Shown piece after piece: positions 1 to 64,000 of a stretch of DNA of 64,000 nt. Under the pieces are notes generated by a model. The model worked only from the letters and a program-made list of their open reading frames with translations, did no database searches and had not been told where the DNA came from. Within the stretch, counting starts at the first letter, position 1. Each line of letters opens with the position of its first letter. The DNA is from Medicago truncatula (lineage: Eukaryota > Streptophyta > Magnoliopsida > Fabales > Fabaceae). Where the stretch lies: positions 3,918,501-3,982,500 of the forward strand of contig NC_053044.1 of the NCBI RefSeq assembly GCF_003473485.1. The letters run 5' to 3'. A program made the translations under genes and the position numbers.

Positions 1-3926
<3,926 letters not shown>

Positions 3927-4439
3927 GGTTGCGAGTGTGAAGAAGGTTAAACCCTTCACAAACCCTAAAAATTGAGAGCTATTTATATGTTGAAAGTTTG
4001 GTCTTTTGCATTAACCTTTCGATTCTCAAGAGTAAAAGACTCTCGTGATCTAAGATTTGATGACTAAAGTCTAGTAGAAACTTTATTTCACTCAGAAATC
4101 AATATTAATCGAATATAAATTTTGTCGAAAACCTGACTCATTAGTTCTTCTTTTTTTAATAAAGGACTTATTAACCACTTGATTTTAATCATTTATTTTT
4201 TCGTTAATAAACTATGAAGCAGATTGTTAATTTGATGATAACATTTTGATTTTTAAATTGTCCCAATAGGTGATTTGGTCCAAAAATGCAAACAACCTAT
4301 CGTAGTTGTGTTTGTTGCATGTACAACAGTAGAGGCCCTCATACCATGACAACGGCAAAGAGGTGCTCTTTTGGTGGATGATGACATTGTCGGCGTTGAG
4401 TCAACGAGTAGGGTGTTGTTATTATAGCTCGACAAGAAG

Positions 4440-4505
4440 GATCTCTAATCCTACAATCCCTAAATGAGTAAGATCTCTAGTCCTACAATTCCTAAATGAG
4501 TAAGG
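4440..4505. repeat. 32-bp tandem duplication
   Basis: Two adjacent copies of a unit beginning GATCTCTAATCCTACAATCC differ at only a few positions. Confidence 0.75.
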
Positions 4506-4719
4506 AATCATAGCTACAATAGTTCTCTTTGTATAATTGTGATATGGGAAAGAAGAAGTGAATGACTTATGGAGGCGTGAGTGAGTGGAGAGTTGGTGAA
4601 GGGTAGTGGACAACTTGTCGGTGAGTTAATATCTTATTAACTGAGTCAATCTTCATTGACTAAAGAAAGTATCTTGTCTAGTATAGCTAACTACTCCATT
4701 CTGTATTTGGTTGAAACGA

Positions 4720-4947
4720 AATGATATTCTTTTCAATCAGAAAGTGACGAATATTCTGGAGGTGGTAGATCGTACCAATAAGTCTTGGTTTATATTATGG
4801 GAAGGAAGTAACTCAAATTTTGTTTATTCATATTGGAAGACTTATCCACTTTCTTTTATTTGAAGTGTTTAAAAGTGTTTGTTTGTAATGAATTTTGAAT
4901 ATCCATTGTACTCTCATCAATAAATTTTGCTAATAAAAAAAAAAAGT
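4720..4947 (+). mobile_element. Poly-A tailed retroposed fragment (probable LINE 3' end)
   Basis: The segment ends in an AATAAA-like signal (CAATAAATTTTGCTAAT) followed by 11 A residues at 4936-4946. Its last part resembles 3' ends of plant non-LTR elements. No target duplication was found, so the left limit is a guess. Confidence 0.35.
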
Positions 4948-5014
4948 TTATGAACTAAGTTTTTATTTTTGACAATAATCTTATGGGCTAAGTTATATTT
5001 TGATTTATATTGAA

Positions 5015-5638
5015 TCTTATATAACGTGGATCCATCTATTGCACTCATTTCTTATATATCTTTTTATTCATTTTTGAATTTTGTTTTGAAAATAAATTGC
5101 AAACTAGGATTAAGGCCTGACCCTGTTTACAAAAAAGAAGGAAAGGAAGTCTAAGGCTATCCTATAGCAACAAAAACGAAAAGGAGTCTACCATGAAAAG
5201 CAAAGGGTTGCACATACCCCTAAAAAATTATAATCCTTATTTATTAATTTTGTTAGGTCTGCAGCAATTTAACCTAATATTTTCGCGCTCATTTGCTGTA
5301 GTGGTGATTTAACCTAACAAATTTCATCTAAAAAAATGCATCGCACCAATTTCATTCCTATCCTCTTCCCTTCACTTATTTAATACTAGAAAAATCCATC
5401 GCACCAATTTCATGTCTTTTTTTTTTTTACAATATTTTGTACACTTTTTTTTTAACCAATTTCATGACTTTTTTTTTACAATATTTTGTACACTTTTTTT
5501 TTTTGGAACCAATTTCATGCCTTTTTCTTTTACAATATTTTGTACACTTTTTTTTTTCTCTACGTAATGGATCTTATTGCACTATATTAGTTTCTCCTTT
5601 GTTTATGACCCGGACGGTAGCACGGGTAAAAGTTCTAG
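5015..5638 (+). mobile_element. Candidate non-autonomous Helitron
   Basis: The right end has a short hairpin (ACCCG at 5608-5612 pairing with CGGGT at 5623-5627), then about 7 bases and CTAG at 5635-5638 followed by T. This is the Helitron 3' signature and matches the end at 56030-56060. A possible 5' end is TC at 5015 (TCTTATATAACG) preceded by A. The right end is the better supported of the two. Confidence 0.45.
5403..5560. repeat. Three tandem copies of a T-rich unit of about 53 bp
   Basis: Each unit has ACCAATTTCATG, a T run, ACAATATTTTGTACAC and another T run. Copies begin at about 5403, 5456 and 5508. Slippage and unequal exchange would explain it. Confidence 0.8.
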
Positions 5639-6095
5639 TAAGACATAACAACGGTTATGCAGAATATATGAGTATCAAACTTTCCTAATCATCTAATCAT
5701 AAATATTTAGGATTGTTTTTTACCACCCTTTTTGAAACGAGTTTGTATTTTCTCACTACTTATGTTTTTTGGTGAAACTTGTCTATTTGTCTGCTTCTTT
5801 TGCTTTTTGTTTCTAGCTGCTGATGGACAGACAAGGTTAGACTCATGTTCCTCATTGGTATAATCCCCCCAAAAGTGATTCTTTTTTGAATTCATATAAC
5901 AAAATTTAGCAATAATGAATCACTCATATGTCGTTCTATAATTAATTTCTCCAACTGTATAAATATTTTATTTTTTGGTAACACCCAACTGCATAATTTA
6001 AGAGGTTGCAAATCGAACAGAATGATCACAAAATTTCATCTATATATATGAAGTGTATGAGGGAAGTGCACATGACAACATCAAATCTTGATCTT

Positions 6096-8166
6096 TTTTT
6101 TTTTTACAAAAATAAAAAGATATTCATTCATTCAAATCGAGAGATTACATCATTCAACACCGCTAAAAACGTAAAGGATGAATCTGCGAACAAACTCACA
6201 GCATCCAAGTTAATAGCATATAGCGGCATAATGCCTACAAATATATATGATAAAATTAAAGTCACCGGAATATCTATGGCCTCCGGATCTGCAACGTTGA
6301 CGTCCAAATCTTTGATTGAATAATCGATCTTTCAATAGGAATAAAATGAACACCGCAAGAAGATGGGAAAGCAAACAACGCCGCACAAGACGACGAACAA
6401 CAAACCACCACACTTACATGATGAAATCACACAAAGAAAAAAGGCTTAAATATGAAATTCATCCCTGCAATTAGGAGTCGTTTAAAAATTGGTCCCTGTA
6501 TTCGTTAATCCTTGCAAACTAGCCCTGCAATCATTAATCATTTAAAATTTCGTCCTTGAGGTGATAATCTTGCTGAGGTGGCAGTGATTAGCTGACGTGT
6601 CGGATGTTAATTGGGATAAATGGCTACTGACTCATACTTTTGCCTTGAATGGACAAAAATGCCCTTAGTTCCCCTTTGACTTCTTTCTTCTTCCTCCTTC
6701 TCACCTCTCGTCATCTTCTTTTCTCCCCTACAACCACCGCGCCGCTGCTAACAACACCAACTTCCTTCTCTCCGTCGAACCCAACACCAACACAATCTAT
6801 ACATGTCAACGTCGGCCAAAGCTTAAAAAAATTCCATTGTACTGCTTCATTCCCTCCGGCCAGATCGACGATGGGAGAACATCGTACATGGCTGCAACAT
6901 TCTCAATCTAGTCTTTTCTGTTGGCTGCAACGTCACCGAGTACGTGGTTGTAGAGGGCTTATGACGGAGACGCAACCAGAGGAAAATATGCAGCAAGCAC
7001 CAGTGGTTTCTTCCAGCGACGGCGCCGATAATCTACAAAACAATGCGACTGTGGCTGATGTTTCAAATCACATGTAACTTTGCGATGTCGCTGAGCTAGT
7101 TTTTATGTTTGAGAATTCTTTTGAATTGAATTTTGTAATTGTGCTTTGTTTTCAAGAGCCACTGTAGAGAAAGAAGAAGTAAAAAGCGATGTTTTGAGGG
7201 ATGAAGTTATTTGGATTTTACAAGCTATTACATCCACAGGGAGGTTTTGGTGAGTGAGAGTTACTTAACTTTGTGTGCTTGTGTTGGTTGGTTATTAGAT
7301 TATTAATTATCATGGTCCAATTGAGTTAGAGAAGAATGTTTCTTCACAACAACAGGTAGAAGACGTAAAAAATGAAACTTTAGCATTTCCAGTTAGTTTC
7401 ACCATGGGTTTTGCTATGAAAAGGAAAAGTATGAAATGGTTGAGGAAATGTGTGGAAGATAAGGAATTTTGTTCTTGCTGATGAACAAACACGTTGGATA
7501 AATTTGAGATTGTTGAAGATGAATATTGTTGGAAGAGAAACAGGGGTTTGTTGTAATGAAAATGGATGAGAGAAAGTATGTTGATTTCAGTTTTGATTCT
7601 AATTTTGTAAGTGAGGAAGGTGATGAATAATCATGTGTATATGATGAAGGAGGAAGAGGAAGGATGTTATGGAGAGGTTGGTGGTGGTGTGCGATGCAGA
7701 GAAGAGAAGAGAAGAGGAGTGAAGGTTTTGAGAAGATGACATCAGGGTTTTTTTTGTCCTTTCATGTTTGTCTAAGGGGTATTTTTGTCTTTTCCCAACG
7801 GTCTGAGAAGAGAAGGGGTAAATTGCTGACGTGGCAGTGATTAACAAGGATGAGGGACGAAATTTTAAACGATTAATGATTGCAGAGCTAGTTTCCAAGG
7901 ATTATCGAATACAGGGACCAATTTTTAAACGACCCCTAATTGCAGGGATGAAATACATATTTAAGCCAAGAAAAAAACCTAGATCTATGTGAAAGTCACT
8001 TATTTAGATTGAAATAGAGAGAAAAAGATGAAGAGGGGTGATTTCAGGTCAAGAATTGATCCAAAACCACCCCCAATAAAGAAATGGGATGAGAAAACTT
8101 AGAGAGAAAATTAGGGTCGGCTTGTTGGAGAGGAAGAGGAAGAGTTGTGATTAATTGAGTTTTTGT
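6096..8166 (-). mobile_element. Non-LTR retroposon (about 550 bp before a MULE split it)
   Basis: A perfect 15-bp direct repeat, TCAAATCTTGATCTT, stands at 6081-6095 and 8167-8181. Just inside the left copy is a T run, which is a poly-A tail read on the minus strand. The ends therefore fit a minus-strand LINE- or SINE-like insertion. Without the MULE at 6443-7967 and its duplicated 9 bp the retroposon would be about 540 bp. No coding domain was recognised in the two retroposon parts, so it is probably a 5'-truncated LINE or a non-autonomous derivative. Confidence 0.7.
6443..7967. mobile_element. Non-autonomous Mutator-like element (MULE), 1525 bp
   Basis: The ends are long imperfect inverted repeats, both starting GGCTTAAATATG when read inward, and they stay alignable for about 150 bp. 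The element is flanked by a perfect 9-bp target duplication, AAGAAAAAA, at 6434-6442 and 7968-7976. A 9-bp duplication with long terminal repeats is the MULE pattern. A 142-codon open frame at 6649-7077 (plus) is Ser/Thr/Pro-rich and shows no transposase or other domain known to me. Whether the interior is captured host DNA (Pack-MULE) cannot be settled here. Confidence 0.85.
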
Positions 8167-8181
8167 TCAAATCTTGATCTT

Positions 8182-8635
8182 ATAATCTTATAAACGAATT
8201 CAACTCTTTTAAAGTAAGTAATTTATTTTAAATAATATTGAAAAAAATACCGGTCGATATTTCAATACATTTCTAATGTCCATGTGATTGATACCAATAG
8301 TTGATTAAAATAAACTGCTTACTTTAAACCATCAAAATCTCATATAAAGATTACATTCTCCGATTCTCGGCATTCATGCTGTCGGAACATCGGTGACCAT
8401 TTGATCAAAATTGGACAGTCCAAAAAATGAAGTGTTTATTTTTATAATTCAAATATCGAACTTGATTCTATATCATCCGATTTAGATTGAACGATCACGG
8501 ATGTTCCGACGACGTGAATGTGGAGAATCCCTTACTGCAGCGTGCCAGATCCCTTATCTTCTATTCTCTACTTTATATGTATATCTATATCTATATTATA
8601 TACAAGTATGTATACATTTCACGATATATCTATAT
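8182..8635. other. Spacer downstream of the VQ gene
   Basis: AT-rich DNA with short TATATC repeats at 8575-8645 that reach the 3' end of the VQ gene. No gene is seen. Confidence 0.5.
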
Positions 8636-9043
8636 CTATATCATATCAAAACTCAAAAAATCATATTGAAGTTGTCCATTTAATGGCTCCATTGAGGATC
8701 TCAAATTGTAATCATCTTCAAGTTTCATCCAAGTAGAGTAATCAGGCATAAAACCTTCACTAGAATTATTATCACTACTCCATTGTTCAATTGAATTTTT
8801 TTGTTGATTTTGAACATCATCAACATGAACAAAATCATTAACTTCCACAAACATATCAGCAACATTTGAGTCTTGACCTGTGAGCTCTTGCACAAGTGCT
8901 CTAAAATTTGAAGCACTAGTCTTCACTTTCATAGGACTTGAAATATATGTAACTTTTACCTCTTTTTTGTTCTTTTTGCTTTGCTTTTTTCCCTTCATAA
9001 CATGATTGTTAACACCAAGCATGTTTATCTCACTTTTCATCAT
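8636..9043 (-). CDS. VQ-motif protein, SIB1/SIB2 (sigma-factor-binding) type
   Basis: A single-exon gene of 135 residues. The VQ core FRALVQELTG lies at residues 47-56, preceded by a lysine-rich stretch (residues 18-30) and the segment YISSPMKVKTSASNF, the arrangement seen in sigma-factor-binding proteins of the VQ family. Known members bind WRKY factors in the nucleus through the VQ core, and some also enter plastids. Small size and lack of introns fit the family. The tail holds acidic and aromatic residues (around LSFDMI at the end), as is common in these proteins. The upstream start MMKSEIN was kept since it is the first ATG of the frame. A TATA box lies 111 bp upstream and a W-box core 149 bp upstream. 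Family call is strong; the SIB subgroup is likely but not proven. Confidence 0.88.
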   Translation of the reverse strand: MMKSEINMLGVNNHVMKGKKQSKKNKKEVKVTYISSPMKVKTSASNFRALVQELTGQDSNVADMFVEVNDFVHVDDVQNQQKNSIEQWSSDNNSSEGFMPDYSTWMKLEDDYNLRSSMEPLNGQLQYDFLSFDMI

Positions 9044-9153
9044 CTCAAAAAAAGAACAAAAAAAAGAAAGAACAAGAGATTCAAAATATTAGTGTTTTTG
9101 ATTGTTTGATGAATATGTGATATTATGATTTAAAAAATACAACTTTGGCTAAG

Positions 9154-9161
9154 TATTTATA
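9154..9161 (-). promoter_or_regulatory. TATA box of the VQ gene
   Basis: TATAAATA on the minus strand, 111 bp before the ATG at 9043. Confidence 0.6.
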
Positions 9162-9191
9162 TGAAAGGTATAAGAGAAAAGGATGATGCAA

Positions 9192-9197
9192 AGTCAA
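9192..9197 (-). promoter_or_regulatory. W-box core (TTGACT)
   Basis: TTGACT reads on the minus strand 31 bp upstream of the TATA box. WRKY factors bind this core and VQ proteins partner WRKY factors, so feedback is possible. Such a short motif also occurs by chance. Confidence 0.3.
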
Positions 9198-9199
9198 GG

Positions 9200-12100
9200 T
9201 GAATTTCCTAGAATCTATTATTATATGGTTTATTGAAAGAAATTTAAGAGAGAAAAAGTGGTGTTGATGGTGGAAAAGGAAACTGGTTAGAAACTGCGTA
9301 GGTTATAAGAAGTTTCTATTGGTTATGATTTAGAGAACCCCTTAACTAATTAAGTATATATATATATACATGATATGATGATATTTTTGGTGACACCTAT
9401 ATTTTTTAATATTAGTGGTTTTGGTTCAATGAACGTTTTGGTCCCTAGCGCAGCCATACATGACTTGGAATCTAATAAATCTAGATGTCCTTTGTCATAA
9501 AGGATTTAGTGTTATTTATTTGTATAAAATTTACATCAAAAATTTAAAGTTTCCCATTTTTCATTTAAGTTTTTAGTAGATAAATGAAATAACAATATTA
9601 GTTAATGAAAACTCACACATACTAATGGATGGATCAAAATTCAAATTTTGATTATAACGTTCGACCTAACAATTTTCTCATTTTTGTGAGTTGAGCTATA
9701 ATTTGTTAACTATTTATTTTACTAATAAGTAAATGATATTATCTATATATATTTTGTGATATAACATGATTTTGGGTTAAATTTTTATTCTCAATTGTAC
9801 ACTTCATTTATATTATTCTAAATATAATTTTATCGTTTGTATATTATTATTTAAATCCTTAATTAAAAAGTTAGTTAAATCTCATTATAACAAGAACAAT
9901 TGGACTAATGATCATAATGATATTAATTATCTTAACACTAATGGTCATAATGATATTAATGAATATTTTAGTAGATACCGATCGATACATATTTTTTGTG
10001 CTAACACTTGAATTTCTAAAGAAAATGACTTTAGTAATCTAGAGTTCGACTAAGAGACAAATATAGTTTGAGATTGTTTAATCGAGGAATCAAATTCTGG
10101 TTCTCTCAACAATTACTCATCAAATTTAGATTAACGCTCAATTCTAATCCTCTACATGTAGCTTTTTTAAAACAAAACTACCACTTATATTGATGAATCG
10201 CGTCAAAAACAACATCAAAGCTACATAGTTTGGGATTTTCTCTCTGATGTCGAGTCTCAAACTATGTTTCTCAAGATTAAAGAGAGAAACTCTTAACGAA
10301 ACAACCTTTCAGAAGAAGACAGATGTTTGGGAGTTTTTCTAACCAAACATTATTGGGCTCTCGTAAAGCAAACCGAAGCTTTATTTTATTTTTATACTAA
10401 CTTATACTAATATATATTAAATTAATTAATCTCTTAATTGGTGAGTAATTTACGTAATCTATTGTTATTGTGAATTTCACATGGTAATAATGTAGTTATA
10501 GGTACATCTCTCCTTGACATCGTTCGTTCACAAAATTTTCAACAATCACCATTGATTAGTTTTTGTTTTTTCCTCTTTAACCTTTGTCTTTTACCAACGG
10601 AATCAATGTTCCTATGAAGCGTGGTGGCACTGGTTTGTAATCTAGATGACAGGTGAGTAGTGACGTTGGTAGTGTAAACATAACAACAATATAACATGTT
10701 CAATTTATCCTATATTCTAATCAATTGTCAAATTTATTGAATTAAAACCAACAAAATTTTCTCATACGATAACATGTTCAATTTTTCTTTGGAGAAAATT
10801 GTGTTGAGTAGGTTAGCAAGTTTCATAACAAACAAAAACAATGCACTAACAAGAAACAACAACAAACTATTAAATTTCTCACGTCAAGCATAGAGAACCT
10901 GTTAAAAACAATGCTTAGAGAACAAGTTTAAATTCTAGATTTTATCAATATCCAATAACATTGCAAAAAGAACCGTTGGACCATTAGCTGATATGGTTCA
11001 AAAATATTTTCAGCAATCAAAGACATTTTTTAATGAGTCGCGGTTAGGTCACTCTTTTAAAAAAAAATTTGTGGCACTTTTTAAATTGGCAAGCACATTA
11101 TCAGCCACACAGTTCTCAGGATAAAACAGTATAACTACAATTTTATCGGAGTCTGACTGTACCATAGGATCCATTCTAAAAATATAACCTTATATTAAAT
11201 ATGATACAATGACAACTCTAATGTTGTACCAAGATATGGTACTAAGATCGCTCAAGTATGGTACAACGACCACTCTAACTTTCGAAGGGACGACTCAAAG
11301 AGATTGTGGTTGAATGGATACTCTAAAAGAAAACTAAAGGGACTAAAAAATATCTCAAAAGGGATTATGGTCTTAAGAACACTCTTTAATTTGGAAGGGG
11401 CAAAAAAGAAAGGGAGTAGCGACAGAAGTGCATCGAGCTGAAGAGAGAGAATAAAAAAATTCACTAGTTGCTCATTTGAAGGAGATGAGCTCTTTATATA
11501 GAGGAGCCAAGTTTGGTTATAAAACAATAACCGAGATCATTTGATCATTAGAAAAATCAATTGTGTGATTTCGCCTCATTAAAGAGCAACACATACAAGA
11601 GTTGACTAGAGGAGGGCTAACATAGGTGTGTGATCAGCATAAGTTGATGTGTGTCAAACGAAATATTCCAAAAAAGTAATTTAATAATGTGACTTCTAGT
11701 CTTAAACTTTATCACTGACATCAAAACACACACAATCTTTTTTTTATGTGTATTCTCAAAAAAGCTTGTGCATTAAAGACCTTGCACAATAGAATTCAAT
11801 AGAAGTTTTGCCTATTTAATGAATGCTCTAGGAATTTTGCCTAGAATTCAATAGAAAGTTGTCACACTTCTACATTCACAAATGTAAGGTTATCAAGAGT
11901 ATTCATATAGTTAACTACTTCACTCTATATAGAGTGTATATATCTCATTAAGAGTTTATATTATATCCTTTTATTGATTCATGAATCATGCCTTTTATGA
12001 TATATTATAGCATGTTCACCTCATATCACTTCACAACTTGTTAACTATTAATTATTTAACTGTTTCTTGAGATCTCAGACGTCATTTAAATCGGGTTACC

Positions 12101-14137
12101 ATCATGAGTGATTGACTTTTCCGTAGACCCTAGTTCCATCTTAATGGACGTGTTGTGAAATTTCTCTCTAACAGCCGTGGTATGTTGTAATTACAAAATG
12201 TCCTTGCCCAATCTAGTTGTCCATAAACAAAGCACATTTATCTCATTATAGACCTCTCACACCTTCAATCAAACAATTGACTAAGATAATAAAATAAATT
12301 CCCCCTCAAAATCCCACACTAGACCACAAATAGGTTTACACCATACTCAAATATACGGTTTATTTTCTCTCAAACCAACTCAAACACAAAATTCATATAT
12401 GTTGGAGCTTAGGTAAAAATCTTGAATTCTCAAATTATTTTTCAAAAGAAGTCAACTTATGAAATTGTTTTTTTTTTTCCTTCAAAAATGTTCCAAATAC
12501 TCCATTTAAATATAGAAATTAAATTCTAGGGTTTCCAATACTTATAAGTTATAACAAAAGAAATATTCTTCCAAAATGAATTTCTCAAAAGTTGAACATT
12601 TTCTTGTAATCTTTTTCTAAAAAAGTTTCACTATAATCTCCTTTGTTTTTACAATATTTTCTAGAAACATCTAGTAAGCTCAAAATTCAACACAATAATT
12701 TATGTATTAAAAAAATAGTATTCCCAGGCTGTCAAAACTATTGATTCCTTTTCAAACTTTAAAGAGTTTCTGCTACTTTCATCAAAATACAACAACATTA
12801 AGAAAAAATCAACACATGATCTCTTCCTTATTTCCAAGACAACCAACAATCATAAACAATTCATAATAATTCATAGATTTACTTCAACTTCTTTTACATT
12901 TAACTCAAATTAAAATGATATTAATAATAAATCTATTTAACGAATTAAATGGAAACTTATATTTTAAGGACACTTTTAAAAGTTGGACTTATACTTAAGG
13001 GCATGGTACATAGTAGATATAATAACTTATTTCAAAGTTTAAACAATAGTTGATATAAAATAAAAAGATAGAATGTATACTAAATATACATGATTGTTGA
13101 GTCAAACTTAGATCAAGTTTAGAACACAATTAACCATTATAAAGTTAAGTTGAATGAAACTCAATCGACTTATTTCACCCTAATGTGTGGATTCATTGAA
13201 CAAAAATTGCATACGTATAGTTGAAATTAGAAAATGAAAATAGACTGAATTGGACGCATATATAGTTTGGAAGGTGCTACGAAAGTATATAACTTAATGT
13301 GATGTCTCTCTATGTTGTGACACATAGCATTATTAGCATAGCCATAAAGATCAATCAATTTGTTCAATTCAATGATTTTGTTATGTACGTAACTTGGCAG
13401 CCACGGGTAGTGTGTTATTACTTGTTGGTCATTTGAAGAATAATGCGACAAAAACTTAGTCTATCTAGAACTAGAAATATCCATAGAAAATAGAAAAAAA
13501 GTCATACACGTGCAATAGTAAATTCAATGTTCAAAATTTGTCAAATAATAATAGTTTTTAAAGTAGGAAAAGAAATTTATGTTCACAAAATCGACATAAC
13601 TTAATAGGTAAGCATCACCCACCAAGATCTAATTGCTGACGAGGGACATCTCAAATTGAGGTCAATGTGTATGTAATAAAGACAAACGAGGTCTTTTCTG
13701 ATTTAGGAGAGTCGTTATGGTTAAGAAAAAGTAGTAATTACACAAATTATTATCATTATTTTAAATTCAGATATATCCGGAACTAGTTGAACATTCCGTC
13801 GGAGTTTAAATTCAGACATCTCATTTATTCATTTTAAAAGATAAATTTATACTTATTAGACTATTTGACAAAATCTATCAAATATTAATTACACAAATGA
13901 TCAATATTGTTATCTTACAAATAATTGTCGGCATTTACAAATGAAACTACCCGTTTATGTGGTAAGCAAGTGATATCAATATTCTTTTATATATTTTTTT
14001 TTTTAAGGTAAGAAGTTTATAACATTTCATTATTTAAAATGTGTTCAATATAATTGAATATTTATACCAAAATTAGGAAACTAGCTGAGAATGTGGCCGC
14101 ATTAACTAATCTATGAGTTGTCTCACTTGCTTGTCTC
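9200..14137. other. About 4.9 kb of intergenic AT-rich DNA, no gene found
   Basis: Scanning for conserved protein stretches, tRNA shapes and terminal repeats gave nothing firm. Open frames at 11252-11527 and 13227-13451 (minus) have no family features and low-complexity composition. Decayed transposon DNA is the likeliest content. Confidence 0.5.
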
Positions 14138-14500
14138 CAGTGGCGGAGCCAGAAATTTTATCGAGCCTGAATAAAATTTTCACCGCAAATTCACATGTGA
14201 CATAATATATAAATAGTTATAAATCAAAATAAAGTAGGTTCGTCATTTTGTCGATAAAAGTACAATTTGAAAAAGAAAAAAAAAAAGAGATGAAACATTA
14301 CATGCCAATAATGTGCTAAATAAAATTAGGAGGTAAATTTTCTTTCTGAGACCTCTTTGCGGTGAATGTTTGAATAATATCAACATCATCAAATGACTTG
14401 AATATCTCCCACTCTGAGTAACATGTCATCAAGTCATTTAACCACACATCGTTGATCTTGATGGTAACAATTATTTCTCACGGGCTTATAAGATTATTTT
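14138..14500 (-). mobile_element. hAT transposon remnant, 3' part
   Basis: The left end CAGTGGCGGAGCCAG matches the terminal motif common on plant hAT elements of the TTF/zf-MYM type. The minus strand at about 14340-14475 reads INDVWLNDLMTCYSEWEIF and then DDVDIIQTFTAK, resembling the C-terminal end of such transposases (dimerisation region followed by a basic tail). The rest of the element is missing or unrecognisable. Confidence 0.5.
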
Positions 14501-14516
14501 ACTAGCTTATTGACAG

Positions 14517-14609
14517 GGCTTGATAACTGGTGGACTTCCAACTTTTGTTGATGTTCGTAATAGCTTTGGTGCACCTGCTATTGTTGAAGATCCAAAAATT
14601 AGAAGTTAA
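14517..14609 (+). pseudogene. Orphan terminal-exon fragment, unknown gene
   Basis: After a plausible acceptor (TTATTGACAG ending at 14516) an open stretch of 30 codons reads GLITGGLPTFVDVRNSFGAP, then ten more residues and a TAA. Its composition looks protein-like rather than random, but I do not recognise the protein and find no partner exons nearby. It may be the last exon of a gene moved by a transposon. Confidence 0.3.
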
Positions 14610-14847
14610 AATTTGATTTATTATGTCTTATTGTAGAAGTGATTGTAAGTTTTTTTAGGTATGAAATGAGTGTAAGTTGTAACTTGATATTATGTCATTT
14701 TGTCTAATAAGCTATATTCAAATTTTGTTACCATAAATTAAATGAGCAATGGAGTATATATAGATTTTGATTTCTATGAGTATTGAGTATTTTTGTGAAT
14801 ATTGAGTATTGGTTTAGTAAATGGCATAATAGTTCATAATTAGGGAG

Positions 14848-16045
14848 ACATTTTTTGTTTTTTGAAGAAACTAAAATGAATAATATTAACACAACCAACT
14901 GGCCTTCGTAGCACTAGGTGTGCTAAGGAAGAAACATCAAAGTTCAAACAATATTTATACAATAATTACAAACCACCAAAGCAATAACCATAAAGAATAA
15001 CTATTAACCAAGACCTAATATCGCAAACGGGCTAAGCCACCAACCATGGTAGTTAGAGGGAAGACTAACATATTTCCCTTTCAACCACATAAATGTCGAC
15101 GACTTTATTCTGTCCGCCACTTGCAATATAGAGGAGTTTTTGTTCTTGAAAACCCTGTTATTTCTTTCTTTCCAAATTTCCCACAGTGTTGCAAACCAAA
15201 TAACCTAAAGGATGAACCGTCTTGACTTGCCAGCACCCCCAATAAAGTTAAATTGATAAAAAAAAGACTTGATGTATCACAAGGCATAACAGTAGAAACA
15301 ACAATCTACCTGTGAATAGGGGTGGCAAAAGTACCAATGCCCACGGGTATCCGTGGGTAATATCCATCACGGGCACGGGGCGGGTAGCGAAACGGGTATC
15401 CATGGATATAATAAACGGGTATTTGACTACCCATTATTATATGGATACGGACACAGATTTGATAGTACCCATACCCACAGGTACCCAAATCCGATAATAA
15501 ATTAAGTAAATTATTAAAATATCCTTATATATCTTATCTTATTACTTAAAGTTGTTACCTTATTGAAGTAAATTTTACCGTCCACCTAAGATTCTTCACT
15601 AATAACCTATTTTTATTTTTGATTTTGTTAATTCATCTTATTAAGTTCACCGTTTCTACTTTATTCACATCATAAAATATATCAAATGGATTATGTAAGA
15701 ATCATGAATTTTATATGGATTATGTATGATTTATGAAATTTTGAATAGATTACGTATGGATGTTTAAAAGTTGAAATTTTTTGGTATTTAAAAAAAGTTA
15801 TTATTTGTACCAAAAAAATAAAAAAATTCAAAAATCCATGGGTACCCATGGATACCTCAATACCCACGGGTGCCCACATAGTGCGTACCCACGAGGGTAC
15901 GGGGCGGGCACGGATAACATATTTATCCAACGGGGTGGGGACGTGTATCATACTATTCGTACCCATGGGTACCCATTGACATCCCTACCTGTGAATATGG
16001 TTCCACACAGACTCAAAAACATTACAATGTAAAAATAAGTTAGGG
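14848..16045 (-). mobile_element. LINE remnant (3' end of reverse-transcriptase ORF)
   Basis: On the minus strand the sequence reads NLFLHCNVFESVWNHIH (16037-15987), then after an insertion LWEIWKERNNRVFKNKN and SSTFMWLKGKY. This is the zinc-binding C-terminal part (zf-RVT) of plant LINE polyproteins, with frameshifts. The 3' UTR-like tail runs to about 14848. The 5' part is gone. The hAT-like element at 15317-15987 interrupts it. Confidence 0.7.
15317..15987. mobile_element. hAT-like non-autonomous element, 671 bp, nested in the LINE
   Basis: The ends are inverted (TAGGGGTGGCAA... against ...TTGACATCCCTA) and continue with repeated GGGTACCCATGGGTA-type palindromes. A perfect 8-bp target duplication, CCTGTGAA, stands at 15309-15316 and 15988-15995, which fits the hAT superfamily. 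It carries no protein-coding gene. Bringing the flanks together restores a continuous LINE segment. Confidence 0.85.
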
Positions 16046-16728
16046 AGAATTATTCTAGTTAAGTCACTTTAAGAATTTATTCTAAAAATTGATTATAGTA
16101 ATCAATTTCAAATTCCAAATGATATTGATTATAATATTTTATTATATTGATTAAAATAATTTTAGTGGCAATTTTATGAATTATTCATTTTTAGAATTTA
16201 TAGTAGAATAGAAAATATAAAAATTAAAATAAAACAATGATAAATTTTAGTGACAGCCGCACCGTAGGTAGAAGTCCATATTGTTTTTAAAATAGCCTCA
16301 TTAGAATTACCTACGTTTTGTCCGTAGATAAAGGTGGAAAACATGTAATGACAACCATTTGCCGCCTTCTCCTTCATACCCTCCTGATCTTATCTCCCCC
16401 TCCCTATCATATTACAATATCTATCTTATTCATTAATCTCTCGTTAAACTATTTTTTCCTCCTCCATCTTTCTTTCTTTTCTTCCTCTCTCTTCCCTCTA
16501 TCTCTATGGTATTCCTCTCGTTTTTCCTTTTTCTCCTTTCTTTCACTCTCTCATGTAAATGAAAAATGAAGAGAGAAAGAAGAAGGTGAAAAGGGGAAAC
16601 GAGAAACTGAAGAGAAAAATATAAAAAGACAATAAAAAATAAGAAGAGAAACCGAGAAAGAGAGAGAGGAGAATGAGCGAAATGAAAAGTGAATCTCGAG
16701 AATAAAATAGAGAGATAAATATTAGAAA
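16046..16728. other. Low-complexity spacer
   Basis: AT-rich DNA, then a pyrimidine-rich stretch (16370-16560) followed by a purine-rich stretch (16560-16720) that partly mirror each other. No gene is recognised; the open frames there are made of Ser, Leu and Phe from CT repeats. Confidence 0.5.
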
Positions 16729-17342
16729 TGTGAGAGTTAACTTAAAATCAGGTTTCTGCATAATCGTGGCACGATGGGGTCACATCGTGGCACGATGGTG
16801 CGCTGGCGGCGAATAATATAAACGTATTTTTGGGTGCAGATTTGTTTCAAATTTTAAGCGAAACTTTTACTATAAATATAGACCTTGTATCAGAGCAAAC
16901 TTGGAGATAGAGGGGGCTGAAACAAGGGTTTAGAAAGGCAACAACAAAACTAGGGTTTGTATAGAGTTTGTCTCTTCGGAACAAACACTAGGGTTTGTGG
17001 GTTGATTCACCTTGGGAAACACTATTAGGATTGAGTCTCTTGGTTACGGGAAGAGGCTGAGACTTTGGGTAGAATTAGGCGGGAGACTTATTCTTGTAAC
17101 ACATTGATTTCTCTTTGTAACAATACTCATCATATAGTGGATCGTAGGGCTGCTCTCTCCCCCAGACTAGGTCAATTTGGACCGAACTGGGTCAACAAAT
17201 TCTTTTGTGTTCTTCTCGCCGTTGTTTTCTACTTTTGGCTTGTATTTTAATTGTTTCATACACTTTGTTTTGGTTGCTTAACTATCCCTTATTCCACACA
17301 TCAAGTTGTTATTGGTGTGACTTTTCGATCGAATTCACAACA
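16729..17342 (+). mobile_element. Solo LTR, Ty1-copia-like, 614 bp
   Basis: Starts TGTGAGAG, ends CACAACA, and is flanked by the 5-bp repeat AGAAA at 16724-16728 and 17343-17347. Inside are a TATA-like TATAAATAT at about 16873, a repeated GTGGCACGATGG palindromic motif at 16763-16800 and a pyrimidine-rich 3' part. No internal retrotransposon region follows. The last 45 bp resemble the end of the solo LTR at 61136-61864. The flanking repeat is low in complexity, which lowers certainty about the borders. Confidence 0.6.
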
Positions 17343-17683
17343 AGAAAGAAAGAATAAAAAAATATGAGATAAATAAAAAGATGATTAAAAAAATAGAATA
17401 AAATAATTTTGACGGACGGTAAATATAAACTTTTTGTAAATGTGTTTTGAGCTCTAAGTGTTTCCTTACCTTTTTTTGAAGAAAAGTTTTTCCATAACTT
17501 AAATTAGGATATCACCCCTTTATTCTAAATTATTATTATTAAAAAATAAAACATCTTGTAATATAGTACCGTAACTTTTAAAAAAAGTACTATATTTTCT
17601 TTTTATTGCAGACCCCAAAAAGACAAAGAAAAAGTTTTTGGTTAGTTCATGCTTCATGAATTCTGTTCATTATCCAAATGGTT
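17343..17683. other. AT-rich spacer
   Basis: Nothing recognisable apart from A and T runs. Confidence 0.5.
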
Positions 17684-18302
17684 TCGCTCATTCTCAAAAT
17701 AAAAGATATTTTTACCCTTACGCAACTTAATATGCGCTAGTGTAAATTGAAACGTGACTTAAGGCAGGTAGCGTGACTTAAGGCAGGTAGCGTGACTTAA
17801 GTCACGCTAGTGCAATATGAAACGTAACTTAAGTCACGTTACTAGACTTAAGTCACGTTGCTTGACTTAAGGCACACTAGTTCTGTCTCTGGTACAAAGC
17901 ATGCACCAAAAACTTCAATGAGTAGCGTGAGTAGCGTGACTTAACTCACGCTGGTGCTTCTGCTATGCACGCTGCAGACCAGAGTGACAGTGGCAATAGC
18001 TACTGCCTTTGTTCCTTCATTCCCTATTTAGTGAACATGCAATTATTCAATAATAATTTTGGTACAACCATAACGAATAACTTAGAGAACGAATAATTTT
18101 AGAAACACAATTTTAACGAAAAGTTGGGAAATGAGGGAATTGTGCTGCTGTGTTGCTGAAAACTGGCTTAAGTAACGTCGCGTGACTTAACTTACGTTGC
18201 ATGACTTAAGTCATGTTCGCCTTATAACTAACGTATGTTAACTCACGCTACGCAAGTTAACATACGTAGGGCGTTTTCAACTTTTACTTTGAGAATGAGC
18301 GA
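17684..18302. mobile_element. Palindrome-rich MITE-like element
   Basis: Both ends carry TCGCTCATTCTCAAA (right end inverted). The interior holds many copies of a palindrome built on GTGACTTAAGTCAC, in exact and mutated forms, at about 17753-17880 and 17920-18260. No coding region is present. The target duplication could not be fixed. Confidence 0.6.
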
Positions 18303-18562
18303 TACTGTTTAAGTAATTAGCAAAATTCATGCTTCATTATACAACAAACTTGAAGTTTTCACTTTTTTTATGGGTGATGTTTTTATTTTGGGTGAAAGAT
18401 CCATGTGACCGACCAGTGAGTGATTTTAATTTTTAAACTGGCCACAATAATTTCGTTAAAAAAAAGTTTAAAAATTAATTAACCACAAAGTAGTGTATAT
18501 GTTTGCAAAATTTGGTCCAAAAGATGTATAAAATTTAAAAAAAAAACAAAATTAAAATAGTT

Positions 18563-18636
18563 TGCTTTCATTGAGAGTTGAACTCAAGACCTCCCGCTTA
18601 CTAAACGGGTGCTCTAACCAACTGAGCTATGAAAGC
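18563..18636 (-). tRNA. tRNA-Thr (anticodon AGU)
   Basis: The minus strand folds into a full cloverleaf: a 7-bp acceptor stem (GCTTTCA with TGAAAGC), D arm GCTC...GAGC, an anticodon stem CCCGT/GCGGG around loop TTAGTAA with AGT as anticodon, and T arm TTGAG/CTCAA around TTCAACT. It has discriminator A and no intron. All stems pair, so the gene looks functional. It lies alone between transposons. Confidence 0.95.
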
Positions 18637-18814
18637 TGCTTGTTGGTTTTTTGAATCAAACATATAAATACAATATTGGTAAATGCTTCAAAGAAATTGT
18701 TTCACTCAATGAAGAACTAATAGAGAAAGCATGACACATATGCTCGGTAATCCTACTATTGGAACACAAATTTTTATTTTATTCCTCAAATGAATAACAC
18801 ACTTTTTATTTTAT

Positions 18815-18986
18815 GGGTTTGCATAACATGTGTAATATTGCAGATGTTAACATCAATTTTTTTAATTGAAAAACAACAATAAAAATTTGCACATAACATA
18901 TATTTAATGTAGAATGCACAAGTTCTAAAACAAACATTATTTTAAACTTCTTAACATATACAAATTTACATATGATAGGAAAACTC
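18815..18986. mobile_element. Short MULE-type MITE, copy 1 (172 bp)
   Basis: Begins GGGTTTGCATAACATGTG and has a matching inverted end with AACATATACAAATTTACATATG. A perfect 9-bp duplication, TTATTTTAT, flanks it at 18806-18814 and 18987-18995. A relative lies at 20740-20921. Confidence 0.85.
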
Positions 18987-18999
18987 TTATTTTATTTTG

Positions 19000-20360
19000 G
19001 ATGAAACGGTACTTTGTTATAAATACAAATTGAAACAATATTGTACCGCAAATAATGCACCAACGGCGTAGCCTGTGCGTCCGTGCAGATATAACACTAG
19101 TTGTATGACCAAATACCATAAATCATCCTCAATGGTCTCATCACTAAAACATCGACTCATCCTTCAACCTCCTCCATCAGTGGCGTGCCAGGAACCTAGA
19201 GCAGGAGGTTCAAACTTTTAAAATTTAATTAATAATTATAATATTATATAATAATATATATTAATATAATTCACAAGACAATTATTGGTTTAACGATCAC
19301 TATTATGATAATAGAATTGCTTACATGAAATTATAGATGAGACCGTTGATTTTAATGTTACCCGTCATGTTAGGTGGGTTTTTTTGACAGGAAAATTGCC
19401 ATCATTTTGCATCAATTAAGATATACTTCATTCGATCACATTTATAAGCAATTTATATTTTTTTTTCTAGTGCATTAAATACGTGATGTTTATATACTAC
19501 ATTATATTTGTAATAAATCAATCATGAGTCTTTTGTTCATTTTACATATATTAAGAAGTGTATTAGTGAAAAATAGAGATGAAAATTATTTTGAGTGTCT
19601 TGTCAAGGATTGATGCATTCCACATTATCATAAATGCAAATTAAAATATACTGAATTGAGAGTGATGAAAGTAATATTAATTAGAGTTATAATTGAAAAA
19701 AGTAATTAAAATTGTATTGAAAAGTGAAATGAGTTAATTATTTTAAAATAATTTTTTTTTGCAAATGACTCACTTATTATAGGATGGAAGGAGTAATTTA
19801 TAAATTGTTTTTTAGACAAGATATTTTGTAGGTCAAAATATTAGTAATTCCACTTCCAATTACTCGATAAAGTAGTGTGTTTTGACTTTGTAGCCTGCAC
19901 AACTAGCTGATTTTGACTATAGAATGGAGTGTGTGCATCTTTAATTGTCCAAAAGTCCAATATGCTGGTGCAACACACAGCTTTCTTTGCACATAGGTGA
20001 GATATTGGGTTCAAGCTGCAAATTTGAGGGGGGTTCAAGCATTAAAATAACATGACAAATAGGTGTAAATGTAAAAAGTGAGAGGTGTAAATGACAAGGT
20101 AGTTTAAATTTGGAGTAATCATGTGTCAATGCCATGTTCGACACTGACATGCGTCGGGTATTGAACACACCTTCAAATATAAAGCGTCGGTGCTATACAA
20201 ACCATCATAATAAAATTACTATAAATGTAGTTGCAATCAATCCTTGAAAACTCTTACATTTACATCATCAGTCATTAAGCTGACAAACTATCACAATGAA
20301 GTTCTGAAAACTAAATGGGGAAAAAGTAAACAAATGTTTGAAACTCAATTGATTATATCA
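19000..20360. other. Intergenic DNA with transposon traces
   Basis: A hAT-like end (CAGTGGCGTGCCAGGA) begins at about 19178, followed by AT-rich DNA. The part next to 20361 is probably the former 3' UTR of the RRM gene on the minus strand. No other gene is seen. Confidence 0.45.
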
Positions 20361-20533
20361 TCAAAACCCACATGTTTCTTGCTTTTTGCAAGGAGTATCT
20401 TCAAGTATTGTCAGCAAACTCCGCAGGTTGAACTCAACCTTCTTTGCACTTATACAATCATCTTGGTCGCTATCAAGTTCACCATCATATTCTAAATTGG
20501 AGTTAATGCTGAATTCACCATCAGCAGCGTAAC
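20361..20533 (-). pseudogene. Stranded C-terminal codons of the RRM gene
   Basis: If the pogo-type MITE and one copy of its TA target are taken out, the reading frame of the RRM gene's last exon runs straight into this segment. It continues for 57 codons to a TGA at 20363-20361 without any stop. The segment is acidic in its first half (LEYDGELDSDQDD) and ends in ETCGF. With the MITE present these codons are separated from the gene by a stop codon. This intact frame on the far side implies a recent insertion. Confidence 0.7.
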
Positions 20534-20535
20534 TA

Positions 20536-21343
20536 CAGTAGAAACTCTATAAATTAATAATGTCGGGATCGGAGAAATTTATTAATTTAGAGAGTTATTA
20601 ATTTATCGATAAATTAATAATTATTAATTTAAAGAGTTTTTAAGTAATTATATTGTACATACCAAACAAAAAGGCAAATTAGTCTATGTCTCTTAGAATT
20701 ACGTTGCACCAAATCTTGGGACTCAATGTAAATTAATAAGGGTTTGTCTAACATGTGCAATATTGCACATGTTAAGGTAACTAAAGGTAGTAACTTTTCA
20801 TTGAAAATCAGCAATTATTGATTAAAAGCTACATATTTAATATAAAAAACACAAGTTCCAAGCTAAAGTTACTACTTTAAACTTCTTAACATGTGCAAAT
20901 TTGCACATGATAGAAAAACCCAATTAATAAATATTATATTCATATCCATTGGAAATATGACTTTTGACTTTTGAAGTGTATAGTAAATGTAAACAAGTGG
21001 AATGTTCAATGTATTCTTAAGCAAAAATACAACACCTCAGCTATTGGATGCAATAAGAAAAGTTAGAGATGAGTTTCAAACAGACTTGAACTTTAAAGGA
21101 AAACAAACAACTATTGAATCATATTTCAACAAAGTGTAATATTTTTTTTTTCAGTTTCTATGAATTATTAATTTATGATTTTCTTGGGACCGAAAATTAT
21201 AAAGGGATCTCTCAAAAAATTATTATCTTATTATTTTATCGAATTATTCAATTTTTTACACTGGCCCAAGTCGGGACCGGACAAATTTATTATTTTAGAG
21301 AGTTTATTAATTTACCGAGTATTAATTTAAAGAGTTTCTACTG
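20536..21343. mobile_element. Emigrant/pogo-type (Tc1/mariner) element, 808 bp, inserted in a coding exon
   Basis: Ends are CAGTAGAAACTCT and its complement, followed by ATAAATTAATA-type sequence. These are typical of Emigrant MITEs and their pogo-like relatives in plants. It is flanked by TA on both sides (20534-20535 and 21344-21345), the Tc1/mariner target duplication. No transposase domain was recognised. A shorter MULE-type MITE (20740-20921) is nested inside it. Confidence 0.85.
20740..20921. mobile_element. Short MULE-type MITE, copy 2 (182 bp), nested
   Basis: Ends are GGGTTTGTCTAACATGTGCA and the inverted GGGTTTTTCTATCATGTGCA. A perfect 9-bp duplication, AATTAATAA, flanks it at 20731-20739 and 20922-20930. 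It lies inside the pogo-type element, so it arrived later. Confidence 0.88.
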
Positions 21344-22830
21344 TAGTCTCGAGATGGCAGCTGTGATAGCCACCACCACTAAACCCAGGACCCGACTTTT
21401 CTGTAGCATAGTTCACTCGTACCTTCCGACCATAAAGATCCTGTGACAACACAATTTTAGATGCTACAAGAAGCATTGCCAACATTTTGAGTTTTGCAAA
21501 GAGCAGCAAAATGTGTCGAATGAAACAAACGGCAAAAATGAGTTATGGTGAAATTGCAATACAAACTGTCGTATAAAATTTTGGCCAAATATCTCTCGAG
21601 GTTCTTTAAGGTAAAGTAGTTTAGTTAAACTAACAATACCTGGTTTTTCATGGACTTAATGGCAAGACTCATGGTCTGAAGGGCAGCAGATGCCTCCTCC
21701 GTCGTTGCAAAAGTTACAAAACCAAAACCTCGAGGCCTTCCTGTTTCACGATCTCTGATAATCTTTGCTGAAGGAACATTAAAAACAACTACAATTGTAA
21801 ATTAATTCTAACAAAAAGAGAGGAACAAAGAACAAAACAAAGTACACCCACACAAGAAACAATAGCATTTAAGAGTACACAGGTATAAATAAGTGACCTT
21901 CACTTGAAAATTTCATTTTATCCAAACAAAGTAACCACTCAATCAAATCATATATAAAATTAGGGTGCGTTTCATTTGCTAAAAAATGAGACAGGACAGA
22001 ACAACTTTAGTTGTCCGGTGTTTGATTTGTAAAACTGTTTCAGGTACAAGACAAACTGGAGGCAAAGGACAGGACAAAAACTCATATTTTTGTCCCTCGC
22101 CAAACCACAACACAACTTTTTGTCCCACGTACAAGTTGTCTAAAATACCAAAATAGCATTTTGTCCCCAAAAATCATATAAAACAAAAAATTACTCAATG
22201 CCATAAAAAATTTGTCCTGTGCTGTTATGCGTTATGTTGTAATGTTCTATCTTGTACTGTTCTGTGCAGTACTTACTGTTTTGCAAACCAAACACCCAGG
22301 TTAAATATACTTTTACCCCTTTCATTTGAGCCCATTCGGGTTTATTCCCGGTAAAAAGTCGAAGATTCTTCTCTTTAAAACCTTCATAACATCAAATTAC
22401 AAGATTAAGCGTATTATCATCCTATGTCATCTGTGTAAACTAAAATTCGCTCAAATGATAGTAGACAAAGTTACATTTGGCCCACATTGAGAAACAATTT
22501 AAAAGCGGGAAACTCGTGTTTTTTGTTATTGCATCTAGTAGATTGTGAGACTGAAAAAGTAAATTACCATCAAGAACTTTCCCATAGAGAGAAAAATGTT
22601 TTCGGAGAGTATTATATGAAATACCTGCATTTTGATTGAAACTTGAAAAATTATAGCCACATTACATTACATTTAGACTTAGAAATATGAACATGATAAA
22701 TTACTAACATACCTCCTAGAAAAAGATTTGCAGATGACATTGATCTAGTTGCTTGAAATACCGACATAGATAAATCATGATTGACAGCAGAATTCTTGAG
22801 TAGCTTCCCCGTTTTACCAAATAACGCCAT
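21327..22830 (-). CDS. Mitochondrial-type RRM (glycine-rich) RNA-binding protein, C-terminus altered by a MITE
   Basis: Four exons on the minus strand, 22830-22713, 22624-22568, 21767-21640 and 21440-21327, have GT-AG borders and give 138 residues. The basic, Ser-rich N-terminus (MALFGKTGKLLKN...RSMSS) resembles the mitochondrial presequence of plant GRP/ORRM-type RNA-binding proteins. One RRM follows, with RNP2 LFLGGI at 36-41 and RNP1 RGFGFVTF at 71-78, then a short GFSGGGY tract. Such proteins act in organelle RNA editing and splicing. The last exon runs into a pogo-type MITE, whose end supplies five codons (TVETL) and the stop. Without it the protein would be about 190 residues. The RRM has an unusual insertion before RVRVNYAT, possibly from a shifted splice site. 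The gene may still be active as a shortened form. Confidence 0.8.
21963..22297. mobile_element. PIF/Harbinger-like MITE, copy 1 (335 bp), in an RRM-gene intron
   Basis: Starts GGGTGCGTTTCATTTG and ends CAAACCAAACACCC. It is about 85% similar by eye to the copy at 24935-25267. Here the 3-bp flanks (TTA and AGG) no longer match, while the other two copies keep a 3-bp duplication. Confidence 0.75.
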
Positions 22831-22870
22831 TGCTCAAAGCTTAAAAAAAATCAAGCCACGTAAAATTAGT

Positions 22871-23245
22871 ACTCCGTCTCAAATTAGGTGTCGTTTTGAG
22901 TTTTTACATCTATGAAGCACAAACATCCATCGTATCACGCGTATCTCGGTGTCGGACACACTAGGACACATGTCGAGTGCGACACCGACACTTGCAAATG
23001 TGGTTTTTTCAAATTATTAGCTGTGTCGGCGTGTCAGTGTCCGTGTCTGAGTTTGTGCCTGTGCCCGTGCTTCATAGGTTATTAACGATTCTTATACTAT
23101 ATGAAAAACTCACATAATTCAGTATAATTACAAGTGTCGGTGTCTGACACGACACGTGTCCAAGCTCATGAGAGGAGTGTATGTGCTTCATAGGTGCTCC
23201 GTCTCAAATTAGGTGTCGTTTTTGAGTTTTCACATAATTCATATT
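22871..23245. mobile_element. Nested MITEs: CTCCGTCTCAAATTAGG repeat split by a GTGTCGG-rich element
   Basis: The block CTCCGTCTCAAATTAGGTGT occurs at 22874 and again at 23199. Between them lies an element with inverted ends (CTATGAAGCAC... and ...GCTTCATAG) filled with GTGTCGG and CCGACAC motifs. The two flanking blocks suggest either an insertion with local duplication or two neighbouring copies. Confidence 0.5.
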
Positions 23246-23659
23246 TTTTTATTTTATCACATGTATTATTTTTGGCAAAATGTGACCTTTACGAGTACGT
23301 AGTTATGAAGAGTAATCAACGATTTTTTTTGTTTTCAAGTATTTTGACACAAGTTAAAATACGATGATAGAGGAAAGGATATACATATCCTTTTCAAAGC
23401 CATCTCTTTGTCTGTTGACAAATAATGGAGTTCAGGAGTCTTGGACTGGACTCAATTACTGAAGAACTACCCAGTTGTCTATATTTTGAGAGATGATAGT
23501 GTAGAGAGAACTAGAATTATCAATGGTCAATGGTTAACGCTGGTGGCACTATATCAATAACTATTCTGAAAGCTTGGTTCTGTGTCATTGAAAGTAAGTT
23601 CCTCTTCGACGATTTATTTGAATTTTCGTTAATTCTTGTATGTTGTTTGATCTTTTATT
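23246..23659. other. Spacer left of the LINE remnant
   Basis: No recognisable feature; it may hold unrecognisable LINE sequence. Confidence 0.4.
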
Positions 23660-24420
23660 TTATTATTTTCGCTATTGGCAACGGTGGAAATTGGGGATTT
23701 TAGAGGGCAGAAAGATATTTATGGGGAGTTTAGAGGTGATTCGAGAATTGACTCAAAAGACGAAGAAGGTCTTGGAGTAAATGATTTACAATTGTTCAAT
23801 TTATCTCTATTTAACAAATGGGTTTGGAAATGTTTGTCGGATGAGAATGCAATCTGGTTTAATGTAATTAAATTTATGTACAAATTTGTGGCGACTAAAT
23901 TGCTTAGTTCGGAAGGTGAAAGTGGTAGAAGGAAGGGATTTTGAAGGTGAATCAAAAAACTGGTTTAGAATTACGATTAGAAGAAATGTAGGAAGTGGGG
24001 AAATACTGCATTTTAGAAGGAATTGTGGCTAGGGTATCGTGTTTCTCCCATGAATATCCTGATTTATTTGTGCTTGTATAAGAACGTTTCAATAGCGCAG
24101 AAAAGAATCTGTGATGGAAGATCTCATGATTGGAACTAGAATTGGCTTCACGACCTGAATCAGAATGAACCTTTGGAGGTGAAAGATTTGGTGTCAAAAC
24201 TTATGGCATGGATCTGCAGACCGGTGTGGAAGATAGGTTCGGCTGGAGATTCGAGGATGGCACAGGTTTCACTGTCAGAGGGTGTTACCAGTTGTTGTGC
24301 AGCCTGCAATTGCATGATGATTTCAACGACGATTGCAGATTAATACTAAAATACCGTCAAAGAGATGTTTATTCGGTTAGAGATTACTCGAAGACAAGTA
24401 AGGCAGGTTGAATTATGGAG
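23660..24420 (+). mobile_element. Decayed LINE reverse-transcriptase remnant
   Basis: Frames with several stops read GLGVNDLQLFNLSLFNKWVW, which matches the LINE pattern GLGxxDLxxFNxALLxKWxW. Further on they read LEVKDLVSKLMAW and DRFGWRFEDGTGFTVRGCYQ, the usual region before the zf-RVT end. The polymerase core itself is missing. Confidence 0.7.
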
Positions 24421-24934
24421 ACGATGCGTTATTAGTGATATACACGAATAATGTTGCGATTTTTTTTGCAGAGAAAGAATCATTTGATTTTACTTATATG
24501 CTTTTTCTTGATAATGATGCTGCTCAACTCATTTTCGGAGAAATTTATTGTCCTTTTAGGTTATCTTTTAGGATTATGTTCTACAGCTCAACTCTTTGTT
24601 GAACTTCAAGTTGACTCTGTAATATGCAATTTAAGTGCACTTTTACAGGACCATTTGGGTATGATAAGAATAGTAAACGTTTAGAATAATTGATTGAAAG
24701 AACTGAACTAAAAACGACTAACAAGAAAAGAATGGACGTAATAGGCAAAACATCAGCAGCAACAATTTATAAAAATGATAGAATGAAATTCCTAATTGTT
24801 TCCACACAAGTCCTCTGTAAACTATTTTCTACATAAGTGTGCCTCCATTGATACTCTACTAATACAAGAGACACACATTGACATATTGTTCTCTCACCCT
24901 CGCCTTCTCACACTTGTCGTTGACTGTTCCCTCG
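24421..24934. other. Spacer, no gene found
   Basis: AT-rich DNA; a short frame (24451-24684, plus) is hydrophobic but has no family features. Confidence 0.45.
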
Positions 24935-25267
24935 GGGTGCGTTTGATTTGTTAAAAAATGAAGGACAAGACAGAACAACTCCAGTTGTCCGGTGTTTGAT
25001 TTGTAAAACTGTTTCAGGGACAGAACATACTGGAGACAAGAGACATGACAAAACCTGAAATTTTTGTCCCTCACCAAACCACAGCACAACTTTTTGTCCT
25101 ACGTACAAGTTTTCTAAAACACCAAAATAGCATTTTGTCCCCCAAAAATCATATAAAACAAGAAATTATTCAATACCATAAAAACTTGTCATGTGTTGTT
25201 ATGCCTTGTGCCGTTCTGCATTGTACTGTTATGTTCAGTACTTACTGTTTTGCAAACCAAAGCACCC
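24935..25267. mobile_element. PIF/Harbinger-like MITE, copy 2 (333 bp)
   Basis: Ends are GGGTGCGTTTGATTTG and CAAACCAAAGCACCC, flanked by TCG on both sides (24932-24934 and 25268-25270). A 3-bp duplication fits PIF/Harbinger. Repeated TTTTGTCC and GGACAAAA motifs fill it. Confidence 0.75.
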
Positions 25268-25881
25268 TCGGTCTCATCAATTTGATTCTCTCTTCATCGT
25301 TGTCTCACTCAAACTCTTTCTAACTCATCTCTCGCGTGCCCTCCAAATTACTAACCTCCAAATTACTAATTTTGTTCTCTTTCGGATTATATAATCCAAA
25401 CAATTTCCATGATTTATCAGAATTTATAATTTGAATCATAAAAAGTAAAAATTCATAAAACACATTCAAATCACTCTGGTTCCTCACTGGTTCCTCATTT
25501 GACCAATTCATGGTTAAACTGATGAATGCCATCTGAGATTTTGAACCAACAAAATCTAAATTGTCTTGTTGTCAAGCTCAACCAAAACTATTCAAAGGTT
25601 AAAAATCGAAGGAATTATTTAGGTCCGCAAATACCTCTTTATACAACTATTCAACCAAAACAAATGTTAACCAACTGATTGGTTATATAACATTTTGACA
25701 AATAAAAAAATGGCATAAAACTGAAGCACCAACTACTAATTCCTTCTAGAATCAACCCATTAAATGCTCTCAGTAGAAAACCATGTGAAAAACAACACAC
25801 TTCAGAGTTGGAACATTTAGGAGCTCACATAAGCCAAAAAAATTGATCACTGATAAAAACTTTGATCATGCGTGAACTTGG
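25268..25881. other. Spacer downstream of the bL27m gene
   Basis: Contains a CGGATTATATAATCC palindrome at about 25363, like those in the MULE at 59661. The last 100 bp before 25881 would be the 3' UTR of the ribosomal protein gene. Confidence 0.4.
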
Positions 25882-26541
25882 TCAGATTGCGACACCAACT
25901 TTTGGTTCAGATGCAGAAACATCGGCAAACACGGGGTGGAGGACATGACCTTCCTTAGGCTCAACATGCACCCACTTGCGACCAGTCAGCTTGTTGCGTT
26001 CAAACTTCACCCATCCCTCTTTCAAAGCAAAAAGAGTATGATCTTTCCCCAATCCAACATAGTTTCCTGGATGAAAACGAGTACCACGTTGCCTAACAAT
26101 GATGTTTCCAGGTATTACCCTCTGCATAACAACAAAAATAAGAAAGAGTCTCTTCATGGTGAATAAAATGAATCATGTTCAGAAAGTCCAGGTTCAGTCC
26201 TCTCCCACTAATTGCATGTCATAAACTTGAAGCATAAATCTCTTACCTCTCCACCAAATTTCTTCACTCCAAGGTTCTTAGGTTTTGAATCGCGTCCATT
26301 TTTTGTGGACCCAGCTGTCTTTTTGGTAGCCCAACGGCGGAAAACTAGACTCAACCCCTCTCCAGAAACATCTAAAATAATGAGTTTAAAAAGTCATTAG
26401 TCTAGCTTGCTTCTGAAAGTCATGATACAAATAGCCAACATAGGATCATTAAGGTATACCGGCAGTGCTTCTGTAGACAGGAACATTTGTCACAAGTTCC
26501 TTGATATTCAATCTTCTGCACAACGATGATGCAAAATTCAT
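25882..26541 (-). CDS. Mitochondrial large-subunit ribosomal protein bL27m
   Basis: Three coding exons on the minus strand (26541-26460, 26371-26247, 26121-25882) join in frame to 148 residues. bL27 lies near the peptidyl-transferase centre of the large subunit. The N-terminus is basic and poor in acidic residues ([20 protein letters not shown]), as in a mitochondrial presequence. The conserved core [20 protein letters not shown] is followed by [16 protein letters not shown] and [18 protein letters not shown]. The mitochondrial form is favoured over the plastid form because of [19 protein letters not shown] and the C-terminal [15 protein letters not shown] extension. The start ATG lies 27 bases into the second exon; a non-coding leader exon lies upstream at about 28766-28890. 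All splice sites are canonical. Confidence 0.92.
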
Positions 26542-27163
26542 GCTGTTTTTCTGCGATAATGACAATCCCTGAAACACAAAATAGTACAACAGCGTTGGAA
26601 AAAAAAATCAAATACTCAGAAAGTTAATCAATGATGTCCTTTCAAACAACATATTGAAGCAATTGTGGTCATGGCAGTTCATTCACCCGTGATCATTACA
26701 GGGTATTTCTATATTTAATAAGACCAGAAATTATAATTAAGATAAGATGTCTCATAAAAAAATAAAGGTTGTTTTGAAAAATAAAAACCATTCATGAACA
26801 TTAACCTTAAATGCTATCAATAAACTCTACAGCAAAAGCCCCTCAGACTTGGAAAGTTATGAAAAAAATGGCTAACCCAATAACTGATCCTACAACCGCC
26901 ACTGTTGAAACCAATGAAGCAAATGATTGAGCCAATAATATCATCCAGATAAACGGAAAATACCAAAAAGTTCAAATCCATATCTAATAACATTGATTCA
27001 TTGTATAGGAACTATGTAAAATGAGTGATGGAAAAAAAATATTAACATATACTTGAAGCGTTCATGATGTTCTGGTCTGTATATCAAAGACAAGCTGGAT
27101 CAGAAACCACCATATATTACTCAAAAATAACCAACCGAGGCAGAGACTTAAGTGTAAAAGTAC

Positions 27164-27324
27164 ATACAAGTTCATAAAAAAAAATTGGATTAGTCGGTGC
27201 GAATTTCGGTGGACTTGTCCATACAGAGCTTTGCTCTAGCTTCTAAATGCTCCCCACAAGTTGACAGTGGGATTGGACCCCTCAGATTAGTCGGTCCTTG
27301 AACCGGATACCGAATTTTAAAAAA
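27164..27324 (+). mobile_element. SINE-like element
   Basis: The motif GGATTAGTCGGT occurs near the start, and the 3' part has GATTAGTCGGTCCTTG and CCGGATACCGAA followed by an A run, like the ends of several plant SINE families. Imperfect 13-bp flanks AGTGTA(A/G)AAGTAC stand at 27151-27163 and 27325-27337. It sits in the bL27m leader intron. Confidence 0.5.
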
Positions 27325-27555
27325 AGTGTAGAAGTACAAGTTCAAAGAACAGCTGAAAATGGGAAGTTGAAAGAACTGAGAAGAACTAAAAGTCCACTAT
27401 CAAGTAACCTTGAAAGCCCCGTGCAAATTTGGAGTACTATGCAATCTGGAAAAACTTTTGGAAGAATGTATCTCTAGCAAATGCAAATCCCCTTTCTTCG
27501 TGTTGTCAGCACAAATCAAAGAAAACAACATGGAGAAATAGATTCAATTGCACTA

Positions 27556-27749
27556 GGCTCCCATTTGGATTGAATTATCTGAGCTTATGAAAAATAGCTT
27601 AGCTTTTATGTTAATTCATAAGTTCTCATTAATGAAAAGTGTATCATCATATGTTGTTTTTTCATAAACTACCTTGACAAGCTTATGAACAAAACATAAA
27701 AGCTTATTTTTTTGCATAAGCTCGATAATAAGCCAATCCAAATGGGCCC
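27556..27749. mobile_element. MITE of the CCATTTGGATTG family, in the bL27m leader intron
   Basis: Inverted ends GGCTCCCATTTGGATTG and CAATCCAAATGGGCCC enclose repeated GAGCTTATG and CATAAGCTC blocks. It is a relative of copies in PRMT3 intron 1 and DEAH11 intron 1. Confidence 0.75.
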
Positions 27750-27959
27750 TGTCTTAGACATTAAAAAATCTGGTACCTTCCCATCTCTCCTACATCCTCT
27801 CTCACGGTTTCATGTCAATCTGATAACATAAGACTTGTTTATAGAAGGCACATTATTATAAGTTCTTTTCATTCTGAACATATTTTCTGACTCATTATTT
27901 ATCAAAACAAAAAAAATAATATTTCTTTCACTCACTATCTTCTTGAAGCCTAATTTATT

Positions 27960-28165
27960 TTGGTACTCTACCATGGCTAAAGAATATTTCTAGGCCTTCC
28001 TATGCCTCTAATGAAATTGATTTCATTATCCTCCATCTGATTTACTCTCCTAACTATAGAATCTACAAGTCTTCTCTCTACATGCCAAAACCATCTAAGC
28101 CAAGTTTCTATTATTTTTTCTACAATACGTGCGACCCTAACTTTCTCTAATCTTACCACATGTCA
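27960..28165 (-). mobile_element. RTE-type LINE fragment
   Basis: The minus strand reads EKVRVARIVEKIIETWLRWF, WHVERR and VRRVNQMED, ending GRPRNI. This is the conserved C-terminal tail of a common plant RTE LINE polyprotein (family pattern RWFGHVERR...RGRGRPRK). Only this tail survives. Confidence 0.7.
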
Positions 28166-28180
28166 TTTACACAAACAATG

Positions 28181-28301
28181 TGTTAGGACTTAAGCCCATG
28201 AGGAGAGCCCAACCCAAAAGACTAGTCCAAATGGTGGGAGAGCCTCGTAGCTTAAGTACCACATCAAGCATTTAAATCTACTCGATGTGAGACTCCTAAC
28301 A
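28181..28301. mobile_element. Tiny solo LTR (121 bp), TRIM-like
   Basis: Starts TGTTAGGAC and ends CTCCTAACA, so the ends are inverted TGTTAG/CTAACA. It is flanked by CAATG at 28176-28180 and 28302-28306. The size and TG...CA ends fit a miniature LTR element. Confidence 0.75.
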
Positions 28302-28765
28302 CAATGCCTAAAAACCAAACAGCAGAAGTATCAAAACTCTTTTAAAAACAGATCAAGCTTTATAAAAACCCACATTCAACTTTGAAATTATAAAAACGAT
28401 ATAACAGTTAACTGAATAGACACAAAGCAACTAATTAATCAATCAAAATGATAGAGAGAAAAAAAAAGAATGCATAGATACGTAGCTTAGAAAAATAGTA
28501 TGTGACAAACATTTTGAAGTAAAAGCCGTTGTGGCATTTTATCAAACATATAATGTGCACAAGATGCAAATTAAGGAAGATAAGGCTAATCATAATTTTT
28601 TTAGGGAAGATGCAAATAGAACAGTGTAGAATGAAAGTGAAAGCACCAATTTGAGATTTGAAGAGTTAAGGTTTATACCAGAAGAGGGAAAACCATAAAA
28701 TTGATCAAATGAACCTTTTAATACACAAAAGAGATAAATGAAGAAGGATGATGAAGAGAGCTTAC

Positions 28766-28890
28766 CGATGAGAGAAGAGGAAGAAAGCGACGGTGACGAA
28801 AAGATAGCCGCAGCGGTGTTGGCTGTTCTCCGGCGGGGGAACTGATTTCCTGGGTTTTCACTTGAAATGAAAAGAGGATCAAGGAAATGG
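28766..28890 (-). other. Probable non-coding first exon of the bL27m gene
   Basis: A GC-richer segment with pyrimidine-rich leader features ends in CTCATCG followed by the donor GTAAGC (minus strand). The next acceptor, TTTCAG ending at 26569, lies 28 bases before the bL27m ATG. This gives a leader intron of about 2.2 kb containing a SINE, a MITE, a LINE fragment and a solo LTR. Confidence 0.6.
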
Positions 28891-28907
28891 CGTGAATTTC
28901 TATAGCT

Positions 28908-28909
<2 letters not shown>

Positions 28910-28952
<43 letters not shown>
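28910..28952. repeat. (TA)n microsatellite
   Basis: About 43 bp of uninterrupted TA, just upstream of the bL27m leader exon. Confidence 0.95.
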
Positions 28953-28954
<2 letters not shown>

Positions 28955-29428
28955 CTTTTTAAATTCTATAGCTATTATCTATCTACGGTACTAGAATAAA
29001 AAAATACTCATAATCATCATATTAATGTTTTTTTACAAGATATTAGTTTCATTTATAGTTTAATCGTGGTGGATTGATTGTCAAAAACAATTTTACATAT
29101 GACTGATCAAAATATTTTCAATTGTCACGTCAATTAAAATTAGAGCAATAATTTAATTGATATGACAATTTAAAAATGTTTTGATCGGTCGTGCTGTGCA
29201 AAATTGTTTTGGGCTGTCAACCCACCACCATTAAACTCTTTTATTTACTTGTTTAAAAAAACTCTTTTATTTAATTTGACTATTTATAATTTTTTTTTTT
29301 TGTTGATGGGTATATAATGTCATTTTCTAAGATAAAAAAAATTAATTTATTCATTTTTATAAAAAAAATATTTTTCTAGTTATCACTTCCAAATGCCTTC
29401 ATCAAATCATGTATTGAGGCTACTGATG
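28953..29428. other. Spacer
   Basis: AT-rich; two blocks around 29100 and 29200 are imperfect inverted copies (ACAATTTTACATATGACTGATC against GATCGGTCGTGCTGTGCAAAATTG). No gene is seen. Confidence 0.4.
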
Positions 29429-30300
29429 TTCCCTTTTAATTCGCTTCAACAGTTTACCATAGATGGTTTTTCGTCTCCGATGTTTTTCCCAGCAGACGGT
29501 CTACCAAATACGTAGAAATTTCTCATAATATGTAACTGTGAGAATCTAACATTCCTTCCTCATGAATACTTGGACAATTACACATCACTTGAGGAATTGA
29601 AAATATCTTATAGCTATAATTCAATGATATCATTTAACTTGGGTGCTCTCCCTGTTCTCAAGAGTCTGTTTATTGAGGGCTGTAGAAATTTGAAATCGAT
29701 ATCAATTGCAGAAAATGCATTAGAAAAGAGTCTTTCATATCTTAGAAGCATTAAAATATGGGACTATAATGAACTGGAGTCATTTCCTTCAGGTGGATTG
29801 GCGACTTCAAACCTTGTTTATATTGCATTGTGGAAGTGTGAAAAGCTTTATTCACTGCCAGAAGCAATGAACAGTCTAAAGCTAGCCTTCAAGAAATGGA
29901 AATTAATAATCTACCAAATCTTCGTAGATGATTTGCCTAGCAGTTTACATGAGCTGACTGTTGGCTCTGTTGGAGGGATTATGTGGAATACTGAGCAAAA
30001 TTGGGAACAACTCACTTGTCTTTTTGTGTTGCAAATTAACGGTAATGATACGGTGAACTCGTTGATGGTGCCATTGCTACCTGCATCTCTCATGACACTA
30101 TGCATTTGTGGTCTTATTAATACAAGCATCGATGGGAAGTGGCTTCAACATCTCACTTCTCTCCAAAAACTTTGAGATTGTTAACGCTCCCAAACTCATG
30201 TCCATTACTTGAAGCAAGTTTGCGGAGGAAGCGAGGGAAGAAGTGGTGTAAAATTGCTCACGTGCCTGCCATAATTATTGATGACGAACTGATCACATAA
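29429..30300 (+). pseudogene. Truncated CNL resistance-gene pseudogene (LRR end only)
   Basis: Open from 29570 to 30172, this stretch parallels the last LRRs of the CNL at 41953-45704, with shared wording such as LEELKIS, LPVLKSL and NLKSISIAEN. The CC and NB-ARC parts are absent. Near 30168 an extra base in the run CAAAAACTTTGAG shifts the frame compared with the paralogue (GAAAACCTTGAG). A further deletion follows before a tail (EASLRRKRGKKWCK, then IIIDDELIT) that matches the CNL's end. It is a 5'-truncated, frameshifted relic. Confidence 0.8.
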
Positions 30301-32669
30301 GTTTCATGTCTAGGTGAGTCTTTGAGATATTTCTCTAGTTTATTAATTCAATGAATATCATTTATGCATTTCCACATTTTGTGTTTATCTAACTGTCTTG
30401 ACTTAATATGTTTGCTCCTGTTTGTCAATTAGAACTATTTCCTTGAAGAAGGTTCCTTTCGAGCAGAAGTAAAATTAGTCATTTCGAGGGCGCGCGAGAG
30501 ATGAGTAAGGTAGGGAAAGATATTCGAAAAAAACTCAACTTTTTTTTAATGCCTACTTAAGACTAGGTGTGGACACGGGGCGGGTTCGGACCCATAATAG
30601 CAACCTAGTCCAAACCAAATGTTGAGACATATGTCCCAATTCTACCTCAAAGTGATGTGTGGCTGGTGCGGGTTTGGGTTTATGAATTCTTTAGGTCTAC
30701 GAACGATTATATTTAGGTTAGACCATATTTGACCCAAACTGACATTGTCAACCCAATTGAAATTTTTAATTTTTTTTATCAAACTTACTGTGTTTTTTTA
30801 TTATAAAAATGGTGCCAAAATCTACCAAGTTGAAAACTCTTTAATTTATCTTGATTTTTAACTTATTTTGCGAAATCGTCTATGAATAAAAATTGAAGTA
30901 GGTGTTTGAAATTAAAAATGTATCAATTGTTGATTAACTTTCAAATTATCAAACATAACAATGAAATTTAAATTTATACTAGATTAAAACTGAAATTTTA
31001 AAATCATCTTTACCAATGTAAATATTAAAAATTTAATACAGTCATCTAGATGGGGAAAGAAAAGTCATTATAATTCAACTATGTAACAGATGTAGGTGTA
31101 TGCATTATACAAGTTAATTCACAATGGGGCACCATCGCACCATGAAAAACAAGATATTTGATAAACTATAATTTTATCAACAAACTAGATAAAATAAACA
31201 TGATAAAATACTTACATCATCCAAAGTAAAATGGATCATGATGCTTTAAGATTCAAAGCAAATTTGCAACTTAACATCATCCATAGACAACATTGGCATG
31301 CTTAATTAAAGCTGCAGATGCAAAAACGGTAAACCACAAACATGAAAACGGTGAAAATATTGAATCAATTTCAAACCACAAGACATTGAGCAAGAATACC
31401 TATGTATTTTCAACAAATGTGAACGCACAAATTCACTCAAATTAAACTTTTGGTTCTACATAATCACAATTAGATGATATCAGTTCTAAAGTTTTAACCA
31501 ATAACCTATTTGACATATAATCCTTAGTATTTTTAAAAAAAAAATGTACCAATGATTCAAGTGTCAACCAAGTTTTCTCCAAATCAGCTAAGAATTTTTT
31601 TTTATAGAAAACTTTTTATGGTATGACACTTATTGAATATTATCAATATAACCAAGAAAAGATTAATGAATTATTTTCATTTTAAATAATTGGACAAACA
31701 ACACTAACTTTTTTTAGTGTGAACGTGTATCTTAAATTCTAAAACAAGGGACAAAACCTAATAATTTTTTTTAGTCTAAATATGTACCTTCATTCTGCAG
31801 CAGATCATGGAGGGCAAAGATGTGAATCATGAAACAAAAAACAAAAACAAAAACAAATAGTAAAAAACCCTAAATCAAGAAATAAAATAAATAGTAGACA
31901 TTAAGAACAGAAGATTTTACCTTTAGATTTGTAACATATGCAGAGTAGAGATGTGAATCATGAAACAAGAAACAAAAGCAAATGGTCAGAAACCCTAAAT
32001 CGAAAAAAAAATTAGAAAAAAAAATGACAAACATTAAAAGCAGAAGATATGACCTTTGATTTGAGCGTAGTTACACATAGAGAGAGTCAACAAGATGAAT
32101 GAAAGATCGAGATCTGGGTTCGAAATTGTTTCTACGTAGATCGAGTGAGTCGTGAGGGCTAGATGTGGTGGTGAGTGCGAGTTAAACAACGACGATGACT
32201 GAAGGTTCTACGATTGTGTTCGTGACTCAGAGTGAGATAGAGCTTGAAGACCAGCCTCCATGTTTTTGTTAGTGAAGTGAGAGAATCTAAGGAGGCAAGG
32301 CAACAAGATCGAGTTTGAGCGAATGAATGGGTTATGCAAACCCTAAAAATCAAAACGCAAGCGTTTAACATCAAAACGACGTCGCTTGATATACCATATA
32401 CATGGAGGTTTGGTTATCCGCAATCTAAATCTTTCCACTCGAACTTGCCTTCAACTTGCTGACTCGTGACCACCCGTTTCGCTCTTTTTCAGTTACTCGT
32501 AGGTTGAGTCGTCGTGTGTTTGTCCAACTCTATTTAAGACTTGGACATCAAGTTTTAATCAATAAAAAAAAACTATTTAATCAAAGTCTAGTGAGAATCA
32601 ACCTACTTTTACTTGTTTTTGACTTAAAACAATTAGGGTTAAAATTAGGGTTTAATTATTTAATCCCTG
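30301..32669. other. Intergenic region upstream of the helicase gene
   Basis: Around 30555-30760 a GGACACGGGGCGGGTT-type segment resembles decayed hAT-like repeats as at 15317. The rest is AT-rich. The stretch 32070-32669 is richer in GC and should hold the helicase promoter and leader. No gene was recognised. Confidence 0.45.
31799..32069. repeat. Tandem duplication, unit about 130-140 bp
   Basis: Two diverged copies each contain GATGTGAATCATGAAACAA, AACCCTAAATC and CAGAAGAT...ACCTTTGATTT, beginning at about 31799 and 31939. Confidence 0.7.
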
Positions 32670-35600
32670 ATGAAGAAAACCTTTCCCACCACCAACCACC
32701 GCACCACCACCCGGCATGACTCTTATCTCCGCCGTCAACCACCGTGGCGAGCTGACCATCACTGGAACCCCAGATTCCAATCCAACCACCTCTATTATCG
32801 CCCCCGCCTCCCCTATTTCATCGTCAACCTCCGCCTCACCCACCGCCTTAACCTCCGCCGTGAAGAGATCGAGACCCTGATCGCCGATTGCAAACCAAAT
32901 CCTGACAAATTTTCATTCCAACCAAACGAAAGCATCACTGCTTCTCTCAATTTCAATAACGGAACAGATGCGATCAGCGCCGTCGTTTGGTTCTGGGAAT
33001 CACGTTTATCAGAATGCCGTCACGAATTATCGCCCGAGTTCATCGAAATGAACTCCGACAATTCCAAACACGGAGACGAACTCAAAGCTCGTCTCCGAAG
33101 CGTATTCATGAGCCATGTGAAAGAACTAATGGAAGGAAAAGAAATAAACCGTTGGATAAAAGAATGGGATCGTTTATCAAAAGAGATTAAAGAAGTTAAT
33201 AGCTTATTAGGTAAACCTTTTCCAGTTAGGGTTCAAGATGAGAATATTGATAGAAAAAAAATGCTTGATGGTGAAAAAAATTTGGTTGAGAAAAGATTAA
33301 AGGAATTTGAATATGCTATGGAGAATATTTTGATGTATTTAGAAGAAAATAATAATAATAATGATGATGATGATGATGTTAATGTGATTAGGTTTGGTGA
33401 AAGGTTTGATTGGGAGAAGATTTGTAATTTTATTGTTAGGGAAAGGAGGAGACTTGAAGATGGTTTGCCTATTTATGCTTATAGGAAGGAAATTCTTCAG
33501 CAAATATATCATCAACAGGTACCTTATATTTCTTCTATACAAGCTTGAAAAAGTAGTAATTTTTTAAGATGGTACTGGCCCCATTTGGATTGATCTTATT
33601 TTGAGCTTATGAAAAATAGCTTATGCAAATAAATAAGTTTTTATATTAATTCATAAGTTAGAACTAACAAAAACTTTACCTTCTTAAGTTGTTTTTTCAT
33701 AAACTACCTTAACTAGATTATGAATAATAAATAAAAGCTAATTTATTTACATAAGCTGTTTTGTATAAGCTCAATCCAAACATGACCTAAGCCATTTTAG
33801 TGTTTAAATGTGTAAGATATTTTTTAAGGGTGTCTTTGATTCGCAAAACAATGAAAACGGGACATAAATGACAGTACTAAACTATGAATTGTATTGTGCA
33901 TAGATAGTTAGATAGAGATAATATTTTTCTATTTTTTATTTTGGAACATAAAATACCTATTTTTCTATTTTTGATAGTTTGTTATCTAGAAAAAATTGTC
34001 CCATGGTTTAGTAAGGACAAAACAATTCATGTTTATGTCAAGTCCCTTGTTACCTGTTTTGTCTAGTTCCATGACTAGTTCCTAAATAAAAAAGGGCAAG
34101 GAGAAAAAGTTGTCAAGTTCAGTTTGTTTTCTAGCAAATCAAACGCACCCTAATGTATCAAGAGTATAATAAACATGTTCCCAAGTGTCTTTTTAGTTAG
34201 TCATGTTGCTCCTTTTGTTAGCGTCACATGTGTTTAATTGTTGGTCAATTTCGTCCATAAAATTACAAACAAAAGAGATACATAATGTATCTGCACATTT
34301 GATACATTGAAGGTTTAAAATAGTCCTTTCTCAGGCAAATGCTAACATTAACATAAGGAACATGTTAGTAAACTAAATGCTATGTAAATATTATCATGAA
34401 ATTCATGCATTTAATTCCTTGAAATTTATGCATTCTATTTTTAGATTCTTATATGAATCCACTTAGTGGGATAAGGCTTGTCGTCGTCGTCGTCGTTGTT
34501 GTATATGACCCAATTTTTATAGGTTTGATAAGTCATCATTGGGGTAGGTCAATCATGTATGAACTCAAAAAGTACTATATAATTGAAGACTCCTTTTGAC
34601 TCGACTTAATTTGGTATTAAAGACTATTTTAAAATTAAAGCTAAAAATAAGAGAGGTAATTATAAATTATTAAAAAGCTCAGGGGCTTAATTATAAATTT
34701 GTAGAGTAATTTAATTTTTTTTAAAGACTTTCTTGTGTAGTGTTCATTGGAAGAGATGCAAGTTTTACAAATTTGAAAATTTAATTTTGCTCTTTGCCGG
34801 TTTATACTATTGATTATGTTGATATTTAGAGATCTTGTTGTTCTTGTTCATCTGATTAGTGTATGCATGTACAGATAACAGTGTTGATTGGAGAGACAGG
34901 TTCTGGGAAGAGTACTCAATTAGTGCAGTTTCTTGCTGATTCGGGTGTTGGGGCCAATGAGTCAATTGTGTGCACTCAGCCTCGCAGGATTGCTGCAAAA
35001 TCATTGGCTGAAAGGGTCCGGGAAGAAAGTGGTGGATGTTATGAAGACAGTTCAATCAAGTGTTATTCTTCATTTTCATCTTGGAACAAGTTCGATTCCA
35101 GGATAATCTTCATGACAGATCATTGTTTATTGCAGCACTACATGAGTGATAAAAATTTTACTGGGATTTCGTGTATTATAGTGGACGAGGCTCATGAAAG
35201 GAGTATAAATACTGATTTACTGTTGGCATTGATAAAGAATTTACTTTCTAAGAGGGTTGAAATGCGGCTTATCATCATGTCTGCCACAGCTGATGCAAAG
35301 CAGTTATCTGATTACTTCTATGGTTGTGGAATTTTTCGTGTGCCAGGGAGAAACTTCCCTGTGGAGGTGAGATATGTTCCATCTGAATATGAAGGACGAT
35401 CTCATTCTTCTGTTGTGGACCCTTATGTTTCCGATGTTGTTAAAATGGCAACTGAAATTCATAGAACAGAGAAAGAAGGAACTATTCTTGCCTTTCTTAC
35501 ATCACAGTTAGATGTAGAATGGGCTTGTGAAAAGTTTGAAGCCCCCTCTGCAGTAGCTTTGCCCTTGCATGGAAAACTTTCGTCTGAAGAGCAATTTCAT

Positions 35601-38165
35601 ATTTTCAAGAACTATCCTGGAAAAAGAAAAGTGATATTTTCAACGAATGTCGCAGAGACATCACTTACAATTCCTGGTGTTAAGTATGTGATAGATTCTG
35701 GATTGGTTAAAGATAGTCGTTTTGATCCTAGCAGTGGGATGAATGTACTTAAGGTTTGCTGGATCAGCCAGAGTTCTGCTAAGCAACGGGCTGGTCGTGC
35801 TGGGAGGACCGAGCCTGGTAGATGCTATAGACTGTACTCAGAAGCTGATTATCAGTCTATGGAAACAAATCAAGATCCCGAAATTCGAAGAGTTCATCTT
35901 GGCGTAGCAGTTTTGAAGATCCTTGCTTTAGGGGTGAAGAATGTCCAGGATTTCGATTTTGTGGATGCTCCATCCACTAGCTCTATTGAGAGGGCAATCG
36001 GGAATCTAATTCAATTAGGAGCCATTAAACTCAACAATGATGTTTATGAATTAACTCCTGAAGGTAGGCGCTTAGCAAGAATGGAGATTGAACCTAGGCT
36101 TGGTAAACTCATTCTTGGTTGTTTCCAATATACCTTGGGTAGGGAAGGCATTGCCCTAGCTGCCATGATGGCCAATGCTAGAAGCGTATTTTGCAGAGTT
36201 GGTAATGAAGGTGATAAGCAAAAATCTGATTGTCAGAAAGTGCAATTTTGCCATTGCGAGGGTGACCTTTTTACTCTTCTCTCTGTGTACATGGAATGGG
36301 AAGTCCAGCCTCAAAATTGGAAGAATAAATGGTGTTGGGAAAACAGCATCAATGCCAAATCTATGAGGAGATGCCAAAACACATTTTTGGAGTTAGAATC
36401 TTGCCTAGAGAGTGAACTTGGCCTTGTTGTTCCAAGTTACTGGCGCTGGGACCCTCATAACCCTTCTATTCACGATAAGAACATGAAAAAGGCTATACTG
36501 TCCTCACTTTCTGAAAATGTAGCCATGTACTCTGGACGCAATCAACTTGGTTACATAGTAGCTCAAACGGAGAAACATGTTCAACTACATCCATCTTGTT
36601 CCTTGCTTGTATTTTCCCAGAGGCCTAGTTGGGTGGTTTTTTATGAGCTTCGTTCAGAGTCTAATGAATATTTGTTCTGTGTGAGTGCTGTTGACTTTCA
36701 ATCATTATACAGCCTTAAACCTCCTCCCTTGTTTGATGTATCCAAGATGGAAGAGCAGAAGTTGCAAACAAAGACGCTGGTTGGTTTTGGCAAACATGTT
36801 CTCAAGAGATTTTGTGGGAAAGGAAATTTGCTCGGTCATGTTTCTCGTATTAGGAAAGCTTGTATGGATGAAAGAATATTTGTTGACGTGAATTTTGACG
36901 AGAACCACATTCAGTTGTATGCCTGTTCCAATGATATGAATACAGCTAGTAAGCTGGTGAATGATGTTTTACAATATGAGAAGAAGAGGTTACACACTGA
37001 ATGTATGGAAAAATGTTTGTATCATGGGTTTGGTTCCTCATCACCCGTGGCTATGTTTGGCTCTGGTGCTGAGATAAAGCATTTGGAACTTGAGAAGCTT
37101 CCCTTGAGTGTTGATGTGTTTCACCCAAACGTAAATGCAATTGACGAAATGGAGCTCCTGATGTTTTTTGAGAAAAATACTTCTGGTTGTATATGTGACA
37201 TGCAAAAGTTCACAGGCATGGTGAAAGATGTTGAGGATAAAGCAAAATGGGGCAAGATAACATTTATGACCTCCAATGCTGCCAAAAGAGCTGCTGAGCT
37301 GGATGGAGAAGAGTTTTGTGGTTCGCCCCTAAAAATAGTTCATTCACAGTCAGCTATGGGAGGGGATACAACATTTTCATTTCCTGCAGTTGAAGCAAGA
37401 ATTTCTTGGCTTCGTAGGCCTATCAAAGCAGTTGGCATAATCAAATGTGATAAAAATGACGTGGATTTCATCATTAGAGATTTTGAAAACCTCATCGTAG
37501 ATGGAAGAAGGTATGTTCGTTGTGCTCCCAGTGATAAGTATTTGGACAACATTCTTATAACTGGGCTTGACAAAGAGGTTCCTGAGACTAAAATTTTGGA
37601 TATACTAAGATCTGCTACTAGTAGAAGGATTCTAGATTTTTTCTTTAAGAGAGGAGACGCTGTTGAAAATCCACCATGCAGTATGATTGCAGAGACAATA
37701 TTAAAAGAAATCTCCCCCTTAATGCCCAAAAAAAAACCTCACATTAGTTCTTGCCGTGTTCAGGTGTTTCCACCTAAGCCGAAGGATTATTCGATGAATG
37801 CTTTAATTCATTTTGATGGAAGATTACATTTAGAAGCAGCAAAAGCTTTGGAGAAAATTGATGGAAAGGTGTTGCCCGGATTTCATTCTTGGCAGAAGAT
37901 AAAGACCCAGCGTTTGTTTCACAGCACCTTGATATTTTCTCCTCCAGTGTATCATGTGATTAAGGGACAACTGGAAAAAGTGCTGGCACGTTTCAACAAT
38001 TTAGAAGGTATTTCGTTACAATGCTTCTTTTCTTTTGTAGATGCTTGTAATTCATCTATTGATGCCTTTTCAAAAGTCAAGCCTTCTATTTACACACACG
38101 GCGGCACCTTAACATGTACCCCAAAAGTGTTGATTTTCGCAATGCCTATTGTTCATTTGCGAGTG

Positions 38166-38197
<32 letters not shown>

Positions 38198-39915
38198 TAA
38201 TTGTTGTAGCTTAACTTTAGCAGTATGTTTTCATTCTCCTTCCCCCATCCCAAATAAATAACAGGTTTGGAAAAACTGAAAGGAAAAGAGTAGGAGTGTT
38301 TTTTGTTGTTGTTGTTGGTCCCCTTGTTTTACTTGTATCTTAGTAGTTACTGCATTTAAATGTATGATCTTGGATTTAAGGCAGTCTTTGTTTAAGCTTA
38401 AAATAATTTAAGGTAGTGTATAAAGTTATTTTTATTTTATAAATTAATGTATAGTGAAAATTATTATGTGTTAATTACATTTTTACAACTGTATAGACCA
38501 TCTATTATCAGCCATTTAATACCTCTTATTTATTTATTTTTTTGTTTGACAATTGTAACATTGACTAGATTAGTTATTATGTTAAATTTTACAAACTGGC
38601 CATTCATGGTTTGTTGGAATCCTATTTTTATTGTGAGACATTCAATGGCATTATAATCTTATTACTATTTTACCGCTGACACTGATTGGTCTTCTTATTA
38701 GGTCTTGAGTGGAAACTAGACATAACTCCTAATGGCTCCCACCGAGTGAAAATAACAGCCAATGCCACAAAGACGGTGGCAGAAGGTAGGAGACTTCTGG
38801 AAGAACTGTGGAGAGGGAAAGTCATTGTCCACGACAACCTCACCCCTGCCACTCTACAGCCCATATTGTCCAAAGATGGTTCTAGTCTTACAAGCTCAAT
38901 ACAGAAAGCGACTTCAACTTACATTCAATTTGATAGGCGCAACATGAAGTTACGGATATTTGGTTCGCCGGACAAGATTGCTTTGGCTGAGAAAAAGTTA
39001 ATTCAATCTCTCTTGTCCCTCCATGACGAAAAACAGTCAGTAATCTGTCTGAGTGGAAGGGACCTACCTTCTGATTTTATGAAGCAAGTGGTTAAGAATT
39101 TCGGGCCAGATCTTCATGGACTAAAAGAGAAGGTACCCGGGGCAGATCTTAGGCTTAACACACGCAACCGGACAATCCTTTGTCATGGTAACTCGGAGTT
39201 GAAATCAAGAGTGGAGGAAATAACTTTTGAGATTGCACGTTTAAGCAATCCTTCAAGCGAGAGATTTGACACTGGACCTAGTTGCCCAATTTGCTTGTGT
39301 GAGGTTGAGGATGGATATCAGCTTGAAGGTTGTGGTCATTTGTTCTGCCAGTCATGTATGGTGGAGCAGTGTGAATCTGCTATAAAAAACCAAGGCAGTT
39401 TCCCAATACGTTGTGCTCATCAGGGCTGTGGAAATCATATTTTGCTTGTAGATTTCAGAACTCTCCTGTCAAATGATAAGTTGGAAGAACTTTTCAGGGC
39501 TTCTTTGGGAGCTTTTGTAGCCTCAAGTTCAGGAACCTATAGGTTTTGTCCATCTCCTGACTGCCCCTCAATCTATAGAGTTGCAGATCCCGACACAGCT
39601 AGTGCGCCATTTGTTTGTGGGGCATGTTATTCAGAGACTTGTACCAGGTGCCATATAGAGTATCATCCGTACGTTTCATGTGAGAGATACCGACAATTCA
39701 AGGATGACCCGGATTCTTCTCTGAGGGATTGGTGCAAAGGGAAAGAACAAGTTAAGAATTGCCCGGCATGTGGGCATGTAATTGAGAAGGTAGATGGGTG
39801 CAATCACATTGAGTGCAAGTGTGGAAAACATATTTGCTGGGTTTGCTTAGAGTTCTTTACAACCAGCGGTGAATGTTATAGCCATATGGATACTATACAC
39901 TTGGGCGTAGATTAA
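32670..39915 (+). CDS. DEAH11: DEAH-box RNA helicase fused to an RBR E3 ligase (DEAH11/DEAH12-like)
   Basis: Three exons, 32670-33518, 34875-38007 and 38702-39915, join in frame to 1731 residues, close to the Arabidopsis DEAH11/12 proteins. The helicase core has motif I GETGSGKST (289-297), TQPRR (317-321), DEAH (387-390), SAT (419-421) and QRAGRAGR (587-594), followed by HA2/OB-type sequence. The C-terminus is an RBR module: RING1 from C1522 (CPICLCEV), an IBR with CxxC pairs, and RING2 from C1681 (CPACG...GCNHIEC) with C1694 as the likely catalytic cysteine. The protein should therefore combine ATP-driven RNA remodelling with ubiquitin transfer; substrates are unknown. The first-exon product is Arg-rich and carries an Asn/Asp run (ENNNNNDDDDD) from AAT/GAT repeats. 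The ATG at 32670 is the first in frame. Intron 1 contains two MITEs. Confidence 0.93.
33577..33787. mobile_element. MITE of the CCATTTGGATTG family in helicase intron 1
   Basis: Ends are GGCCCCATTTGGATTG and CAATCCAAACATGACC, with AGCTTATG/CATAAGCT arms inside. It is a relative of 27556-27749. Confidence 0.72.
33828..34150. mobile_element. PIF/Harbinger-like MITE, copy 3 (323 bp), in helicase intron 1
   Basis: Ends are GGGTGTCTTTGATT and AATCAAACGCACCC, with TAA on both sides (33825-33827 and 34151-34153). It is a diverged member of the family at 21963 and 24935. Confidence 0.7.
34458..34506 (+). repeat. RTE-LINE tail fragment with GTC/GTT repeats
   Basis: CACTTAGTGGGATAAGGCTT is followed by GTCGTC... 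and GTTGTTGTA, the usual 3' tail form of plant RTE LINEs. Confidence 0.5.
38163..38188. repeat. (TA)n microsatellite in helicase intron 2
   Basis: About 26 bp of TA repeats, inside the intron 38008-38701. Confidence 0.9.
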
Positions 39916-39943
39916 ATTGCCATTTCATTTACATATGAAAATT

Positions 39944-40042
39944 AGGTATTTCTTGAGAAAATTGAAGATTAAATATGAAAAAGCATATATACCAAGCTTC
40001 TTTTGCAATTAACTGTTGCAGGTATTTCTTGAGAAAATTGAA
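39944..40042 (+). repeat. 76-bp tandem duplication in the helicase 3' region
   Basis: A 23-bp block starting AGGTATTTCTTGAGAAAATT occurs at 39944 and 40020. The sequence after each copy is also similar. It lies 29 bp past the helicase stop codon, so probably in its 3' UTR. Confidence 0.85.
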
Positions 40043-40442
40043 ATATGTGAAAGAAAAGCAATGGGCAAGTGTTAGCCATGAATCAGGTATGCACATTGTG
40101 CTTTTCATTTCCAATCTTTATCAAATTAATTGGAATCTGTTTTGCTTTGGCTATTTTGGTATTAACTATAAGCATTGTATTAGTTTTCCTTTTGTTAGGT
40201 GAATTGCTCCGTTGGATTTTATGCTTAGCGTTTGGCCTCTTTGTGGGGTTCTTTCTTTTTGTTTATTCATAAACAAAGCATGGCTAGAATCAAAGCCATA
40301 AATTGAAGGTAAAATAGAAACCTCATTTCTAAACTACAAGTCTTCTTAAATTTTGATTATTGTTAACAAACAAACCGAAAACTAAAGATACTTTAGGAAC
40401 CTTCTTTTGATGGTTTGCTTGTGTTTTTATCATTCATTTCAG

Positions 40443-40544
40443 TACACTGCAAATCTGGCCGGGAATGAGATTTCGATATTGCCTCTACCTGCATTTCATG
40501 TTGTCAATGGAAGCTCACATGAACGAAACAAGTTGGAAATGCAA
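40443..40544 (+). pseudogene. Orphan enolase exon
   Basis: Flanked by TTTCAG and GTAATT splice-like sites, 34 codons read [20 protein letters not shown] followed by [14 protein letters not shown]. Enolases have the matching stretch HIANLAGNKTLVLPVPAFNV with NGGSHAGNKLAMQ. The protein match is clear, but substitutions hit conserved sites (GGSHAGNK becomes GSSHERNK) and no neighbouring enolase exons were found. This is a lone exon left by duplication or capture, not a working gene. Confidence 0.75.
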
Positions 40545-41201
40545 GTAATTTAAGATGTCATGACTTTTTCAACTTTAAGCTGGCAATACATCAAACAATA
40601 GAAATGTTGTTTCACTTTTAAGACCTATTGAAGCAAAGTTCAAAGTGGAACAAATTTGACAATACAGGGATATGTTTTATATGATTAAAATATATTGGCA
40701 GGTCGCATATACTGTAAAATGAATGAAAAATGAGTTTTTATTTTAACGGGATCAAAATAAAAAATGAGAATATTTACTGGCACGAAAAACATTTATCTCT
40801 AATGTTTAATTATAAAATTGTGAGGGTGATTCATTACACACAATTTTCAAAGATTTTATTTCTACTTTTAGTTTTTTAATTTTGTGGATGTCATTCAAAC
40901 AACATCATCTTGAAGCAACCCACTTATATTGAATCCTACAATTTTACCTTATATATTAATATTTAATTATATTTGACTTTATTACAACTTAAGAAGACTC
41001 CAACCATTTTCTATGCAAAAACTCTCATTTTCAAGTGACATGTTGGCGAACGCAACTAAAAAAGTAGCCATAGCTTTAAGGGTGCAAATTAGCATCTTCC
41101 TTTCATCGACCTTTTTACATTGAATTTTATTGTTTCTTCACTATATCCATCAAAGTAAGTTAAATATGACAACATATAAAAACAACAAATTAGTGTTCAC
41201 A
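40545..41201. other. AT-rich spacer
   Basis: Between the enolase fragment and the duplicated CNL promoter segment; nothing recognisable. Confidence 0.45.
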
Positions 41202-41952
41202 TTTGCTACTTTTTTGTTTCATTGACTTTAGATCAACTCTCAGCGTCAATTAGAGGGACTATGCTCAATATGACAGCAACCTTTATAAGTTATCAATATA
41301 TTTGACTTCACACATAAACAACCTTTGCTTGAAGGAAACATAGTTTTCTTGATTTTCTTTTTAACCAATTTATTTGACTTCACACATAAACAATCTATAT
41401 TTTCAAAACCTATGTCCATTTGTGTTTACTTTTGCTATTTTTTTATGAGTAAATACCAATTTGGTCCTTAAATTTGTAGGATAGTATCAACTTAGTCCTT
41501 CACATTATCAATATTCTAAAATGTTCCCTAAAAATTGCAAAAATATTAATAATGATATTATGTTGGTATGTCAAAGATAAATTTGAAACTAAGTGAATAA
41601 TCTCTAGAATGCATATGTTAACATATTCAGATAGAGAGATTAACTTGTTTGACATCTTGCAATTCAAGAAATCATTTTAGAATATTGATAATGTGAGGAG
41701 CTAGGATGAAACATGCTAGAATTTCATGGACCAACTTAATATTTTTATTATTTTTATTTGTTGACTTTAAATCAACTCTCACTGTCAATTAGAGTGACTA
41801 TGCTCAATAAGAAAGCAACCTTTAGCAATTTATTTGACTTCGCATAAACAACCTTTGCTAGAAGGAAACATAGTTTATTTCCACACTGATTTTCTTGTTA
41901 GCCAATTTCTACTTTGTCATCATCCTATTGAACCAAGAAAAAACATACATAC
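41202..41952 (+). repeat. Duplicated CNL promoter segment flanking a MITE
   Basis: A segment of about 120-150 bp with GTCAATTAGAG, GACTATGCTCAAT and GAAGGAAACATAGTTT occurs at 41202-41350 and again at 41740-41880. Between the copies, about 41449-41740, is an element with inverted ends. Its left arm holds TTGGTCCTTAAATT and CACATTATCAATATTCTAAA; the right arm has the complement of the same blocks. The right-hand copy is the promoter next to the CNL start codon. Confidence 0.7.
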
Positions 41953-44900
41953 ATGGCTGCTGCATTTGTAGGAGAAGCATTCCTTTCGGCTTCGGTAGAG
42001 GTGCTATTAAACAAGATCGTTTCCAACGAGTTTTTAAATTTCTTTCATAGCAAGGAACTTGATGTTTCACTCCTCAAAAAGCTGAAAATAACACTGTTAA
42101 GTCTTCAAGCTGTGTTGAATGATGCTGAGGAGAAGCAAATCACCAACCCTGCTGTCAAAGAATGGCTGGATGAGCTCACACATGTTGTTTTTGATGCTGA
42201 TGATTTGCTTGATGAGATCAACACTGAGGCTTTGCGGTGGAAAATCGAAGGTTGCCCTCAAAGTCAAACCATCATTGATCAGGTCATATATCTTTACTCT
42301 TCTCCTTTTAAACGGTTTCCGGAAGCTATCTATTCTAGAATACATGAATTGTTTCAGAGATTAGAGCATTTTGCATTGCAAAAAGACATCCTGCAACTTA
42401 AACAAGGTGTTTCCAATAGTATTTGGTATGGAAATCCTACAAGTTCTGTTGTTGTTGATGAATCTTCTATTTGTGGTAGAGATGATGAAAAGAAGAAACT
42501 TAAAGAGTTTTTGCTTTTAGAAGATGGTAGTGTAAGTGGAAGTAAAATAGGAGTGATTTCCATTGTAGGCATGGGAGGGCTTGGAAAAACAACACTAGCT
42601 AAACTCCTTTTCAATGATCATGAAGTAGAAGACAATTTTGATCTTAAAGCTTGGGCATATATTTCAAAGGATTTTGATGTTTGTAGGGTTACTAAAGTAA
42701 TTCTTGAATCTATTACTTTTAAACCTGTAGACACAAATAACCTCAACATTCTACAAGTGGAATTGCAACAAAGCTTAAGAAATAGGAGATTTTTACTTGT
42801 ACTAGATGATATTTGGGATGGAAGCTATGTTGATTGGAATAATCTAATGGACATTTTTAGTGCTGGTGAAAAGGGAAGTAGAATCATTGTCACGACACGA
42901 GATGAAAGTGTTGCAAGGTCTATGCAAACCTCTTTTCCTATCTACCATTTGCTGCCTTTGGCGAGCGAAGATTGCTGGTCTTTACTTGCCAAACATGCAT
43001 TTGGACCATATAATTGCAGAAACCGGTCGAACCTAGAATTTATTGGCAAAGAAATTGTGAAAAAGTGTGATGGCTTACCAATAGCTGCAGTAGCACTAGG
43101 CGGTCTTCTTCGATCCGAGTTATCAGAAAATCGCTGGAACAAGGTATTAAAAAGCAACATTTGGGATTTACCAAATGTTAAGGTGCTTCCGGCTTTGCTA
43201 TTGAGTTATCATCATCTACCTTCTCCTTTAAAGCAATGTTTCACTTATTGTTCGATTTTTCCTAAGAACTTCATCTTAGAAAAACAGATGGTGGTTCAGC
43301 TGTGGATTGCAGAAGGCTTTGTACACCAGTCCAAAAGTGGAAAAACTATGGAAGAAGTGGCTGATGAATACTTTGATGAACTAGTATCGAGGTCACTTAT
43401 ACATCGATGGTCAGTCAATGATTGTGTACACTACAAAATGCATGACCTCATTAATGATTTAGCTACAATGGTTTCATCTTCATACTGTATCAGGTATGGC
43501 GACCGAAAGTTACAAGAAAGTGTCGAAAGAGTACGTCATTTGTCATAAAACAAAGGCAAGTATAACTCTTTCAATAAATTTGACAGCCTCTATGAATCGA
43601 AACGCCTTCGAACATTCATATCGTTACCAGTAAGACTAGAGTGGCTACCAGACCAACATTATGCTAAATATTTCTTATCAAACAAGGTTTTACATGACTT
43701 GTTATCAGAAATACGACCTCTACGGGTATTGTCCTTGTCATACTACCTTAATATCACCGATCTGCCTCAATATCTTGGAAACTTGATTCATCTCCGATAT
43801 CTGGATCTTTCCAACACTAAAATTCAAAGGTTGCCATATGAAACATGCAAGCTCTACAATTTGCAGACTTTGTTGTTGTCCAGATGTTGGTTACTAATTG
43901 AATTGCCTGAGGATATGGGAAATTTGATCAATCTAAGACACCTTGATATTTGTGGCACAAACTTGAAGTACATGCCTTCACAAATAGCCAAACTACAAAA
44001 TCTTCAAACTTTGTCTGCCTTTATTGTCAGCAAATCGCAAGACGGTTTGAAGGTTGGAGAGCTAAAAAACTTCACCAATCTACAAGGTAAACTTTCCATT
44101 TCAAAACTACAAAATGTTACTGATCCCTTTGAAGCTTTTCGAGCCAATTTGAAAAGCAAAGAGAAAGTTGATGAGTTATCGTTAGAATGGGATTACGGTG
44201 CTACTTTGGATACACAAATTGAAAGACTTGTACTTGAACAACTACAACCTCCTTCAAGTTTGAAGAAACTAACCATAAAATCCTATGGTGGAACTAGCTT
44301 TCCGAATTGGTTTGGTGATTCTTCATTTGCTCATATGGTGTACTTGTGCATAAGTGATTGTGATCATTGTTGGTCACTTCCACCACTTGGACAACTACTT
44401 GGTCTCAGGGAACTATACATTTCTGGTATGAAATCAGTGAAGATTGTTGGTGCTGAATTCTATGGAAGTAGTTCTAGTTCCTCTTTATTTCAACCATTTC
44501 CCTCCTTGCAGGTTTTGCGCTTCAGAGATATGCCAGAGTGGGAGGACTGGAACTTGATTGGAGATACAACAACAGATTTTCCAAATTTGTTACATCTATC
44601 TCTAAAGGATTGTCCAAAACTTAAAGGAACCTTACCTATAAACCAAATTTCCTCAACTTTTGAATTATCTGGCTGTCCTCTATTGTTTCCTAACTCAATG
44701 TTATACTTCACAGAAAACATACCAACAAACTTTCATTCATCACTTGTGCTCAACTGCACCAACTTGATCCTAGACTTAACCCTCTCGAGAATTCCTTCCT
44801 CGGCTTCATTCCCTAGAGACGGTCTACCTACAACTTTGCGGTCACTCACTTTACGTGATTGTGAGAATCTAGAATTCCTTCCTCATGAATCTTTGTGTAA

Positions 44901-45704
44901 TTACAAATCACTTGAGGAATTGGAAATACACAATAGTTGTCATTCATTGACATCTTTTACTCTAGGCTCTCTTCCTGTGCTCAAAAGTCTTAGAATTATG
45001 CGTTGTGAACATCTGAAACTCATTTCAATTGCGGAAAATCCAACACAAAGTCTCTTGTTTCTTCAGTATTTGAGCATACGTTCTTGTTCTGAACTTGAGT
45101 CGTTTTCCACAAATGAATTTAGTGCGCACCTAATCTTACCTATTTGAATGTGTCAATGTGTGACAAGCTTAATTCACTTCCAGAACCAATCAATATTTTC
45201 ACTGGCCTAAAACAATTAACTATTCAAAATCTTCCAAATCTTGTGTCTTTTGCAAATGAAGGTTTACCTATCAATTTACGAAGTTTAAACGTCTGCAGTC
45301 GCGGAAGTTCTTGGACAAGAGCTATCAGTGAGTGGATTTTGCAAAGGCTCACTTTTCTTACAACATTGCGCATTGGAGGTGATGATCTTTTGAATGCACT
45401 TATGGAAATGAATGTGCCATTGCTTCCAAATTCTCTGGTGTCACTATACATATATAATCTTCTTGATGTAAAATGCTTGGATGGAAAGTGGCTGCAGCAT
45501 CTCACATCTCTTGAAAACCTTGAGATTGCATACTGTCGAAAACTCGAATCCTTGCCAGAAGAGGGACTTCCTTCTTCTCTTTCTGTATTGACCATCAAGA
45601 AGTGTCCTTTACTGGAAGCAAGTTGCAAAAGCAATGGAGGGAAAGAGTGGCCTAAAATTTCTCACATTCCATGTTTAATTATCAACAGACAAGTGATCAT
45701 ATGA
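41953..45704 (+). pseudogene. CC-NBS-LRR resistance gene with one nonsense codon and one frameshift
   Basis: Intronless CNL of the RPP13-like/Rx-N type, a cytoplasmic immune receptor class. After an Rx-N coiled-coil (DDLLDEINTEALRWK at about 89-103) come P-loop GMGGLGKTT (206-214), kinase-2 LLVLDDIW, RNBS-B GSRIIVTTR, GLPIAAVALGG, the RNBS-D region CFTYCSIFPKNF and MHD at 496-498. The Trp ending kinase-2 marks the CNL class. At 43546-43548 an in-frame TAA follows VRHLS. The same frame then stays open through the LRRs (LRVLSLSYY, LRYLDLSNTKI) to 45125. There the frame shifts, probably by a GC duplication in GTGCGCACC, and coding-like sequence continues to the TGA at 45704. As it stands only a 531-residue CC-NBS protein lacking LRRs is made. 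All other motifs are intact, so loss of function is recent. Confidence 0.88.
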
Positions 45705-46439
45705 GTGACTAGGTGAGGTGAGTCCTTGTTTGTTTTTTGCCATCATCATGTATTAACTTTCTAAAAATATTCAGTTTTCAATTTCTAAAATCTGTGTTTA
45801 TAAATTCCTAAGAAGTATATGGAAGACAAATGTAGTCAATAATTGTGATAGAGACAAGTGATCTTATTCGTTTTAATAAAGTTTCTTAAAACACTATTTT
45901 CATTAGTCTCTTAAAGAAATAATGAAAATAGTGTTTTGACTACTGAACTATTGTAAACGAAAATGGTGAGCGAAATGTTGAATTTCCATTCTCTTATGTT
46001 TATTAGTTGAGGTGAAAATGAAAACAGTAAACTAGATTTTACTACTGAACTAAAGATGTTGCAATCATATGTATCTTGCCGGAGTGTCTCGGCAGTCATC
46101 CTTCAAAGGTGACAATATCAGTAGACTTTGCCATTTGCATGTCTTCTATCCTTTGCTCATGACACTTAAACTGTACCTTTTTGAACTGGACTGATTCTTT
46201 GCGAACCGAACTATACCAAATTGTTATAGTAAAACTGAAATTAGGATATATAAAAAGAAAATTAAACTGAACCGAATCAAATATAAGAGTTAAAAAAAAC
46301 AAAAACAGTTAAATCAAACTGAATTGCACCAAATGAACTGAGTTGTGACAGATATAGTTCACGAACTGAATTCGTGAACAACCATCATAGTTCCATTCTT
46401 TTCAAGTGCAGTTAGTATGGTGGGTTAGATTGTATTGAT
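45705..46439. other. CNL 3' flank
   Basis: AT-rich DNA without recognisable genes; the first 100-150 bp would be the 3' UTR. Confidence 0.45.
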
Positions 46440-47130
46440 TTTCCACTTAGACATAGCCAAGTTTTTCCAAGTTCTGTCTTAGTAAATAAGTTAATGTCAC
46501 TTATTAATCTTCCATACAAAACCTTAGGGATTTTTTATTTTTTTATTTTTTTATGTTTTCCTAGTAAGGACAAATTAAATGAACTTCTTGGAAAAATGTA
46601 AGGCCTAGCAGCCAGACCTATTACAGTTAGAGGCAGTGGATTGGCTCACATCATCAAGGTAAAGATTGGTTTTTGCGAAAACAAACGATCTTTTTTTCAA
46701 TGTCATTCAATATCGCATAGTTGTCAAATCGAGATTTAAATTGTTAATCTGAAGATCTATTTTTTTAATGGTGAATCGAATCTTACTAGATATATATCAT
46801 CAACAAAAAATATAACATTTTTAAGTGCAAGAAAGCAACATAGCAACGTCATTTGAAAGGTTAGAGTCAGCTAATGCCTTCACTTTTAAGGCTCGTCGTT
46901 TGAAAGGTTTTGTATTGTATCACAATACTCGATTATTTAACAGTGTTGTAACCGAGCAAGAGATCGATTTAGTAAGTATGTCTTTCTCGAAACAAATTAT
47001 ATATTCGAGCCCAAGGCATAAATCAGATTATGGTGCTCATTTATTTTATCAAGTATGAAGATTAATCTTTCGTGTTAATTACTCTATAGATACTATCGGG
47101 AAAGAAGATTGCAGGAGACATGGAAAATAT
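46440..47130 (+). repeat. Duplicated block A (partner at 52985-53690)
   Basis: Shares ACATAGCCAAGT, GTTCTGTCTTAGTAAATAAG, AAAACAAACGATC, CGTTTGAAAGGTTTTGTATT, GAGCAAGAGATCGATTT and GTATGAAGATTAAT in the same order with 52985-53690. A 77-codon frame at 46825-47058 has no family features and is broken in the partner copy, so it is not called a gene. Confidence 0.8.
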
Positions 47131-47135
47131 ACCTA

Positions 47136-47510
47136 AAAAAATCCTTTTGAATTATTGTATTTGAAAAAATAAATTATTATTCATAAAATGATTTTATTAC
47201 GACTAGCGAAAAGACGGGCACGTTGCGCCAACGTTTGAAAATTATTAACGATGTTCTTTTTATGAAATTTTGATTTGGATTAAAACTAAAAATATAAATG
47301 TTTGTTGCTTTTAAGTTATAACAAACCAAACTAATCATGATTATTTATTTCAATGACACCGATATAAAAAAATATATAATATAAATTCTTTATTTAATGA
47401 CACCAACAACAATCTTTATTATAGAAAAAATTGTTCAAAGGTATCTCAATTTTACATAAGAATTGTTTGCTACTACATATATCAACAAGATGCATCTTTT
47501 TTTCAAAGGT
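47136..47510 (-). repeat. Duplicated block B (partner at 56945-57325), containing a Helitron-like 3' end
   Basis: Nearly identical to 56945-57325 over about 370 bp. On the minus strand it has a hairpin (CGTTG GCG CAACG, 47233-47221), then CTAG at 47206-47203 followed by T, as at Helitron 3' ends. The same AACAACAATCTTTATTATAG-type repeat recurs at 47530-47700 and, inverted, at 47900-48160 and 52290-52568. Confidence 0.7.
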
Positions 47511-47830
47511 GACAATAGAATATCAGTAAAAATATAAATGTTTGTTGTTTCAAGTTATAACAAATCAAGCTAACCATGATTATTTATTTCAATGACACAA
47601 AAAAATATAATCTAAATTTGTTTTTTTTCAATGAAACCAACAACAATCTTTATTGTAGAAAAAGTTGTTTAAGGGTATAATTGAGATAATGAAAAAGTAA
47701 ATATAAATATACTCATCTCGTTTGTTACATTTTTTAAATGATAAAGGAAAACAAAAAACAGACATATATATAAGAATAAATTTAAATATTAAAAAAATAT
47801 AACAGACACGATATGAATATATATATATAT

Positions 47831-47860
47831 GTTTGTGTGTGCGCGCGCGCGTGTCTGTGT
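47831..47860. repeat. (GT)n(GC)n microsatellite
   Basis: GTTTGTGTGTGCGCGCGCGC followed by GTGTCTGTGT, a striking GC island in AT-rich repeat DNA. Confidence 0.85.
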
Positions 47861-48188
47861 TTTTTTTCCTTTATTATTTAAAAAATGTAACAACTAGATG
47901 AGTATATATATACTAACTTTTTCATTATCCCAATTATACTTTTAAACAATTTTTTTTATAATTAAAATTGTTGTTGGTGTAATTAAAAAAAAGAATTTAG
48001 ATTATAATTTTTTGTTATATTGTTAGTGTCGTTTAAATAAATAATAATGATTAGTTTGGTTTGTTTTTTTTTATTTAGGGAATTAGTTTGGTTTGTTATA
48101 ACTTGAAAGCAACAAACATTTATATTTTTAGTTTTAATCCAAATCAAAATTTCATAAAAAAAAAAATTAAAAAAAAATAATAATAATT

Positions 48189-50301
48189 CTAGATTACCCT
48201 ATCTTGTTTAGAGAGTATTTACCCCTTCATGATATCAACCAATCAAAATGTAATATATATTGACAACATTAAATGTCATAAATGACTCAATTTTTTCTAA
48301 AAAAAAAAAAAATCAATTTTAATCATAAGGTAACTTTTAATACTTTTAATTTTTATTAAATTATAGACAGGATTACATTATAGGTCTTTTATCTTATTTA
48401 TTTGTAACACTTTGGTCCTTTATCTTTATTTTTTTTTTCCATTTTGGTCTTTTATCTCTCATAAAAGCACATACACATATTTTTTTTTAATATATTTTTA
48501 TTAAAAATGAAAAAATCCAGAATTATGATGAAGATGTTCATCATCTTCGTAGAATCAAAAAAATTTCTACACAAATATATCTCCAAATATCATGAATTAA
48601 TGTTATGTTCCCCTCAAATCTTCTTTTAAACACAAAAATCAAAACCCTATTGGAGAAAGAGATTTAGTTTCATCACAAAAAAAAAAAAAAGATTTAGTTA
48701 TATAAATTATCACACCGTATATTATTATTATTATTTTTTTTTTTTAACTCAATATTCAAATCCGGCATAAAAATAACCCCAAAATTGAGAGCAGCTTTGC
48801 ACATCAATTTTTTTGTTTCCAGAACAATCTTAACTTTCGTAAAGCCTAACCCTTCCGCCGGTGACTAAGCCTCCACCATCCACCTTGCAACATTTGTGAA
48901 ATTAAGGTTTTGAATTTTGTGTTTAAAAGAAGATTTGAGGTGAATATAACATTAATTCACGATATTTGAAGATATGTTTTAGTAGAATTTTTTTATTTTA
49001 TTTAAAGAAGATGATGAAGATTCAAAGGAAGAAGATGAAGATGATGAACATCTTCATCATATTTCTGAATTTTTTTCATTTTTAATAAAAATATATTTTT
49101 AAAAATAAAATAATGTATTTTTTAATAAAAAAAAAATGAGAAAAAAGATGTATATGTAATCTTGACTTAATTACATTTAGGTGTTCAATCTTAATTAATT
49201 TACGCTACATGATTGGCTTAAAAAAATTCAAATTTCACATCAAATTTCATTCATCTGCCGCATTTTGATTGTTCAATTTTGATTCATTCATCAAATTTCA
49301 TTATCAGTTACATTCATAAAATTTTTTCTTCCCATTTTGATTGTTCAATTTTGTCGTTCCAAACTGCCGCATTTTTTAATTTTCGTGAGAATCGTCGTCG
49401 TTTGTTTGATTCCAAATATCGTGTGAATTTTCGTTATTTCCAGTACCACGTCAAGTATGGTGATTTGATTTTTCTTTTTGATTTGATTTTTCTTTGTTGT
49501 GAGGTAGTTAATTATAACAATTGAGTAAGTCATCTGTTGTACTTTGAGGACTGCTAGCAGGTGTTGCCGCTGTGATGTTGTGGGAGTTTGCTAGCATTTT
49601 TTTCGGTTGCTGCTGAAATTGTTATGTGATGAGGCTTTTGTTCTTTTGTTTGGACTTAAATGTTTTGGATGATAGTGAGGCAGGTCTATACGTGTTAGCA
49701 GATTTTATTAGGTTGGCCGCTTAAATAAAAAAAAAAGTCACGATACCTGACACGGTTTTAGAAACAACGACAATTCTCACTATAATTGGAAACTGCGGCA
49801 GTTTGGAACGACAAAATTGAACAATCAAAATGGGAAGAAGAATGAAAAAGAAACAAGAATTGATCAATTTGGAAGAATAAAGAAGAAGAAATTTGAATGA
49901 ATGAGATGTTTTTGTTCTCACGTTCGGGGTTTTAGAATGAAAGAAATTTTATGAATGTAAGTGATGAATTTAAGGATATCCAGATGAAAAAAAAAAATTT
50001 GATGTAAAATTTTATTTGTTATAAGTCTTGTAGTGTAAATTAATTAAGATTGAACACCTTAATATAATTAAATAAAAATTTAAAGTATTAAAAGTTACTA
50101 TATGATTAAGATTAACTCTCCTTACAAAAAAAGATTAAGATTAACACTTTTTTGGTAAAAAAAAATAGATTAACTCTTTTATTTTTAGAAAAAATCTACT
50201 CATTTATTTGACATTTAGTGTTTTCTATGTATATTATATTTTGATTGATTGATATCATGAGAGTGTAATTACCCTCTAAACAAGAGAGGGTAACGTAAGC
50301 C
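48189..50301. mobile_element. Long-TIR transposon (non-autonomous), itself carrying a nested foldback element
   Basis: Left arm 48189-48365 and right arm about 50085-50301 are inverted copies. Both have ATTACCCT or GTTACCCT, CTTGTTTAGAG, CATGATATCAA and GTAACTTTTAATACTTT when read inward. An 8-bp flank TAATAATT stands at 48181-48188 and 50302-50309, and this site is single in the related repeat at 47266. A second inverted block (GGTGTTCAATCTTAATTAAT) follows further inside. The centre (49380-49740) has no recognised protein. Confidence 0.7.
48366..49166. mobile_element. Foldback/MULE-like element nested in the left arm
   Basis: Ends are GACAGGATTACAT and the inverted GTCAAGATTACAT. Arms of more than 100 bp match as inverted repeats (for example AAATCTTCTTTTAAACACAAA at 48619 and its complement at 48913). 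Flanks TAAATTATA and TTAATTACA agree at 7 of 9 bases. Removing it restores the outer transposon's arm. Confidence 0.65.
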
Positions 50302-50629
50302 TAATAATTTTAAAGCGTTAGCGCAATAAAAAGATCGGAAAGACGACCACTCACTGTTTTTTTGCTAAAATGTTATACCTTAAAAAAAACTAAAATGCTG
50401 TAATATTTTGAAAGATATGGTCTTGTAACAAACATTTCCGATATATTTTAAAAAGCAAAACTAATCCATCCCTAAAAAAAACTAACTTATCCGATAAATT
50501 TCACTGCTTTTAAAAAAAAAAAAAAAAAAAAAAAACTAGTCACACGGATCGAAGCTTGTGATCGTTGATAACATAGTCATCCGACGGTCATAAATTTATG
50601 TAATCCAAATTGAATATTTTAGTTAGTGC

Positions 50630-50637
50630 TATAAATA
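50630..50637 (+). promoter_or_regulatory. TATA box of the H3-tail-like mini-gene
   Basis: TATAAATA, 76 bp upstream of the ATG at 50706, a normal plant spacing for a leader of about 45 bases. Confidence 0.6.
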
Positions 50638-50705
50638 AACATCCCCAGATCATAGTTTACTTCACTTCACACATAAAATTCAACACTCAAACTCGGCAGT
50701 TGTTA

Positions 50706-50891
50706 ATGGCTATCGTTAAGCAAAAACTCTTTGGGTCAGAAAAGAGCAAGCAAAAGATCAAGTCTACTGGAGTTCAAGCACCAAGAAAAGTCGCTCGTAA
50801 ATTCGCTCGGAAAACAACTCCAGCCTTCAAGATGGTGAAGAAACCTACACTTGAGATTAATGGATACGTCTGGGTTATTCACAAATCTTAG
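50706..50891 (+). CDS. 61-residue histone H3 tail-like protein without histone fold
   Basis: A short intronless frame with good signals: a TATA box 76 bp upstream and AATAAA 102 bp after the stop. The protein starts MAIVKQ, aligning with H3 MARTKQ. A 12-residue insertion (KLFGSEKSKQKI) follows. Then KSTGVQAPRK and, with one residue missing, VARKFARKTTPAFKMVKKP align with H3 positions 9-38 (KSTGGKAPRK, then LATKAARKSAPATGGVKKP). Lysines matching K4, K9, K18, K23, K27, K36 and K37 are kept; K14 is Gln. The globular histone fold that should follow is replaced by 14 unrelated residues and a stop, so it cannot join a nucleosome as H3 does. It may be a decayed H3 copy or a free tail that competes for histone-modifying or reading proteins. 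The upstream ATG at 50610 precedes the TATA box and was not used. The alignment is by eye. Confidence 0.6.
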   Translation: MAIVKQKLFGSEKSKQKIKSTGVQAPRKVARKFARKTTPAFKMVKKPTLEINGYVWVIHKS

Positions 50892-50992
50892 TTTTTTTTT
50901 GTTGTTTTTAGAAGAAATCCATGTCATAGTTGTTATGCAAATTATGTACCGTACTCTTGTTCAATGAAATTATTGTGTAAACGGTTTAATTC

Positions 50993-50998
50993 AATAAA
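50993..50998 (+). terminator. Polyadenylation signal AATAAA of the mini-gene
   Basis: TTCAATAAAGTTGG, 102 bp past the stop codon at 50889-50891. Confidence 0.45.
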
Positions 50999-50999
50999 G

Positions 51000-51937
51000 T
51001 TGGTTCGATGTTGCATGTATATTATGGGAAAAGACAATAAAAAAAAAAAATCCATCGATTTTACCATCTTATATTTGCGTGTATCCTTTAGAATTTCTAT
51101 CGATTTTACGATTTTATGCACTCGTAACAAGCTTATAATATTAGACGAACAATTATTTTTATTTTGGGATGATAAAAATCCTCTTAGGTTTACACTTTAC
51201 GGGACATGTCATCACCCTTAACAATGTTTGCTAACATAGATTAACAAAAAGAAAACTCGATAGACATTTTATGATTGAGGAATAGATTGAATCATTCATA
51301 TTGTCAAGGCTACATGAATTTGAGCAAACTGATACAAAGAAAAAAGAGCTTCTGCAATATTTCAAGGATGTGGATGTGGTATATAGATAGATAGATAGCC
51401 AATTTTGTCTCTCCACGTTAGCCTTTGGAATAGAAACTGCAACAAATACGATCCTTTTCTCCTTATTTTATGCCAAAATCATTAAAATAAATCTTCCACT
51501 ATATATTCTCCTATTATTTCTTCTTCTTTTTTCATATAAAACATGATTTTCATTAACAAATATAGCATAATTGTTCTTCAACTGCGGGTTGTTTTGCTTC
51601 ATGGTGTGTCAACAAACCCTTCACTCATCTTCATTAACAAATATCTAAAAGGCATAAGACAATTGATGAATTAGTTTTATAACAGTTACAAATTTTGATT
51701 CCAAAAGACTTAATAGGTTTACTGGGTTGAAAAAATCATCGATGTAGCAATTGTTGCATCATTATTATTTTTTTCCAATCTAATAATAAACTTGTTAAGT
51801 TCTTCAGGAATTAAATTTTGAAACTCTTGTAAAATGAATTCTTGATTCTTGTTGTTGCCTTTGAGATCTTTGTTAGTGATAAATGGTGAAGGATCAATTT
51901 AATCTCTAATCTCTAGTATATTTTTTCACGTGGTTAA
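51000..51937. other. Spacer, no gene found
   Basis: AT-rich DNA with a few short frames lacking family features. Confidence 0.45.
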
Positions 51938-51951
51938 AGTTTAGATGAGTT

Positions 51952-52089
51952 ATCCCGTGAGCTTAGTTCAGTTGGTATGGATATTGCATATTATATGCAG
52001 GAGCCGGGGTTCGAACTCCGGACACTCCACTTCTCCACAATTAAATTGTGTGAGCTCTAGCCACTAGACTACTTGACAAAAAAAAAAAA
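51952..52089 (+). mobile_element. tRNA-derived SINE
   Basis: Has a Pol III A box (GTGAGCTTAGTTCAGTTGG) and B box (GGTTCGAACTCC) with tRNA-like spacing, then a short body and a poly-A run to about 52090. The flanks AGTTTA(G)(A/G)TGAGTT at 51938-51951 and 52090-52103 form a 14-bp target duplication with one mismatch. Confidence 0.88.
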
Positions 52090-52103
52090 AGTTTAGGTGA
52101 GTT

Positions 52104-52289
52104 TAAAGCTCTTTATAATTTATTGTTTAAGTGATTCTCTCAATATTATTTTTTTAAGAAGATGCTCTCGGTATCTATAAATATACCACTCAATAAATAA
52201 CACATAACAAATAGATCTATACTATCCTTTCAGCACTTTTGGGTTGAATTTTTTTTTTCTTTCAAAAATACCCTTACTTTTCAATATAA
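52104..52289. other. AT-rich spacer
   Basis: Nothing recognised. Confidence 0.4.
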
Positions 52290-52568
52290 ATAACACATAC
52301 ACATAAGTATAGTAATACTTACTTTTTCATCATTTCAATCATACCCTTAAACAACTTTTTCTATAATAAAATTGTTGTTATATTATATTATTGTCGGTCT
52401 CGTTGAAATAGATAATCATGGTTAGTTTGATTTTTTATAACTTGAAAACAACAAACATTTATATTTTTTAAAGTTTTAATCAAAATCAAAATTTTATAAA
52501 AAAAACACCGTTTATAGATTTCAAACGTTAGCGCAATAAAAAGAGCGAAAAGACGGACACATCGCTAG
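52290..52568 (+). repeat. Helitron-like repeat, uninterrupted copy
   Basis: Matches 47900-48188 joined to 50302-50345. It ends ...AAAGACGGACACATCG CTAG (CTAG at 52565-52568) followed by T. It is a reference for the unsplit repeat. Confidence 0.6.
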
Positions 52569-52984
52569 TCATGTATAAAGATTTAAAAGATTGTAAAAAT
52601 CAAGTTTTTTTTAGATGTCAAAATTTTTCAATTGAAAAAAAAAATTGCACTTGAAATTTAGGCTTTAATACATTGTTATTCTATTTTTTAAACTAATTTG
52701 TCTATGATAAATATAGTTTGTTATGATATGAAACTGCAAATTTTTCATACCTATAATTTTAATCAAAACTAAAATTTCTAGAAAAATTAATGTTGTTGTT
52801 TTATACTCATTATCCCCATTCGCCATATAAATAGCGGATGCGTATGACTTATATTCACTTCATGGTTCGGTTTAGAAAGAAAATCGATCTGATCTTTAAA
52901 GCAGTCGGTAAAATTGAACTAAACTATAACGGTTCGTCCCAAACCAAACTGGAATTGTCTTTAAAAAAAAAAAAAAAAGAACTG

Positions 52985-53690
52985 TCTTTTTGAACTAGAC
53001 ATAGCCAAGTCTTTCATAGTTCTGTCTTAGTAAATAAGATTTTTTTTATGTTATCCTAGTAAAGGACAAAAAGAGCTTGGCAGTTATTAAAAAATATGAT
53101 GGCCTTTCTAGGAAGAGAATATCACATGTAAGAGCTTCTTGGAAGGATGTAAGGTCTGCGAAAACAAACGATCCTTTTTAAAATATGATTCAATGTCTTC
53201 AGAGCATAGTTGTCAAATCGAAATTTAAATTGTGAATCTGAAGATCTATTTTTCTAATGGTGAATCAAATCTTATTAGATATATTTGCAACAAAAATATT
53301 AACATTTTTAAGTACAAGAAAGCAACATAGCTTGAAAGGTTAGAGTTAGCTAACCCTTCACTTTTCAGGCTCATCGTTTGAAAGGTTTTGTATTGTATCA
53401 CAAAATACTCGATTATTAAACAGTGTGGTGACCGAGCAAGAGATCGATTTGGTAAGTATGTCTTTCTCGAAACAAATTATATATTCGAGCCCAAGGCATA
53501 AATGGTGGCGTTATGGTGCTCATTTATTTTACCAAGTATGAAGATTAATGTTTGGTGTTACTCTATAGATACTATCAAGAAAACTGTAGGAAAAAGAAGA
53601 ATGCATGAGATATAATTTAATTGGATCTCCAATTCAGACAAAATATTCAAATCATTAGACATGAAAAATAAACCTAAAAAGGTCAGAGTG
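52985..53690 (+). repeat. Duplicated block A, second copy
   Basis: Parallels 46440-47130 with small gaps. Both copies are followed by, or near, members of the Helitron-like repeat, so they may have moved together. Confidence 0.8.
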
Positions 53691-54017
53691 ATTTTTTATT
53701 TTTATTTTGTTGAATGGCAAATAGATATATATAGATATATAAGAAAAAGGTAATCAATGTACATGAGGAATGGAACACACAAAATGCCCAAAAACACCCC
53801 AACCAAACCTGAAGAAAGAGCACCTACAACACTGAAACCAACAACAAAAAGACCATCCCTGTCCTCCTAGCTAATGACTAAAATCAAAAGCAAAATGGAC
53901 CTAATGAGGGTGATTCTTAAATAATACTTATATGGAATGACTAAAATGACATTCATAGCACATCTCCTTCAGAGGAAGAATACACCCCGTCCGTCAACCT
54001 ATATGGAATATCAGTGC

Positions 54018-56615
54018 TCAATGCTCGTCTAGCTGGTCCTGCAAGAAGCCAAATATAGCTTTAACTTAGATTATGATCAACTTTGGATAATATTATAAAG
54101 AGATCAATGATTATTAATCAAAATGCTTTGACGTGATGATTATTGTATAGACATTTTACCATGTCATCAAAAGTCCAGAGGATGATGTTGTTTCTCAAAA
54201 GTTGCATGCGAACCGTGCTGTCTTTGTAGTATTCATCTCCCAATTTGAGCTCATTACGTGCTTCATCTAAAGCCTATCAACAAGGAAAAGAAAATTGATT
54301 CAGTACATGTACAAGCCAAACATGAACAGAAAAGAGAGACACATAAAGCATTTGATAAGAATAGGTCTTTGTTCATTCACCGACACATATAATTACATGC
54401 AATATTATTAATTTTCTCAAACTATTATCATTGTTGACGTATCCGTGCTTCATAGAAAACATTCATCACAAATTAATGGAAGAACACAACTATTAGTATA
54501 ACTTCATAGTGCATATATCCCTCATAGTCATTGCAAAACAAACAAACAAGATTGGATTAACACAAACCTGTCTAGCCATGTCAAGACCTTCGTCAAACCG
54601 GTTAAGAATTTCATAATAGAAAACCGAGAAATTCAAAGCCAAACCCAATCTTATAGGATGAGAAGATCGAAGATCTGCCGCAGCAATATCCTTCAAACAA
54701 TCACAACAAATTAGTTAATAAATCTTTCAAATTAAAAATCTTCTTATATATTAAAGTTAACAAGTAAGCCCTAATTTTAACCTAAACCCTATTGCATAAT
54801 TTTACTGTTTTAACCCTAATGTTCACACCTAATCTCCTATTTTCATGAACAATCTTCTTATATATTAAAGTTAACATGTAAGCCCTAATTTTAACCTAAA
54901 CCCTATTGCATAATTTTACTGTTTTAACCCTAATGTTCACACCTAATCTCCTATTTTCATGAACAATCCTAATGCTCTCTCCTAATCTTCTTATCTTCTT
55001 ATATATTAAAGTTAACAAGTAAGCCCTAATTTTAACCTAAACCCTATTGCATAATTTTACTGTTTTAACCCTAATGTTCACACCTAATCTCCTATTTTCA
55101 TGAACAATCCTATTGCTCTCGCCTAATCTTCTTATATATTAAAGGTAACCCGTAAGCCCTAATTTTAACCTAAATCCTATTGCATAATTTTACCGTTTTA
55201 ACCCTAATGCTCACACCTAATCTTATATTTTCATGAACAACCCTAATGCTCACACCTAATCTCATATTTTCATGAGCCCTAATTTTAACCTAAACCCTGT
55301 TGCATAATTTTACCGTTTTAACCCTAATGCTCACACCTAATCTTCTATTTTCATGAACAACGCCAATGCTCACACCTAATCTCCTATTTTCACGAACAAA
55401 GCAAATCGGCATCGCTTTATTTCCCCTATTTCTTCAAAACAAATCGCCCTATTTCTTCAACAAAACAAATCGCCCTATTGGAATAAAAGGGTTTTGAAAG
55501 ATTATAGCAACATTTTTTTTGTTAATATTACACTTTTCATCCAGATTAGAACTGAACTCTCTTTGTTAAATATTTACCACAAAATGCACCTGAATTTTGC
55601 AATCTATATAAACAGGTGGAAGAAACATTTCAACAAACAGTTAAAGGATATCATTTACGGTAAATGCCAAATATTCGATAAAAGGAAAATTATTTAAATA
55701 AAACATTTTACATGTTGAGGTTAAGAATGAACTATTTTTAGGTACATAATATAACATTAACATATAATTTTTACAAAAGAATGAAGTAACATTTTTTCAA
55801 AAAAAAAAAAAAAAATACGAAGTAACATACCAATAATATAATATTGACATATAATTTTAACAAAAGAATGAAGTAACACACGATTGATAAAAATTAATAT
55901 TTTTTTGGTGAATAAGCGTGGTGTCTGAGGTTCAAATTCCAACATCTGCATATATTTGGGACCACATATTTCATTCTCTTTAATATGCATTGAGATTTGT
56001 TTTTGTCTACTATATCTACAATGTATATGACCCGTGCGGCAGCACGGGTGGAAAGTCTAGTAATAATAATAACTAAATAAAACAACTTTTTTTTTAGGGT
56101 TAGGGTTTAGAGAAAAAAAAAACCTGTGCAGCCTTGTAAGACAAGATAATATCCTCAACAGCAGATTTTTTGTCATCACCAATCTTAAACTCAGCCATAT
56201 ACCTTTGATAATCACCTTTCATCTGATAATAAACAACCCTAATCTCACTCGATGAAGCAGAAGGTATAAGTTTCGAATCCAGCAACTCCAGAATACTACC
56301 ACAAACATTCTCCAACTCGGATTCAACTTTGGACTTGTATTTCTTAACATGCACAAAGTGATCATCTTCATTCTTTCTACCTTCTTCCTCCTTCGAAAGG
56401 ATTCTCAACGCCGCACGAAGTGGTTCGGTCGCGTTCTTGTAAGCGACAGATAGTAGGTTCATCTCTTCCAAGCTAAGCTCTGAGGCTGGTGTGTACCCTA
56501 CAACTATCTTCTGCATGAAGGAAACCATCTCCTCGTAGCGTTCCGCTTGTTGTGCTAGTTTTGCATGGAACACATACTCTTCTCTCCTTAGTCTCTCTGC
56601 GACCGTAAAACCCAT
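54018..56615 (-). CDS. Divergent 14-3-3 protein
   Basis: Four exons on the minus strand (56615-56124, 54690-54568, 54273-54160, 54038-54018) have GT-AG borders, stay in frame and give 249 residues. 14-3-3 dimers bind phosphoserine/threonine motifs. Conserved blocks include [63 protein letters not shown] and [10 protein letters not shown]. The phosphate-binding set K (AYKN), R (second Arg position of the GARR block), R-Y (QRY) and the Asn residues of LNFSVF and LLRNN are present. Unlike typical members, the GARRxSWR helix reads [10 protein letters not shown] and the tail is only DDMDQLDEH. The four-exon layout fits the non-epsilon group. The short last exon (seven codons including the stop) is the least certain part. 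Intron 1 carries a Helitron. Confidence 0.88.
54739..55400 (+). repeat. Amplified 5' end of the Helitron
   Basis: The Helitron start TCTTCTTATATATTAAAG recurs at 54739, 54853, 54994 and 55137, each followed by TAAGCCCTAATTTTAACC and CACACCTAATCT. Partial units without the start follow to about 55400. Units are about 114-143 bp. Confidence 0.85.
54739..56060 (+). mobile_element. Non-autonomous Helitron (1322 bp) in 14-3-3 intron 1
   Basis: Starts TCTTCTTATATATTAAAG after an A. It ends with an 8-bp hairpin (ACCCGTGC at 56030-56037 pairing with GCACGGGT at 56042-56049) and CTAG at 56057-56060 followed by T. These are Helitron ends inserted between A and T. It takes up about 92% of the 1433-bp intron and lies opposite to the gene. 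No Rep/helicase gene is present. Confidence 0.85.
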
Positions 56616-56944
56616 GATTCTCTTCTCTCGTTTGTTTGACTGTTTTGTTTTTCGATCGAGTGTGAGTGTGTGATTGTGAGAGTCACGATACCTATATATA
56701 CACATACGAATGAAATAACTGAATTGAGTAATTTGCGTAAAAGATATGTATTAACTTTGTGTTTTGTAACAAAATAAATCTTTCTCTAATTATCTTATTA
56801 TGCAAGTTAATGATCAACTAAAACACAATTTTACCTCATCTTAATCTTTTGAATCTCAGCATATATTTACGCTTTTATTTTTTCTAACTTAAAATCCTAT
56901 TTAGATGAGAGAAAAACCGACTTTCAAAAGATCCATGTGATTTT
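56616..56944 (-). promoter_or_regulatory. 14-3-3 promoter region
   Basis: A likely TATA box, TATATATAGG on the minus strand at about 56693-56702, lies about 80 bp before the ATG. Beyond 56944 duplicated repeat DNA begins, so the unique promoter is short. Confidence 0.45.
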
Positions 56945-57325
56945 CTAACAAAAAAAATCCTTTTGAATTATTGTATTTGAAAAAATAAATTATTATTCAT
57001 AAAATGATTTTATTACGACTTAGCGAAAAGACGGGCACGTTACGTCAACGTTTGAAAATTATTAACGGTGTTTTTTGTATGAAATTTTGATATGGATTAA
57101 AACTAAAAATATAAATGTTTGTTGCTTTTAAGTTATAACAAACCAAACTAATCATGATTATTTATTTCAATGACACCAATATAACAAAAAAAAAAATATA
57201 ATACAAATTCTTTTTTTAATGACATCAACAACAATCTTTATTATAGAAAAAATTGTTCAAAGGTATCTCAATTTTACATAAGAATTGTTTGGTACTACAT
57301 ATACCAACAAGATGCATCTTTTTTT
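56945..57325 (-). repeat. Duplicated block B, second copy
   Basis: Near-identical to 47136-47510, including DNA outside the Helitron-like end, so the two are copies of a larger unit. Here the CTAG reads CTAAG. Confidence 0.75.
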
Positions 57326-57680
57326 CGACAACACAAATCATAAGAACTCCACAATAAAGCATGCTTGACTTGGAGCAATTTTGGTATGGGTGACCTTCTG
57401 GAAAGTTTCCCAAAAAGCGTGTGAGTATGGACAAAACAAGGTGAAAAGACTCGTGTTGATCTGTGGGGTCAGTCAGCAATTCTGAAAATGGTATGGGATG
57501 TTACAAGTAGTATCAGAGCATACCTCTTCTGGTACGATGTGGTTCGGCGAGAAACCAAGCAGAAGTTGATGGCCATGTAACGCTTGAGGCTGACGAGGGT
57601 GGAGAGTGGTCGTGCGGTGAACAAGGCATGACAATAAGTGGCTCCGGCAGCTTCTAAGCAACCGAATTCACGTCAGAATG
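57326..57680 (+). mobile_element. Cassandra-like TRIM fragment with 5S rRNA-like LTR
   Basis: 57335-57411 resembles the 3' two-thirds of 5S rRNA: AAGAACTCC, AAGCATGCTTG and TATGGGTGACCTTCTGGAAAG match 5S CAGAACTCC, AAGCGTGCTTG and GATGGGTGACCTCCTGGGAAG. The segment ends GGGATGTTACA (57493-57503) and then AGTAGTATCAGAGC, one base off the initiator-Met primer site TGGTATCAGAGC. This order (5S-like region, LTR end, primer site) is that of Cassandra elements. The 5' part of the LTR and the second LTR were not found. Confidence 0.75.
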
Positions 57681-57684
57681 AGTT

Positions 57685-57686
<2 letters not shown>

Positions 57687-57729
<43 letters not shown>
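57687..57729. repeat. (GA)n microsatellite
   Basis: About 43 bp of uninterrupted GA right after the Cassandra-like fragment. Confidence 0.95.
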
Positions 57730-57731
<2 letters not shown>

Positions 57732-58898
57732 AAGTGGTAAAGTTAATAAAAGTAGTGAATGAAAGTTTTTGGTGAGGGTTAGGGTTGATGTTGAATGTTT
57801 CACGGTGAGAAAGGGTTTCAGTGAGGGTTCCACGTCGACGGTGAGGAGAGAGGGTTGATGATGATGAATTTGGGTTTCATGAGCTGGTTGATAGTGATAA
57901 GAAAGAGTTTATGTGAAAATTTGGGGGAAATGGTTTCCCCAGGGTGAGAATTTTGAATTTTGGACTTTAATGAATTTGGGGCTTCTGATTTTTATATACG
58001 TTTGTTATATTTTAATTTAAATATATTTTAAATGGGGTTAAACCATTAAATCATTTAATATCTATTGAGGTTAAAATCCTCTCTCTAACCAGGTTTTTAA
58101 GTCAAGTGGATAACTGCCTACTTAAAATCTTTGAGCTAATAAGTGTTTATTATACCAGTGAAACTCTTGTGTACTTCTTAAATATAAACATAATCCTCAA
58201 TCTTAAATGACACAAAACTAAACTAAATATTAGTCAAAAGACCAAAACAAAACTAATAGAGAAGCTAAAAGATCAAATATATAATTAGGCATTTTGTATT
58301 CTTGTAAAAAAGAACGTAATTTATATTCTAGTAACTCAAAGCATGATGAAAAAGGAATCGAGATCCTCTCCTGCCACTGGACGGTCTTCTCAATCTCGAT
58401 CATTGATTTTATTTTCATGCTTGCGATCAACAATACATAATGATGGAGGAACAACTCTAATTAGAACAAAGAAAGTAAAATAAGGGGAAGCACATAAGAT
58501 AATTTGGGTCCTAATAAAAGCTCCTCCCTCCAACTCTAAATCATAGTCGTTTAAGGTTTGTTAAGAAAATGATTAATTGTATTAATTTCAATGATAAAAT
58601 TAATATCATTTACTAAAACATTCTTATTAGTTGTAGTTAGTGGGGTACTTAAGTTGGATGAAATTCAATAAATAAGGGTATAATAATGGAAAAAAATAAT
58701 AAATGTTACATTGGTATTCAAGAGTAACAATTATTTTGAGAAAAAGAAAAATGCTAAAGACACAAATATTGTGAGACGAAAAGAGTATATTTTTTTTATA
58801 TATAAAGCTATAGATGGAACTAAGGATATGTTTGTTACCGATTAAAACAAAATGATTTTGACATTGAATAACTTAGAGATTATTATTTAAAGATTGAG
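57730..58898. other. Spacer, no gene found
   Basis: A GAGGGTT-rich part (57760-57860), then AT-rich DNA. The frame at 58230-58454 (minus) has no family features. Confidence 0.45.
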
Positions 58899-59063
58899 AA
58901 ATACTAGCAACACATATTTTTCAACACATTCTCTTTGATTGGTTAAAATTCACATGGGTCCCACCAAATCATGTGCACATGATTTGGTGGGACCCATGTG
59001 AATTTTAACCAATCAAAGAGAGTGTGTTGAAAAGTGTGTGTTAAATGTATGTTGTTAGCATTC
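58899..59063. mobile_element. Foldback MITE with a 90-bp perfect palindrome
   Basis: Bases 58931-59020 are perfectly self-complementary around the centre GTG|CAC at 58975/58976. Pairing continues with few mismatches to the ends (CTAGCAACACA and TGTTGTTAGCA). The lack of a loop and the near-perfect arms point to a recent MITE. Confidence 0.8.
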
Positions 59064-59651
59064 CTCTTAGAGATTTTATAAAAAATCAAAATTTATTTTG
59101 CATTTGTTTATCGTAATAAAATCACTTAAAAAGGAACATAATTTAGTTTGTTTGGCAAAAAAAGGATTTTGTTTTTCACAACAATACATCAATTTTTTGA
59201 CATTAAGTCAATTTCTTTTTTTAACAAACAAAAAATGAATTATATTAACATCAACAATGTAGTCTCTTTAGCAAAAGGTGTGCCAAAAAAGACCACTAAA
59301 ATATACAAAAGACAACTAAGTAATAAGACAATAAGGCCAAATTAACTAATTTCAAAATAAGTAAATGAGCACGACCACCAACTATGATAGTCTAAGACAA
59401 AAGTTATGTTATGTCCTAGAACGATGTTATCTTGAGGAAGATAATAATACTCACATTGATACGACAGATTGATGAAGAAGATGCTTCGTTGTGGAAGATT
59501 TTGCTGGAATCCATGGAAGAAACCCTGTTGTCAGTGAGACAGAAGGGGGTGGTACCTGCACACGCGCTCTGACGCCCAAGTCAGGTGGAAAACAATGAGG
59601 TTGGGAGGTTTATAAGATAGAATGAACTTACTTGGAATTGTGGTGGAGTGT
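59064..59651. other. Spacer, no gene found
   Basis: AT-rich; a 65-codon frame (59148-59345) lacks family features. Confidence 0.45.
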
Positions 59652-59660
59652 TGTATATAG

Positions 59661-60531
59661 ACTATTACTTTTCCCACCCTATGGCCTTCTCCCGCGCCCT
59701 GTAATTTTTCAAAAAATGCCCTTGTGCATTCCGGATTTTAAAATCCAGATTCATGTTTACTATTTCGGATTTTATAATCCGAACAATTCTTATGTATAAT
59801 CAGCCATCAGACTCTCTCAAATTTTAACAGTTTTGAGTTTTGTTTTTAAAAACAACAAAAAAAAACTAAGTAAAAAATGTTTAAAACATGTCAAATAAAA
59901 TCATAAAAATATAAAAATAGCACCAAAAAATTCTAAAAATCAAATAAAACTAATGCAAATTTTTTCGGATTTTTCTGAGAATATGAAAAATTAAAAATGG
60001 ATCTAAACGATTGAATTTTGGATTTTGAGGGGCGGAGTCCCGTAAGAAATTCCTTCTAAGGGTGTCATGGTCCTTGAATTTTTTCTGATTTTCTGGGCAA
60101 GTTTCCGAGCAATCCGATCAAGTAATCTGAAAACCCGATTTTTGACTAAGAACATGTAACAATGACCCAAAGCAGAAGGATGAGAGTTATGAAGATTAAT
60201 ATTGTCCATAAAATGATCATCCATGTTACAAACATGTTTAGAATTTGTGCTGATACAGTTCGGATTATATAATCCGAACTGTTTTACCTTGAAAAAGGGT
60301 GTTTAGGGGGTTTCCGGATTATGTAATCCAAAAACATCATGTAACGCGCTCTATTTTTTGAAGTTTTCGGATTACAAAATCCGGAAAAACCAGTAACTCC
60401 ACTTTTCACCCTATAACAAAGGAAAACACCATTCCGGATTATGAAATCCGGAATGATTCGAGGGTAATTTTGGAAGAAAAAAAAATAGGGCGCACGAGGA
60501 AAGGCATAGGGTGGAAAAAGTAATGCTCCAG
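59661..60531. mobile_element. Non-autonomous MULE, 871 bp, filled with CCGGATT palindromes
   Basis: Imperfect inverted ends share TATTACTTTTCCCACCCTATG (right end inverted, CATTACTTTTTCCACCCTATG) and a following CGCGCCCT or GCGCCCTA. A perfect 9-bp flank, TGTATATAG, stands at 59652-59660 and 60532-60540. Inside, palindromes of the form CGGATTNNNNAATCCG recur at about 59733, 59766, 60262, 60315, 60369 and 60434. Open frames inside are palindrome-derived and not called. Confidence 0.8.
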
Positions 60532-60540
60532 TGTATATAG

Positions 60541-61130
60541 GCATATGAGAGTATAATGGACTTGAAGCCTTAGACGGACCGAAACAATTTACATTCTTTG
60601 CCTTTATCCACCAAAAGAAATAAAGTTTAACTTTATCCAACATCTGAGGTATGAAGTTCTCTTTATTTTTTAATAATCTATTATTTCGTTAGAAGCCAAA
60701 ATGAATTAAAATATCAATCTCAAGCACAAAGTGTGCCAAAGAAAAAGCCTAAGTTTACAAAATGTTTACAAAAAATCTACACATAACTACATATCTTTTA
60801 AAGTTGTTTTTACATTTTTTTAAGATTCATATTTTTTTAAAAACTATAACAAACGGAATTAATCCTCTTAAAAATCCTGTAACAAACGGGCAATAGTAAA
60901 ATAAAAAATTTATCCTTTAAACAAATCAAAACTCACTTAAATTGATCTGGTGGTGTTGGTTTGTAACCTTAAAGTGTGCTCCTTTTCAAAGTATCAGGGT
61001 CGATTTTAGTTAGGCTAATTTAGTTTCTTAAAAAATAAAATGAAAAATCGAAAATTGAAGAAAAAAAGATAACTTGGAAATCTTTCGTTTCTTATTTCTC
61101 TAGTTGACATGTGGCAAATTAAAAATTAAC
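60541..61130. other. Spacer, no gene found
   Basis: AT-rich, nothing recognised. Confidence 0.45.
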
Positions 61131-61135
61131 GGTTG

Positions 61136-61864
61136 TGATTTGAAGTTTTAAAATCAATTTTATTAAGAGAAAAGGTCACACCTCTTCTTCTTCTTCAACT
61201 TGAAAGCGTCTGTTGAAAGAGTACCTTCCGAACACCCCACCGCCGCATATGAGTAGCGTTTCTGGTAATTTTCGTTTTTTCTTCTTCTTCTTCTTTTTTT
61301 TCTTAATTTTCTATGAATATTATTAGGGTAAACAATCATTGTGTCTCTGTGTCGCTTTTTGTTTGTAATGTTATTGATTAAATTGACGAACAACACATTT
61401 GAAGGACCAAAGTGACTAACTAAAGCGACACGTGTCTGCAATTTCGATACATTCAGTGACTATAATGACACCACATTACACATTCAGATATCAAAATGGT
61501 TGTGCTGCATGTACCTTAAAATCGCTATTATGACAATTTGTGAGTGAAATCATTGAGTCTATTGATCACGGGAAGAGATTTGGAATAAGGATAGAAATTA
61601 GGGTTTATTGTTTAAGGTTAATTTTTTGTAACCCTTGTATCTCTTAGTAATATAAACTCATTGATATTGAATTGGAGAGACCTCTCTTCTTGAGACGTAG
61701 GTCATTGTTGGGTCGAACTCGATAAATAAATATCGATGCGTTTTTTCTTCTTCTCCTTTATCTATTTTTATTATCGGTGTTTGTTTGATTAATTTAGTTT
61801 GATTGCTGCTAATTTTGCTCTACACATCAAAGTATTGGTGTGAGTTTTAATCGAATTCACAGCA
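61136..61864 (+). mobile_element. Probable solo LTR, copia-like, just upstream of the FAR1-like gene
   Basis: Starts TGATTTG, ends TTCACAGCA, and is flanked by GGTTG at 61131-61135 and 61865-61869. The part around 61700 (GACGTAGGTCATT...GTCGAACTCGATAAATAAAT) resembles copia LTR ends. The last 45 bp (CACATCAAAGTATTGGTGTG and AATCGAATTCACA) parallel the end of the solo LTR at 16729-17342. The left border rests mainly on the 5-bp flank. Confidence 0.55.
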
Positions 61865-61919
61865 GGTTGTTTACTTATATTATTATTGACAAGCTGACTC
61901 TATTAATTTTTAAGGAAAC

Positions 61920-63998
61920 ATGAATGGGGCAACAATTCCAATAGTTGAAGGTGTAGAGAAATTGGGGAACAATATTGATGTGAATATTGTGCAAAATGGA
62001 GAAGAGAGTGTTGTTGATTATATACCACACTTGGAAATGGAGTTTGAATCTGAGGCAGCGGCATATGAATTTTATAATAAGTATAGTAGGAGAATTGGGT
62101 TCGGTATTCGTCGAGAATATGGAAATAAAAGCAAAAAAGATGGAATTCTGACTTCAAGAAGATTCACGTGCTTTAAAGAGGGTAAACGGGGTGTTGACAA
62201 ACGAGACCATTTGACAAAAGAGGGGAGAGTGGAAACCAGAACGGGATGTGATGCACGTATGGTTATTTCACTTGATCGAAAGATTGGTAAGTACAAGGTT
62301 GTTGACTTTGTAGCTCAACATAATCATCTTCTTGAACCGCCAGGGTATTTTCATACTCCTCGCTCCCATCGACAAATATCTGAGTCACGAGCATGTCAAG
62401 TTGTAGCGGCTGATGAATCTAGATTAAAACGAAAAGATTTTCAGGAATATGTGTTCAAGCAAGATGGTGGGATAGATGATGTTGGTTATCTTCAAACTAG
62501 AAGGATGCGGTCACTAATGTATGGTGAAGTGGGTGCGTTGTTGATGCATTTCAAACGGCAAAGTGAAAATCCTTCATTCTATTATGACTTCCAAATGGAT
62601 GTTGAAGAGAAAATAACAAATGTATTTTGGGCGGATGCACAAATGATAAACGATTATGGATGCTCCGGTGATGTCATCACTTTTGACACGACATACATGA
62701 CAAATAAGGATTATCGCCCGTTGGGAGTATTTGTTGGACTAAATAATCACAAGCAGATGGTTGTTTTTGGTGCAACATTGCTATATGATGAAACAATCCC
62801 TTCTTTTCAATGGTTATTTGAAACTTTTCTCAAAGCAATGGGTGGAGAAAAGCCTAAAACCCTTCTAACTGATCAAGATGAAGCAATGGCTAAGGCTATT
62901 TCTGTAGTTATGCCGCAAACATTTCATGGGTTGTGCACTTGGCGTATAAGAGAAAATGCACAGACACATGTGAACCATCTTTATCAAAAGAGTTCAAAAT
63001 TCTGCTCAGATTTTGAAGCATGCATTGATCTACATGAAGAGGAAGGTGAATTTTTGAACTCATGGAATGTTTTACTTGTTGAACATAATGTTTCTGAAGA
63101 TTCATGGCTCCGTATGATTTTTCAATTAAAGGAAAAATGGGCATGGGTGTATGTTCGAAAACATTTCACTGCAGGTATGAGATCTACTCAATTAAGTGAG
63201 AGTTTTAATGCTGAGTTGAAAAATTATTTGAAGTCAGATTTAAATTTAGTTCAATTTTTCTCACACTTTGGAAGGATTGTCCATGGAATACGGAACAATG
63301 AATCAGAAGCCGATTATGAGTCAAGACACAAGTTGCCTAAATTGAAAATGAAAAGGGCTCCTATGCTTGTACAAGCCGGAAATATTTACACTCCAAAAAC
63401 CTTTGAGGAATTTCAAGAAGAATATGAGGAATATCTAGGCACTTGCGTAAAGAATTTGAAAGAAGGGTTGTATGTTGTTACAAATTATGATAATAATAAG
63501 GAGCGGATGGTAATAGGGAATCTTATGGATCAAAAGGTTGCTTGTGATTGTCGTAAATTTGAGACACACGGCATCTTATGCAGTCATGCTTTGAAAGTAT
63601 TAGATGTTATGAATATTAAGCTGATTCCTCAACACTATATACTGAAGCGATGGACAAGAGATGCAAGATTGGGAAGTAATCATGATTTGAAAGGGCAGCA
63701 TATTGAACTGGATACAAAAGCTCATTTCATGAGGCGATACAATGATTTATGTCCTCAAATGATTAAATTGATCAACAAAGCATCAAAATCTCATGAAACT
63801 TACACATTTTTGTCCAAAGTTTTTGAAGAGTCTGATAAAATAATTGATGATATGTTAGCTAAAAAGTTTGTGGGTGTAGAATCACTTGAGATGTCTCATG
63901 TATCCATACCCGTTGCCATGGAAAAAATTGACAACAATGTCCACACTCTGGATGTCGGTGGGGAGCAGGGTATAAAGAAAGCTAGATTGCTCAAATAA
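61920..63998 (+). CDS. FAR1/FHY3-family protein (domesticated MULE transposase)
   Basis: One open frame of 692 residues. An N-terminal FAR1 DNA-binding domain (residues about 42-140) has zinc ligands C84, C110, H134 and H136. The central MULE transposase-like domain has FDTTYMTN (D256) and LLTDQDEAM (D318). A SWIM zinc finger CDC...CSH has C542, C544, C554 and H556. In Arabidopsis, FHY3 and FAR1 are nuclear transcription factors of phytochrome A signalling; most relatives are of unknown role. ATG 61920 gives a usual N-terminus. The TAA at 63996 lies two bases from the window edge. The end KKARLLK could be read-through of an intron donor (CAG then GGTATAAAG), so the true C-terminus may lie outside. 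A solo LTR ends 55 bp upstream and may carry the promoter. No transposon ends flank it, so it counts as a gene. Confidence 0.88.
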   Translation: MNGATIPIVEGVEKLGNNIDVNIVQNGEESVVDYIPHLEMEFESEAAAYEFYNKYSRRIGFGIRREYGNKSKKDGILTSRRFTCFKEGKRGVDKRDHLTKEGRVETRTGCDARMVISLDRKIGKYKVVDFVAQHNHLLEPPGYFHTPRSHRQISESRACQVVAADESRLKRKDFQEYVFKQDGGIDDVGYLQTRRMRSLMYGEVGALLMHFKRQSENPSFYYDFQMDVEEKITNVFWADAQMINDYGCSGDVITFDTTYMTNKDYRPLGVFVGLNNHKQMVVFGATLLYDETIPSFQWLFETFLKAMGGEKPKTLLTDQDEAMAKAISVVMPQTFHGLCTWRIRENAQTHVNHLYQKSSKFCSDFEACIDLHEEEGEFLNSWNVLLVEHNVSEDSWLRMIFQLKEKWAWVYVRKHFTAGMRSTQLSESFNAELKNYLKSDLNLVQFFSHFGRIVHGIRNNESEADYESRHKLPKLKMKRAPMLVQAGNIYTPKTFEEFQEEYEEYLGTCVKNLKEGLYVVTNYDNNKERMVIGNLMDQKVACDCRKFETHGILCSHALKVLDVMNIKLIPQHYILKRWTRDARLGSNHDLKGQHIELDTKAHFMRRYNDLCPQMIKLINKASKSHETYTFLSKVFEESDKIIDDMLAKKFVGVESLEMSHVSIPVAMEKIDNNVHTLDVGGEQGIKKARLLK

Positions 63999-64000
63999 TG

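Follow-up and report, generated by a model that had tools for sequence, protein, structure and literature searches.

An H3.1-like tail without a histone fold in a candidate mini-gene of Medicago truncatula

Can the tail of histone H3 be encoded on its own, without the histone fold? The question is raised by a short reading frame in a 64,000-nucleotide stretch of Medicago truncatula DNA, which as a whole is called the window here. A sequence-only reading of the window had proposed that this frame is a mini-gene for a free H3 tail that could occupy H3-modifying or H3-reading proteins, and had allowed that it might also be a decayed H3 copy.

The frame and its setting

As proposed, the frame is open from ATG to a TAG stop at window positions 50706-50891 (+) and encodes 61 amino acids, the predicted mini-gene product P0001. 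It is bracketed by a TATA box, TATAAATA, at 50630-50637 (+), 76 bases before the ATG, and by AATAAA, a candidate poly(A) signal, at 50993-50998 (+), again as described earlier. No ATG is present in the last 50 bases upstream of the start. The G+C content of the frame is 41%, and that of the surrounding 100-base bins is 24-31%. However, TATAAATA occurs 18 times in the 64-kb window versus 8.8 expected, and positions 46001-61900 hold nine ATG frames of at least 61 amino acids versus 3.9 (sd 1.8) in shuffles. Thus, the TATA box and the frame length alone are weak evidence for a gene.

Pfam has no match to the frame or to any of the three reading frames of the + strand between 50604 and 55000. The H3 fold (PF00125; about residues 45-135 of H3) is therefore absent from the frame, in agreement with the earlier claim, and a second exon carrying the fold was sought in the + strand frames to 55000 and rejected.

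Tandem Repeats Finder reports no repeat in 50000-52500. In a repeat scan of 49300-52300, only A/T-rich inverted pairs are near the gene among the repeats listed, which cover 20 of the 21 direct families and 25 of the 65 inverted pairs. An inverted repeat with 81-nt arms that are 90% complementary (49323-49403 and 49762-49842) lies about 0.9 kb upstream of the mini-gene and may be a small non-autonomous element. Elsewhere in the window are an Rx_N/NB-ARC/LRR resistance-type gene region (41932-45701, +), in which two long same-frame stretches are split by a single stop at 43546-43548, pieces of a 14-3-3 gene (54565-56750, -) that are convergent with the mini-gene, and a match to the MIR5286 precursor (22000-22077, +) just over the family gathering score.

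Likeness to H3 in protein and DNA

P0001 residues 19-47 align with H3 residues 10-38. Against H3.1, P0001 scores 75, and its database relatives P0002 and P0003, described below, score 64 and 58; among 20,000 composition shuffles, these scores are reached by none, none and two, respectively. Against H3.3, P0001 scores 71 (0 of 5000 shuffles) and P0003 scores 54 (4 of 5000). The P0001 score against H3.3 is reached by one of 20,000 two-residue-block shuffles, and the best other frame in the window (1045 frames of at least 30 amino acids) scores 42 against P0001's 71. Shuffled H3 tails do not reach the P0001 score in 5000 trials. The alignment is thus better than that of shuffled Lys/Arg/Ala-rich sequence. 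Pfam does not match the protein. A phmmer search of the PDB with P0001 produced 100 matches, of which the best 60 are all named H3 (best E 0.0056). The corresponding searches gave 33 matches for P0002 and four for P0003, all of them H3, with weak E-values (1.0 and 2.0 at best, respectively). Reversed P0001 and three shuffled versions gave 0 matches each. Each of the three proteins scores 4 points higher against H3.1 than against H3.3, and the mini-gene core has Ala at position 31, as in H3.1.

These comparisons make protein-level homology firm for H3 residues 10-38 only. In the core alignment, K9 corresponds to K19, K14 to Q24, K18 to K28, K27 to K36, and K36/K37 to K45/K46, so that the lysine equivalents proposed earlier at these positions, and the replacement of K14 by Gln, are correct. 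Several altered tail residues hardly vary in H3, namely A7, R8, G13, K14, T22, G33 and G34. The proposed alignment to H3 residues 1-38 stands for 10-38, supported by shuffles and the PDB matches, but not for the start, MAxxKQ, which had been equated with H3 1-5: shuffling the N-terminal residues gives a score at least as high in 37-100% of trials, a share that varies with the gap costs. The 14 residues that follow KKP, TLEINGYVWVIHKS (50847-50888, +), are not significantly H3-like, and they form two short strands in a low-confidence structure model. Their assignment to H3 46-58 (L-EI--Y--KST) was tried and rejected as not significant, with p 0.12-0.61 for these residues by themselves and 0.19-1.0 when they are shuffled within the whole protein.

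The genome searched comprises 429,922,655 bases in 42 contigs. The H3.1 protein has 51 matches in it, including single exons and fragments; at E<=1e-3, the mini-gene locus is not among the matches of the H3 search. Blastn of window positions 50300-51200 against 30 H3 loci of the same genome aligns the frame with the H3.1 locus L016 (68.6%, 105 columns, E 6.8e-7) and with L021 (67.0%, E 1.8e-6). The single best blastn row, to L036 (E 1.3e-8), lies outside the frame. In local DNA alignments with 19 full-length loci, L021 gives the highest score, 74; codon shuffles score 53 at most, and 0 of 1000 reach 74. The DNA matches to L016 and L021 place a stretch homologous to H3 codons 3-38 at 50745-50846 (+), corresponding to mini-gene residues 14-47. 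This alignment starts with mini-gene codons 14-16 (S14-K15-Q16) opposite H3 T3-K4-Q5. The lysine equated earlier with K4 is therefore probably misplaced, and that part of the sequence-only reading does not hold. Of the 19 residues shared with L016, 12 have the same codon (null p 0.02); averaged over 13 H3 genes, codon identity falls short of significance (p 0.07). The matches to the H3 copies at C4:47.97 Mb and C1:7.67 Mb are split near residues 25, 50 and 80. Coding is unbroken across residue 25 in 11 H3.1-type copies (L015-L025, at 99%) and in the mini-gene frame.

The K23 equivalent is less secure. An imperfect 12-bp tandem repeat at 50790-50813 (+), GTCGCTCGTAAA TTCGCTCGGAAA, with 10 of 12 bases identical, codes for VARK-FARK. 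P0001 matches K23 as claimed, but the match lies inside this repeat, and P0002 and P0003 have one unit and thus lack four residues there. Either a unit was gained in the genomic copies or one was lost between the repeats in P0002 and P0003. Gain is mildly favored because P0001 and P0002 are more similar to one another than either is to P0003, and loss is favored because two units fit H3 better. If the unit is a gain, the K23 match would be secondary.

The genome also contains other unusual H3-like sequences. Two divergent H3-like frames, L033 (C7:8228256-8228654) and L036 (C7:8237946-8238356), are 67% and 61% identical to H3.1 and have no stops; their tails are strongly altered, and one has a repeated tail segment. 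Four H3-like genes with altered tails, L028-L031, are clustered at C2:40664512-40686622, and L030 has extra residues after residue 26. Partial H3 matches, most of them interrupted by stops, are clustered at G000:C5:9886925-9923926.

Promoter elements and related copies

The 11-mer TCACACGGATC at 50540-50550 (+) is a histone octamer-type element with the core CACGGATC at 50543-50550. The core has a single occurrence in the 64-kb window, which lies 163 bases before the mini-gene ATG. Among the 13 near-canonical H3 genes (L015-L027, 96-99% to H3.1), nine have CACGGATC within 300 bp upstream, the exceptions being L018, L019, L021 and L022, and it is not found in 35,100 bases of the other flanks of these genes. 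The six divergent full-length H3 loci (L028-L031, L033 and L036) have no octamer upstream, even when one mismatch is allowed. TATAAA lies 87-112 bases before the ATG in 8 of the 13 near-canonical genes.

An inverted block of about 40 bases (50549-50588, -), with CCGTCG followed by ATCAACGATCACAAGCTTC, resembles H3 upstream regions and aligns with those of L024, L019, L022 and L020. Its best score is 43; two of 300 shuffles score as well, and so do seven of 300 segments taken at random from the window. The CCGTCG hexamer occupies 50582-50587 in the inverted orientation, and both CACGGATC and this hexamer are promoter elements of the histone type. The nonamer and the 11-mer form are presumably histone promoter motifs as well. 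With up to one mismatch, the 11-mer occurs twice in the window versus 0.13 expected, and CGCGGATC occurs five times versus 5.9 expected and is not enriched. The nonamer shows a slight excess only (11 versus 7.1 expected), and CCGTCG is found eight times versus 2.2 expected, a count reached in 0 of 100 shuffles. An octamer-like site (up to one mismatch) and the hexamer also occur together at window positions 32831-33121. PMC1832190 lists the octamer CGCGGATC for wheat and maize H3/H4 and Arabidopsis H4, and the hexamer CCGTCG for Arabidopsis H4.

Two predicted proteins share the whole layout of P0001. Both have 59 amino acids, with four residues missing and an end that lies two residues further on; P0002 is 90% identical to P0001, and P0003 is 79% identical. 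They come from a database of predicted proteins that holds open frames only, so their openness is biased evidence. A profile search revealed no relatives beyond these two. No longer relative with the mini-gene N-terminus was found, and viral, prokaryotic and plasmid collections contain no relative of the mini-protein. H3 is absent from the viral contigs, and 12 H3 loci in prokaryote contigs, presumably eukaryotic contamination, were left out of the analysis. Titles and the opening parts of abstracts in the literature contained no tail-only or truncated H3 gene that we recognized.

Searched against the genome at E<=1e-3, P0001 matches two places, both without stops, and no broken copy. The second copy, L014 (G000:C2:48166931-48167113, minus strand), is on another contig, is 98% identical and is open for 61 amino acids; it differs from the window copy by a single amino acid replacement (E12V) and a single silent substitution. 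Disabling stops or frameshifts are thus absent from both copies. About 830 bases match at 94%, including the promoter and 3' region, and a further 540 bases match at 96%. The TATA box, promoter elements and AATAAA are intact in both. The flanks of L014 also have several dispersed blocks in common with the window.

Between the two copies, the coding sequence differs by 2 substitutions in 186 positions and no indel, versus 33 in 1166 and 12 indel events in the flanks. The difference has a p value of 0.22 for substitutions alone and of 0.08 when indels are included, with about 1.9 indels expected in the coding sequence. Coding constraint on the mini-gene is therefore suggested at a level short of significance (p 0.08).

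Explanations for the locus

The reading that we prefer, to which we give an about even chance, is that the locus is an H3.1-derived mini-gene with a replication-type promoter and a basic, disordered peptide product. Its parts differ in strength: descent from H3.1 is very probable, and for a gene that is transcribed and translated the balance is roughly level. The locus would descend from a replication-type (H3.1) histone H3 gene, having retained the compact histone-type promoter and degraded tail codons (H3 3-38), and lost the histone fold. It carries additional sequence at the N-terminus, and its C-terminal stretch is not recognizably H3. In common with canonical plant H3.1 (PF00125), it has core residues 10-38 in order, Ala at position 31, unbroken coding, an octamer-type element and a TATA box. 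Unlike H3.1, it lacks the fold, encodes 61 rather than 136 amino acids, has altered tail residues, and has N- and C-terminal stretches that are not significantly H3. DNA homology, shared promoter elements and a second open copy thus bear out the earlier picture of a gene-like locus for an H3-derived tail that lacks the fold.

Transcription would presumably be of the S-phase type and would lead to a strongly basic, mostly disordered peptide of 59-61 amino acids that may enter the nucleus and bind loosely to nucleic acid or chromatin. The place of H3 in the nucleosome would be closed to it because it has no fold. Lys and Arg together number 14-16 in P0001-P0003, and acidic residues one or two; the AlphaFold2 model, which used three sequences, is of low confidence (mean pLDDT 54) and has two short strands at residues 48-51 and 54-57. 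Peptide segments of the predicted product are TTPAFK and KPTLEINGYVWVIHK.

Nearly as likely, and close behind, is a young H3.1 pseudogene: a gene fragment that was duplicated together with its promoter and then at least one further time, and that is open because of its youth, with a functionless peptide. The missing fold, the in-frame length changes and the alteration of near-invariant tail residues agree with this explanation, as do several stop-bearing H3 fragments in the same genome, which are partial H3 copies like the mini-gene. The open copies are few and close enough to fit neutrality (for P0002 and P0003, eight neutral replacements would create no new stop with a probability of about 0.62), and the database that yielded these two is limited to open frames. 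However, truncated H3 pseudogenes differ from the mini-gene, which has no stop in its genomic copies or database relatives, keeps a promoter with its TATA box, other elements and AATAAA intact in both copies, and has termini common to its relatives. Both genomic copies found are open, and the coding sequence is less changed than the flanks (0 indels versus about 1.9 expected, p 0.08). The earlier alternative, a decayed H3 copy that has stayed open by chance, loses some weight. That the likeness to H3 is a chance property of an orphan frame rich in Lys, Arg and Ala is the least probable explanation. The composition is indeed rich in Lys and Arg, the database E-values are modest, and single shuffles do reach the scores (one block shuffle in 20,000 for P0001; two shuffles in 20,000 for P0003). 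Strongly against it are the DNA-level match and the H3-type promoter element, along with the 0 of 20,000 shuffles for P0001 and P0002 and the empty reversed and shuffled controls. Scarcely more probable is a first exon of a larger spliced gene. A T-rich stretch directly after the stop codon (50892-50911, +) ends in TTTTTAG and resembles an acceptor site, but no Pfam domain is on the + strand to 55000, AATAAA lies about 80 bases past the would-be acceptor, and P0002 and P0003 keep the unspliced C-terminus, though they are gene predictions.

A special case of the preferred mini-gene reading is possible but unlikely, namely that the product is a histone mimic or decoy. A fold-less tail made from an S-phase-type promoter would serve H3 enzymes as a substrate or binding partner, mainly at the K27-like ARKT, and would compete for K27-directed writers and readers during replication, titrating them in S phase. 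The shared H3 promoter and the absence of a fold, which would leave the tail free, are compatible with this role. ARKTTPA, the K27-type context, is kept in P0001-P0003 and L014, and K27-type ARKT is on this comparison the best-kept modification-site context; the APRK context of the K18 equivalent is kept as well. ARK(S/T) is a known histone-mimic core, as in G9a. In histone mimics the motif lies in non-histone proteins, whereas that of the mini-gene comes from H3 itself, and its modification is putative. However, K4 writers and readers require a free A-R-T-K, those for K9 require A-R-K-S, and K36 enzymes require G33-G34. The A-R-T before K4 and the A-R before K9 are missing, G33-G34 are replaced, and the S10 position is occupied by Pro in P0003, so the proposal that a free tail engages H3 writers and readers is not supported. 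H3 would also be in great excess in S phase unless the peptide were very highly expressed. For both the mini-gene reading and its decoy form, our confidence is weighted down because P0002 and P0003 are open by selection.

Histone tails are usually studied as parts of nucleosomes. If the locus is a young pseudogene, a histone fragment was copied to another contig along with its promoter. If the mini-gene is real, a promoter and tail that were kept while the fold was dropped would be a natural experiment on a free tail, and would also show how short genes arise from conserved families.
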